A stretch of DNA of 64,000 nucleotides from Arenicola marina (Eukaryota; Annelida; Polychaeta; Arenicolidae). The notes below the pieces were generated by a model. That model had not been told where the DNA came from, did not search any database, and worked only from the letters and a program-made list of their open reading frames with translations. Within the stretch, counting starts at the first letter, position 1, and each line of letters opens with the position of its first letter. Of the stretch, positions 1-64,000 are shown piece by piece. The position numbers were made by a program, and so were the translations under genes. Location of the stretch: NCBI GenBank assembly GCA_964019135.1, contig OZ025255.1, forward strand, positions 21,367,708-21,431,707, given 5' to 3'.

Positions 1-523
1 TCGGCAAACATCGGCGGGCTGTAGCCCTGAGATTTTACGCAGTCTTAATGAAACAAAGCACGAATAAACACAGCAAAAGAAGTGGTGACATAGGTAAAAT
101 GAATAGAGCATCGTATAATAAGCTTCGGCGATTTAGAAAAGACCTCGGTAAACATCGACAAACGTCGGCGGGTGTCAGTGAGAGGGGAGTCCCTAACTCG
201 TTACGTCATTCACAGTGGAATCCCCAATGCGTAACGTCATTCACAGGGTATTTCCCGAGAAAGGCTCTTCGTGATAAAGTCGGAAAATTCAAGAAAAAGG
301 CATCGAGAAAACTTGTAAATAGTTAAAAAGACATTAGTGTAAATCATAATTATATCGCAGACTATTATATATAACCAGATTTGTTAAAATTTAAAGACAA
401 GGTGTAAATTACTGATAATTGCTGTGACATCAGCTGCGCCAACAAATATTTGGGAAATAATATTTTCAAGCTTCAGGACGTGTTTCTCGGGAAATTTGCA
501 CGGTTGCCTATATATTTTTTTTT
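1..523 (-). mobile_element. Truncated copy of a TTAA-flanked non-autonomous DNA transposon
   Basis: This stretch is the reverse complement of about 10590-11090, with frequent substitutions. It lies inverted to the intact element at 10101-11150, so I call it minus. Shared landmarks are the paired motifs GACGTCATTCACAGG and TTCACAGGGTATTTCCC and the subterminal AAACATCGGCGGG. The window edge cuts off the outer end, and homology stops near 523 in a T run, so half the element is absent. The 92-residue frame inside it is a chance reading of the repeat. Confidence 0.8.
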
Positions 524-1025
524 TCACAGAAGGCTTAGCCCTTGGACTCCATTATTATCCGGTAATGTCGTGTTCCTCGGACAATAACTTACGCATAGTC
601 ACGGCTAACAGAACCCTGATCCTTACTCTCCCATTCCAACTGCCCAATGCTCCCCAGCCAACCCCTTCCAAGCCTCCCTCTGTCTGAGCGCATGCAAAGT
701 TGTAGGTCAATGATCACCTCTGAGCCGTGCGCTTACCCGCTTATCGCCCCTCACTACGCCTGGCCGCCACATGCCCACAGGGGTGAACCCGATTGAACTG
801 GCTGGTAGCCCCCTCCTGGGCTACGCCCGCATGATCTGGTAGGTGGCCTCCCTCGCCCCCACCCATCGCGCACTCGCTTCATTCGGCCGACGACTACACA
901 CACACTCAGCTGTCCGAATGGTTTGACCCCCCCACCACCCACCCACCTCCTATGGCACGCGAAAGCTACAAAAACCCTCTATTTAGTTGTTTTTATTGAG
1001 CGATATATTTGTATTTGGATAGATC
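524..1025. other. Gene-free stretch, no feature recognised
   Basis: C-rich sequence with short pyrimidine tracts near 640-680 and 925-950. I see no exon, RNA gene or repeat homology here. The 62-residue minus frame at 754-942 is low-complexity. Confidence 0.5.
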
Positions 1026-1165
1026 TCCCAATCAGTTAGAAACATCTCCAAATCATTTAGAGATGCCTCTAAATCATTTAGAGATGCCTCTAAATCATTT
1101 AGAGATCTCTCCAAATCATTTAGAGAAATTTCCAAATAGTTTGCAAATATCTGCAAATGAGTCCG
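1026..1165. repeat. 21-bp minisatellite
   Basis: About six and a half imperfect copies of a 21-bp unit, consensus near CTCCAAATCATTTAGAGATG, decaying to the right. Because 21 is a multiple of three, both strands stay open and read as LNDLE-like or NHLEM-like peptide repeats, which are artefacts of the array. Confidence 0.9.
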
Positions 1166-1195
1166 ATTTGGAAAATACATCGGCTACCCGCTTCG

Positions 1196-1790
1196 CGGTG
1201 TTTTAGTAGGAGTCCGCTAGCCCACCGCGAGTGTTTTAATTGGAGTCCGCTAGCCCATGGCGAGTGTTTTAGTTGGAGTCAGCTAGCCCATCGCGAGTGT
1301 TTTAGTTGGAGTCCGCTAGCCCATCGCGAGTGTTTCGCTAGCCCATCGCGAGTGCTTTAGTTGAATCCGCTAGCCCACCACAAGTGTTTTAGTTGGAGTC
1401 CGCTAGCCCATCGCGAGTGTTTTAGTTGAAGTCCTCTAGCCCACCGCGAGTGGTTTAGTTGGAGTCCGCTAGCCCACCGCGAGTGTTTTAGTTGGAGTCC
1501 GCTAGCTCACCGCGAGTGTTTTAGTTGAAGTCCTCTAGCCCACCGCGAGTGGTTTAGTTGGAGTCCGCTAGCCCACCGCGAGTGTTTTAGTTGGAGTCCG
1601 CTAGCTCACCGCGAGTGTTTTAGTTGGAGTCCGCTAGCCCATCGCAAGTGTTTTAGTTGGAGTTCGCCAGCCCATCGCGAGTGTTTTAGTTGGAGTCCGC
1701 GAGCCCATCGCGAGTGTTTTAGTTGGAGTCCGCTAGCCCATCGCGAGTGTTTTAGTTGGAGTCGGCCAGCCCACCACGGCGAGTGCTGTA
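1196..1790. repeat. 33-bp minisatellite with higher-order period
   Basis: About seventeen copies of a 33-bp unit with core CTAGCCCATCGCGAGTGTTT. Between about 1430 and 1630 three neighbouring units repeat as a block of about 99 bp, marked by variants CCTCTAG, GTGGTTT and TAGCTCACC, so multi-unit duplication occurred. The array lies in the intron before the first visible GSTK1 exon and ends about 60 bp before its splice acceptor. Units abut without unique spacers, so it is not CRISPR-like. Confidence 0.92.
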
Positions 1791-1853
1791 GTTGAGTACG
1801 ACAGCTCCTTTGTGTCGGAAACTTCCTCGTAATGCCTTTCCTGGTATTTCCAG

Positions 1854-4800
1854 GTGCTGTGCCGAGCAAGAAACACATGGAATATCAACTTGAAGTTAAA
1901 GCCATTCTACCTGATGGGAGTGTTCAGCGGATCAGGTCAATAATTTGGACACCAACTTTGTAAATGCTACGTTTCGCAATAGGTTGAAAGTTTGAAATAT
2001 ATGAAAATTGTACGATCGTGACAAAGACCGATGTTAAATATATATACGTATATATGTATATATGCTTTTATGTATAATCCGATGCACGGCTGGTAAACCC
2101 ATTTAAATAAACGTTTGTGAAATATTCAATATATATTTATGTTTGGCAAAGATAAGGAATTTAGTTAGGACCCACGGAATGAATAATTGTAATAAATGGT
2201 GGTAAGTGTGAGTTATGCTGTTACAATGGTTCACCCTTACATGGTTCACCCTAACATAGAAAAACGACATGGGAAAACATATACTTTTTGCATAACATAA
2301 TGTGAAATTAACATCTATATATTGCAGATAATGTCTCTCCTGCTTTGAATGCCAAGAAAGGTCCTTATTTGTTTAAGGACATGAAAAGGGTGGCCGAGTA
2401 CTATCATGTCCCACTCCGCCCCCCAACAGTGAGTATCATTCAAGAAGAAGTCTAGTATCTGCAATGTAAGCTAAGCTCTGCAATATACATATATGATGTT
2501 CAAAGTTGAAGTAAGTTAACATATTCCACAGTTGGGTGCGAGAGAGTAGAATAGACCGTTCCGTGGAAAAATTCTGACAGGAGCGTGTTTCGGGTATCTA
2601 GCTCGCTCTGCGCCTTATAGCACGCAAAATACGACGTCATTTTCAACAGTTTATCATAGATGAACAAGTTGTTTTCTAAAAACAAAAACCTGCTTTGTAA
2701 AGATAAATATCTGGACTATCAAATGATACCAGTTTAAGAACGAGATGGAATCATCAGCCGAGAAATCAGCTGAAATAAATGCCAGCCGGAGAATGTAATG
2801 ATTTTTATTACGCTGTGCGTAGCAGGAAAGCGGTCATATATATTATCTAATTCAGGAATATATATTGTACACAAAATATCACTTAGTACCCGATGTGTAT
2901 CGATTATGACTAAAGCGATTATACGCACCAGCATGCACTGTCTTTTCAATGCGAATCTAAGTGCATTCGAGTGACATGTGCCTTGCTTAGCAACGAAGCA
3001 GCCAAACGGGGAACCTTACTGTTAAACTGTTCTTAATCCAGTGAAATATAGGCTGTGATTCCATTATATAATATAATACTGAAAGGAAAGTTTACAGAGA
3101 CATCTTTTATGTTTGTTCTATGAATAACAATGTCATTGAGCCAACCTACCCCTCACAAAAGAGACAACAAGCTCCACATGCATACATGCATGCAGACACT
3201 TGCGAGAATCGGTTGTCTAACCCGAAACACGAAGTGTCTTTTTTTAACGAAATATGTCGCCAGGGGGGTATCGGGAACGGTTTATTGACCTCGAACCTTG
3301 ATACGTATCTTCTGGTGCAAACTCATTTGCATTTGCACTTGGAAAACAGATAATTGCCTATGCAGATGCATCTTGCCACATCTAGTTTTCACACCGTTGA
3401 AGAATAAGACATCAATCAAGAGTAAGATTAATTAAGACATAAGGGCATTAATCAAGGCACACATTGTGCCTTTGAGTGCCGTTAAGATAAACCCGCGTCA
3501 AATCTACTCTTGTGACTTTCCCAGAACCCGCATGCCGGCCTCTTCAAGAATGGGACTATCACGGCCATGCGCTTCATCACAGCTGTGGACGATGAGAGGC
3601 CGGATATGACTGAGGCGATCAGTCGAGAACTCTGGCTACGGACGTGGCATAAGGTGTTATTTTGCATGTAATTATTTTACTGCAGTACTTAATTATTATT
3701 TATTGTACTGAATAATATATATATATATATGTTTAATGTTGACGTGATATGTTTTGATATATATATATATAAGTATATTTTGTACATTCCCCGGCCCCAC
3801 GAAACTGCAACCTTGAACTTTAATTACTACGAAAATAATACCTGCCATTATGGCCGCCACTTTAATGACAGTCAAATGTCGGTGACGAAATCAGAACCAA
3901 ATCCAGATGCGCTTGAATATTGCATTCTTGAAAATAAATAATGCAAATAATAAGACGGGGTTGTTTTTTCAGGACAAGGATGTCAGTGAGTTTGAAAGCT
4001 TGGCAGAGGTTGGTAGGTTTTAGATACCGCATTTGGGATACCTACGATGCGAGCGATTCAACACTGTATTTCCTTTTTGTATTTACTCTAAAATCGGTAC
4101 CACGTTTGGTATGAATTTACTTTGAAACATATGTAACAGGACAAGTGTGGCTGTATGCCTTCCAAACACATAATTTAATCTTCTTAAAGTATGTGAAAGG
4201 GTGAGTATTTTCGGGTCATCAGTGGTAGGAAATCAGCGACCCCCCCCCCTCTATATCTAGTATAAACTCGTTGGTGTGTAACGTGTCAATGTTTGCCTCG
4301 ACAGGCTGCGAGAGAAGCTGGCTTATCCGATGATGAGATCAACAACTGTCTGCAGAGAGTCGGCACTACCGAAGTCAAGGACAAACTGAAGGCAACTACA
4401 CAGGATGCATTGGACCACGGGGTGGGTAGCAAAGTTGGCAAAATTGTTGTGCTATGCTCTACAATGGTTATTTATTAACTGATATTTTCATTATTGTTAT
4501 TCTAAAAAAATAAGAATCCTAGCTATGACACACATAGTCTAATAGAAATGAATAAATACAAAACATTGTTAAAATTATCATATGTGTCTGACCCCGCGTA
4601 AAGGCCTCCGCGTTGCTGCAATCATAATATCGATTTCCAGTGCGTATTTCGAATTTTGACGGGAAAGAAACAAAACCAATTCATGAATGGACAGAGTCAC
4701 ATCTCGGTTTGTTTTTAGGCTTTCGGTGCCCCGATCATCGTTGCACATGACGATGTTGGCGAGAAACACATGATTTTCGGCTCAGACCGCTTTCACATCC

Positions 4801-5550
4801 TGGCTCATATCCTCGGTAAGGACGGTAGTCACGACGTGGTACAAGCTGCACCTGGTGCAAGACATTTCTGTGACTTGAACCAATTACACCTGGTATTGCA
4901 CTATATGCATTGATACATTTGACCTTATTTGGATATCATATTTAAGAGGAGTATAGAAACACTTAGTTATGAGTATTAGAACTCTTATTTAACAGTATAA
5001 TGACTTATTTAACAATATGACAACTCTTATTTAAGAGTATAATGACTTATTTAACAATATGACAACTCTTTTTTAACAGTAGGAAAACTTTTATTTAAGA
5101 AAAGAAGAGTTCTCATACGCTTAAAAAATATTTTCTCTTTGTGATACCTTTAGAGCTTAGACAGAGAAATTGTTGTTGAAGACGAATACCATTTTAGTAT
5201 GATTTGCCCATGCAGAGATACTCAGCTTTTGAACAATTGTGACGCATGTATTTATTTGCACATATGTTTGTAAACTGTATATATGTACCATGGACGTTGT
5301 GTTTACTTCTGTAGTAGAAAGTACATTTTGAGCTGAGCTGGTAGTACAAGACCAATCTTATATATAAATATATATAGCATGTGAGCGATATTATTTGGAC
5401 TGCACTGCCTTGTTATATATGCTCTCCTCCACTTCTTTTTTATATATATTTTTATATTATTGCGGATGTATTCCTTCTGTTCGTATTGTAGGAGAAAGGG
5501 AGCAGGGTGCCTTGGCCGAATTTGCCCATCCTAAGATGAGACAAACATAA
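1854..5550 (+). CDS. GSTK1: Glutathione S-transferase kappa (seven 3' exons; first exon outside window)
   Basis: GSTK enzymes are thioredoxin-fold (DsbA-like) transferases of mitochondria and peroxisomes that conjugate glutathione to electrophiles. Exons: 1854-1935, 2328-2428, 3525-3653, 3973-4008, 4305-4421, 4719-4815 and 5492-5550. All have AG acceptors and, except the last, GT donors, and the phases join (82, 101, 129, 36, 117, 97 and 59 nt). The protein aligns end to end with vertebrate GSTK1 as I recall it: VLCRARNTWNINLKLKPF, AMRFITAVDDERPDMTEAIS, RELWLRTWHK, then AFGAPIIVAHDD and MIFGSDRFHILAHILG. The catalytic SPYSW segment belongs to the missing first exon. The C-terminus ends KMRQT, without the ARL-type peroxisomal signal of human GSTK1. 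About 206 residues are visible, close to the family length minus exon 1. I see no disabling change. Recognition is by memory of the family, not by a search. Confidence 0.93.
4980..5100. repeat. 42-bp AT-rich tandem repeat in GSTK1 last intron
   Basis: Two near-perfect 42-bp copies beginning AACTCTTATTTAA at 4980 and 5022, plus a partial third at 5064. It lies within the last GSTK1 intron, between 4816 and 5491. Confidence 0.85.
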
Positions 5551-5760
5551 ACCGTGTACGGCGAACAACATGGCGGGACAAGCCTAGATGCGTCACTTCC
5601 GGCCGTGAATTAACCATGGACTGTTGAGATAAAACGTTTAGCTGGTTATGTAACGGTGAAGAATGTCTGTTAATAGGAGAAGCAGTAGCAAAAAATTGTA
5701 ATTATATGCATTTATATCCAAGACAGGGTCTTAATATATGACAATAAATTATTATTGACA
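5551..5760 (+). other. GSTK1 3' UTR with AATAAA signal
   Basis: Sequence after the GSTK1 stop codon at 5548-5550. AATAAA at 5743-5748 is the first canonical polyadenylation signal downstream, and another TAATAAA lies near 5909. Cleavage near 5765 is inferred from position only. Confidence 0.5.
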
Positions 5761-7220
5761 TGTTGAACTGTATTTAGTATAACGTAAAACAATCAGACAT
5801 ATCGTGATAGCCATGCAACGTTTCTTTTATACATAGTAACAACAACATAATATAATATATTGCATGCATATTTCAACATTATTGTTAATCAAGTTTGTTG
5901 TATCGTTTAATAAATACTGTAATAGAAACGCACCTTCTGTGTTCAAGAGAATTAATTTACTAGGCAACTGTAGCGGATTTCACTAACGCAATTTAGACGA
6001 CTACGTAGCCGGCGATGAGCGATGTTAGTCTACTAAGCCTCGTAGCCGGCTAAAATATGTACGTGAAATAGGTGGCTGATGAAGGTGAACATAATTTGGG
6101 CAAAACATGTGTTTTGCAAATGGTGCTCGAGGGTAAAGATCTCAGTTGTGTGGCTCGCAGCGATCATCATTGACTGGCTCATAAGGTCAAAGGGTTTACT
6201 CCAATATTCTAAAAGGTGTCCTAAACACCAATTCATATGGCGGTTAACGCTTCGTAGAACCATATACTTAGTTTACCCTACATTAACCAATATGGACTTA
6301 TGGTAAATTTCCGAGGTATCTAGTATATATAATATACTCAACAATATGGCTATTATGCGCCCAAACAACCCTGATCGGTTATATAAATATATATTAAACG
6401 AATGGCTTCCCGTACGCCTTGTTAGCTGGCAAACTATACTTGTGGGTTGGCCTAATAAGGTTTTGATACTTCTTCACTCGGTCGCAGTCGGTGCAACAGG
6501 GCTATGGTAGTCTTCAATGTAGGTCAGGTGAGAGGTCAACACTGGTCGATTATGGAGATATCCGTCCTCGCTATGTTTAGCAACGAGCGATTACTCCATC
6601 TGGTGATAACTCGACATAGGGAAAAACAGTCAGCAGGGCTATCGTGCTCCGCTTATATTACGCAATTCAGAAAAATTGGTAGGGTTTCGGGACAGATTGT
6701 TAACATTGTTAAGCAGGAATCTACAAATTCTCTCGATGTGCCTATCTGAGACTGACTTTTTTTCCCAAAGTGCAGTTCTTGACTATATAGTCCAGTTGAT
6801 ATCGAAAGTGTTCAAATAATTAACCTCCAGACACTTTGCCATGAATGTCAGTGTCTATTTTAGATGCCTGTTTAACCAAAAAATCCTGTCGCTGTCTATT
6901 TTAGATGTTTTTTTTAACCAATAAATTATTTCTCAATGACCACAAAACCGCGCACTTTTCTCTTGCTCTCCTAATGCTCTCTATGGCATGGGCGGCACGC
7001 TCACACCACTTTAGGAATGTAGTGCCCCCCCCCTCCTGGGATGCACTCCAGCTCGTTCTTTAATTAGTACTTTAGTACTTAAGAAATACTCTCCCATCAC
7101 CAGATTTCCGGGCGTCCAGCCCCCCCCCACCCCCCATCATGCACCCATAACCAAATATGTATAATACCGTTCCCGAATGTTATTCACGCCCCGGACACCC
7201 GGGCAGAATAAATCAGGGAT
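5761..7220. other. Gene-free stretch
   Basis: AT-rich intergenic DNA. A short imperfect direct repeat near 6850 and 6890 shares GTCTATTTTAGATG. Overlapping open frames at 6033-6306 occur on both strands, show no splice context and match nothing I know. C runs occur at about 7025 and 7120. Confidence 0.45.
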
Positions 7221-7221
7221 C

Positions 7222-7335
7222 AGGGCCCGTAAGTTCGAAACGCCAAGGGTCAAATATTTAGCCCCAGAATAGGACTTTAGCATGGGGCGGGGCGTAATAT
7301 TTTGCCCCCCGCAGTTCGAACTTACGGGCCCTGGT
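7222..7335. repeat. Short palindromic element (hairpin, MITE-like)
   Basis: An exact inverted repeat: CAGGGCCCGTAAGTTCGAA near 7223 and its reverse complement ending near 7332, with the inner arms also roughly complementary (TCAAATATTTAGCCC against GGGCGTAATATTTTG). The CAGGG end resembles hAT-type termini, but I find no matching target duplication. Confidence 0.6.
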
Positions 7336-8137
7336 GTGAAAACTCTGAAACCCTTCTGCCATGTCGTATCGCCTTGTGCCTGGGTGGCATTTGGGGCAAA
7401 TCTCAGTGAGAACGTATTACTACCTCGTCATACATGTGATGCCGATGTGCCACTCTATATTCAAGGATGCGCCCTGTGCACTAATCTGCCAGTATCGGTG
7501 AGTGCACGTGTGTTTGTCAGAGGGGCATAGTGCAACGCTTCAAACTGTAGGGTAGGCTATCTGGTTCTGAGCGGTCACCGCTAGCTTGCTATGACAGGCC
7601 ACCATTGGCATAATTGTTTACGCCATATAATCACTGGTCGTAATCTGTCGGTCTATTCGATTTGATAATAAGGCGAAAAATTAATGACGAATAATACATA
7701 TGTCGATCTGTAATGTCAGTCTGCAAAATCACGGTATCTGTCGAATGCATGCAGATATGTATGTCAAACTTGACCCGTGAAATGATAAACGTGGCGTCCA
7801 GTTGTTAGAGGTAAAAGCAGAATGATTATTTATATCACTGAGAGAAGGAAATGAAGACATTCACCTCAAATTTGATGCAATGTGGAGGCACCTGTTGTCG
7901 TGTATTGTTCTGATGGTTGAGTTCAAGCCAATGAGCGAATCAAATCTAAGATGCGTTTGATTTTCCCTTTAACGTCAGTTTCCTCTCTCCCAGAGTTTAA
8001 AATGGTAGGTGGGAACATAAGTGGGAAATGTATTCCCTTCTACTATTTGGGGCGGTATACCTCAGGAAAACAAGCGAGGAAATACAGAAGAAGATGAACT
8101 AAAGTCGTTTTGGCGTGGTACCAACTGTTTAATGCTT
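7336..8137. other. Gene-free stretch
   Basis: Nothing recognisable on either strand. The 82-residue plus frame that starts at 7282 overlaps the palindrome and lacks domain features. Confidence 0.4.
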
Positions 8138-8400
8138 ACCAGGGGCGGATCCAAGAATTTGAAATGGGAGGAGCATTGAGACCAGTTGGGGTCCACTACA
8201 TTGACGCCGGGGGACTGAACGGTCCGCCTTATATTTGACAACCAGGGTGAAGGGCGCAGATAAGGGGATGGGGCTCAAAAGGAGGGGGGAGGTCCACGCC
8301 TCAGATGGCCCAAATTTTGCATTGAGAAGGGGTATTCTTCCATTATTCCTCAAAAAAAGGGGGGGGGGGATTCCGACCCCCTACTTGATCCGCCCATGCT
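8138..8400. mobile_element. MITE-like element with AGGGGCGGATCCAAG ends
   Basis: The left end ACCAGGGGCGGATCCAAG faces an inverted right end, CTTGATCCGCCCATGCT at 8384-8400. The interior is non-coding and purine-rich with a G run near 8360. Related GGATCCG(C)CCCT ends occur near 25640, 45145 and 49555. The size (about 263 bp) and imperfect terminal inverted repeats fit a non-autonomous DNA transposon. The target duplication is unclear. Confidence 0.55.
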
Positions 8401-8689
8401 AATTACGATGTATTTTTTATCGGTGGCGCGTTGATCTAACGTTGGCGAATTATTAACACGGAAAAAACAAATAAGTGGTACGATGCCCATCAATAAAAAA
8501 AAATGGCCGGAAAATGTGAGGGTTTGGCCTGCTTGGAAAACTTTAGATTCAGAACTCCAGATACCAATCCTGAACGTCTGGAGGAGAAGTCTGTATGTCC
8601 AGGATTTTATGATAGCTATCAATCGGTCAAATCAGAATTCTTTCATTCCCGCACCCAGTATTAAATCACACGACATATACTTATAGTCT
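8401..8689. other. Gene-free stretch
   Basis: No exon or repeat recognised. Overlapping open frames on both strands (8350-8622 minus, 8483-8686 plus) have no family match I know. Confidence 0.4.
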
Positions 8690-8850
8690 CAATACATGAG
8701 GAGGCTTGGGGCATACTATCATCAGATCATGTGCCAACCCCGACCCTCTGCGGCATCAGTTCGCTACATCATAACGCGCTATGGGAAGATATGGTAATGT
8801 GTAGGATGACTATACAAACTGTGAGTCCCATTACCTCGTAGTCAACATTA
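8690..8850 (+). repeat. Dispersed repeat, first of two copies
   Basis: Homologous, same orientation, to about 28930-29095. Shared words include TACTTATAGT, TCATGTGCC, TAACGCGCT and ATATGGTAATGTGTAGGATGA. No terminal repeats seen; the family is unknown. Confidence 0.7.
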
Positions 8851-9886
8851 ATCTGTTATGAAAAATACAATATTATGAGCGTTTGGTCATTGTTCCACCT
8901 CGTCACATCTCTACATATTTGTGTCCAGAGGTGGAACAGACATACACGTAACAGAGGACTTAGGTTTCCCTAAATCAAAATGTCTAACAATGTATATTTT
9001 TGCGCAATTATATTGTACGCAACTTTATTGTTGATGTTCAGATTGACAAGATGATCTGGATGTCGTAGAAAGTTGTCTGGAGTCGTCAGGAGTCTTTCGG
9101 TTCAGTCTCTTCTATTTGTTCATATTGATTTTTGGTCCGTCCTATATAGTCACTGTGTTAACCTAGTTATTTTGTCTGTCATGATTGTCAGCTAGCTGGT
9201 GATACAAAGCAGTAAGGTAGGTACAAGGCCGAGGGTATTGTCAATGTCAGTCACACTCTCTCACTCCGCTAGGGGTCCATTTTATCTCTGTTGTCGCCTA
9301 CGTCCTCAATGCATTTTCACACTCACTCGCCAGGGCGGCGCTGCGCAAATTGATAGGAAAAATGCGTCGCGCATTTCTACAAATTAGTGCTGGGACCCAG
9401 TCTAAGCCTAATAACACATAAAATCAGGTGATATAAAGAACGAGTTTTGTCACAATTATACCTTCTTTGAAAGGTTACAAGATGTTTTCGCTGTATTAAA
9501 TACACAAAGCACGTTATTTTTATGTCTTATTCTTCAAAACTATAATGTTGCAAGAAATTACAGCTGATTTGACCGTTTTTCAAGAATCGTGAAATTTGCT
9601 CCCGGCCGACAGCAGCGGTAAAAGGTAGCTTGCGTAGCGCCACCGTGCGGGGAGCTTGTGTCAGTCAGTTAATCAATTTATTTTCTTTATGACGTTGCTG
9701 TATCGATGTCAGTATCACACAAATGAAAGTCTTCACTTGATAACAAGTGCCTTAAATAATTACAGGTGCCTTAAATAATTCCTCTTGCCTAGATTCTATC
9801 TTCCTTCTTCTCTCTCTTTCTCTTCTCTCATAATCCTTTTCTTATCGCTCACCCTTCCGGAGACTTACTCACGCACATTTTTCCAG
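8851..9886. other. Gene-free stretch; ends in a polypyrimidine tract
   Basis: No upstream exons of the downstream GPCR fragment are recognised. A small direct repeat GTGCCTTAAATAATT occurs at about 9747 and 9768. The CT-rich run at 9790-9885 ends in CAG and looks like an intron acceptor region. Confidence 0.5.
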
Positions 9887-10078
9887 GTGCTTGGTTATGT
9901 CTTGTATCTTCATCCAATATATCAGCGGACATTTCGTAACATTGCCTCCCTCCCAATAATTGTCGTCCCGACAATCCTTAATCCTCTGGTCTATGGTTTT
10001 ATACAGATACGACATAATCATCGTACCGCGAAGGCCTCTTATGTTGTCTATGTGGTCTTCGCCGAACGTCTTGGCTGA
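9887..10078 (+). CDS. Class A GPCR C-terminal exon, odorant-receptor-like (fragment)
   Basis: After the acceptor TTTTTCCAG the frame encodes 63 residues and a TGA stop. Residues 24-41, about LPIIVVPTILNPLVYGFI, match the TM7 segment of vertebrate-like odorant receptors (PPxLNPxIYG) and contain the NPxxY-type motif as NPLVY. The preceding YQRTFRNIAS looks like the short loop before TM7, and the tail is short. In such receptors TM7 follows an odorant- or ligand-binding bundle and couples to a G protein. Exons for TM1-TM6 are not found within 4 kb upstream, so this may be a relic or an exon far from its partners. A DNA transposon sits 22 bp past the stop. Confidence 0.6.
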   Translation: MLGYVLYLHPIYQRTFRNIASLPIIVVPTILNPLVYGFIQIRHNHRTAKASYVVYVVFAERLG

Positions 10079-10100
10079 AGGATCCTTCGTTGTTTGTTAA

Positions 10101-11150
10101 GGTAAGCCACCCATAATAGCAAGGTAAAAGAACTCTGTATTTGTGATTATTTTATGAAAATATACCCAATTACACAACTTCTGGTGAATTTTTAGGATAC
10201 TTTACCGTCCCGTTAAAAAAATATTCTCCATTTTCCAAGTATAGTCCCATTTCACAAAATGACCAAAACTTGACACCTACCACGAATATGTAATTTTGCT
10301 ACAATTCAGCTCAATATTAAGTCATTATCATCAGTAATAGGTCTCTGGAAAGCTTAAACCTAGTGCAATACAGGAATGATATTCAACAATGTAAATAGTA
10401 GCCACAAAAATGACAGAATGGCAATAATAAAGTGCAGTTATGCAAAAACAGGACCGTTTTTGCCAAAATTCGAAATCACCACCTTCACAAAATTGGCTAT
10501 AATTTCATCAAAAATGAAAATCATGACACCAAACCACGTTTAAAAACTTCTAAAAACATAGTTCTTGTAATAAAAATAAAGAAAAATATAGATAGCCGTG
10601 CAAATTTTCCAAGAAACCCGTCCTGAAACTTGAAAATGTTATTTCAGAAATATTTTTGGAGCAGCTTATTTTACATCAATTATCAGTAATTTACGCCTTG
10701 TGCTCACATTTTAATAAATCTGGTTATATATAATGGTCTCGGATATAATTATGATCTACACGAATGTTTTCTGAACTATTTACACGTTTTCTCCATGTTT
10801 TTTTCTTGAATATTCGGAATTTATCACGAAGAGCCTTTCTCGGGGAAATACCCTGTGAATGACGTCACGAATTGGGGATTCCCTGTGAATGACGTAACGA
10901 GTTAGGAATTCCCCTTTCACTGACACCCGCCGATGTTTGTCGATGTTTACCGAGGTCTTCTCTAAATCGCCGAAGCTTATTATACGATATTCTATTTATT
11001 TTACCTATGTCACCACTTCTTTTGCTGTGTTTTATTCGTGCTTTGTTTCATTAAGACTGCTTAAAATCTCAGGGCTACAGCCCGCCGATCTTTACCGATG
11101 TTTACCGAGGTCTGCTCAAAATAGCCGAGGCTCATTATGGGTGGCTTACC
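10101..11150 (+). mobile_element. Intact non-autonomous DNA transposon with TTAA target duplication
   Basis: Terminal inverted repeats GGTAAGCCACCCATAAT (10101) and ATTATGGGTGGCTTACC (ending 11150) are exact over 17 bp. Each end is flanked by TTAA (10097-10100 and 11151-11154). TTAA duplication is typical of piggyBac-like transposons, although the termini are not the canonical CCC start. The 1050-bp body has no transposase. The right half carries a partial internal duplication containing GATGTTTACCGAGGTCT at about 10942 and 11098. A second copy is at 1-523. The open frames inside it are incidental. Confidence 0.88.
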
Positions 11151-11199
11151 TTAATTCTGATTGACTTCCAACAACGTTTGTATCTGAAATACTGCAATT

Positions 11200-14100
11200 G
11201 TCTTCGTCAGTTGTCTATGTAGTTTTCTTCAGAGTGTGTCACATGCGATTCAGCCGAGGCTTGTCTCTGGTTGTCATATTTGTGTGTGGTGACTGGTGAG
11301 CCGCTCCTTGTCCAGGAAGACAGTCCAGTTCCACAATAATTCCACAACCTATCAACGTGAACCACTTTTGCCTTGCAATTGGGTCCTTTTCGAATCGGTG
11401 GATTCTCTCTAGTCGTTCTTGTAACTTTTTACATAAGCTGGTACTTTCGAAGGTAGCTCTTCATCGGGCGGCCTTCCAGTTAACAAATCCACAGGTAAAC
11501 GCAGTTCGCGTCCCAACATCAGTTTCGCTGGAGTATACCCAGTAGACTTGTGTTCACTAGAACGATATGCCATCAATAGTGGGGCTATCAACTCTTCCCA
11601 GTTTGCTTGCTCAGCTTGACAATACTTCGCCATTTCTTGTCCTAATGTCCAGTTAAACTTTTCTACCATTCCGTCTGATTGTGGTCTCAAAGGAGTAGTC
11701 CTAGTCTTTTGTATTTCGAGTAACTTGCAACATTCCTTAAACACAGCTGATTCGAAATTACGTCTTGATCTGAATGGATTTCATCTGGCATCCCAAAGCG
11801 CCAAAGAAAGTCAAATAAGGTGTTAGCGACTGTTGATGCCTACTGGTTTGGGATTGGGTATGCTTCCGGCCATTTGGTGAAATAGTCCATCACAACGCAG
11901 ATATACCGATTGCCAGCGGTAGACAATGGTAGTGGTCCTGCGATGTCAACGGCTATCCTCTCCATCGGAGATCCGACTATATAGATATAGTTGTAACAGA
12001 GCTCGATTTGGGTGAGGGGGTCCTTTCTTCGCGCAACAGACACAACAGCAGCGGCACCATTCTTCGACGTCTTTACGCATTCCTATCCAATAGCATCTTT
12101 GTTTGAGATGACTCAGTGTCTTTTTGACGCCTAGATGACCGCCTGTGACATGATTATGTACTTCTTCTAATATATGAGGTCGCATGTGTTTGGGAACTAC
12201 TGTCTGCCAATAGCGGGTTACTCCATCCGGTGACTCCCATTTATGTTGCAGCACTCCATCTTGCAGTCGAAGTACGTCCCATTGAGTCCAATAGATCTTT
12301 GTAGTACGACTAGAACTTGACATCTGATCCCAGTGTGGTTTTGACGGATCCTCCTTCATACGTGAAATAATCGGAATAAGATCCTGATCTTGATTTTGTG
12401 AATCCCGAATATAGTCCTGTAGACTACCACTAGGTTGAAGAGCAGTTTGGCAACATATCGTTGAATGTTGCTCCCTTTTCTCACAGTGGTGACATTCCTC
12501 TTCACAGGGTCGACGACTCAATCCATCGGCATTGGCATGGTTCTTCCCGGGCCGGTATTCAATCTCGTAGTCGTATTGGTCTAGCTTTCCTATCCACCTA
12601 GCAAGTTGTCCTTCTGGATTCTTCAGGCTTTTCATCCATCTTAGCGCCCACTTTGCCTCAACTAGGGCGTCCGGCGTATCATCTATTCTAAGCAATGGAT
12701 AAGAGTCCTTCACAGTCACTTGATTCAAAGCCCTATAATCTAAGCAGCATCGTGTAGATCCATCCTTCTTTGTAACTAGTACTATCGCAGACGACCATGG
12801 GCTTTGTGACTTCTCGACGACCCCTTGCTTTGCATAATCCTCCATTACTCGATCCATCTCTTGTCTCTGTACCGGACCCAGTCGGCGAGGTGGTTGTTTG
12901 ATTGGCCGATGACCTTCTGTGTTTATCTTGCGTTTTGTAAAGTCTGTACAGCCAAGTCGAAATCTCCTGATGAGAATACATAAGATTTAAGTAGTTCTCC
13001 TAACAAACGCGCTTCATGTTCATTTAAATTAGTTGAACTCCTGCCGAATAATTCCTGGAGATGTTCAGGCAACTCGTGACACGTCGTTTTCTGCTGTGCT
13101 GTTAAGTCCTTGATCAGTACACTGTCTACTTCTTGGCACGTAGCTACTTGTGTACATTCGCGGACGGTTTGAGGTTGGCAGGACATGTTTGCCATCACGA
13201 CTGGGACGAACTCCTCTTCTAAATCCACTAAAGTCCTTCCAGCTAGCCGTACTTTATCGCTACCTTTCACTAACCTATGATGAGCATTCAATGCCTTTTC
13301 AGCCTTACCCATCACCAATTTCTCTGACATTGGTGGTATAACTGCAGTTCGGTAAACTGTTATTCTTGTGATATTCTCAACTACGGCTCGAATTGGAATA
13401 GTCTTTATTTCACACTTCATCTGCATGTTCTGTGTGACCAGTCTCTTCGTTTCCCGAGTTATGTAGATGACCTGTAACTTCTTAACATTCTCTGGCTAAA
13501 TGTCCAGGTCCTCCACATCGCCAGCAAATTGGCTGCTGTCCAACTGGCATTGTTGTGTCTTCATTTTTGAACATTCTCTTCAGTTTGCGACAGTCTTTCT
13601 TCATTTGACCAGGTTTTTCACAGTACCAACAAGATCCCATAAACCTACCACGGGTTATTTGACCCACTCGAGCCTTAAATCCCGAACTTACATCTGTGTG
13701 AAATCCTTCTGCACTGGATTGTACATAGGACTCGAACTCCAAGGCTCGGGCCAATGCTTCCTGCAAACTGGCCTTCTGAGCTTGTTTTACTTGAATTTTC
13801 AACTGGGCACTGTCAAGAGGATCCACAAATTGATCGCGTAATAATATTCGTCGACATCTTGATTAGCACTGGGGGTATGCTTTGTGCACCATTCTTGCCA
13901 ATTCTTGTGCCAACAGTTGCAGGGACTCCTCCGTGTCTGATACGAGTCTTGAATTTGGCTCTATACACTTCCTCTTGATGCTGTGTACCATAGCGTCTCT
14001 CCAGAGCTTCCACCAAAACTTGATAACTCCTCAATTGATCGCGTGGTAGTTGGCTGAGAATCTCCAGTGCTGGGCCTTTTAAGCTAGTCGCTAGTTGTGC

Positions 14101-14690
14101 AGCACTCTGTGAAGCCGACCAACAGTTTATGTCTGCCAGTAATTCAATTTGAGCCCGATATGATTCCCATGGAACTTTTCCGTCAAATTCTTGTGGTTTT
14201 CTATTTATACCTTTATAATGACTCATACTGTGCATTGCATTGTCATTCATTCGTGGATAGAAGCTAGGTGGAGTAAGCAAACGTTAGGAGTATTAGCTTG
14301 GTACTCTTTATCTATACTCATGTTTCATGGATGGTCTGCATTTGGTGATGCAACATTAGACTTGATTGTATGCAATTGAGATAATCGCATCTCTCTAATC
14401 TCATTTCGCATTTGATCCATATCATCTTCTAATGTCTCTCGCATTTCCTCCAATTGTTTTTGCTGTGAATTGCCCTTGTCCATACATGTGCGATCCAATA
14501 CACGCGTAGCATTGGTAAAATCTTCTTTCAGTTTTCCAAAATTTCTTATTTGTATTTCTTCTTGACGCCTAAATTCTGTTCTCATCTCTTCTCTCATCTG
14601 CTCCATTCCCTTTTGTGAGTTATCGGATTGCTCTTGTATCGCCTTCAGTAAATCCAGCATGCTTACTTCAAAAGCAGTGGGATTTTGGTC
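11200..14690 (-). mobile_element. Ty3/Gypsy LTR retrotransposon fossil (broken)
   Basis: Reading leftwards on the minus strand. A gag region (about 14660-13480) has an N-terminal coiled coil and two CCHC zinc knuckles (CWYCEKPGQMKKDC, CWRCGGPGHLAREC). Pol follows with recognisable reverse transcriptase (KDGSTRCCLDYRALN), the RNase H end with the tether (YRPGKNHANADGLSRRP), the integrase zinc finger and core (ERIAVDIAGPLP, TPLRPQSDGMVEKFN) and a C-terminal tail near 11280. The order and DGLSRRP-type tether fit Gypsy. It is broken at roughly half a dozen places. I recognise no LTR at either side: the upstream side abuts the foldback element and the downstream side abuts the TTAA element. Without an LTR pair its age cannot be measured; the decay suggests it is old. 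Confidence 0.9.
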
Positions 14691-14702
14691 TTTACCTACT
14701 TA

Positions 14703-14935
14703 TGTGGGCTAGGGGCTTGGGATAGGGGTCCGAGCTAGAAGCCTGAGCTAGCGGCCTTGGCTAGGCCTGGGCTAGGGGCCTGAGCTAACTCAGGCCGGTA
14801 GCCCAGGCCGGTAGCCCGGGCCCCTAGCCCAGGTACAGCCCAGGCCCAGGCTGTTAGCTGTTAGCACATGCCGCAAGCCCAAGGAATCAGTCCAGGCCCA
14901 TAACCCAGGCCACAAGCACAGTAAATCGACTGACA
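14703..14935. repeat. GC-rich minisatellite, left arm
   Basis: Degenerate units around GGGCTAGGGGCCTGAGCTA, with the complementary version CCAGGCCGGTAGCCC from about 14793, so the array also folds on itself. It ends at a G run of about 14 (14939-14952). It mirrors the right-arm array. Confidence 0.85.
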
Positions 14936-15339
14936 CAGGGGGGGGGGGGGGGGTCCGCACCGCCTACTAATAAACAAGAAGGTGTCCAACTCAGCCCGCT
15001 GCTCGCCTACCCCTCCTCGCTTAAAACCCCAAATCCACCTCTTACCGCCTTTGTCTCATCCGCTCAATGCCGTAATCTGATTCCTGGATACTTTATCTTC
15101 CTTTTCAACCAAACAACTGCGTTCGCAACTCATTTATACATCACGACACAAGCATTATTTCCGCTTTCGAGGTGAAACACTACACACACGCCTCACCATT
15201 TCAACCATTTTGCGCAACAACGCGAGATTTGGGCCGCGATTTCAAAAATGATGACTGTGATTGGCCAGACGGCGAAAGTTTGACATCGCTTTAAATGTTG
15301 ACAGCGCGTGTGTGTTATGGCAAGCCAAAGTGGAATTTA

Positions 15340-15745
15340 TTAGAGTATTTGTACACATGTTCATATATTTGCACATACGTCCAAATAAATTATACATATG
15401 AGTAATTCAATATCTCTTATGACCTAATTAATTTCGCATGTCCAAATATATTTCACATATATTCAATTCAATTCCAGATTTGTTCAAATACCCCTATTGG
15501 CATATATATGTCTAAATGAATTGTTTCAAATATATAGAACCGAATTGAACTTATGTCGAAATGATTTCAACATATTTGCAATTTATTTGGATAATTGTAA
15601 AATTTATGTACACATATGACCAAATTTGGACATGTGTTCAATTCAATTGTACATAGATGTTAAATTTATTTGGACATATGTTCAAATGATTTGCACAATA
15701 TACAATTGAACTTTACCCAGGTCCAAATGAATGTACAATTTCAAA
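15340..15745. repeat. AT-rich degenerate tandem repeat in foldback spacer
   Basis: Irregular repeats of a motif like ACATATGTCCAAATGATTT, in mixed orientations. Related copies occur on the right side at about 17450-17570, so this motif belongs partly to the inner ends of the arms. Confidence 0.7.
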
Positions 15746-15839
15746 ATTATTAATATCATTAATTTAACCGTGAGTGGGACCCGCGTGTGAGGCATTTCTT
15801 GTCCAAACGTAGTTCAAGCATACAAATTACCCTTTTTTA

Positions 15840-16325
15840 GACGCTGCGAAGTTCAGATCTATGGATGTATCGCAGACCAATAGGTGTCTTCCTTACCCCT
15901 CGGCGTATCGCCGACCCTTGAGTGTTTTTTAGACCCTTAGGTTTTTTTTAGACCCCGGGGTGTTTTTTAGATCCCGGGGTGTTTTCCAGATCATTGGAGG
16001 TGTTTCAGATCTTTGAGTGCCTTTCAGACCCTTGCGGGCGTCTTTCAAACTGTTGAGTATCTATCCGACCAATTAGCGCCGTTCACCGCTGGGTATTTCA
16101 CAGATGTCGGTGTCTGTCGGACCTCCGGGTGTACATGTATTTGGACCTTATGTATTTGTCAGATCCCTAAAAGGTTTCTGTCAGACCCCTGGGTCTATGT
16201 TGGACCCCATGTATCTAGCAGACCCTATGTATTTGTCAGACGCATAAGTTTATGTCGGACGCCTGGGTCCGTCGGACCCCTGGATGTATGTCGGACCCTA
16301 TGTATCTGTCGGCCGACCCCGGGGC
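15840..16325. repeat. Degenerate GACCC-type tandem repeat
   Basis: Repeats of about 25-35 bp built on CAGACCCTTGGGTGT or CGGACCCCTGGGTGTATGT variants. The 106-residue plus frame here is a reading of the array. Confidence 0.75.
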
Positions 16326-16487
16326 GGAAATGATTGTCGCGTTGGCTTAAATAAATGTGTATAAGCCAATAGAAAATAACGGGATAAAGACAACATCCGG
16401 GTCATGCCGTGTGCCTTTCTTGAACTGATGATAATGTTAAGGCATGCCGGAATTAGAGATATATGTTTAATTCAATTGCACATATGT

Positions 16488-17450
16488 CAGGGTTCCTCCC
16501 ACAGGGAACACAAAGAACATTCCCAGATTTTCCCTAATTTCCCCCTGGGTCACTTAAGGTTTCCCTGACCAACCGAAATGCATGTGGCCTTCAACCTTCC
16601 GTCATAGCCACACCAACACCACCAAATAATAGTCATTAAATTATAAATGATAGCTAAAGGAGTGTAATCCCATACATGCCATTGCATTAATGTTCTTTTG
16701 ATGAGGAGGTCAAGTGTTGAAAGTGTTTAAAATATATATCATCTTCGAATAATATTTTTTAAAATAATTCTAGTGAAAAATATATTGCATGAAGATGGCT
16801 GTATAACGCTTATTTTCGTTGCAGGTAAAATTATCATCTATCGTTAAATTAGCAGTGATTCTGATAGGTTGCACAAAAATTCTAAATGGCGCATTTCATT
16901 GAGCTGAGGGGACATGGTGACGCATTGTAAATATATAGTGTGAGCAGATTACGCACTATTTCATTTCAATTAATGCCCCATTATTGTTCGGATGTCCCAT
17001 AATTGTAAGGAGCTATGTGACACTAGGACCCACCCACTGGCCTACCTATCACAATCACTGTAATTAGCATGTAAAAGCTATGGTTATATGAGCTCGTAAC
17101 TCTCAGTGAAACGATCCCCAGGCCCAGAAGTAACTTCTGGCATCAGATTATTTATTCTGAATCACCATGAATTAATCATATAAGGACAATAATAAACAGA
17201 TAATAACAACCATTCATGACCTTCATGCATAGTAATAACTGGGATTGATCAGTTACAAAAAATGTGATTTAGGCTTCTGAAATGATTCCCTGATTGTTCC
17301 CTGATTTATTGTTGAAAATGAAATTCCCTGGGTTCTTCTTGACAATTAACTTTCCTGATTTTTCCCTGGTTTCTTCCTGACAATTAACTTCCCAGATTTT
17401 GCCCAGCAGGTATTTTTTTAATATGATTTCCTTGACCTGTGGGAACCCTG
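16488..17450. mobile_element. hAT-like MITE nested in the foldback spacer
   Basis: Termini CAGGGTTCCTCCCACAGG and the complement of CCTGTGGGAACCCTG form imperfect inverted repeats. ATATGT lies directly outside both ends (16482-16487 and 17451-17456), a possible 6-bp remnant of a target duplication. Subterminal TTCCCTG motifs recur inside both ends, as is common in hAT elements. No transposase frame in its 963 bp. Confidence 0.7.
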
Positions 17451-17934
17451 ATATGTACACATGATTTGGACATATGTGCAAATGATTTGGACATATATGT
17501 GCTAATGATTTAAACATAGGTGCAAATAATTTGGACAGATGTGCGAATATTTGAACATATGTGCAAATACTAAAATAATACATTAAATTCCGCTTTGGCT
17601 AGCCATAGTGTGTTGTTGAAAGTAAACCGGAAGTTATGTCAGTCTCGTAATGGCCAAAATGGTGAGGATTGCGTGTAGTGTTTGACCTCGGAAGCGGAAT
17701 GAATGCTTGTGTCGTGATGTATAAATGAGTTGCGAACGCAGTTGTTTGGCTGAAAAGGAAGATAAATTATCCAGGAATCAGATTACGGCATTGAGCGGAT
17801 GAGACAAAGGCGGTAAGAGGTGGATTTGGGGGTTTGAAGCGACGAGGGGTAGGCGAGCAGCGGGCTGAGTTGGACACCGTCTTGTTTATTAGTAGGCGGT
17901 GCGGACCCACCCCCCTCTGTGTCGGTCGATTTAC

Positions 17935-18368
17935 TATGCCTGTGACCTAGGCCTAACCCAGGCCGCTAGCTCAGGCCGCTAGCGCAGGCTCCTGGGCCAG
18001 GCTTAGCCCAGGCCTCTAGCCCAGGCATAGCCAAGGCTGCTTGCACAGGCAGCTAGCTCAGACCTTATAGCCCAGGCCCCTAGCCCAGTAAGCTAGCCCA
18101 GGCTGCTAGCCCAGGCCGCTAGGCCAGGCCTAGCCCAGGCTGCTAGCCCAGGCTACTAGCCCAGGCTACTAGCCCAGGCGTAGCTCAGGGTGCTAGCCCA
18201 GGCCTAGCCCAGGCTGCTAGTCCAGGCCGCTAATCCAGGCCTAGCCCAGGATGCTTGCCGAGACAGCTAGCCCAGGACACTAGCCCGGGTCCCTAACCCG
18301 GTCCGCTAGCTCAGGGTCCCTAACCCGGTCCGCTAGCTCAGGGTCCCTAACCCGGTCCGCTAGCTCAG
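17935..18368. repeat. GC-rich minisatellite, right arm
   Basis: About 25 units of roughly 15-20 bp around CTAGCCCAGGCCGCTAGC. The last units form an exact three-copy block on GGTCCGCTAGCTCAGGGTCC. It mirrors the left-arm array. Confidence 0.88.
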
Positions 18369-18500
18369 GGATGACATGACTTTATTTATAGATTATGTGG
18401 CGGTAGCCACAGATAAATTTAAGTGGCGACCGCCAGATAATTATGTGGCGGCCGCCAGATAAATAAGTGGCAGCCGCAAGATAATTATTATCCGCCGATA
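18369..18500. repeat. Short palindromic direct repeats beyond the foldback right arm
   Basis: Four units like GTGGCGGCCGCCAGATAA; the core GGCGGCCGCC is itself palindromic. They may be the outermost part of the foldback element or a separate microrepeat. Confidence 0.6.
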
Positions 18501-18889
18501 ACTGGTGTTCCACGTCCGAGAAAGAAATGTTCACTACGAGTTTCCACCGAGAAAGGGATGATTGATTACTCCATTTGGTATTGTTACAGAACGTAATGTG
18601 CGAGCATCAACAATGTGTTGTTCTGTGACCGACTTCGTGCATGGTGTTCAAGTAAGTACGCATTCCCAGCAATTGGCAAGGGGGCTTCGAATTTTGACAC
18701 TTTGGAGGTTAAAAGCACATGATTCCTGTGAATCCCGACAGTGTCTCTTGTAGTGTATCTTTCTGACGGATCTCGACTTTAACCTTGTATATTTCTGATG
18801 GATCTCGACTTTAAACAGTGCATATAAGCGTTCAAAGCAGGGGTTCGTGCGAACTCTTCGAACACTCACTGGGAACGCCCTTGCAATAT
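18501..18889. other. Gene-free stretch
   Basis: No exon recognised. A small direct repeat, TTTCTGACGGATCTCGACTTTAA-like, occurs near 18769 and 18793. Confidence 0.4.
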
Positions 18890-19455
18890 ATGGCGAAAAG
18901 AAATTCTTCGATCGGCTCACGAGACGTGGAGTTCTTTTCAGACCATTGAGCCAGTTGTAAAATCCTTTACTTCGAAAGATGTATACAGACGTTAAACCAA
19001 TGATACAAGGAGGCATGTTACCATCCAACCCACGTGTGATAAATTGGAATGGATTGTCATTTCGTAGTACTAGTAATAGCGAGTTTCCATGACGTTAGAA
19101 ATGTTATTAGCCCTCATCAATCTGTAGCAGACCTTCAGTTCTATTATCCGACCTGGACTTGATGTCGGACCAATGAAATAGCCTAACGTCCTCATCAAGC
19201 ATATCTTAGATCAATCCGATGTAAGGTCGTTTGTTTGTGTTTTTAGGAGAGCAAGAACAGCGTGCGCTGCATAAATTTCTTTTTCTCATCACAAAATGAA
19301 ACATCCATAGAGTTCCGCTCCCCTGCTGAGGCGTAATTGTGTTGGTCCAAGATAGATAGCAGTTGTTCAGCGTCCTTTTTAATTTGATCACGTCTGAGTC
19401 GTCCCGCTCCAGGAGATAAAGCCGGCGAGTGTGCGTGTGGCGCCCAAATCGGGGG
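18890..19455 (+). repeat. Modular dispersed repeat (family R), copy 1
   Basis: Aligns over about 560 bp, same orientation, with 31800-32435. Shared words: CAGACCATTGAGCCAGTTGT, ACTTCGAAAGATGT, AGCCTAACGTCC (or TGCCTAACGTCC), GTTTGTGTTTTAGGAGAG and CATCCATAGAGTTCCGC. No protein is encoded. Family unknown; probably a non-autonomous transposon. Confidence 0.8.
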
Positions 19456-20010
19456 GGAGCCGTCAAAACATCAAACCACGTCACACAAAATTCAATCTGG
19501 CTATGGATATAAACCACCCGCCATGCTGCGCGGGACGCGTTTCTTGCAGTTTTATTATATATAGGAGACATCTATTGTTTGCAAACGTGACATGAAGGCT
19601 TTCGGCATCGAATCGAATCCTTGGTAAGATCTGGCATCCCCAAAAGAGTAGATAGGCAAGTCTCGTGCGAGAGGGAATGGTCCACCACCATGGGCTTTGG
19701 TTTTGAGAAAGTGGGCTTGAAACTTCTAGGCGTCTAGTGAGTAATGACCAAGCGCAACTAAACGTCATCGCATCGATGCGACGACTGCGGTAAGCTATGT
19801 CGGTCACCGATAAGCTTCTTCATTCATTAGCGCTAATGGCGAGAAGCTAATCGTATTGCTTAAAATGCAACACAAGCGGCTAATCCATTGCTGGATGTTT
19901 TGCGTTTACTTTTTCGCAGTGAGTATAATATCAGTATAAGGTATACCTCCTTTTGCTCACTAAGTTCGGCAGGGCATTACCATGGGTGATCTTAGTGTAA
20001 TCGCATAGTT
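19456..20010. other. Gene-free stretch
   Basis: Minus frames at 19206-19807 run across this and the repeat to its left but have no domain I recognise. Confidence 0.4.
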
Positions 20011-20280
20011 TCAAAGTATAAACCAATCTAACCTACTATAACCACTCGTATATAGACGAGCACAGCAAGCTTAAAAGATATAGCAATAGCGCGAGTTAGC
20101 TACAGATTGATGAAGGACCAATAAAATGTCTAATGCCATACAAACTTGTAAACCCATCTAACCTACTATAATCACGCGTATATAGACGAGCACAGCAAGC
20201 TTAAAAGATATAGCAATAGCGCGAGTTAGCTATAGATTGATGAAGGGCTAAACAAATGCCTAATGCCATGCAAACTCGCG
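20011..20280 (-). repeat. 130-bp tandem duplication of a family R module
   Basis: Two copies with period 130 sharing TATATAGACGAGCACAGCAA and AGCGCGAGTTAGCTA. The reverse complement (ATTTTATTGG...CTTCATCAATCTGTAGC) matches family R around 19100 and 36705, so the module lies inverted here. Confidence 0.75.
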
Positions 20281-21064
20281 ATATTACTATATTATTACGA
20301 GTTGAATTTAAATGCTTGCAAGCCTCTCACATCTTGTGAGTCAGTCTCTTTACAGCCTCTTTACACCATATCAGCATATATCAGTATATCGTGACCAAGA
20401 AACGTGGCATGTGCAGCTAGGCGGGCCGTTTAAATCTATAACCACATATCGTTTGTGCGTAACGTCATGTTTCATTGTTCTACGCAATGGCATCATGGCA
20501 ACGATTGACTAATAAAGGGGCCGCAGGGCGGTTTGGGTCAGGTAACACGATTTTAGTCGCCTTTAGATTTAATGCTATTGTACTGGTTAACACGACCATC
20601 GACTCGTAATAATGGATTGCCATCTTATTGGACCGTTCAACGGAAAACCAGTCGCCGTGTCTCCCAACACTTAAATGGAAAGGCAGGAATGAGAGGCCTA
20701 TACAACTGAGATAGTAAAGTCAAGAGTATATTCTTACTTGTTTAGAAATACTCAAACCCTCTCTGACAATAAACCCTGACTTATGGCCAAATTTATATTT
20801 CTAGTGATCCCAAAGTAGGGTCTCATAGAATACGACAGACTGGTTCTCTGGTAAACTATTTCATTCAATTTTCTTCCAACTCCATTTAGCAATAGTATTT
20901 TATTTTGGGACATAACAGTTTATCTGAAAGTAAAAGTTGGCAATTCTTAGAAAAAATTCTCAAATAATTTAACCGGTGCAACTGACTGTCGGCTATGCAA
21001 GAGCTTGCGCAGGGTCAAAAATAAAGTCCATCTTTCTACAAGCGCCCTTCTACATCATGACTGC
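20281..21064. repeat. Inverted family R fragments and unassigned AT-rich DNA
   Basis: The reverse complement of 20370-20515 (CAATCGTTGCCAT, AACATGACGT, GCACAAAC, TTTCTTGGTCACGATATA) matches about 36365-36455 and 36965-37090. The reverse complement of about 20517-20592 matches 32652-32730 (GGGCGGTTTGGGTCAG). The rest, from about 20600, shows no feature. Confidence 0.6.
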
Positions 21065-21560
21065 ATTTAGTGGCTAGAGAAATATGAAGCTATGTGGCTA
21101 GACAGTAATAGAGGTGAAGATTTAAAACCCCTTGGTATCAATGTGCCAATGAAAATATTAGACATCTACATATCGTATAACACTGCATCTAGCTATGATA
21201 AAATATAACAAATTGGATAAAAGACATGAAGAAGTTAATGAACTTATGGCGAACCCGTAACCTCACTATATCAGGTAACATACAAATTATAAAGGTCTAC
21301 TTAATATCTAAATTCCAGTTGATGTTTTCTATGCAGTACTTAATATGGAATGGTAAAAATTAATCTATTAAGAGGAACACCCTTCTATAGACACTATTGA
21401 AAATGTAGGATTAAATCCCCCACGCTAAAGGTCGATAATTTTCACAACGCGAGTAACCTGGGTTTGACGGTATTTATTCTCTGAAGCCAATCCAGGAAAA
21501 AACTGAACATGCAAAGACTATAGCTGAAGTTTAACATACTGTAACTACGATGAGTCATTT
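21065..21560 (+). mobile_element. LINE fragment, L1/Tx1-like reverse transcriptase end
   Basis: Broken frames read EKYEAMWLDSNRGEDLKPLG, then MKKLMNLWRTRNLTISGNIQ, IIKVYLISKF and LIWNGKN. This is the palm-to-thumb part of L1/Tx1-type reverse transcriptases (typical KTEAMWLG, W-x-RNLTLFGK and FIWNGK motifs). At least two frame changes separate the blocks, for example between GINVPMK near 21140 and NWIKDM near 21213, plus a stop after WNGKN at 21361. It is dead and truncated at both ends. Confidence 0.8.
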
Positions 21561-23090
21561 ATAGATACACAAATTCTAAAACATTACCAAAAGACTACTT
21601 TGAGATGGTCAAATCTTGGGCTGCAGTAAAGAGGGAAGATCCTGATCGAGCAAATAGGGATATACATATATTTTGTAGATAGATAGATATTCTTTTATTA
21701 TTAGTCACATGTGAGAATATATATACATACAAACACAATACATAAATACAGATTATGACATAAAATTTAAAAAAATGTTGGATACAGCCATCAAGGCTGT
21801 ACTAATATGGGAAAACATGACATAGTATGTAAATTTAAATAAAGCAAAAAAAACCAAACATATATACCAGGCGCTTAACAAGTTTTGTACAATAACCCTC
21901 TTCTATATACCCACGCCTCAGTTAAATATCGCGAAACTTCTTTACCACAATTTTGCATAAGATGTATAAATTGGTCCTCTAGAGATAGGTTTGGAAGAAA
22001 AAAGCTTCAGTAATAAGCAATATCCTAGTAACGTCAGCCAAGCAAAATACATATACACCAATACACTCATGCAGAAACAAGGGTAAAACCATGACCACTT
22101 GTTTTTTTTCTCTGTGACGTCATGACCCGTTCTCCGTCTTATTTTAATTAGTATGTTTTTTTTTTTATTTCTCGAGTGTACCGTTTGTGTGGCGTTATTA
22201 CATACTGTCCTGTGGTGAAATATTAGAAATAAAAAAAAGGTATATGAAAAAAAAGATGTCTGAAACCCGTCTGTGTAATTTCTCATTTCCCCACCTCATC
22301 ATCCCGACCCGCACACACCGGCCCTACCCCCCCCCCCCCTTCCCATTCCCACCGCTTTCTTGCCTTGCAAAATATTAAAGCGGGTGTCCAACCTAATTTA
22401 ATCGCGATCTGCACCGAAAGTTTACATCTTAAAGTTAAATTGGCGAGTGTTAACGCTTCGTTTCGGCCGACTGGTAAGGAGAAAAAAATTAAGGCAACCC
22501 GCCCCCAGCAATGTCGAGCAGAGCGCCATGTTGCCGGTAGCAGTAACGCGTATTGTGACTATTCATGTGGCACCGCCTTATGTTATCACTCGCGGAGAGA
22601 GAGATCAGGGCCGCGATTTACAGATGAACAGCGGCAGTTCCAAGCCCGTGCAGTAGAACATGATCTTGTGTTTTATGGAAATGTACCATCCAAACAAATT
22701 TATATACGTCTTGCGACGATTGACTTCGCAACAATGCCATGATTTGAGTTAGAATCGCATATATTTTATATTAGCGATGATCACGCGCTCTTGTTTTGCT
22801 CACACAATAGGCGCAATTTCCGGTTTGAATAAATTAGAGTATCGCCTCCTGGTTGATCAATCGCGGACACACCTCCAAAAAGGGCTGCCGCCTGGGTAGG
22901 CGGCGAAATCGTGCCCGGCGGTCAGTTCTAAATTTTATTGTGAGCTATAGATAGAACGAAAAATTCTGTAATTTGGAGGATATATAATTGGGTATTATAT
23001 GAATCGGTAAAGCAGCGTTAGAGGCCAGGCTGGCGGTTCCCTTTAAGCAACGCGGAGCGTTCTACTAGAGAAGCCAATGGGTTTAAAAGG
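21561..23090. other. Gene-free stretch
   Basis: AT-rich to about 22230, then a C run (22328-22340) and moderate-GC DNA to 22760. Overlapping plus frames at 22365-22742 have no recognised domain or splice context. The motif GCCGCCTGGGTAGGCGGC near 22889 is a short palindrome. Confidence 0.4.
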
Positions 23091-23298
23091 TGAAACGAAT
23101 ACTGGCATGCATATTCTTTAAAATACGTGGATTAAAGGAAATTAGACATTTGCATTATCAAATGCGTCAATGTGCCAATGAGTTTTCATATGAGCAATTT
23201 TCTAAGGCAAATATGAGTTATTCCCTATACATACAAATGTTAATGAACTGCTACTTATAACATGGGTACTAAAATAGCTGAAAACTGTGGCAACAATA

Positions 23299-26203
23299 TC
23301 AGCAGCACTCAGCAAGTTCACTATGGCAACCACTGCGGTGATCCTGCCACGTGTACCCAAACATTTTCATATCCCAGCTGTACTTGTCGAGGACCTGGCG
23401 GAAGAGGTCGGGGCGATCGCGCTCCAGCTCCGTCAACATGGCGTCATACTTATACACCGTGTTATCGAAATGTGGATTAATGTGTTTTACGGGGTGCTCT
23501 ACGTCCATGCCCCAGCCCATCTCCCTCTTCAGATCCGCCATCTCCACCACCAGATTCTCCATCTTCAGGATGTAGTCGTAATCCATGGTGCAGGGTTCGC
23601 ACGAGTTCTGGTAATCAAGCCAATGCATGTTTCTCTTTCCACGTGTCAGCGTCTGCTCTACCCATGAGGTAAAATTCTGGGGTTTATCCGGGTTACCCCA
23701 GGCGACTGCCAGTTGATAGTAAGCGGATACAAATCGTTGTAGCGGATGGCGGACGATCACCATGCGGGTAAAATTGCCGTACGTGGCCAGCACCTCGGAG
23801 AATGGCATGTCTCTGAACCTTCTAAACGGGGCGGCGTCAGCGGTAAACTCCCGATCTTCAACTCCGTATATGTGATGAAACAGAAGCTGTCTGTTGGCGT
23901 TGGCGTCCGCAAAGAACTGCTCCCCTGCCTTCGTGGCGCTCTTGTAGATCAGGCAATAGTAAAAGGCCTCTTGCTCGCTGGCTATGCCACCGTTGACGAG
24001 CGCAGACATGTCGGCTTGGCGTTCTCCGGACAAGTCCTGGCAGACCTTGTGAACGAGACGCCTGCGTGCTCCCCATGTACAGGATACCGGCGGGTGGCTT
24101 TCGCCCAGGGGTCGCCGCTGGTCATCTTCGAAGTAGTGGTTGTCATCTTCTGAAGCGTCCACTGCTCAAAACAATAAATAACACAATAGGACTTGTTGGG
24201 CAATATTTCAAACAAAAAGTCACGTTAATAAAATACTTATTATTAGAATACTGTTCAAATAAAAAACTGTTCAACTGGCATTTGAGTAATATATATGTTT
24301 ATTCAACTGAGTCTTCTACGTGATTAATGCCCCAAATGTGTCAATGCACATCCGTTGTTGCTCACCATATAGATATTCAAGAATCGAAATTCTCCAAAGC
24401 ATGTAGTGGGTGCATGTCTAAATTACTATTGAGGGCAGGGCAAGGAATAAACAATATGTAAACTAAATCCAAGTTAACTAGACAAACTAGTAGTGGCGGC
24501 AAATAAGGCAGATTTTGTTAACTGGCGGTCACTTCTTAACTCGCTATCGTAAATGAATCGAATATTATGAACTTAAACTAAATGCATTTGAAAGCATCTC
24601 TATGTGGTGATGCCTGTGTAAAACCCAATGGAGCTTTGTGGCAACACTTATAAATCCATATGCTGCATCTTCATAGCCCACCTCCTACACAACAATAGCC
24701 TTTTGTCATAACCTCTCGCGTTCATGGCGGTAGTATTTAAAATATCAAGGGGTCGTTGACTTAAATTCTGGTGTTTTAAAAAAAGATGCATTCGGTGAAG
24801 TGAACGGTTTCCACGTTTTCCATATAGCGTTAAGAATTTTTTTTTGTCCGCGGCACCCAACGCGAGGTACAGTCAGTTCGAGGAAGATGATATGATAATT
24901 GCCTTAACAATCTTAGTGTGGCCATTAAACTGACTGACACTATACCTCCCGTAACGTATATTAAGGCTGCACTATATGTAGAGAATCTCCATTTAAGAAT
25001 TATTATTGGCGGTGGGTAATCGGTTAGTTAAAGGTACTACTTCAACAAAAGGTAAACACTGGACCGGCGGGCGCCACACATTTGACCCCGCCCTCTTCGA
25101 GGAATAGTACCGTTTTTCAGCGCAAAATGTATGCCATCTGAGGCATGGGCCCCTCTTTTTGAGGAAGAAGGTTCGAATCATTGGTGGCCCTCACTGTGCC
25201 TGAGATCTCCCAGGCGAATTCTCGCGATGTCAGCCATGTTTGCTCAATCTGTTCCGGAGTTGGTTGGTATGGTTGCATAATTCTTTCTTTGTCGCGACTA
25301 CACGGCAGTACAGGTCTCGTTTACTTATTGAGGAAATAAATAAATTACTTAGAAATCGGACACACGAATTTACGGGGCTCGTCAAGCGCGGTAAATGTGC
25401 GATATTGGGGGTTGAAGCGGGTGCCTGTCGCTCAGTTCCAGCGGGAGTTGGACACCTTGTGTGTTTAGTATACGTTGTGGGGCCCCCTACCCCTCCCCCC
25501 GCCGGCCTCCCCCCTCCACTGATTTACTGTGCCTGTGGTGGCCCTCCCCGAACGTCCAAAATTGGTAGACCCCCCTCGCAAAGCCTCCCCCCCTACCCGG
25601 TCATAAATGTTCAGTGTATCCCCCCCTCATTTGAAATCTTCTGGATCTGCCCCTGCAGTCCACGGTAGACCGACGGACATACGGACATGTAATCATAAGG
25701 TTGTGCGTTTATTCCTGCATGATGGCACTTTAAAATTAACATAAAAACTCCTCGATCCTAATCTGTCATTCTAAGACTAATCGATTAGTTCAGGCAGCTC
25801 CTGCGATTAATTTTGTTTTATATTTTGTTGAAATATTAACTTTATCTAATGACCATGTATCGCACCAGCACACGACCGTTTAGCATCAAAATATACGGTT
25901 GAGCGGAAAACAGCCGTATTAGCAAAATTCTATCACCTTGATATATAAGGCGTTAGAAGCAAAACGATTATTTATATATATTACGACTACATATTATGAT
26001 AAAAAAAAATTTCATATAGTGAATAAAACAACGATGTTGTAATTACTGGTTCATGCATTAAAACCGAAACAAGGGTGATGCTCACCTATATGTGTGTCTT
26101 CCCAGTCTTTAAGGAATAGCAGTTGTAATAGCAATATGCATGCACCGGATATCATAAGAACAAGAAGCAGACAGAGCCTTGTTCTGACAGAGGATCCCGT
26201 CAT
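23299..26203 (-). CDS. Golgi carbohydrate sulfotransferase, copy A (two exons)
   Basis: Likely transfers sulfate from PAPS to a hydroxyl of a glycan chain in the Golgi lumen (CHST8-14 / HNK-1 sulfotransferase type). Coding exons: 26203-26086 and 24161-23299, joined in phase (G|TG) with a GT donor and an AG acceptor, giving 326 residues. Residues 10-31 form a signal anchor (LCLLLVLMISGACILLLQLL), hence a type II membrane protein. The PAPS 5'-phosphosulfate loop is around residues 110-123 (LIYKSATKAGEQFF), unusual beside the common PKVACT form. The 3'-phosphate motif is at 176-188 (VRHPLQRFVSAYY). N-glycosylation sites NFT at 169 and 202. The C-terminus has the family-like DMKMFGYTW. An in-frame ATG seven codons upstream (26224) is an alternative start; copy B supports 26203. 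The acceptor sugar cannot be told. Confidence 0.9.
24170..26085. other. Intron of sulfotransferase copy A
   Basis: Patches align with the copy B intron: AATAAATAACA-CAATAGGACTTGTT next to the acceptor, TATTAAGGCTGCACT at about 24959 (B: 43499) and GGTTGAGCGGAAA at about 25899 (B: 44611). Between them it holds unrelated inserts, including a foldback-arm relic at 25390-25550 and a GGATCTGCCCCTG MITE-type end near 25640. Confidence 0.7.
25390..25550 (+). repeat. Diverged relic of the foldback element arm
   Basis: Matches the right arm at about 17815-17950: GGGGGTTGAAGCG, GAGTTGGACACC, TTGTGTGTTTAGTA, then GATTTACTGTGCCTGTG against GATTTACTATGCCTGTG. It shows that the arm sequence is a dispersed family. 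Confidence 0.65.
26086..26203 (-). CDS. Membrane-anchor exon of sulfotransferase copy A
   Basis: A short 118-nt exon encoding 39 residues plus the first base of a split codon, ending ATAG|gtgagc. It starts MTGSSVRTR, then about 20 hydrophobic residues, then the stem FLKDWEDTHI. It was identified by its match to the equivalent exon of copy B; the intron to the catalytic exon is 1924 bp. Confidence 0.85.
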
Positions 26204-26284
26204 TTTCCAAACATTTCCAGCCATGCCGCATCACCAGGCATGCTCGCATCATCTAAACCCTAACCCGTTTGCTCCTTTCGCCCA

Positions 26285-26302
26285 TTGAGATATTTTATAA
26301 CG
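26285..26302 (-). promoter_or_regulatory. Probable TATA box of sulfotransferase copy A
   Basis: The minus strand reads GCCGTTATAAAATATCTC, about 90 nt before the ATG. The same block (GCATGCCGTTATAAA, then CTCAATGGGC) precedes copy B, so it is conserved between paralogs while most of the surrounding sequence has diverged. No transcript start is visible directly. Confidence 0.45.
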
Positions 26303-26463
26303 GCATGCATACACGCATAACGCATAAACCCCATGGATCGCTTGAACCCAAATCAATAGTTTTTTCGCGACATTTCATTGACATTTCACCCTTTATTGAC
26401 ATTTCACTGTTCATTGATTCTATTTTTATTTCAATGATGATGGATAAGCTGTCAGCTCTCGAT

Positions 26464-26658
26464 CAATACATTAAAACAATAGTCGACAATGTACATAACA
26501 TGCTGACCTTTGTGTATGCGTGTCGCATTGTGTTAGAACTATGATGCATTGTGTGCATCTCGTACCCGACGCGTCTTCGGTTTAGCAGTGTCACTAATCT
26601 ATGGATTCAGAATTGTCATTACTCTATCGGTTTAGCATTCTCACTAGTCGGTTCTTCA
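26464..26658. other. Upstream flank of sulfotransferase copy A beyond the duplicated block
   Basis: Homology to the copy B flank ends near here. Nothing else recognised. Confidence 0.4.
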
Positions 26659-27448
26659 CATTGTAGCAACTTCGATATTGTAGCAGGCAAACACACAAGG
26701 TAAATAAAATGCAGATATACCGTTCCAGTATTTATTTACAAAGCCCACGCCTAAAACGCTTGTGACAATACTTGGTATCAAACCTTGCCTTACATTAAAT
26801 ATCTGATTCGAAACCTGTGATTAATGTTTGTTACGGCAACGAATACTGCGGTATACACATAACAACTCTGACTCCACTTTACCCACAAAAGCTGTCTTGC
26901 ACTAAAAAGGCTTCCTCAAGTCAATAATAGGCCTGGGACCAAATGACAGTAAAGTATAGCAGATGGGCTGCCTCATGCTAAAATATATACCGGGGCTACT
27001 TCATGATAACAGATAGGTACTATGCTCCCACGGAGTTACCGCGCACAACAGCATGGAAAGGTACAATGCATCCCAAGGGACTACCTCTAGGGGTTACCCC
27101 ATAATAACAGTCAGGTACTATGCTCCCAAGGAGCTACTGCGCACACCATCATGGGCCGGTACAATACATCCCAAGGGGCTACCTCAAGCGACTACCTCAT
27201 GATAACAATGGGCACCCAAACATGAGCTATCACACCACTAGTGCCGCGGCTACTGCGGGAAGAACATGTCAAATGTGATCCCTGGAGTCTGCAGCAGCTT
27301 ATCTCTCGAGCCTCCAGACGCACCCCTATTTATACTGGCCGAGGCCCAAATATCCCCTACGTCCTCTTAGCCAATGAGCGATAATCAAAGTAACTCTATC
27401 TCTACCCTTAAAAATAGAACTAAATTTCGCCTGGCTACACTACAATGT
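26659..27448. repeat. Element with terminal inverted repeats (LTR-like or TIR-like)
   Basis: The left end TGTAGCAGGC (26679) mirrors the right end GCCTGGCTACA (27429-27439), and a further CATTGTAG and CTACAATG pair lies just outside. On the minus strand it would start TG and end CA with AATAAA about 50 nt from the end, as a solo LTR would. No target duplication or primer site is found, so a DNA element is equally possible. No coding content. Confidence 0.4.
26993..27215. repeat. About 97-bp tandem duplication
   Basis: Two copies and a partial third sharing GGTACTATGCTCCCA, GCGCACA and CATCCCAAGG. It lies inside the element at 26659-27448. Confidence 0.8.
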
Positions 27449-28929
27449 ACTTGAGAAACCTGCTAAATAACCTACATAACAAGATAGCTAAGCTACTCTT
27501 AACCATACTCACGTTAAACACCTTTAATCGTCTTTTCTGTCTCAAACATTGCCTATCTCTCTTCTCCATTCTGGCAGAAATCTACAAACCCAATCTTACC
27601 CACGCCCCCAACCGAGTTACCTTCCTACTTTTTGTACAGCTATCCCAGCTCCGTATATGGTAGTAAGCTACTCAGCGGAACGTTTCTACTTGTACGATTA
27701 CTTGCAATACTTGTAATTGTACGGAATAACGATCGCCCAAAATTGCCAACAGCTAATCGCGAATCTCCAACAATTCCTGGATACCAATCGCGGAGATCGC
27801 AAAAGGTGTTCCCTCCACCCAAAGACTATACTGCCTCTCCCAGAGAGAAAATCGCGCTGTAGCTGCGAAATGCAGTTAGCCGCGAGTTAAGTTCGTTGAT
27901 AGTTCAAGATATTACAGTGTAACAAATGAGCAATAGTAGGCGTCTTAACACAACATTGCACAATATGTCAGTGAAGATTGAATAATGAGCCAATCCCATT
28001 AACTGGAGTCAGTCAGTCAGCATAATGTATATACGTATAATGCATTACATAGATTCCATAACTTCTCAGACGAAAATAAAATGCTTATTAACGCAATCAT
28101 TGTATCATGAAATATAGCATGAGAGCTTTTATAGAATTGCTCCGAGAGCAATAGCAAAAAGGGACCAATACACAAAATAAGACTGCCAATGGCATGTCAA
28201 ATATATACTATAAAACAATGCATATCGATTTTCAGCTGAAAATAAAATGTATCATCATGTGATAGTTTAATCAATTAAAGATATAAATAATATATTGGCG
28301 CATAGCCTTGACTACAAAACTGTGACGCCCCTTCGTGATGTCGTATTGCTTTATGCAAGTCCCAGTGCCCAGTTAGTAAATATTGCGAAATTAGTGCAAC
28401 AGATAATGTATATACAAAATAAGGGGCACAACAGTCCCCGACAGGCCCTGGCACTCGCTTAACTTTCAAGTAATGACAGGCCATTGCGGGAAATACTCGT
28501 GTCTTCTTGCTCCTAGCGTCCTGTATTTATGACACCAGCAAAATGACGAAAATTTCCAAAGTCTAATTTAGTATTTCAGAACTGACAAAGTACGTTCGAA
28601 TTGGCGGATAATATCAGCAGAAAACACCATAAACAGAAACATTAATACGTGCTTCGCTAAGTTGTTGGTTAAATTTTTTGAAAGTGGGTGCCACAGTACA
28701 GCAAAACAAATCGATGAGCGTCAAATGTCCCATGCCAATTGATGCCTTTTTGGGCAACACAAAATCGCGTCTTTCGTTAGTAATATTCAGAAGGGGCCGT
28801 TTGAACGATACATAGACATGGCGGGTTGTATATATGTGTTACATTTCAGCATGTAGGTCCAATTTGAACGTCCTATAGGACTCTAGGAACGAATGTGTTT
28901 CAACCACTGCCGGTATTCTATGACCTATA
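27449..28929. other. Gene-free stretch
   Basis: No exon, RNA gene or repeat recognised. The 72- and 76-residue plus frames at 27445-27862 and a minus frame at 28275-28484 show no motifs. Confidence 0.4.
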
Positions 28930-29095
28930 CTTATAGTTGCCATGTATGAGGCGACTTGCTACATACAATCATGTGCCCATCCCGACCTTCTTCGGCATTA
29001 TATTATTCGCTACATTATAACGCGCTTCAATATATGGTAATGTGTAGGATGATTGTGGAAACCGCTGTAAGTACCAGAGATTACCGTCAACTCGC
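28930..29095 (+). repeat. Dispersed repeat, second copy
   Basis: Same-orientation homolog of 8690-8850, diverged, with TACTTATAGTTGCCATGTATG and ATATGGTAATGTGTAGGATGA retained. Confidence 0.7.
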
Positions 29096-29604
29096 CCACT
29101 CTGTGTATATAATTATCCGATGAGCGGATTTGGGAATTTTACGTTACGAAAATATGATCGGGGCGCGTTGTTGGTAATCCCCTAAGTGGCGTGACGAAAA
29201 ACATTAAGCAAGCTTGAAGGAACCAACATCTTGGCACCTTGCGAGTCCTCAGCTAAGTACTTGAATATGACCACCCACTACCACCTGTGGTGGGAATCAA
29301 CTCCCGTAGCTTTAGGACCCGTTGCACTCCTCCTACCCCGGTTCAGCCCCAAAGGGACCTTTAAAGAAGGCCTTATACGCCCATAAATTTCCCCTAAAAT
29401 AACCATCCTATTTAACGGGGGCCCAGACTGGCTTTTACAGAAGCATCGTGACTTATCAACTTTAGGATGAGTTATCAAGCCCGTCTATCCCCAGAAGGAA
29501 CCCTTTTGGGAACTCTGGACATGTAATAACGCAGGCATCCCGCGTATTACCGCCATAGATGACGTACGTACTCGCTTAAATCCGAACATTCACTGTCTTG
29601 CCAG
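29096..29604. other. Gene-free stretch before the GSTK exon relic
   Basis: Nothing recognised. A minus frame at 29278-29478 lacks motifs. Confidence 0.4.
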
Positions 29605-29710
29605 AACCCAGATGCAGTCTTCTTCAAGAAGGGGATTGTAACGGCCAAGCGTTACGTCACAGCTGTTGACCGTGAGAGACCGGGTATGACGGAGGCGATC
29701 AGTCTGGCTT
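29605..29710 (+). pseudogene. Orphan copy of a GSTK1 exon
   Basis: After an acceptor (TCTTGCCAG) the frame reads NPDAVFFKKGIVTAKRYVTA then VDRERPGMTEAIS. This corresponds to the GSTK1 exon at 3525-3653 (NPHAGLFKNGTITAMRFITA then VDDERPDMTEAIS). After AGT at 29703 about eight bases are missing relative to the parent, so the frame is lost before RELWLRTW, and no donor follows. The upstream intron edge is weakly similar too, so this was DNA-level duplication rather than retrotransposition. Same strand, 24 kb downstream. No other GSTK exon is recognised nearby. Confidence 0.8.
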
Positions 29711-30059
29711 TTGTCGGGGAAGCGGAACCGTTGTGTTTAACAGCCGCTTCATTTGCAGTTAGTTATCTTGATTTCCTGAACATAGCCGGTCGTTCGCTAA
29801 CACGACATTGATCTGACAGACGGAACCCAGCAGAACCAGTACAGGATTTAGTGGCGCTCTCTAGTGAGCCATTTCATAGTTATCTGATGAATTGTGCTTT
29901 CAGGAGCAATTCTCAGGACTCAGATCTACGTAATGGAAAATGTCGGACGTAAAATGCATATATGTTCACCATCATGCATTAAAGAAAAACCTGTAGGCGT
30001 AATGCCCCGGCGGGGCACTGTTATACGAATCTGGTGGGGGGGGGGGGGGGGTTACCCGG
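29711..30059. other. Gene-free stretch with long G run
   Basis: A run of about 16 G at 30036-30051 follows a GCCCCGGCGGGGC palindrome near 30004. Confidence 0.5.
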
Positions 30060-30345
30060 GTGCTCCCTGATGCCTGAGGGAGCGGACATTTGTGGTGCAA
30101 AAGTAACCCCTATATAGTGGATATTTTTAAACTTTCGCCCGGGGTGGGGGAGCTCTGAACAAATGCGTGCATAGAGCGGGTTGCCGCGAATAATAACCCT
30201 TACGAACCGATTTTGGCGGTAACACGCCCCGACCGAGCGGATTTTGGCGATTGAAAAGGGTGGGGTGGGGGGGGGGCTTTACCGCGGAACCCCCCCGCCC
30301 ACAGCAATGTATTAAGCCCCCCCCCCCGGGGGCCTAATGGTTTTT
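30060..30345 (+). repeat. G/C-rich dispersed repeat, copy 1
   Basis: Inverted relative to a second copy at about 53170-53450. Shared words: CTGAGGGAGCGGACATTTGT, GAGCGGATTTTGG or its counterpart, and CCCACAGCAATGTATTAAG beside a C/G run. The interior is rich in G and C runs. Confidence 0.75.
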
Positions 30346-30518
30346 GATATATTGACTGCGTTAGTCAAGTCTTAGAACGGTTGTAAGTGATGCACAGGTA
30401 CATATACATCACTATATGACGTACGTTTAAGGTGTCATAATGGCCAATATGAAATATGAATTTTGTAAGTGTTGATAGTCCAATGGGGTGACCAGTCCTG
30501 TAAGGCTTAACATAGCCC

Positions 30519-30550
30519 CATGTGGCGTTGTTGGGAAACAACGCCACATG
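30519..30550. repeat. Perfect 13-bp hairpin
   Basis: CATGTGGCGTTGT (30519-30531), a six-base loop, then ACAACGCCACATG (30538-30550). No T run follows. Confidence 0.85.
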
Positions 30551-31799
30551 TCCAGTCTATCAAATCCTGTACGGCATTTTACAAACACGCGTGGCGAGAA
30601 GCGGTGCTGATGGCGAGAACTTTTTGGGGTATGGCAATAGTTTCTAAAAGTATGCATCTTACAACTTATCTTGTTATTTTGGTTGAAGTCTCCGTGATTA
30701 CGACGATATCGTCTGTTGATGTTTCGAAGCAGCGGACAACTCAGTTCTGTCCGCCGCCTTGCCCACCCAGTGGAGAAACTGCGCATGCTTGGTGGCGCTT
30801 TATACACGCAGCCATTGACACGCAATAAGCGAAACGCCACCTGGCGAAAGCCGCTGGTGAAGAATGACCAAATATGAAACGCAGCGGTAAACAACAAGAA
30901 AGTCTCATTTCAACCGACTTGATAGTAATGTGATACTTTGTTAGTTCATATGCATGTGGGTTTTGGTAAATATGAAGTTAAGGTATCATAGTACAAAATG
31001 ACAAGGGTTTGATGGTTCGTGCGGTTAACAACACTTAGTCGCCCACAAAAACACATCTTACACCCTCATTTTCTACATGCGGACATGAGACTGTTGTGTG
31101 TAGCAACAACTGTCTAATATGGGACTAGGCTTAACATAGCGTTGATTAGTAAGCCCGTAGTGGCAAATTGCAGGATTAGGACATCAGTCAGCTTTTTAAA
31201 CTAACACCGAATTGTAGATATCGCTTGATCTGCCAAGTCGTTCATGTAACTTAGTACCCTTTTTTCCATCTCACCGCCAAACGCCGCCTGGCAGCGAGTG
31301 ATCACGCTTGTTGACTTCCGGCGAATGACGGAGCACTGAAAACGAAGCGAGAGGTGCCAAAAATCGCCCGGATTACAAGAAAACATATTACCGACCAAAG
31401 AAATGACTGTCCGACGAAAGTATTAGAAGCTTCAGGAATCTAGTGGAGCACATTGACGGGTAGGCACTGCATATTTATTCTGTTAGGACCATCGGTCCGC
31501 GATTTCTAATTTTAGGCCTGGCTAACGGCATGGCTCTCTACCTTGCTCCGTTTACGGGCGTGGTCAGAGAGGCAGGTACCAGGGCTAATGTTATGCCGGC
31601 TTGTAAATAAACACTTATATTGCTGCCGTATTGACATTCATAAATATGAGCATTGAACCAGCCATTTTCATTAAGACCTCATCTGGGGTTCTCAATGAGT
31701 GAAGTGGCGCCACTTAGTGGGATCTGTTAGAGACTGTTGGGTCTGACATGAAACGACCCAAGATAACTAAAGGGCACAATTCACGAAAAAGCTATGATA
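30551..31799. other. Gene-free stretch
   Basis: Minus frame 30427-30897 (156 residues) and plus frame 30520-30828 overlap on opposite strands without recognisable domains. I treat both as chance. Confidence 0.4.
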
Positions 31800-32435
31800 T
31801 ATGGCGTAAAGATATTGGGCGATCAGTCGCACGACGTGTGAATGCTTTCAGACCATTGAGCCAGTTGTGAAATCTTTTACTTCGAAAGATGTGAGCAGAA
31901 ATTAAACCAATGAAACAAGGAGGCATGCTAAGATCCAGTACATGTTCTGGAATTGGAATTGGAATTCATAGTCAATTCGTAATAATAGTAACAGCGCGAG
32001 TTTTGCATGACGTTAGACATTTTATTGGCCCTCCATTTTCATTATCATTTTCAGATCATGAAGGTTGCTGTGTGTCGGACCTATGAAATTGCCTAACGTC
32101 CATATCAAGCATTTCTTGGAAACACCTATCCAATGTAATGTCGTCTGTTTGTGTTTTAGGAGAGAAAGAACGGGTGCGCAGGCTGAATTTGCTCATCACA
32201 AGTTGAGACATCCATAGAGTTCCGCATTTAATTCATGTTTTTGCCCTGTTTGGGCGTAATTGTGTGGGTCAAATGTCCAACATCTTTTCCGGTTGTGCGC
32301 ATAGACTAAGTATACAGACAACGGGTATTTTTCTTATGCGTCCTTTTTAATTTGATCACACAAATGAGTCGTCTGGCTCCAGGAGCCGAAGCCGGTGATG
32401 TGTGTGTGTGGCGCCTAAATTGCAGGGCCCCGGGG
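31800..32435 (+). repeat. Modular dispersed repeat (family R), copy 2
   Basis: Homolog of 18890-19455 in the same order and orientation, with small indels. An inserted tract around 32265-32330 separates the GGGCGTAATTGTGT and GCGTCCTTTTTAATTTGATCA blocks further than in copy 1. Confidence 0.8.
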
Positions 32436-34870
32436 AGTAAGAACATTAGCCGGCACCGTCTGCGAAAGAACTATCCAGGCACGTCTAGTGTCATCTGTCT
32501 TTCTGGAGACCATGCCTACTGAAGCGAAGGAGGAGGGACGATATGTGGCTTCAACAGGGTTCAGGCATGTGTCAAGCCATGGACACTGAATTAGGTATTG
32601 CATCGCACGGTTCTTCAAGGCGACGTTAATGATCATTATTATGAGTTGATAGTGGTGTTAACTAGTATCATAACAATAAATCGGAAGGCGAAAAAAAAAT
32701 CATGTAATCTGACCCAAACCGCCCTATGGCCACAGAGTAGGTATTATACAGAGGGTCCACTCCCGTTGGCTCCCACGTAACCACTCGCACAGCCGAGCGA
32801 TGGTGGCGCTCCAAGCGGTGAGCGTGTGGTCGGAAAGAATCATGGCGTCGTCTGTGCCGTGCTTCGTTAAAAACGGGCGAACGAGGCAAAACAGCGCTGC
32901 TGGATACTTCAATAAATGCCTGAGGTCTGCGATCAGACAAATCATTATTTTGGCTTCCAAAGCAACTCGAATGTTGTTTACCCACGATAAAATTTAGAAA
33001 GTCCAAAGTTATTTAAATAAATGAACGACTGCCGGTCTACTTTCATGGTGTATCTGGCACACAAGCGAACTCTGCTCATACAGTTTTGCTCAATACAAAC
33101 GAATTCAGCTAGATGTGGTATCAAGCAAAAAAACACAGCTTACTTTTCAACATGTAATGATCTTGTAAATTATAATTTATATTCGATATATATGGAGAAT
33201 TAAATGTTTAAACTGGATATAGAAATGTAGTACAGTCTGTCATAACGCGCTAAAAAAAATAGGTGCCTATTAGCCATGACTCGTGAGTGACGCCCGGATG
33301 CGAAGTGAATATAATTGGTCAAAATTGACGTATCGAGTTTAAATATTCTTTTAGCACACAAGAAAATTTCTTAATGACTCATAACGGATCTTGGAATAAC
33401 AAGAAAGCGCTGCATCAACCTCAATGTTGAAGAAACGATGACATCTAGATCTATGCCTGTTTACAGGTTCAGTCCATATATATATTGTCGTGGGGGTTGA
33501 CAGGCGGAATTTATGCACAAGAACACAAGCCACATTTAAGGATGCGCAAGCAGCAACTCAACCAGATTACCGGTATATCTTCTATAAGCACATTGAATCT
33601 TGTATTTTTAAGTATGTCTTCGACACTGGATATTAATATTAGTTTGAATTCTACAACAAAAAGTGTCAGCAAAATCAACATTTACCATGAGTGCGAGGCA
33701 CCCCATTAATTGCTGATTTAGGAAGTAGATATATATATATATAATTATGAATGGAGTATCCATTGCATTATTACAATGTGATGAACTGACTTAATAATAG
33801 CCAAATGGATCCAAGAAGTTAGATCTAAGCTTTGCCTCGTTATCAACATTTTGCTGAATTGAAAAACACATCAAACTATTTTTTTTCATTTTTTCTCAAT
33901 ATCTTCAAAATTGTGTACAATACTGAATTGTAAGAAAATATGTTTGGATTGGTTCATGCCAAAAATTGTATATACCAGGGTAGGATATAAGATATCAAGA
34001 GATATGGAAAGATACACGGTTATGGATGTTAACATTCTACAATAATAGTACAATTTTTTTTATGCATCATACCAAGATATGTTGGGGTGTTATGAACATT
34101 GCTAATGTTTTATAGAACCAAATTTAATGAATGACAATTATTAACAGAATATATTTCACAAAATACATAATCTGTAACAGGAGCATACAGGTAACACATG
34201 CTTGTAACTTGTGACCTAGAAAAGTAATCTAGAGGATTCTTGCCAACCAATATTCAAGCTGCTAACCGATAAATTATTTTAAATTGATTGTTTGAATGTC
34301 TCAGTTTCAAATAAATGAAATAATATCTACAGGTATATATCCGATGTATTATCATATTTGTAAAATGATATTTGTTACCCATAGATTCAAAATATTTTAC
34401 ATTGAAGAGAGGGAGATCAACTTAATAATAATTTTACAGTCAGAATCTCCTGAATGATGAAATATTATTACATTTTAACAAATGTCTTTGAAATTAGGGT
34501 GTGCATAACTCTTTTATTTAATTCTTACACAACAAGAATGCCTCACAAAATATGTTAGATGGAAATCATGTATTTTACTCATTAGTAAAAATATGCAAGT
34601 AGTTCTTCAAGTACAATAATAATAATACCCTATATAATATTAAAGACCAGAATGGTTTTGGCCTGAATTGTGCATTACATATGGGGAAAATGTGAATTTC
34701 TAGTGATCAGCATTCACATAGCTAAACTAAAGTATATCTATTAAGATCTATCATCATGCATAGTTGCATAAAAATGTAGCATTAAATATAATAATAAAAG
34801 CCAAAATACAATAATGTATGGAGTAATGTCATATTCTGCAAAGTCTACAAAATATATCTTGTTCGGCGCG
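32436..34870. other. Gene-free stretch, AT-rich to the right
   Basis: 32652-32730 is an inverted match to 20517-20592. The minus frame 32668-33006 runs across this match and has no domain. From about 33150 the DNA is strongly AT-rich without recognised features. Confidence 0.4.
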
Positions 34871-35805
34871 TGTGTAAGTTGTCTGTAGGGACAGGCAATC
34901 ACAATGAAGATCGGTCTAGTTCCAATTCTGTTTTATTCCTTCTTCTCGCGTCACAACGTCGTAATACAGTCCAACCAAGAAGTGATGAATAACGCTATAT
35001 AAGCGTACCTCTACAGTGAGGATTTTGTTTACTTGCTTCTGAATTTAGGGTCAACCGGGAATTTAGAAAAGTGAGTCCGAAATGTTTCTTTAGTAGTGCT
35101 TGTGGCCGAGTCAAAATCAGAACCTCGTCTGTCGGTGACAGACCTCCTTATATAGCCCTAATTTCCCGCCACACATCCAGGCGGGTGTCACACATTGTAC
35201 CTATTTATGTCTGGATCCTTTCACTATATCTCATACAGCGGCGCCAGCCGTTTGCGTGTAACGTTCCATTCTATACATTGTTGCACGTGTCCTAGAAACC
35301 TGATGGCGCAGAACTCGCACTAATTGCATACAAATTTCATTCAGTGAGTTCCCCACACGTGTCAGTTCTGTCTTACATGTGTACACGTGCCCTCCACTAC
35401 GTGACCACCTTGATTAACCTTGGTGAACCTTGTAGCCGGATTCATGTGCACTGAGGTCGTGTGTCTCCTGTCTGACTCTAACTGCTTGGTAAATATATTC
35501 CGGCAAATGAGAGTGCCGTGGCTACAAAGCGGGCAGCCATGCCATAAACCGCTAACCGTAAATTAATGCTCTTATCAGGTAAAATCACAACCTGTACGCT
35601 AATTAACCGACGCGAGGCTTAGGATTAAGACACCAATGAGACCGTAGACATGCGCGGCCGCGGGACAGGCCAGCCATAACTATCCTACTTGCGTTGATAC
35701 GGCGACCCAACAACACACACAGTACTTCCTCACATACTTACCAATGACATTAATGGTACTCATGGTGCCCATATTGGGTCTAAATTGCCTATGCCTGTAT
35801 TGGAC
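34871..35805. other. Gene-free stretch
   Basis: Moderate GC. Contains CGCTATATAAGCG near 34994, a palindromic TATA-like word. No gene recognised. Confidence 0.35.
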
Positions 35806-36065
35806 ATTAAACCTCGACCACTTGACCCAAGGTAAGCTCCGGCGGCTCCATTACAATGCCTGTGGTGCATTCCCCCGGTCAACGATATCCGTATTAACAA
35901 AACAAAACAATTACATAGCTAAATAACAACACTTGCACCTGCGGAGTATTAAACGTTAATCCACTGTACCCAAGGTAAGCTCCGGCGGCTCCATTGCAGT
36001 TCCTGCGGTGCACCCCCCTGCCAGAAGGATACCCGTATTAATAAACAAAAATCATTTACATAGCT
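35806..36065. repeat. 142-bp tandem duplication
   Basis: Copies begin ATTAAAC at 35806 and 35948 and share CCCAAGGTAAGCTCCGGCGG, TCCATT and CCGTATTAA, ending TTACATAGCT. Identity is about 80 percent. Confidence 0.85.
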
Positions 36066-36289
36066 TTAAAAAGCGCTTCCAAAATGAGGACGCAGTCGTC
36101 GTCTACTTTCTTCCAATCCTCCTCCATCGGTTCATCGAATTGGGGTTCCCTGGGCCGAACCCTGTCGGTGAGGGGAAAATCCGTAGGTACCGCTGTCCGG
36201 AAGTCTTTTCGGGATGTATGATCCGGCAAGGAATGATTATCTCGTGTTCCGGTGGTACAACAACTGTCTCCTTCGATCAATCTACAAGT

Positions 36290-36745
36290 TCTCGGGTTTG
36301 TTGTCGCCCAGTTATCCCAATTAAATGTATAATATCTACTCTGTGCTTTGGCCTATTCAATAGTCAATCGTTGCCATAGTGATATTCTGTAGAACCATGT
36401 AACATGACGTCACGCACAAACAAATCCCGTTTCTTGGCCACGATATACAATGTATACTGATATGGTGTAAAGAAGGCGACTGGCTAATACGATGTTAGAA
36501 GGTTGTAAGTGCTGCAAATTGTTCTTCGTACGTTGTATGCAAAAGTTAAACCAAAGAAGCAAGGAGACATGTTAACTCCCAGCACATATTTGAGGTAAAC
36601 TTGAATTTTAATTCGCGAGTTTTGCACGGCGTTAAAAATACATTGCAGACCGTTCCAGATACCCCTGGCGACATCTATCGTTGACATTGGATCGTTTGTA
36701 TCGGCCCTTCATCAATCTGAAGCTGCCCTTCATTTTTATTATTCT
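36290..36745 (+). repeat. Family R module, copy 3
   Basis: Contains CAATCGTTGCCATAG, CACGATATA, GATATGGTGTAAAGAAGGCG, then AAGCAAGGAGACATGTTAA and GCGAGTTTTGCACGGCGTTA, aligning with both the first half of 36830-37190 and with 31880-32040. Confidence 0.7.
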
Positions 36746-36829
36746 TTAATTATAAAAATTGGTTGGCTGCTACTGCTTTATTGTGAGCCAATACAAACGC
36801 CCCGTTAACTCGCGCTGTTGTAATACTAT

Positions 36830-37190
36830 TTACGAGTTGACGTCGTCACTTTTGACTGGTACAATAGTGTAAGATCTGAAGGCGGCTACAATCATGAAAG
36901 CTGAACACAGATTATGTAAGGTATACGACCTCGGACCTGACCTAAACCACCCGGCTGACCATTCAATCAACAATCGTTGCCATAGCGACATTGCAGAGAA
37001 TAATGAAACATGAGTTCCCCCAAACACCAATTCTGATTATCAGTTTAAATGGCCCGCCAGGTGCCACGTTTCTGCGCCACGATATATGGATATGGTGTAA
37101 AAAAGCGACTGGCTCACATTTTGGGTTGCCATTTGCGGACCATTAAGTCAGTCGCTAAATGATTTATTTTGAACGTTGTGTCCGAACAGA
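36830..37190 (+). repeat. Family R module, copy 4
   Basis: A neighbour duplicate of copy 3: CAACAATCGTTGCCATAGCG, CGCCACGATATATGG and GATATGGTGTAAAAAAGCG. Followed by a C run at 37214-37223. Confidence 0.65.
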
Positions 37191-38950
37191 AGCAGAGACA
37201 CGTTAAAGTCTGCCCCCCCCCCCACCCCAAGTCCAGATTCTGGGTTCAAAGTGACTTTTGAGACACGAATTCCAAAACCAAAATATTGTACCGTGAAAAT
37301 AGAATATCCGTTAATTTGTTCGGGAGCACTATTAGAAGTATTTGCCATTATGCCGCGGTAAAGACCTTCAAGAAACAGAAGTTATCATTTGACGTTTTCT
37401 TGACGTAACTGTAGGTTCTTAACGTAAATGTAGTTTCCTGTTTGCTAAATTGTCAGCCATTTATTTTACACAAACACCAAGATTGCTTCAATATTTAAGA
37501 TACTATGGGTTTATTATATAAATTTTACAAATTCATTTACGCAGAAGCTGGACTTTAAGTACCTTTAAGTCAGGTACTGAAACACCAAAAATAAGGATAT
37601 ATAGGTAATTCATAATTGACAGTTTTAAAGTGATTTTTGACATTCAAAATGGCTCCCAACTGCTTGCACATCAGCTCCAAATAATGTGACCCATGGTGCA
37701 GGCACCAAATATGGTCCTTGCCATTTTGTATAGGAAACACATATGAGGGTACATCAATATTTTGCCTCCTTTAGTATTCACAATGATATAAATATAATTA
37801 TAATGATATAAATATAAAAGAATTGTGATAATATTTAGATACATTGTGACTACATATATAAGGTACTCTGAGCAAAACATATTTGATATAATTAAAATTT
37901 AGTCATTTTGAGAATGAATTGACTGTTTACGTTTCATCAATTTTAGATACGATAGCAAAACAGTATAGAGGTGCCAAAGTGCGCTTGCTGATATCATCTG
38001 TGGCATTATCATTTCACGAGAAAGGCTATTTGTTTTTACCACTACAGGACAATTTTTGAAATACACTATAAAAAAATCCATTATAATTATCGACATAAAC
38101 AAAAAAAAACAATACCTGAATTTAGTTTAAAGTTAAGATGATTTTTAATATGACCACCAGTACCCCTTTTATACACAGTGAGTGCACGCATCCCCGTTGT
38201 ATTGTCCCTCAGCTTGGACCAAACGATATATTCTGTCATATGACTAGCATCCTAATAACATAGCCATACACTAAACCATATTGGTGAACAAGGGTCTGGA
38301 AGGGGTAAATGGCGACACGCGACACAGGCATATTTGAAAAATCGACATTGACCCCCAAATTCCGAAACTGGGGATCTGAAAAAAGCTATGTCAGCACAGA
38401 TGATGGTATAATAGCATAACACGGCAATGAACGTCGTTAAAAATCGATATTCGACACTGAGAATTTTGAAAACTTGACACGCTACGCTAGGCAGATCGTT
38501 TCACGTGTGTTTACAAATTCAGTAGGCATTTATCGCAAGCTGTAGAATGTAGATGCCTCCTCATTTTATTGATCGATTTCGTCTAAAATTTATCGTTTTG
38601 ACGGCTTGTATTCTTTATCTCTCGCCCTACGATACGATAGTCTACCCGTGCAGATTCGGAATCAATATTTTGCTTACCATGCTAGCGGTTGTCACTCTTG
38701 TGCATAAACTATGCAGGTTTTAACAAAAAAGCTAAACAACATCACTGTATATTCTCTAAGGAGTTGTATCACTTAGGGTTTCACAGACTTTGCGATCTCC
38801 GAATACGCAATGGTAAGCTATGTGAGTCCTATATATTAGAGCAAGGACTTCCTGCAAAATACTTGGCAGACGTGTATGAACTGAAAATACAGCCACTAAG
38901 AAATGATGCATCATAATAGGAAACAATGATCCAAGCCTTGTGACAGAGAA
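37191..38950. other. Gene-free stretch
   Basis: AT-rich. No exon recognised. A small direct repeat AATGATATAAATATAA occurs at about 37780 and 37802. The plus frame at 38689-38916 could be LINE 3' sequence but has no motif I can name. Confidence 0.4.
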
Positions 38951-38959
38951 AAACACCTT

Positions 38960-39630
38960 TATAAATCCGTACTGTTTCAGTGTGAAAAGCGAATTCTATT
39001 ACAACTTTTATTGTACGGGAAAGATGTCGAGATCAAAATCTGAAGCGAAATGGAAGAACGCGTTGGATGAAAATAAGTTAAATTTTGACAGTATATACCT
39101 CAGAAAAGTTTAAAATGTTTCAATTTTAAGGTACTTCACGATATACTTGCATGTCCTTTAAATCTGTACAAATCGAAACTACGCAACAATAATATATGTG
39201 ATTGCTGTGAAAATGTGTGTGATGTCAAACATCTATTGTTCGAATGTAAGCATGCCAAAGATATCTGGTCAAAGGTTGAACCAGTTATTAAGCGAGCCAT
39301 GACTTTAGAAGATGTAATCTTAACAGAATTACTTACTGATGAAGCTTTTGTAATCTGATGTCTTACCTGATCTATAAGGAATTTCTGTTGTTAGGAGATG
39401 TAGATGCATCATCGACTAGAAGCACATTTTATATGTCAGAACTACGTTCCAGAAGAACTGTTTGCAAGTTAATTACAAAAGCTCGAATATGCGATCGCAT
39501 TGATGCCTTACTTCCAAATAAGGTACTTTAGTACGGTCTAATTACATTGCCTAAGTATATATTTTATAAACTGTCTGTAACTTGTCCGCTTTCTTAAATA
39601 AAACATTTTATTAAAAAACTGTGCAGGTTA
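38960..39630 (+). mobile_element. LINE 3' end, L1/Tx1-like
   Basis: Frames read KWKNALDENKLNFDSIYLRK, then VLHDILACPLNLYKSKLRNN, NICDCCENVCDVKHLLFECK and HAKDIWSKVEPVI, with a one-base shift between KMFQF and VLHDIL near 39130. The CDCC-x(n)-H-x4-C pattern is the zinc finger found after reverse transcriptase in L1/Tx1-type LINEs. The translation stops near 39358 (VI then TGA). The tail runs to AATAAAACATTTTATTAAAA near 39620. 5' truncated and dead. Confidence 0.8.
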
Positions 39631-40219
39631 TCATTGCTTGTTTAGTTATTGCAATAAATGGAGCCAATGAAAAGACATCTTAAAGCTATTCAAACAGTTT
39701 TTTCCCGGTAAAATCACACGATGATCTAAAATTGTTGCATTTCAAGGTCTGACTTGTGCAACAGTTATTAATTATTATCACTGAGTTATCATTAAAATGT
39801 ATTGCTTTGAGCCTGCTCAGCATCCCATAAATGGTGCACCAAACCGGTCAACTACACAAATATGTGATGTAGTTCACATAGCTTTCAGTTTACAGCTATC
39901 AAGCAAAAATAATTCTTTTTTGTCACGTTTACCATGTTGACGTTGACCTTTTTAAGCCAATGGTACAGTTGTGTTCAGTGTGAATGCTAATATTCTTTTT
40001 CTTTTAAATTGGAGGGAAACAGCTGTTTGAATTCACATCTTTCTGAAATATCCACGGCTATCGGGATTTAATTGCACTACAGAATAGCCTTATTTGATAA
40101 GGAAAAGAGACTGGTAATTATCAAATTTACTGCATGTATAACTTTTACCTAATGTGCGTGATTCACAATAAGTTATCAATACAACCCCGATGTACATATT
40201 ATTGGGCGTGGTGGCGATC
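39631..40219. other. Gene-free stretch
   Basis: AT-rich. Nothing recognised. Confidence 0.4.
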
Positions 40220-40490
40220 GCACCGACACCTGCCGGAATAGGTATTTACGAGTGCGTTGTCCAGAACCCCAGTGCACTGCCAACTGTTCTGATAATGATG
40301 AACATCTTATAATTGAATAGGAGAAAATTGCAAGGAAGCGATTGTCTTCAGTGGCCAGTCAATGTTATCATAAAATGGTGATAAACATTAATAACCATGA
40401 GGTTAATTTTGACACAATGACAAGCCCACAGGCCGACTTCGTAAAATGTCTAGACTTAGAAGAGATACTGCCAGAGGTTAATCAGTAGAG
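40220..40490 (+). mobile_element. Possible LINE-like zinc-finger tail (weak)
   Basis: One frame reads LRVRCPEPQCTANCSDNDEH then LIIE and a stop, and continues in frame as EKIARKRLSSVASQCYHKM and on to PEVNQ and a stop near 40487. The C-x4-C-x3-C-x5-H spacing recalls the cysteine region of LINE C-termini, but no reverse transcriptase precedes it. It could equally be a decayed host exon. Confidence 0.3.
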
Positions 40491-40980
40491 AAGGTATGAA
40501 AGGAACCTGATGATTATGAAAAACACGATTCCTGGTGCAGACGACCCGCCCAGGGGTTGTTTTCGTTATTGCCAGATTTCGGAGCAACGGGTGTGTGTAG
40601 GCTTACCATGGTACACTCCAGGGATTACTAGCCAATCTAAGCCGTTACGCCTGCCTGACCAACGCAAAATGCAGCAAATGGGTAACATCTAGTCAAGGCG
40701 GACAGCCGTAGCATATTGGATATAAACCACTTTATGGTGGACTTATATGACAGGCACAGCCGTATCGTATCGAATGTAACACAGACGGGCAAGTCACCGT
40801 AATTATGCTATTAATTATATGTGTATCTGTTTAGCAAGACGTCGTTAACCACCAAATATCGGTGTTCCAGGTAGCGAAGCGAAATTATTAAACAATGTGA
40901 GTAAGCCGGGTAGTCACATCTTATAAGTTTATAGTCAAGTTTATAGAAACATCTTGTGTGTTTGTTTTGTGAATAACAAA
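40491..40980. other. Gene-free stretch
   Basis: Nothing recognised; the 60-residue frame at 40510-40692 has no motif. Confidence 0.4.
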
Positions 40981-40984
40981 GCAA

Positions 40985-41790
40985 TAGGGCTGTACAGTCA
41001 CTTCGGGATCTTATCGAGACCCCACGAGACGGGGATACCTATGCTCTGCGTCGATGCCTAGCACCAACAGCCTGTACGTGTTGCCTACCTTCCAGTTGTT
41101 TGCCTTCCCTCGCCTCACACACAAGATCGGCTAAAGCTGTCCTTGGAAGCACAACTAACCGCTGAAGTTCTGTGCATATCCGGATTATAACCATCCGAGT
41201 AGATTTATGTAATGTATGAGCGGTTAGGCGGTTGATAAACAAGAAAGCGATTTTCTCATGAGTGACTGTCAGCGTCAGGCGCTCTGATGTGCTGCGCGGG
41301 GTTTTCCATGTCGTATGACGTAATAATCATCATGACGCGCGTGTCTGCGCGCGGTATCTATGGATACGTAACAACGCTCCTTATATGGACTGAGCAGGTG
41401 AGGACAATGGTGCTTTGTCGTAGAACTGTAAACATCGATGATTTGTCTTAAAATACAACGCTTCCAACGGTCTCATCGAACGGACCACATGCATTATGGA
41501 GAGATAAATGTCTTGTCTTTAACTATATTACGATTTTATAGTTAACAATGCCTGGACCAAAGCAAACAAAAAATAGTTTCACACCCACTCGATTCTTTAG
41601 GCACAAACCGCGCAGCTGGCCTGTTCCCACGTTGGCCGGTTCCCACGTTGACTACAATGAATGCGCGTCACGCAGTTGCAGCAAGGCGCCAGCGTGATGC
41701 GTACTCGTTCTAAGAGCACGTGTTCTTTCGTTGATCCCCAAAAGACCTAAACGGGAAACAGAACCCGCGAGAACTGTACAGCCCTATAGG
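40985..41790. mobile_element. Non-autonomous element with ATAGGGCTGTACAGT inverted ends
   Basis: ATAGGGCTGTACAGT at about 40985 faces ACTGTACAGCCCTAT ending about 41789, an exact 15-bp terminal inverted repeat. The interior (about 800 bp) holds a direct repeat GTTCCCACGTTG at about 41624 and 41639 and no transposase. No convincing target duplication, so the superfamily is not assigned. Confidence 0.7.
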
Positions 41791-42153
41791 GATGTTCTGA
41801 TACAGGTTCTAAGGGGGTGGGTCGATGAAGTTAAATCTGGAATACATATGCTTTGACGTATGTGGATTAAGGGGAATTAAACATACCTAACAAGGTGGGC
41901 GACTTAAGCATTGCTTGAGAATATTTTTTGAATTGCTTGAGCCATTCGTTAAAATACCTATATTGCAATTAAGAGTTCATATACATTGATCTGTTTAGGG
42001 TATCAATTTAACATTTTGGTGAGTGACACAAACAATTAAATTATCAATTGGGGCAATGTGCAAATCGGTTGTCTTCCATACGAGCAGTTTTCTAAATATA
42101 AAAAATATAAAATGCATTACCCCACATATAAAGAGTGTATACCAACTGCTACA
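41791..42153. other. 3' flank of sulfotransferase copy B
   Basis: Diverged homolog of 23090-23298 (TGTGGATTAA-GGGAATTA, CAATGTGC, GAGCA-TTTTCTAA). Strong similarity begins only at the stop codon. Confidence 0.6.
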
Positions 42154-44860
42154 TCAGCAGCACTCAGCGAGTTCACTATGGCAACCACTGCGGTGATCCT
42201 GCCACGTGTACCCAAACATTTTCATATCCCAGCTGTACTTGTCGAGGACCTGGCGGAAGAGGTCGGGGCGATCGCGCTCCAGCTCCGCCAACATGGCGTC
42301 ATACTTATACACCGTGTTATCGAAATGTGGATTGATGTGTTTCACGGGGTGCTCCACGTCCATGCCCCAGCCCCTCTCCCTCTGCAGGTCCGCCATTTCC
42401 ACCACCAGATTCTCCATCTTCAGGATGTAGTCGTAATCCATGGTGCAGGGTTCGCACGAGTTCTGGTAATCAAGCCAATGCATGTTTCTCTTTCCACGTG
42501 TCAGCGTCTGCTCCACCCATGAGGTAAAATTCTGGGGTTTATCCGGATTACCCCAGGCGACTGCCAGTTGATAGTAAGCGGATACAAATCGTTGTAGCGG
42601 ATGGCGGACGATCACCATGCGGGTAAAATTGCCGTACGTGGCCAGCACCTCGGAAAATGGCATGTCTCTGAACCTTCTAAACGGGGCGGCGTCAGCGGTA
42701 AACTCCCGACCTTCACCTCCGTATATGTGATGAAACAGAAGCCGTCTGTTGTCGTTGGCGTGCGCAAAGAACTGCTCCCCTGCCTTCGTGGCGCTCTTGT
42801 AGATCAGGCAATAGTAAAAGGCCTCTTGCTCGCTGGCAATGCCACCGTTGACGAGCGCAGACATGTCGGTTTGGCGTTCTCCGGACAAGTCCTGGCAGAC
42901 CTTGTGAACCAGACGCCTGCGGGCTCCCCATGTACAGGATACCGGAGGGCGGCTTTCACCCAGGGGTCGCCGCTGATCATCTTCGGATGAGCTGCTTTTG
43001 ACCGCTGGCGCGTCCACTGCTGGAAACAATAAATAACATAATAGGACTTGTTAGGCATTAAGACATTATTTCAAACAAAGTAGTCACTTTAATGAAATAC
43101 TTATTATTAGAATGCTATTCAAATGGAAAACTACCGAATCGTACGCACTTGCACCACATGTGTATACAACTCGTGATTACAATAATGATTAATGATTATT
43201 ATCCCACATACGTCAATGCATATGTGTTGCTGCTCATAATGTAGATATTCAAGAATCGAAATACTACGAAGTAGTAAGGGCACGGCGAGACATGAATTAA
43301 ATCGACCGAAAAAAACGGTAGTTGCGGCGAATGAAGAAGAGTTTGTCAAATTTTGATCAGTTTCTTAACTAGCTCGATGGGAAATGTCTTGAATATTATT
43401 AACATAAACTGAAATTTATGCTGTTATTATTAGCATAACTTTATCAATCTTGTTATGTGACTATTACACTCACTGACAATCTAGCTTCCGTGACTTATAT
43501 TAAGGCTGCACTGTGGTTAGATATGTGCGCAGTGTTTAAAGCAGAACGTGTTTACTTACATGCGCCATCTTAGATTTTGTATATTTTAGAATCAAGACTA
43601 AAGGTATCTCAACATTATGATGCATACATGTTTGTATCTCGAGTCTGTAAAATAACAATGTCAACATAAAACGGCGCGCACTAGTTTATCGCGCTGACGT
43701 CCTGGCGACCCGCGGTCGACATCACACAGAATATCGAAGAGCGAACATGCGCGCAGGGATATAAAGCGGGCCACCAACTTCTGCTCTGGTGAACAAATTT
43801 GCTTCTCTCCGGAGAGCCCACGGGCTTGCAGGATTTAAATTCAAGACAGAATATACTTATTTGACATGGAGATAGAATAGGAATATAAAAATTACAGAAC
43901 ATATTGCTTTCAATTAAAAATATTATTGGCGTAACGCTTCATTCATAGCAACCGATTATAATATATCAGGGAATCTAGATAAAAAACATGCAAATATGTC
44001 TTTTAATCGTGTGCTGGTGACCAGTAGACAAATAGATGGAAAATACGTGCTTGCCTCTGTCCCCGCAAGACACCTCAATATCCAGGTTTCTGCAAGTGCT
44101 TAGCGTTATCGAATACTGATGTCATGTTAGGCGTAACATTTATTTCGTCTCTCACTGCATGTTTTTAAATCAAGGCCGATAAATGCCCCCTCCTCCCTCT
44201 TGACCTGCATGAATCAGTTCACTGGATCATAAACGTATATTTCTTTTACACAAGTTTTAATTTAGATATAGTTCTAAACTTAGACTCTATCGTGCAAGAT
44301 TATATCTATTACTGAGACGACTCACGGCGTGGGCCGTTCTATTGTTGTGGAAAGAAATGGCAAATGTAGGGTGGAGCAACACAACTAAGAACACAACCAA
44401 GGAGTAACACAACCATGGCTTCAACCACCAAGAACACACATACCTCTTCACCATTGTAGGTCTATCTACGCTTAAAATTTGATTATAAGGTTAACGAATA
44501 TACATATGAGTTAGACGCTTCCTAAAGGCAAGTCCACTCAAGCAGAGTGCATTAACTCGAATGGCCATGTATCGGAACGGCGCCCGACCGCTTAGCATGA
44601 AGATATGAGGTTGAGCGGAAACATTTATGATGCGGTATTACCACATTATATGACGCTTGAACATTGACAGAAAATGAGTTGGCAGCAAAAGGATTATATC
44701 TATATTATGACTATATATAAATATATAGGCGATGCTCACCTATCAGGGCGTCTTCCTGGTCCTTAAAGACTAGTAGTTGCCATAACAATAAGCAGGCACC
44801 GGATATCATAAGGACAAGGAACAGGCAGAGCCACGTTTTGCTAGAGGATACCACCATCAT
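42154..44860 (-). CDS. Golgi carbohydrate sulfotransferase, copy B (two exons)
   Basis: Paralog of the gene at 23299-26203, same strand, about 18.8 kb away, with the same predicted job (PAPS-dependent glycan sulfation in the Golgi). Coding exons: 44860-44740 and 43016-42154, joined in phase as G|TG, giving 331 residues. The anchor is LCLFLVLMISGACLLLWQLL. The catalytic exon keeps SATKAGEQFF, VRHPLQRFVSAYY and both NFT sites. From SEDDQRR onwards it differs from copy A at about ten residues in 270, yet the anchor exon differs at about 13 of 39. The start of exon 2 (VDAPAVKSSS) is also distinct. Two adjacent ATGs open the frame; the second aligns with copy A. No disabling change seen. Confidence 0.9.
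43030..44739. other. Intron of sulfotransferase copy B
   Basis: Aligns in patches with the copy A intron (see 24170-26085). The intron A foldback-arm relic is absent here, so that insertion postdates the duplication or was lost from B. Confidence 0.6.
44740..44860 (-). CDS. Membrane-anchor exon of sulfotransferase copy B
   Basis: 121 nt, 40 residues plus one base, ending ATAG|gtgagc exactly as in copy A. It starts MMVVSSSKTW, followed by the hydrophobic anchor and stem VFKDQEDALI. The intron to the catalytic exon is 1723 bp. Confidence 0.85.
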
Positions 44861-44889
44861 CTATGAACCATTCGTTTCCTTGGCCCATT

Positions 44890-44906
44890 GAGAGGCTTTA
44901 TAACGG
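44890..44906 (-). promoter_or_regulatory. Probable TATA box of sulfotransferase copy B
   Basis: The minus strand reads GCCGTTATAAAGCCTCT, about 40 nt before the first ATG. The 5' UTR would be very short if the start site is the usual 30 nt downstream, which may favour use of the second ATG. Conserved with copy A. Confidence 0.45.
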
Positions 44907-45019
44907 CATGCATACATAGGCAAAATTAACATTTACACAATTTGCTTGAACCCAAATCAATAGTTTATGTTAATTTTGTTCATTGATCCCATTTTCCTTG
45001 CAATGGTGATCGATACATC

Positions 45020-45620
45020 TGACAAATGGTCTGACAATTGATGCACACCCCTTCCCCGGTCGCAAGTTTCTACAGGGCGAAAAGCCCGCCCCGCCCCCTC
45101 CCCCCCCCCCATCCGGTCGCAACCCAGCCCTTTCCTAATTCCTAGATCCGCGCCCCTTTGCACTGGACCCCACTTCCCTAGTTTTCGTTTATGTGGCAAA
45201 AGTCAATTCTAGACAAGAATCTCCCCCTCCGCACACCGCCCATCCCCGCAAAAAACTTGATGTAGGCTAGATCTACATTGAAGATGAGGCAACGGCTAGA
45301 TTGGCAAAATTTAGTTTTGCCATATATAGTCGAATCTATTAAGTTGCCTCCGCCCTTCCCCCAGTTATGATTGGTGATTATTGATCTAAACGGCCCGCGT
45401 ACTCTCATGTTCCACGTTTCGTGGTGACTGGAACAAAATATGTGGGCAGGCTTGCGATTTGTCAAATATGTCAGTATTTACCGCAATTTTATCGGCGTGA
45501 ACGTTAGAACCGTATTCATTGCCGATGTAACTTTGGTGCATCTGTTGCTTTGTATCAGTATAAGGTACTGGCGGATCCACTGGGTGCAAAGTTTCCAGAT
45601 GTGCCCCACCCCCACCCTTT
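45020..45620. other. Gene-free C-rich stretch
   Basis: C run at 45097-45109 and a MITE-type word TAGATCCGCGCCCCTTT near 45145. 45370-45430 (AACGGCCCGCG, TTCCACGTTTCGTGG) resembles part of family R. No gene. Confidence 0.45.
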
Positions 45621-45623
45621 TAC

Positions 45624-45771
45624 CGGCTGCCACGTTTTTAATGAAAATAGTAAGCCTATTCCATTCTAGATGCCTTTTTAGGTGAGTTTTCGGATCCCGG
45701 CTGCCACGTTTTTAATGAAAATAGTAAGCCTATTCCATTCTAGATGCCTTTTTAGGTGAGTTTTCGGATCC
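45624..45771. repeat. Exact 74-bp tandem duplication
   Basis: Two apparently identical copies starting CGGCTGCCACG (45624 and 45698) and ending TTTTCGGATCC. A diverged third lies at about 45820-45868 (GGCCATTTTTAATGCAAATT). Confidence 0.9.
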
Positions 45772-45868
45772 CCCTCCCAGGGTTTGCAGATCTACCCCAA
45801 CGCCACCCCTACTTTTAGGGCGACGGCCATTTTTAATGCAAATTGAAGGCTTATTCCAATATAGGTGA

Positions 45869-46544
45869 AGATATCCAACCTCTCGTGGTTGAGTTTTTCA
45901 GAGCTAGCTCTCATCCGTGGGATATTTTCAAAATCCTGGATAATGCCCTTAGGTATTGGGCAGTTATATACAACATGCAAAAACTATAAATTACGCAGTG
46001 TTTCATACAACGCACGAACGTAGTAAGAATTGCCAATGTTTCAGCCCCAACCCACCATCTGAGTAGAGGGAGATAGAGGGAGGGTGGGGAGGTTCTATTT
46101 ATGCGTCATGACGTTCGATACCTACCGTTTAACTGCCAGCCTGCATTATGTGTTCGTGAAAACTGTGGCTGTAACCAGGGACCGCCAGTGAAAAAGGTAA
46201 ATAAAATATAAAGTACTATCTAAAAAAATGACGTTCTATATTGAACATTTTTATATCAATTGAACAAATTGTAATCCTCGTAGATCGTCAAAAACCGTCC
46301 GAAATCCTAAAAGAAAACTGTGATTTCCACAGCCTCACTCGCCTCCGATCGATTTCTCATTGATTTAAGGATCAATTTACGTTACTGATACGCATACCGT
46401 TATTCCATGTTTTGTGACGATATGATTCGAAGTCCAGATCTGACTAACTCATACATTCATTGATTTAACGTTAAATTAATGTTTACATTTTAACGTTAAA
46501 TTAACGTTGGCCGTTAACCGTAAATCATTTTTAAACGAATATCT
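45869..46544. other. Gene-free stretch
   Basis: Nothing recognised. A short motif TTAACGTTAAATTAA recurs near 46460-46507. Confidence 0.4.
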
Positions 46545-46764
46545 AACGGTATCAATCGGCAAAAGTCGGCCTTCCCGCCGCTGTACAGCCTGTGACCCTG
46601 AGCATTTCCCGAAAGGGTGGCCCCAGTTTGGTGACAATTAGTAGTTAGTGTAGAAGTCATATGACTCCGAAAGTTCATCCCCGCCAGGTCGGGGATTAAA
46701 CCGTAGTCACAGGTCGCGAAATTACAAGACACGCGCGCTAACCACTGCGCTACCGAAGCCGGCT
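46545..46764 (-). repeat. tRNA-derived SINE
   Basis: The minus strand begins GGCTTCGGTAGCGCAGTGG, containing a Pol III A box (TAGCGCAGTGG). About 50 nt later comes a B-box-like GGTTTAATCCCC. The downstream part (GGGGATGAACTTTCGG, GGGAAATGCTCAGGG) is a non-tRNA body. The cloverleaf is decayed and there is a longer tail, so this is a SINE rather than a tRNA gene. The 84-residue minus frame across it is incidental. Confidence 0.75.
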
Positions 46765-47555
46765 TCATATTAAATCTGCATCAAATGGTTCTAATAAATA
46801 TTAAAGCAAAATTTATTTTATGTGACTTATAACCCCCAAACGTTTGTTCGAAAAACTATTATTGAAATGCATCTTACTTTATTTACCCTATATTTACCCG
46901 ACGACGACGAGGGTCGTCGTCGGTGACAACGCCTGGCCTGTGATTGGCTAACTCTGGTCACGTGTTCAGAACATGTCGACACCCACCTGATGGGCGAAAA
47001 TCGGTGCTTAATACTGTAGATGTGCGATTTTCTCGATGATGGTTTCTTTTCAAACAAAACGATTAACGGCAAATATATTTTATACCAGAAGCGTTTAACT
47101 TTTCTATCACATTGCAGCCGGCCGGTATTCTCTTTTAAGTGCCGACTGGCAATAATGCCCACAGTTTTTTCATTGAGTTATACACGAATGCAACCTTTCT
47201 GTGCCACCAGTATGAGAGCAATTGTCTTTAAAAGCATGCCCCCTTATAATCTTATAGTAAACTATAACATTGTCGTTGTGTAATAAGGAGCTCAGTACAC
47301 GATTTGCACCTGAAACCTAAAATATCTTTCATGGAAATGGCAGTATGAGCAGCTTTCAATATCGCTCTTCTTTCAAACTATATGTCGGCGAAAGGACAAT
47401 ACCATTTCAAGAAGATTGCATTTCTGCAGAAAAGTCCGCTTTGAGACGAGTGGCGACCATCAACATACATAAAAATCATGGTTTATATACAATTCTATGT
47501 ACATGTAACCTACATCATACTCTATATGTGTCCTAAACCATACTGGATTTGTATA
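46765..47555. other. Gene-free stretch
   Basis: A small palindrome ACGACGACGAGGGTCGTCGT near 46901. No exon recognised. Confidence 0.4.
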
Positions 47556-47935
47556 TAATTGTGTCATAACATGTCTAGATGTCTATGGACGTGGCATATA
47601 ACATGGTCGGGGGCATGTTTAGAAATGGCTAAGGCTGCGTCCAACAGCGTGTCAATAGATTTCTAAAGATGTGTCTTATAGCATGTCTTTAGATTTCTAT
47701 AGACTTGCCCTATATCATGCCTAAAGATTTTTACTATAGCAGGTGTATAGATTTGTCCAATAACATGTACATAAATGTCTATAGATGTGTCCTAAACCAT
47801 GTCTGCAGATGTGTGCTATAGCATGTCTATATAGTTGTCTTATAGCATGTGGGATTTGTCTTATAACATGTGGGATTTGTTATAACAATATATGTCCATA
47901 GATTTCTATAGAATGATGTGCCCAATATCATGACT
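47556..47935. repeat. Irregular tandem repeat of an ATAACATGTCTATAGATGT-type motif
   Basis: About 14 loose copies of a 20-30 bp unit built from ATGTCTATAG and GTCCTATAACATG variants. Fits a decaying minisatellite. Confidence 0.75.
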
Positions 47936-48204
47936 ACATGTGTGTTCATTGTGTGGAAATGGATTTTAGAAGAAAAAAAGTCAGTGTAGCAGGAGGCGGG
48001 TCGGTCTATGGCTGTTCAGTCAGAAACGGTTAGTGACGTTTTTAGCGTGTGAAATGGTAGCGTACGACAGGCGAGAGGAGAGTACAAGTGAGCGGCATGA
48101 CACAAACGGCTGCAATACTTCCGACCAGTGGCGCCGGTGGTTGGAAAACTTGGATTGTTGTAAGGTGAGAGGAAGGGTTGTCGTCGTCAACAGGAAACGT
48201 CTTC

Positions 48205-49165
48205 AGCAGCGGGGACAATAGGGTTGGAGGGGGGGGGGGGGGTTCTGGGGAGAAGGGCAGTGTCGTTGTGGTGAGTAAATGGAAACTCGGACCGGCTTGG
48301 CCTCGCTAAATGGGCAGACAGTTTACAATTCTTATGACGACGGGCCTTTGATCAGTGGCATTAAGTGAACAGACTAATGCCGACGTCGTTTTGCCTTTCG
48401 TTGTCGCGGCGAACAATTCCGTACAACTGACGTTGCGTGAGGACACACACAACACAAAGACGACGGCTGCTGAAAAAATCGGTCGATTAATCCTAAACTT
48501 TCAGGTACAGTAGCATTGACGGATTAACCGTGGAACTAAATATGTTCTAAATTGGAATTATTGAAAAAAAAAATCACTTAAGGCGCTAGCACGTGAGGTG
48601 GTTCATAGAATGACTTTGCACGTTGTCGGTTTGTCAGTTGGCCTGGGTAAAAAAACGTTCCTTTATTCCCTTTGAATACCTGACTGTATTTTGCTTTCTC
48701 CCATTGACTCTCTGTCTCTTTCTAATATCAAACTAGTAAAATGGCATATGCTATATTTTGGTAGCCCAGATATCGGGAATCTAAGCCGTATTGAATTTTC
48801 TCCCGCCGACGGAGTTTATATCCACAGTATAAGAAGCTCTAGATCTAGACATGCCGGCCCAGGTATAGCCATGCCAAGGGGAAGGTTTGTCGTGAAAACA
48901 ACAAATTAATTGAAGAAGGGTAAATTAGACGACAGCATGCGGCAAGAGTAGGGTTGATAGCCCCATTAAAAATAGAACAATGTTGGTTCTTATAGAAGAC
49001 GGATTGGGTTTATGTTGAGCAAGTGTGGTGAAAAACAATTTTCTGCAAGCGTGCCATAAAACAGGAATGGAACCGCGTTTGTTACGTGTTTTGTAACAGG
49101 AGCGGGAACCTCAGCGGCCCACATCAATCCTCATTGATCACGTGAAGCGTTTATGCCACAACAGT
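48205..49165. repeat. Segmental duplication, unit 1 (modules G, P and S)
   Basis: Module G: a G run (48227-48242), then TGTCGTTGTGGTGAGTAA. Module P (48310-48500): GGGCAGACAGTTTACAATT, TTATGACGACG. Module S (48650-49160): CGTTCCTTTATTCCCTTTGA, AAATGGCATATGCTATATT, CCCAGATATCGGGAAT, ending CTCAGCGGCCCACATCAAT. All recur to the right. No protein coding is evident. Confidence 0.75.
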
Positions 49166-50840
49166 CCAGAACATCCGTGCTACACTTACATTAAAATACC
49201 CACGTTGTATATGGAGCTGATTTTATTCCACTCATTGTTGCACGTTTCGTGGAAAATGCGAGGTCTGATCAATGCCATGGCCATAAAAATCGCAAGTGCA
49301 TTCTCTGAGCCAGATTAGCTCTATCTGGTGCTTTCCCCGCATAAACTGAGCAGGAAACATTTCCATCTTCCGGTGGAGGGCGTGGCGCTAGCGTTGCTGC
49401 CCCATGTAAAACTAACTATAAAATGTAGCTATCAAATATATCTTTCACACGCAAAATTGAAAATTAACTTTTGCATGTTTCATAATTGATAAGATCTACA
49501 CATTCCGGCTTCGAACCAACTCATTAACCCCACCTCCCCTTTTAACCTCCTGGATCCGTCCCTCGTATAAGGACCACCGCCTGGATTTGCTAGGCATCTA
49601 AACATCTATAGAATTGCACGAAAACTATCGTATATTACGATTGGAGGGGAGAGGGTGGCAGTCAGGACGGAGGAAAGGGGCACTCGTGTCCCGAAAGGGG
49701 TGTGGTGGGATTGGATTGGCCGCGACCATACCACCCAATACAGCGCCAGGCAACGAACAACCGTCAGCATCAGGGCATCAAGAATATCCATTACGACCCA
49801 CAAGGTCTGCCTCATGCTGGGTTTACAAGGTACGATTATTCATTTGACTGTCGTAAAAATTGTCGAAGCATCGGTCGGTCATACCGAGCCAGACCGCCGG
49901 GCCAACACCCCCCCCCCCCTCCCCCACCCTCATGCCAAAGTCATTAGGTATTAGTATGGAGCTATTCCATAGCGTAGGCGCAAGTAGTGACGCAACAGCT
50001 CTGCGGACCGATTCAGTGGCTCTGAAGGTGGGGTGGAGCTTCATGACGTGTCGCTGCCCATCAACGGAGCGTCCGAAGCCTTAATGTGCTGCAAAAAGTA
50101 GTGTCATGTCCGAAAAGTCTTCAGGTCAACTGGGGTCTGTGTTGTGAATGTCTTATCGGTCTCAAACTAATGCCCTCATATAGCTTTTAATTGCTTAATC
50201 GAAAGTGGTTCTCGGGCCTATTTTTTCACGCGTTTCCGCTCGCTCCTTGACAAGCGAGCGAGCAAAACGGCGCGGCGCTTGAATTGACTGTGGACAGGAT
50301 TGCAAATTTATTTCTTTGAACCCGTTGTTCTCTAAGACGTGTCGGGTTTTGCAATGTTGCTTTCAGGACCAAGACATTACTAAGGCCTCACGATTATATT
50401 AACGTTTTTACCCGCTTCAAATAGATACGGTTTCATTTAGTAAAATAATATGTAATATTTATGCTAACGCCCACTTGACGCGGCAACGGAATCGACGCAC
50501 AGGCGGGCCCCAAAAATAGAACACTTGAGTTTCACTTGGCTGACGCATACTGTATGCGGTGCCGATGCGATGCCGACTGGCGCATGAACGTCATGCCGAG
50601 ACTGAGTAGGTGCCATAAGCGACAAGTTATGACATTAATTTAAAATATAGACGCAGATTAGAACTTACGGGCGGAATTCTCAACACAGGAGCCACAACAT
50701 ACGTCATTATCCCGACCAGAACGCACTCCCTTTCTAAGAGTACGCTGATTTATATATGCACACTTGGTCATTACATCAACGGTTTTGGTTTACGATATGC
50801 AATTGGTGAAAATTCACCAAATTCACCAAATGATCTAGTA
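49166..50840. other. Gene-free stretch between duplication units
   Basis: C run at 49907-49919. A GGATCCGTCCCTC MITE-type end lies near 49553. Overlapping frames at 49614-50084 on both strands have no recognised domain. Confidence 0.4.
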
Positions 50841-50844
50841 AATA

Positions 50845-52710
50845 CACGTTCCTTTATTCCCTTTGAACATTTCTCTGTATTTTACTTTCTCTTTCCGGCG
50901 CTCCTGTTGTCCTGTAGAATGGCATATGCTATATTACCGTGGCAAGCCATTGCCCAGATATCGGGAATGGAAGCCGTATTGATGTTTCTGTCCCGCCGAC
51001 AAAGTTTATATTCACAGTATAAGAAGCCCCAGTTGTAAACATGCCGACCAAGGGGAAGGCTGCGAGGCAGCGACAAATTAATTGGAAAAAGGTACAAAAA
51101 AAGACAGCATGCTACAAGAAGAATTGCCACATGGCGAAGCAAAATAATCTTGGTGGTATTATTAGACTGGTTGCTGGCTGTTTATGTTGAGCAATTGTGG
51201 ATAACAAAAATTATAACACTTGTCGTTTGTCCAATTGTTCTGCAAGAGTGCCATACAACAGGAAAGGAACCACGTTTGTCATGTGTTTTGTACAAGGAGC
51301 GGGATGTGTGGAATACTAAGGTTGCTGCGGCAGGACCATAAACCCACCTAACCCACAATCTCTCTCCCGATCAACTGCCGAGTACATCGTATTATGTGGA
51401 TATAAATGTCCTCAGCTACCCACATCAAATATGTCATGTCAGCGCACACCATCACCTCTTTCCCGAGCAACTGCGGAGGTCATTGTATTATGTGGATATG
51501 AATGTCCTCAGCGGCCCACATCATTCATCATTGCCATGAAGAGGTCATTCCCCAACAGACCAAAACAATGGCCGCTCCCATCAACGCTGCTGATCTAATG
51601 GGCTGGAACAATAATGTGTTCATGTTTAACGGCAGCAAGAATGGGACTATAATTTATTGAAGCAATACTCGGAGCATATATTTATTTGCATATTTAACGG
51701 GACCAATAATGGGCGCATGTAACCTGACTGAAATGGAACTATTAGACCAATTTAGCCTACATGTTCATAAAAGAAGCCTAAGCCCATCAACATATCATTT
51801 CATTTATTAAAGATCTACGCGCACCGAACGCCAGCCACTAACCATGACCCAGTACGACGCTTCCAGCACACAGACACGCACATTTTAAATGCCCTTGTAC
51901 TGCCAAACCGAAATACACAAACCGGCCAGGCTGCCACAACATGTGTGGTGACGTCAGCCAAACATTGATGTAGCCCGCTTCAAGATAATGTCCCGGCAGA
52001 AGGCGTAACCAACCCGGCTTATGCGTTGTGCGCGTTCTCCCAGCAGATGGCGTTCATTCCTCACATCGCTGCTGCCCCACAAAAATGATCCATACAACGA
52101 TTGGTCTCATTGATATGTAGGTCGCAACGGTTCCTGCAAACCTTTTTTGTTGTAACTCGCTCATACATGTAAAACGTTTACAAAGGAGGAACTAAACGGA
52201 AAATATGTCGGTATGCCACAAGGTTAAGGCGCTACACACCCTGGGCTCTGCATATGAAGCCAAACTACAAGTATTTCTTTGAATAAATTAACTTTGTGCA
52301 TGCATGAAGTATACCTTTGGCCTATACCAGCAGATCGTGTGTTTTGGGGATTGACTAAGAACCGAGCAGGACAAACATGGCGACGAAGCGTTCACACAGC
52401 GAGAGAAGCAACAGCCAGGGCCATAGAAAAAGCTCACGTAAAAATATAACTAACCAAACCAATACCATGTACGATCACCAAACCATTTCGGTATATAAAT
52501 CAAATACACCATCTGCATAATATACAATATGCACTAATATTTTTAACAAGAAATACCTAGGACGTGCAAATACGCTCAATTTTATCTTACATGATATACG
52601 CAACGAACAGTAAAGTGATGGTAATAGACCGAGCCACCTGATAAACAAGTGCCGTGACGGCAAAATGTACAGCAGCCCAACGAAGAAGTGTGGCGATGTC
52701 AATACACGTT
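50845..52710. repeat. Segmental duplication, unit 2 (module S, long form)
   Basis: Starts with the same CGTTCCTTTATTCCCTTTGA block as unit 1 and runs on through an internal direct duplication of about 100 bp (TATGTGGATAT-AATGTCCTCAGC at about 51395 and 51500). It then covers GAACGCCAGCCACTAACCAT and ACACACAGACACGCACATTT near 51825-51890, and a short frame MATKRSHSER at 52377. The right part aligns with 56085-57130. Confidence 0.75.
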
Positions 52711-53169
52711 GAGGGTACCAGCGGACACACAGCACCACTACCCCCTCCCCCCGCCCTCTGCCACCGGTTTCTCCGCTTATATCGGGGATTGGGACGATAG
52801 ATGAGGGGCCCGGGTGCCGCCGTCCATAGGAGAGAGCGTGACCCCATCTTCAGTGCCGGGGACAGTAGCATGAGGGGGGCGTTTTGGGGAGGAGCTGGTG
52901 TCGTTATGGTGAGTAATGGGTAATGGAGACCGTTTCCGTGTCGCCGTTGCTATGGTCTCCTAAGACACGGAGAAAGGCCATGGGTCGATTTGATGGTTTA
53001 AACCCGACAATTGTCGGGTTAAGGAGTGGCTGTGCCCCAACAATCTGTCATCGGCCCGCAGGTCAAAGCCGTTGTCTAGCCAGGCAGTTAACATTTTAAT
53101 TATCCACTTGCCATAACATTGATTAAATAGGCAGCAGTTTTTATCCCCTCTGGTCAGTGTAGTGGTCTG
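52711..53169. repeat. Second module G and flank
   Basis: 52870-52925 repeats module G (GGGGCGTTTTGGGGAGGAGC, TGTCGTTATGGTGAGTAA), about 4.65 kb from its unit 1 copy. The rest is unassigned. Confidence 0.6.
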
Positions 53170-53450
53170 GGGGGACAGCGCACTGCCGGGGAGGGGGGGT
53201 ACTTAATACATTGCTGTGGGCGAGGGTGTTCCGATGTAAAGCCCTCCCTTTTTCACCACTAAAATCCGCTCGGTCGGTGCGTTTTACGGCCAATATCCGG
53301 GGAGGGGGAGTATTTCTTCGCGTATTTAACCCGCTCTATAAACGCACGCACCCCCTCCCCCTCCGGTTGCAAGTTTTCAAATATCCGATCCATAGGAATA
53401 TCTTTTTAACTGTTTCATCACAAATGTCCGCTCCCTCAGACATCCAGGGG
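53170..53450 (-). repeat. G/C-rich dispersed repeat, copy 2
   Basis: Reverse-complement homolog of 30060-30345, with TACTTAATACATTGCTGTGG on the left and ACAAATGTCCGCTCCCTCAG on the right. Confidence 0.75.
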
Positions 53451-53809
53451 CGCCAGCCGAACCCTACCACCAGAGTCGTCATTATTTATGGAGAAGGGGT
53501 TAGGGGTAGATGCATGGGAGTGCATTAGATTTCTGGTTAGTTCCAGCCCCGAATCCTACGGCAACAGCATACGCAAACAAGGTTTCGAACGGAAGCTAAT
53601 TTTCCCGACCAAAACTTCTGCTTTTGTATGGTGTGTGGAGCCGACAATTCTGGCAAAAAATCAAATTCAAAGTCAAGACAAGGAATAGGAGCAGGGGTCG
53701 TTATTGGTGGCTGTGCACTCTGCCGTCGGTCCGCAGCCAAAGCCAATGTCTAGTCAGGACAGTTACCATTTCTGCTTGTCCTTTGCCCGACTGATCACAT
53801 TTATCCTGG

Positions 53810-54120
53810 TTAAGTGGGCAGGCAGTTTACAATTGTTATGACGACGAACCTCTGATCACTGGCGTTACGTGAATAGACTAGTGCGGACGTTTTTTTGCCT
53901 TTCATTTCCGGCGCGGACATTTCCGCAAGACAGACCTCGCGTGATGACACATACAACACAATGACGACTTCCGCTGAAGAAACCAGTCGATACGTACTTA
54001 GATTCCCAAGTTACAGTTACAGTAAAAAATATAAAGCAATATAATAGTTATAGCCCCATGATAAATATAATAAAAATTTAGCTGTCATTGGTTTAGTTTA
54101 TGTTGAGCAATAGAGCATGT
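53810..54120. repeat. Segmental duplication, unit 3 (module P and start of S)
   Basis: GGGCAGGCAGTTTACAATTG, TTATGACGACGAACC and TTTGCCTTTC match module P. AGCCCCATGATAAATA and GTTTATGTTGAGCAA match the middle of module S. The unit is then interrupted by about 2 kb of AT-rich DNA. Confidence 0.7.
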
Positions 54121-56084
54121 CAGTTCTTTCGGGTTCTACTTCCGGCCCGGCAGTTTGGAAACAAACAGCGTGCTTTTTGTTCAGTGCGCAGTCTGAGTCG
54201 CCTCCTGCGTAACAATGGATACCGCGCGCAGAGGGCTGTGATACTAGTTACGACATAGGATGTGGAACTAGGCAAGCTGAGCAGCCGGTGCGGCAAACAA
54301 GGGGGGCTGCAATTCGCCTTTCGTTCGTCTTAAATAAAGAGCTGTTAACTTTTTAGTGTCAATATATTGGTAGATGACATTTGAACTTGTAATTTTCCAT
54401 AATACTGGCCACGATCAGTAAACTTGGCGCACAATAGCTAGATGATTCGCCAATGTTTACACTGATCTGGAGTGATCGAGAGACAAGTACGGACAGCCAT
54501 CACGGTCAAAATTTCCGTTTTTTAATCATCAATGCAACTAGAATTCGAATAGGCAAATCTCGAAAGAACAATGTTATACAAAATATTTCCAAACCACTTC
54601 AGTTGTTTTACCTTCATAATTTTCATAGGTATTTCGACAAACAATTTCAATTTGTCACTGTTAGTTCCTTCTCCTACATTTACTACGGTTATGACAAGAG
54701 CACCAAGACATGTTGCTTTGTTAATAAATTCTGTGTGTTGTAATAAATAACTTCATGTCGTATAATAACTTTTTCAGACTTCTGCTCAGTTGCTATTGTA
54801 TATAATATAATGTGTTCCATTATTTGAAAAGATCAGTTTACGACATTTAAAATTATAATGACATTACAGTTCAAGTTTTACATTCCGTGCTGACACACTT
54901 TATTCACGACATTCGCAAAATCATCAATTTTAGTTGAATAATGGTCCTTTCTATGGCTTTATGTAGTATGAAGCTTTTTCATTTGTTCATAGATTTGGTT
55001 GTTCTTTGCAACTACGTACTTGTACTCTCGTCTGATTCACATTTTTATACTTGTCCATGTTTAATTGATAAGGTCACTTTATTGTTTACTTGCAAGAAAC
55101 TCCAATATTATCAACAACAAATTGACAAATTGAAACAAAATTAATCATAGCTAAAAAATATGTACAATAAATATTTATTTATCGTAAGTTTAGATCTATA
55201 TCTATGTGTAATATATTTCAGACAAAAATGTAGGCACAAATGTAGGTACAAAAATTGGATATCAAAAGTACAAAGGGTATGATTGCGGATTTACATAAAG
55301 GCATGTGCAATATTTAAGTTAATATGATTTTGTTTTTAAATTCTTTTCATAAGTGTTATTCCCATTCACATATTTTTTTAAATAATGCTTAGTTATAATT
55401 TTTCAAAGCCTTGATGACTGATATCTTGATTTGCACAAAACAGTAATAAAATCAGTTGCGGCCAAAATAGATCTTACAAGAATTGTTGAGCTCAAGTGGC
55501 TCACTCAAATCTCCTTATGAAGTCATCCATGTCCGCGGTTGTATGATGCTAACAAACATTGGATAGGTATTCAACAAGTACTACTTTGAACGAGATAAAT
55601 CGATCTGTCAAAAACAAAAGTCATTTTCTCCATTTTCGCTAATTATGTGTTTTTCCGCTTGTCATCTGTTACGCGGACGTCGGCAACACTGTCAGGCCAG
55701 CGCAAATATCGGATATTCGGCGGGATGCAGCGCCAGGTTTACTGAACGCAGCTATTGATACGAAAAAATACCAGTTCAAAGTGTCACCAATATATTGTAA
55801 CCACATAGTTAACAGGTGCGTATTTAAGTTGCATACAGGTCTAGAAGGGACCCACCCTTTCCTAACCTCGCTCACCGCGCAGTTTGCCTGGTTCCACGTC
55901 CCAAATCGTGACTAGGATGACCGCATTCTGATTAGTCAAGCAGGGAGCGAGTGAGCTAAGCAGTGAAAAAATAAGGTCGCATACATCGTCGTTGTCTTCA
56001 AAATATGATCTCGTGAGGTATCGCGCACATAAAACGAGATTTACTTGCATGTCGTATTGTGGTGCAAACAATTTATGACCTTGT
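54121..56084. other. AT-rich insert within the duplication
   Basis: Strongly AT-rich from about 54310 to 55480, with plus frames at 54453-54743 and 54941-55144 that have no recognised domain. It separates two halves of a duplication unit, so it looks like inserted DNA. No terminal repeats found. Confidence 0.45.
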
Positions 56085-57130
56085 CATTAGATTTTTTACA
56101 AAAGTTGGCATAAACAAAAAGGAACCGCATTTGTATAGTGTTCTGTAGGAGAGGGATGTTCGGGCTACTAACGTTGCTACTGCAGGACCATATAATTACC
56201 TAACCCGCATCTCTTTCCCGATTAACTGCTGAGGACATCGTATTATTTGGATATTAATGTCCTCAGCGGCCCACATCAATCATCATTGATCTCGTGAAGC
56301 GTTCATGCCACAACGGACCAGAACAATGTCCGCTGACACCAACGCTACTGACCTAATTGGCCGGAACAATAATGTGTGCATGTTTGACGGGAGCAATAAT
56401 GGGACCATAATTTATAGAAGCAATACTCGGTATTGCTTCTTTAACTGCAATAATAATGCGGGCATATTTTAACGGAGCCACGACTTGCGAATTTAACGTG
56501 ACTGAAATGTAACGTTTGGAATTCTTGGAGCTCTTCTCGGAAAATTTATTGGGCATAAAAGAGGCCTATAACATCAACACTTCTTTTCATTTATTCACGC
56601 TTTACGCCCACCGAACGCCAGCCACTAACCATGACCCAGTATCACGCTCCCAGCACACAGACACGCACATTTTAAACGCGCTATTACAGCCAAACAGCAA
56701 TACACAAACCGGCCAGGCTGCCACCACACGTGTGGTAACGTCAGCCAGACATGGATGCAGCCCGCTTCAAGATAATGTCCCGACAGAGGACGCAAGCAAC
56801 CCGGTCTATCTGTCTATCTGTCTCCTCTACCTAGAGATCGTGTGTTGTGAGGATTGACCAGGAACCGACCAGTACTAAACATGGCAACGAAGCGTTCACA
56901 CAGCGAGAGAGCAATGCATGGCGAAAGAAAAAGAAAGCTCACGTTAAAAAGCCGGCTGGAAACATAATCAAGGATCATGATGCAATTTAAGGTAAGGATC
57001 ATGGTGACGGTAATGTGCACAGCCACCTAGTTATTAAATGTGATGGTAATATGCACAGCCACATTATTAAAAACTATGGCGAAAAGTAATATGCAAAGAA
57101 GTGCAGCGAAGGAGTGTGCCGATGGTAAAA
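56085..57130. repeat. Segmental duplication, unit 3 continued (module S right part)
   Basis: Collinear with about 51250-52710: CTACTGCAGGACCATA, AATGTCCTCAGCGGCCCACA, GGAACAATAATGTGTGCATG, GAACGCCAGCCACTAACCAT, AAACCGGCCAGGCTGCCAC, and the start MATKRSHSER at 56881. It ends with short direct repeats of ATGGTAATATGCACAGCCAC. Confidence 0.75.
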
Positions 57131-58654
57131 AGGATGGATTGTCGAGTTACAATAATTCATCCACCAGTAAATGAAGGTAGAAACGTTACGAGGTAGATAC
57201 GTTTAGATATTACAACGGCGGTCGTGACAAACTGTGCCCAGTCACTGATCAAATTAAACCTTGCACTACATTACCATTTTGTGGGGGAAAACATTTGGGC
57301 CGCGCCTAAAGTTTCCATTTGCGTCTTTGGTCTGCAGCTGTCGTTCCACTGTGGAGTTTATGATATGTTAGCATTTAAATCCCTGCTAAGTCCTTGTTTC
57401 TGGCAATGAATTACTTTGAAAGACAACATATTGATCTGTCTCTTTGCCCTCCCTTTTTCTTTCTCTCCCACTTGTTTATTATAACTGGCAGTTTCTGCAT
57501 CTCGCCTTGTCTCTTTTTATCGGTTGCTCGTTCCGGCTCTCTCCCACTCCCTATCTCTCCCTCTCTGGCAGTTACTGTAAGTTATGTCCTCTCTCTCTCT
57601 CTCAAATCCCCCTACCCGCCTCCCCCCTCCCCGCCCCCCACCCCCATCCCTGTCTTTCTATCTATCTCGTTGCGTTGTGCGCAGTCATCCAGTGCACCCA
57701 GTAGATTTGTTATTTAGATAATTCGGTCCTAATTTGGTCTAGACAATTCATGATCAGTAGTTTAACAGTTTAGGTTTCACAGACACACTGACAGCTTCCA
57801 ACGCTGTCAGCACTCTCTCCGACGTACGAAACAAAGAAGTCTTCCTTTGCCTGAGCACGTTCGTCGCATCCTCAAGGATAAGCTTTATGGCGAACTTGCC
57901 GCCAGCTAAAAACCCACTGGAGACTAAGAAAGGCTGTGGACATTTCGTCCGCGATGGAACCAAGATGAGGTCTGGTTCGGGCAATTACACGCGAAACGTC
58001 AGACTAGGAGACTAGTAAAACGATACCAGCCAGGATAGTAGGATAGCAGCCAGGATAATAGTCAGGACCAAACGACAGGAGAGCATCGTGATGACATAAA
58101 AGTCTCAAATAGTAGCTTCAAATAGGCCTTTTCAGCAATGGGTGCAAGTAGTCCACGTCGGGAACAAAAGGAAAAATACTTAAATGACAAATTCATCGTC
58201 TTAGGGAAGGATCATTTGTTAGGGGATGGGGGATACGTGGCTCTGAAGTGTACTCCCCAAACTAATATTGCCCGCGCGTCTCATGAATGCAAACGTACCT
58301 GGAAAACTAAGATAAGAAATCCGCGCAAAAAGAAATCTTCCTTCCAATTCAACGAAAACAAATATCCGGGTTCCAGCCAAAATCTGTACATCTCCTCCCC
58401 TCATTACATGGTGAATGAACCGAGGTTATATCGTCACATATAAAGTTTCTACGCTTCTTTGAAAGTGCCACAAGAAAGATAATCATGTCCTGATATTATA
58501 TTTACTCTTCTTTGCAGTTATTTTAAATTGGATAATGACTGAAATATGGCTCACGAGGAATGCTCGCTAGGTGGAGAAGCAGTCGCATACAGCCACGATG
58601 ATCCCGCGTGGTACGTTAAAAGGCTTGTCTATTCCGGCCCAAATTGCGCAGTAA
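57131..58654. other. Gene-free stretch
   Basis: A CT-rich tract at about 57440-57660 yields long but meaningless frames. A 101-residue plus frame at 58138-58443 and a 76-residue minus frame at 57754-57984 have no family match I know and no clear splice context. Confidence 0.4.
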
Positions 58655-58935
58655 AGCCCTCCCGGCAGATATCCTCAACGACCTCCTATCCTTAGATGAG
58701 GCCATTTCTGCTGTAAAATTAGCGATAACCGTAAAAAATGTCTGAAGAATAAAGCAAGGAAAACGCGTTCGACTCGGTGTGGCATGATGCCATCAAATAT
58801 AACTATTAAACCAGGTCTGCGCACCAAGCTAACACGAATTATATCTTCTATTCTAAACGACAGATCCAACATCAAGAGCCAGGTCCTCCCACAGATCAGC
58901 ATCAAGAAGATAATCAGAGGCACTAACTGAGAGAT
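58655..58935 (+). mobile_element. LINE fragment, Jockey/CR1-like reverse transcriptase
   Basis: Frames read DILNDLLSLDEAISAVKLA, KENAFDSVWHDAIKYN and GLRTKLTRIISSILNDRSNI. These match the AFDxVWHxGLxxKL and RWIxSFLxDR regions of LINE reverse transcriptases. Stops and shifts separate the blocks, for example TGA at 58742 before KENAFD and a change of frame between YNY and GLRTK near 58810. A different clade from the pieces at 21.1 and 39.0 kb. Confidence 0.72.
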
Positions 58936-60456
58936 AAAATAAATATCCTAATTCAGCTTCGTGCACCCTGTAATAGCATAGGGCAGCGTACTCACTACCG
59001 ACCTCTAAACCTACCCAGAGACAAAGAGATGGCCCAATCAATCAAAGACCCTTCGGCCCGCCCCGAGCTCAAACTAAGCCACTATTCTCTCCCCCTCTCC
59101 TGGGCCAACTAACAACTAAGCTGGAGACCCGGTCAGCTAGACGGCAAAGTGCGATCTTTCGAAGAAATTCGGTTGTATTTCCTGGGGAATAGCTTGGACA
59201 TAATGTGGCAATCAACCCATCATTAATACAGTCCCCGTCCACAGTACCAGACCGGACGACCACGCCCCCCAACGCACAGAGACTGGAAGGCCTATCAGCC
59301 TCGCTCAGGGGGTTGGACCCGGAAGTCCCCCCCCACCCTCGTTTAACTGCATATAATGTATATAATGTATATTACTACTATTTATTTTACTCCACCACCT
59401 TTTTGTCACCGACGTTACAGTGCTTTTACGTATATATTCGATAACTTGGTAAATCTATTTTTAAGCTCACCTAACTACTCAGACCCTGACAAAATCACAA
59501 TGCCACATCAAAGATATTAGTTCACCAAGATCGGTCATACGGCGATTTCCTTGTAATCGTTCTCCGGTGGCGCCGCCAAGCGGTGAGCGCGTAGTATTGC
59601 ACAGTGCCGCCGTCAACAGGCATCAACTTCAAGTTTGTTCTGCCATAAATTGCGCGAATTCACGAAAGAAATGTCAAGGAGGGCCATTCTTGCGTTAATT
59701 TATCAGTCATTGATATCGTGCATCGATTATCACCGCCACAATTGTCGATAATTCTCCATTATCGCCTACGTCGAAGCGGGCTGATGCAGGTATAAGCAGT
59801 CAAAAATCTATCGTTGCCAATTATTACTCAATAATTATCAGATGACAACAATCTTCAAGTGACTGCTAAGGATTAACGAATGGGCAATCATGTATCCTGA
59901 TCAATGTCCTGGGGTTTAACTCAAAATTAGATGAACTCAAACCATATAGTATATGATCATATATAGACCGATAGCTGCCATGGGTGTCCGGCTCCCAGTG
60001 TCTGGCTAGCTTTGTCAGCTTTGTCATCTTTGGTAGCCAAAGCCTTTGTCTGCATTTCTGTTTAGCGCTTGTGCAGTCATCTTTTTTTTTGTGTATAGGC
60101 ATTTATAAAATGTTGTTTTTTATTATTATTTTTCAGATCACAGAGAGTGGTCAATGCAAGAAGGAAAGACTTGTTGAATAAATCCAGTTTCCGCACCAGC
60201 TGAAGTAGTTTATATTCTTAAAGCTGCTCATGTCTCAGAGTTTGTGTAGAAATGAGTAATCTTGTTGATGTTTGTCTATTTGTATTAACAAATATTAATT
60301 GGTTAAGCATGGCTTTGTTGTTTATTATTAATATTTAGGCTTAGAATATATATCACTGAACTTCGGGCCCCCTGGTGTTTGTTATAGGCCTACACTTGTA
60401 GGGAGCCTGTGTTTGCAGTGTGGGAGGGGGGGCGCAAGTGGGGGGGGGGGGGGGTC
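58936..60456. other. Gene-free stretch
   Basis: C run at 59328-59336. At 60136 an acceptor-like TTTTTCAG precedes a short frame VVNARRKDLLNKSSFRTS with a stop. It could be a terminal exon but I recognise nothing. A G run of about 16 lies near 60440. Confidence 0.35.
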
Positions 60457-60735
60457 GTATTCCCAGATCAGGAAGAATAAATTTCTTCATTACCAGCTCA
60501 CGATGAATTAAAAAGATAACTACCAGTATATATAGGAAGGCGGATGCATGATATAAATTAGCAATGTCCCGAGTCACGGTTATTTAATATGATAATTTCC
60601 AGTTCAAGATTTATAAAAATCGTTGATCACCACGGTCGGCTAATATCCCATTCCCAGTCCACGAAGAATCATTTGCCTCAACCCCAGTTCACGGTGAAAT
60701 GAAAACACCATTCCCGAGTAACGGAAATATCCCTT
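60457..60735. repeat. Degenerate tandem repeat of a CCCAGTTCACGGTGAA-type motif
   Basis: About six loose copies of 40-50 bp with words ATTCCCAG, CAGTTCACGGTGAA and ACCAGCTCACGATGAATT. Followed by a C run at 60738-60750. Confidence 0.6.
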
Positions 60736-60750
60736 ACCCCCCCCCCCCCC

Positions 60751-61904
60751 GCCCCCTCCCCCTGCAGTGACGTCGAAGGGTAGACTAATCTATGGTGTGA
60801 CAAAATAAAATAAAGACAGGAGACCGCCTATGCATAATAATTGTGAAGTTGTGTTCAATAATCGAACAATTAAGGGTACATCTTACTTTTCAGCCAGCAA
60901 AGTTATCAGCAAGTTAGGGGAGCCAAACACTTTGACACAGTTCACTGTCAGCAAATGACGTTCTCGGAATATGACGCCTTGATGACGCTAACAACTATTT
61001 ATTGCCACCTAAAAATAAAAATAGTATATATATTTAATGTTAAATATACCTGAAAGGGCACCACCAGGCTTTACATCAACGGGATTAATAGCGCTAAAAA
61101 AACGCTTAATTTGTTGTTCACAGGGCGCCGCTTATCACGCTGACAGCGTTATCGTCAGCGCACTGGCAGCCCAACGTTACGCGCTCGCCGCAAAGCGGCG
61201 CTACTACCAGCAGCATTACACATTTTACAATGTTTCTTAATCCCTGTTCAAAATGTGTTATGTCAAGTCTTTAATAATTAAGTTATCTACTCTAAAATTA
61301 ACTAATTAATTATAATTATTAAAAACTACAAATGGTCAATAGCAGGTTGTGCGATATACTTCATGTGTTAACAATATAGAATTCATAACTGTATTTTCGA
61401 TAAATGGTTACATTATCATAAAGCCCCATTTTTGTTTTGTTTTATTAATGATCATAGGAGCGTACTCAGTATTTCATAACTTAATTAAACATACAGGCCT
61501 ACATTTTCATTTGTTTCACATGAAGTTATATATATATGGCATATGACATAGCAATGTCACTGCCGTAGCCTTTACATCGATCATCTGCTCAACTATATGT
61601 CAAAATGTAAGTCTCTGTGCGCTGGCTCCATAAGAAACAATGTGTCCTTTGTGCGATACGTGATATGTCTAGAGGGTCTTTTACCTGGTGGCTTTGGACC
61701 GATGAATCAGTTTCCAGTGCAGTTTCTGCGAACCAAAAAAGACGTGCTCGTTTGCTCCAGCGAGGGGGGGGGGGGGGGGTTGTGGTGGGGTGGACGTTGC
61801 CTGGGAGGACATTGGATGAGATAGACTTGGTGACTGACGTTTTAACGGTAGGGTTATCCTCCGGGTGTTTTCTTACGCAGCGGAAACCCAGGGGTGGGTG
61901 AGAT
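60751..61904. other. Gene-free stretch with one exon-like GC island
   Basis: At 61123-61240 an acceptor TTCACAG precedes a GC-rich frame (AAYHADSVIVSALAAQRYAL) that stops near 61240. Not recognised; possibly a palindromic repeat (CGCTGACAGCG then CGTCAGCG). A G run of about 14 lies near 61766. Confidence 0.35.
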
Positions 61905-62220
61905 GAATTAGGAGGAGGGTGATGGGGTTGGCGGTGGATGGGGAAGCGGATGAGGTGGCGTAAGAGGGTGGGGGAGGAGGGGGGCGGTGTTGGCAGTGGG
62001 TGGGGCAGCGCTTGAGGTGAAGTGGGCGATGGAGAAGTAAGAGGAGGAGGAGGAGGAGGAGGAGGAGGAGGGCTTGGTGGTGGGGCGGAGGGCCGCGGTT
62101 GATGTGAAGTGGGCGGGGCGGGAGGAGGTCGAGTGGGGTGAGTTTGGGGGGAGGCCCCGTGTGAGCTGAAATGGGAGGAAGATGGGGGAGAGGAGGAGGG
62201 GAAGGGGCGGAGGGTGGGGG
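61905..62220. repeat. Purine-rich tract with (GGA)n microsatellite
   Basis: About ten perfect GGA units at 62041-62070 inside a 300-bp G-rich tract (GGGTGGGG, GGAGGAGG). On the minus strand it reads as a proline/leucine-rich frame, an artefact. It has quadruplex or triplex potential. Confidence 0.8.
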
Positions 62221-63019
62221 TATAGGCGTTTTTATCCTGCCTTCGGCTTGCTGCAATTCGTTACATGTTGGCAATGCAGCTTGTCGATCTGGCTGGCCGT
62301 GGCGTCTAGCCCTGGCTTGACTGTTGTGGCTGGTCCCTCTGGTGGCTTGACGGGCCAGCTAGGTCCCAGCTCCGGTCACACTGGGTGCGGTCTCACACCG
62401 GCGACAACCGTTGTGGCGATAGACCGGCGCGACACAGACCATTCAATCCTCTCGGCGACTCCCAGTAAGAGTGGGTCACCTTCAACATCGAACGCCGCAA
62501 TCTGACACTCTTTCGTCTATATTTCGGATATATTAACTGTTGCTGCTCAGGTGTGTTTTCGGCTCTAGGTCCTTTTCTTCTTCTCTAACTTGCGCTGTAT
62601 GTAATGTTTCTGTATGTGGCGGCGTACGTCAAAGGTTGAGAGAGGACAGAAGTACGGAAGAGAACACGCCCCAGCCAAGTCACTACTCATGTGTCTCGCC
62701 CATTAACGAGAAATGGATTGTATTACGTCGCGAAGACACGCGCATCGGAAATAAGCACAGAGCGGAAGTTTGCTAAGACGGTGTAGCAACACATGGGCTC
62801 CGGGATAGTCGGTCGGCCTTGCTGCGTACTTCTGTGGAGCGAATATATATCCATCATGACTTGCATCTTGACTCTTGCAAAGTGAACATATACGTCGGGA
62901 TATAGTCATTATGGATTAACTCAGTATGGATCAATATTGTGAAATGTAAAAAAGTCGTACATGAAGAAGACATTTAGTGGGGTAAAAAGCATCATTTTGG
63001 GAGCACCGCACTCGGAGTA
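62221..63019. other. Gene-free stretch upstream of GPCR
   Basis: Moderate GC, with plus frames at 62182-62505 and 62540-62776 lacking recognised domains. It could hold a non-coding first exon or promoter of the GPCR, but none is evident. Confidence 0.4.
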
Positions 63020-63532
63020 CCGCAGTCGGTGTACCGGTTTCTGTGTGACGCTCTCTGTGTAACGCTCTCTGTGTAACGCTCTCTGTGTAACGCTCTCGGT
63101 GTAACGATCTGTGTGTAACGCTCTCTGTGTACCGCCCTCTGTGTAACGCTCTGGGTGTAACGCTCTCGGTGTGACGCTCTCGGTGTAACGCTCTCTGTGT
63201 GACGCTTTCTGTGTGACGCTCCCTGTGTAACGCTATATAAAACGCTCTCTGTGTAACGCTCTGTGTAACGCTATGTATAACGTTCTCTATGTATAACGCT
63301 CTCGGTGTAACGCTCTCTTTGTAACGCTCTTTGTATACCGCTCTCTGTATAACGCTCCCTGTGTAACGCTCTGTGTAACGTTTTTTGTGTAACGTTCTGT
63401 GTAACGCTCTCTGCGTTACGCTCTGTGTAACGCTCTCTGTGTAACGCTCTCTGTGTAACGCTCTGCATAACACTCTGTGTACCGTTCTCTATGTAACGCT
63501 CTCTATGTAACGCTCTCTATGTAACGCTTTTT
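63020..63532. repeat. 14-bp minisatellite
   Basis: About 35 copies of CGCTCTCTGTGTAA with point variants and some shortened units (CGCTCTGTGTAA). Because 14 is not a multiple of three, the minus strand gives interleaved frames of a TERYTES-like pattern up to 180 residues; these are artefacts. It ends about 40 bp before the GPCR reading frame. Confidence 0.93.
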
Positions 63533-63568
63533 TTTACGGGAGGGGCAAAATGACAGTCGACAAATTGA

Positions 63569-64000
63569 ATGGGTTCGATCCCGGATTGTCCTCGGATGCA
63601 CGACATTGACGATAATATGGAGTTTATCTATAGATACAACGATTCTGATACCGCCGCATTGCGTTCGGATCAGAGTCACATTTCCATGGCTACCACGGAT
63701 TCGATGTTCCTGGATGCAAACGCGACGCACTGGCATCCGAACAGTACCACCGAGTCATCGTCCCTCATCGCTGGATTGTCTCGGGAACAGGTCGATCCCG
63801 ACGTGTTGTTCTTCCGGAAGGTCGTTCACCTCCTGGATCTGTATCTGGTCCCGGCCGTGGCGGTGATTGGGCTCCTGGGCAACACCGTGTCGTTCCTGGT
63901 CTTCGTGGGGACGTACCTGCGGCGGATGTCGAGCAGTATTTACCTGGCCGGCCTTACCCTCAGTGACAACCTCTTCCTCCTCGTCATGCTCATCTCTTGG
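63569..64000 (+). CDS. Class A (rhodopsin-family) GPCR, N-terminal part, peptide-receptor-like
   Basis: Open from an in-frame TGA at 63566 to the window edge (144 codons). It would be a plasma-membrane receptor. The extracellular N-terminus has glycosylation sequons NDS, NAT and NST. TM1 is about VVHLLDLYLVPAVAVIGLLG, followed by NTVSFLVF with the conserved GN. After the short loop YLRRMSSSIYLAG comes TM2, LTLSDNLFLLVMLISW, with the conserved LxxxD-type aspartate. SSSIYL before TM2 is common in invertebrate neuropeptide receptors, so that class is my guess; the ligand is unknown. In-frame ATGs at 63569, 63596 and 63617 are all possible starts. TM3-TM7 lie outside the window. Confidence 0.85.
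   Translation, partial: MGSIPDCPRMHDIDDNMEFIYRYNDSDTAALRSDQSHISMATTDSMFLDANATHWHPNSTTESSSLIAGLSREQVDPDVLFFRKVVHLLDLYLVPAVAVIGLLGNTVSFLVFVGTYLRRMSSSIYLAGLTLSDNLFLLVMLISW

Follow-up and report, generated by a model that had tools for sequence, protein, structure and literature searches.

Two genes in a 64,000-nt stretch of Arenicola marina DNA (the window) encode putative sulfotransferases whose catalytic exons are nearly the same, down to silent sites, in the midst of DNA that is far more diverged. The locus therefore raises the question of how one part of a gene pair can stay alike while the rest ages, and where precisely the boundary between the two parts lies. A sequence-only reading of the window had proposed gene conversion of the catalytic exon, with an anchor and stem that evolve freely. 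The extent of the similar sequence, its silent and replacement divergence, and the competing explanations are considered below.

Organization of the two genes

The genes are direct repeats on the minus strand, about 18.7-18.9 kb apart, and share one layout (a short exon 1, a single phase-1 intron and a long exon 2), and no third copy occurs within the 64,000-nt window. Exon 2 matches the Pfam family Sulfotransfer_2 (PF03567) at 74 bits in copy A and 69.7 bits in copy B, against a cut-off of 22, with the matches spanning profile positions 6-251 of 252. Within it, we take YKSATKAG as the putative 5'-phosphosulfate-binding motif and VRHPLQRFVSAYYQ as the putative 3'-phosphosulfate-binding motif, on grounds of resemblance. 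Exon 1, as predicted from DNA alone, codes for a hydrophobic stretch, which reads LLLVLMISGACILLLQLLFL in copy A, and joins exon 2 in phase; from what is generally known of the family, this stretch may be the anchor of a type II Golgi protein, in which a short tail and a single anchor precede a lumenal catalytic domain. The same family knowledge suggests that both predicted proteins would have a Golgi location and PAPS-dependent sulfotransferase activity on a carbohydrate. An NCBIfam search gave no match, a search of PDB sequences gave nothing but weak chance matches to antibody chains, and no relatives turned up in the viral and prokaryote genome collections. The structure predicted from the two-sequence alignment had a mean pLDDT of 39 and was unusable. 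The features of the two copies, in the order of transcription, are as follows.

Copy A, 26280..26471, minus strand: upstream patches (putative promoter and 5' leader) homologous to copy B, with TATA-like TTATAAAA just downstream
Copy A, 26086..26224, minus strand: coding part of exon 1, short N-terminal tail and membrane anchor (MAGNVWKMTGSSVRTRLCLLLVLMISGACILLLQLLFLKDWEDTHI); start codon taken as the first in-frame ATG; phase-1 GT donor next
Copy A, 24162..26085, minus strand: intron, 1924 bp, its middle unalignable with copy B
Copy A, 24162..24267, minus strand: 3' end of the intron, probably homogenised, 12/106 mismatches
Copy A, 23299..24161, minus strand: coding part of exon 2 (end of the stem and catalytic domain), stop codon 23299-23301
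Copy A, 24131..24154, minus strand: stem divergence peak, eight codons (SEDDNHYF), 14/24 mismatches to copy B
Copy A, 23298..24130, minus strand: homogenised catalytic tract, 833 bp, Sulfotransfer_2 domain, 97% identity, no indels
Copy A, 23148..23231, minus strand: 3' flank patch, 79% identity to copy B, with unalignable DNA between it and the stop codon
Copy B, 44883..45018, minus strand: upstream homologous patches with TATA-like TTATAAAG, putative promoter
Copy B, 44740..44860, minus strand: coding part of exon 1 (MMVVSSSKTWLCLFLVLMISGACLLLWQLLVFKDQEDALI), start codon putative
Copy B, 43017..44739, minus strand: intron, 1723 bp
Copy B, 42154..43016, minus strand: coding part of exon 2, stop codon 42154-42156
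Copy B, 42986..43009, minus strand: stem divergence peak (PAVKSSSS)
Copy B, 42153..42985, minus strand: homogenised catalytic tract
Copy B, 42034..42100, minus strand: 3' flank homologous patch

Extent and edges of the homogenised tract

The two loci are a duplicated block, and their alignment was divided into segments by a hidden Markov model whose emissions are match, mismatch and gap. Segmentation placed the block at A 26471-23148 and B 45018-42034, nearly the limits proposed earlier. A separate match of 48 bp lies at about A 23149-23102 / B 41884-41837. The model recovered the same tract with two, three or four states (A 24130-23298 / B 42985-42153; 833 bp, no indels), with an emission of 97% match in the three- and four-state fits. 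This tract lies between segments of 41-79% identity. Upstream sequence and exon 1 together align at 73% identity, and the middle of the intron (copy A 24605-25845) at 41%, hardly above unrelated sequence. The 52 aligned bases beyond the 3' edge of the tract are 42% identical, after which homology is back at 79%.

The abrupt start of similarity reported at the stop codons (23299 and 42154) is real and can be placed one base further 3' in both copies. At its other end, the tract begins about 31 bp inside exon 2, and three of the 11 codons thereby excluded are unchanged. The converted unit had been equated with the catalytic exon; this is right for most of exon 2, but the first 11 codons fall outside it and the 3' end of the intron probably belongs to it.

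Silent and replacement divergence

The tract has 15 differences at 173 silent sites and 10 at 655 replacement sites (dS 0.092, dN 0.0154). The corresponding counts for the final 33 codons of exon 1 are 10.5 at 23.2 and 11.5 at 75.8 (dS 0.695, dN 0.169); the silent estimate for exon 1 comprises 23 sites and is near saturation. The silent contrast is significant by Fisher's test (p about 1e-5 to 7e-5, depending on rounding). Fifteen or fewer silent differences in the tract have a binomial probability of 5e-7 if the exon-1 rate is set to its lower 95% bound, and of 1.2e-5 if the rate is taken from mismatches in the noncoding patches that align best. The latter rate is biased downwards, since alignable sequence was chosen for it, and comes from a different site class than exon-2 silent sites. 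Equal silent divergence in exon 2 and its flanks, which would speak against conversion, is thus not what is found: exon 1 is at 0.695 and the middle of the intron is unalignable. The residue counts of the sequence-only reading were close, as 10 of 276 residues differ in the catalytic tract (about ten of 270 had been claimed), accompanied by the 15 silent changes, and 23 of 33 anchor residues are the same (70%, for a claimed value of about two-thirds).

Silent differences show no significant heterogeneity along the tract (chi-square p = 0.24), so that one event or several of similar age would both fit. Five of the 10 amino-acid differences fall within 18 codons (tract codons 74-91; 23854-23907 / 42709-42762) that contain no silent change and directly follow the putative 5'-phosphosulfate-binding motif. 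This cluster has p = 0.009 at that window size and 0.037 when all sizes are scanned, both post hoc.

Intron edge and stem divergence peak

The last 106 aligned intron bp before exon 2 have 12 mismatches (88.7% identity), a divergence that matches the silent rate of the tract (p = 0.53), lies below that of exon-1 silent sites (p = 0.0008) and goes beyond what selection on the protein can explain. Homogenisation thus probably extends from about 24267 to 23298 without having the exon as its limit, though the intron edge could instead be conserved noncoding sequence, other intron patches being fairly conserved as well.

Between the intron edge and the tract lie 24 bp with 14 mismatches, a count with a probability of 7e-9 at the tract rate and 0.13 at the unconverted rate. 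All eight encoded residues differ, SEDDNHYF in copy A and PAVKSSSS in copy B, between the common flanking residues VDA and EDDQRR. With this peak inside the homogenised stretch, a single unbroken tract is too simple a description. Two tracts may have halted one on each side of the peak, the segment may have changed later through small compensating indels, or selection may have purged conversions that ran across it. That selection against conversion holds the eight stem codons different is a tentative suggestion and on balance rather unlikely. If true, both enzymes would have one repeatedly refreshed catalytic domain in common and stems of their own, which might, for example, allow for different Golgi partners, cleavage or retention.

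Divergence of the anchor exon

Free evolution, as claimed for anchor and stem, fits the eight-codon stem stretch only. In the anchor exon dN/dS is 0.24, compared with 0.17 in the tract, and the replacement-to-silent ratios of the two do not differ significantly (p = 0.56, in a test made weak by small counts); the segment LVLMISGAC is invariant in the anchor of both copies. As its dN/dS resembles that of the tract, free evolution of the anchor is not shown, and the anchor's larger number of amino-acid changes comes mainly from longer separation. The stem peak alone looks free, or selected to differ. Anchors that seem to evolve freely in other such pairs may likewise just be older.

Probable gene conversion and competing explanations

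An old tandem duplication followed by ectopic gene conversion of exon 2, with either the pair itself or a third paralogue as the source, very probably accounts for these patterns. Conversion, as proposed in the sequence-only reading, is well supported by the low silent divergence of the tract, its abrupt 3' edge and the diverged but homologous flanks; the argument is an inference from two sequences. The tract has homologous DNA to either side, which also makes the insertion of a foreign exon unlikely.

One competing account dispenses with conversion and supposes that exon 2 was kept alike ever since the duplication by purifying selection on the protein together with selection on silent sites, acting through codon usage, splicing enhancers, RNA structure or overlapping genes. 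The protein is indeed constrained (dN/dS about 0.17), and GC3 is 0.68, against a GC content of about 0.40 in the introns. However, that GC3 is ordinary here, the receptor-like exon at 63569 reaching 0.73, and the effective number of codons (ENC) of 51-54 is near random, on which ground codon bias was rejected as the cause of the tract. Moreover, among 102 identical fourfold sites 28 carry A or T, indicating that conservation goes beyond favoured codons. An antisense gene on the plus-strand ORFs of the tract was likewise rejected, as the most open of these frames has a pN of 0.032 that exceeds its pS of 0.024, and the substitution pattern of the tract is that of the sense frame. With weak codon bias and no antisense constraint, silent-site selection does not explain the tract. 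Exon 1 is constrained too, yet its silent sites are strongly diverged, while the final 106 intron bp are as low in divergence as the tract. Continuous conservation since the duplication is accordingly improbable.

It is also quite improbable that the genes are recombinant chimeras and not a mutually converting pair, one or both having received a new exon 2 from an unseen third paralogue or through unequal crossing-over between array members. Further paralogues could exist outside the window, which has no third copy, but diverged homology of the old level returns downstream of the tract, and a two-ended exchange, as in conversion, fits this better than a simple crossover. Polishing with short reads can make near-identical paralogues uniform and could in principle have rendered the two exons alike during assembly. 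Such an artefact is highly improbable: once copies differ at a third or more of their silent sites, reads from one do not map to the other, so that polishing could only sharpen a pre-existing similarity, and 25 differences remain in the tract, 10 of them amino-acid changes.

For gene conversion after an old duplication, the following course of events would fit. An old duplication, covering about 3.3 kb, produced two tandem, same-strand, two-exon genes for putative Golgi-type sulfotransferases, the introns and flanks of which then diverged almost beyond alignment. Later, at least one ectopic (non-allelic) conversion, either between the pair or from an unseen third paralogue, would have overwritten the greater part of exon 2, and probably the intron's 3' end as well, lowering silent divergence to about 0.09 in the converted part and leaving the anchor exon at about 0.7. 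Conversion requires near-identical stretches. As selection keeps coding sequence alike and flanks drift, exchange would become confined to coding sequence, and an edge at the stop codon could arise without any special signal, because divergence that builds up fast in the unconstrained flank may halt heteroduplex extension.

Other features of the window

A second direct duplication (48301-52432 / 53805-56933) consists of patches at 80-92% identity, and no Pfam domain scored above cut-off in its tested ORFs. The minus strand carries a decayed retroelement at 11412-14699, in which the gag/pol-like ORFs have broken frames and an integrase zinc-binding domain (PF17921) is present. It is adjoined by an inverted repeat (1-524 / 10573-11098; 528 bp, 89% identity, about 10 kb apart). 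A reverse-transcriptase zinc-binding remnant at 39089-39355 on the plus strand (PF13966, just under cut-off) is likely a LINE fragment. The start of a receptor-like exon (LLGNTVSFLVFVGTYLRRMSSSIYLAGLTLSDNLFLLVMLISW) at 63569-64000 on the plus strand resembles helices 1-2 of a rhodopsin-type GPCR; the exon is cut by the window end and had no Pfam match. Together with the gene structure and the retroelements, this exon would suit an invertebrate animal. Two minisatellites, at 1193-1773 (33-bp unit, 18 copies) and 63029-63528 (14-bp unit, about 37 copies), both give long repetitive ORFs.

Comparison with known systems

No paper specifically on conversion in carbohydrate sulfotransferase genes was found in the open-access literature, which is not proof that none exists. 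Counterparts are known in other gene families. In the Drosophila amylase genes Amy-p and Amy-d, concerted evolution is limited to the coding sequence and the flanks evolve independently (PMC3924832). The sulfotransferase genes are likewise linked paralogues with coding-limited homogenisation and independent flanks. They differ from the Amy pair in being direct repeats rather than inverted and in having only one of two coding exons homogenised, and conversion in Amy is backed by several species and by polymorphism, whereas the present case comes from one species.

Variable exons of fugu protocadherins show regional homogenisation with a discrete boundary within the coding sequence and a divergent 5' part, as judged from silent sites (PMC1852091). 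The sulfotransferase pair resembles them in all these respects, with one coding part homogenised up to a discrete boundary, a divergent 5' part and an argument from silent sites. The fugu genes form a large cluster of many paralogues with >99% identity, in contrast to a single pair with about 9% silent divergence, which suggests that conversion of the sulfotransferases is older or rarer. In exon 5 of the red and green opsins, a short divergent segment persists within homogenised sequence, and such a divergence peak is a signature of selection (PMC3924837). The eight-codon stem segment resembles this peak. The target of selection is known in the opsins, whereas selection is a candidate explanation for the sulfotransferase stem, where compensating indels would look alike.

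The sulfotransferase pair thus belongs to a known pattern of coding-limited conversion. It would offer a clean case from nature in which conversion affects a single functional module of a Golgi-type enzyme gene and leaves the anchor exon to age normally, and gene trees or dates based on the catalytic exons of such pairs would come out too young.
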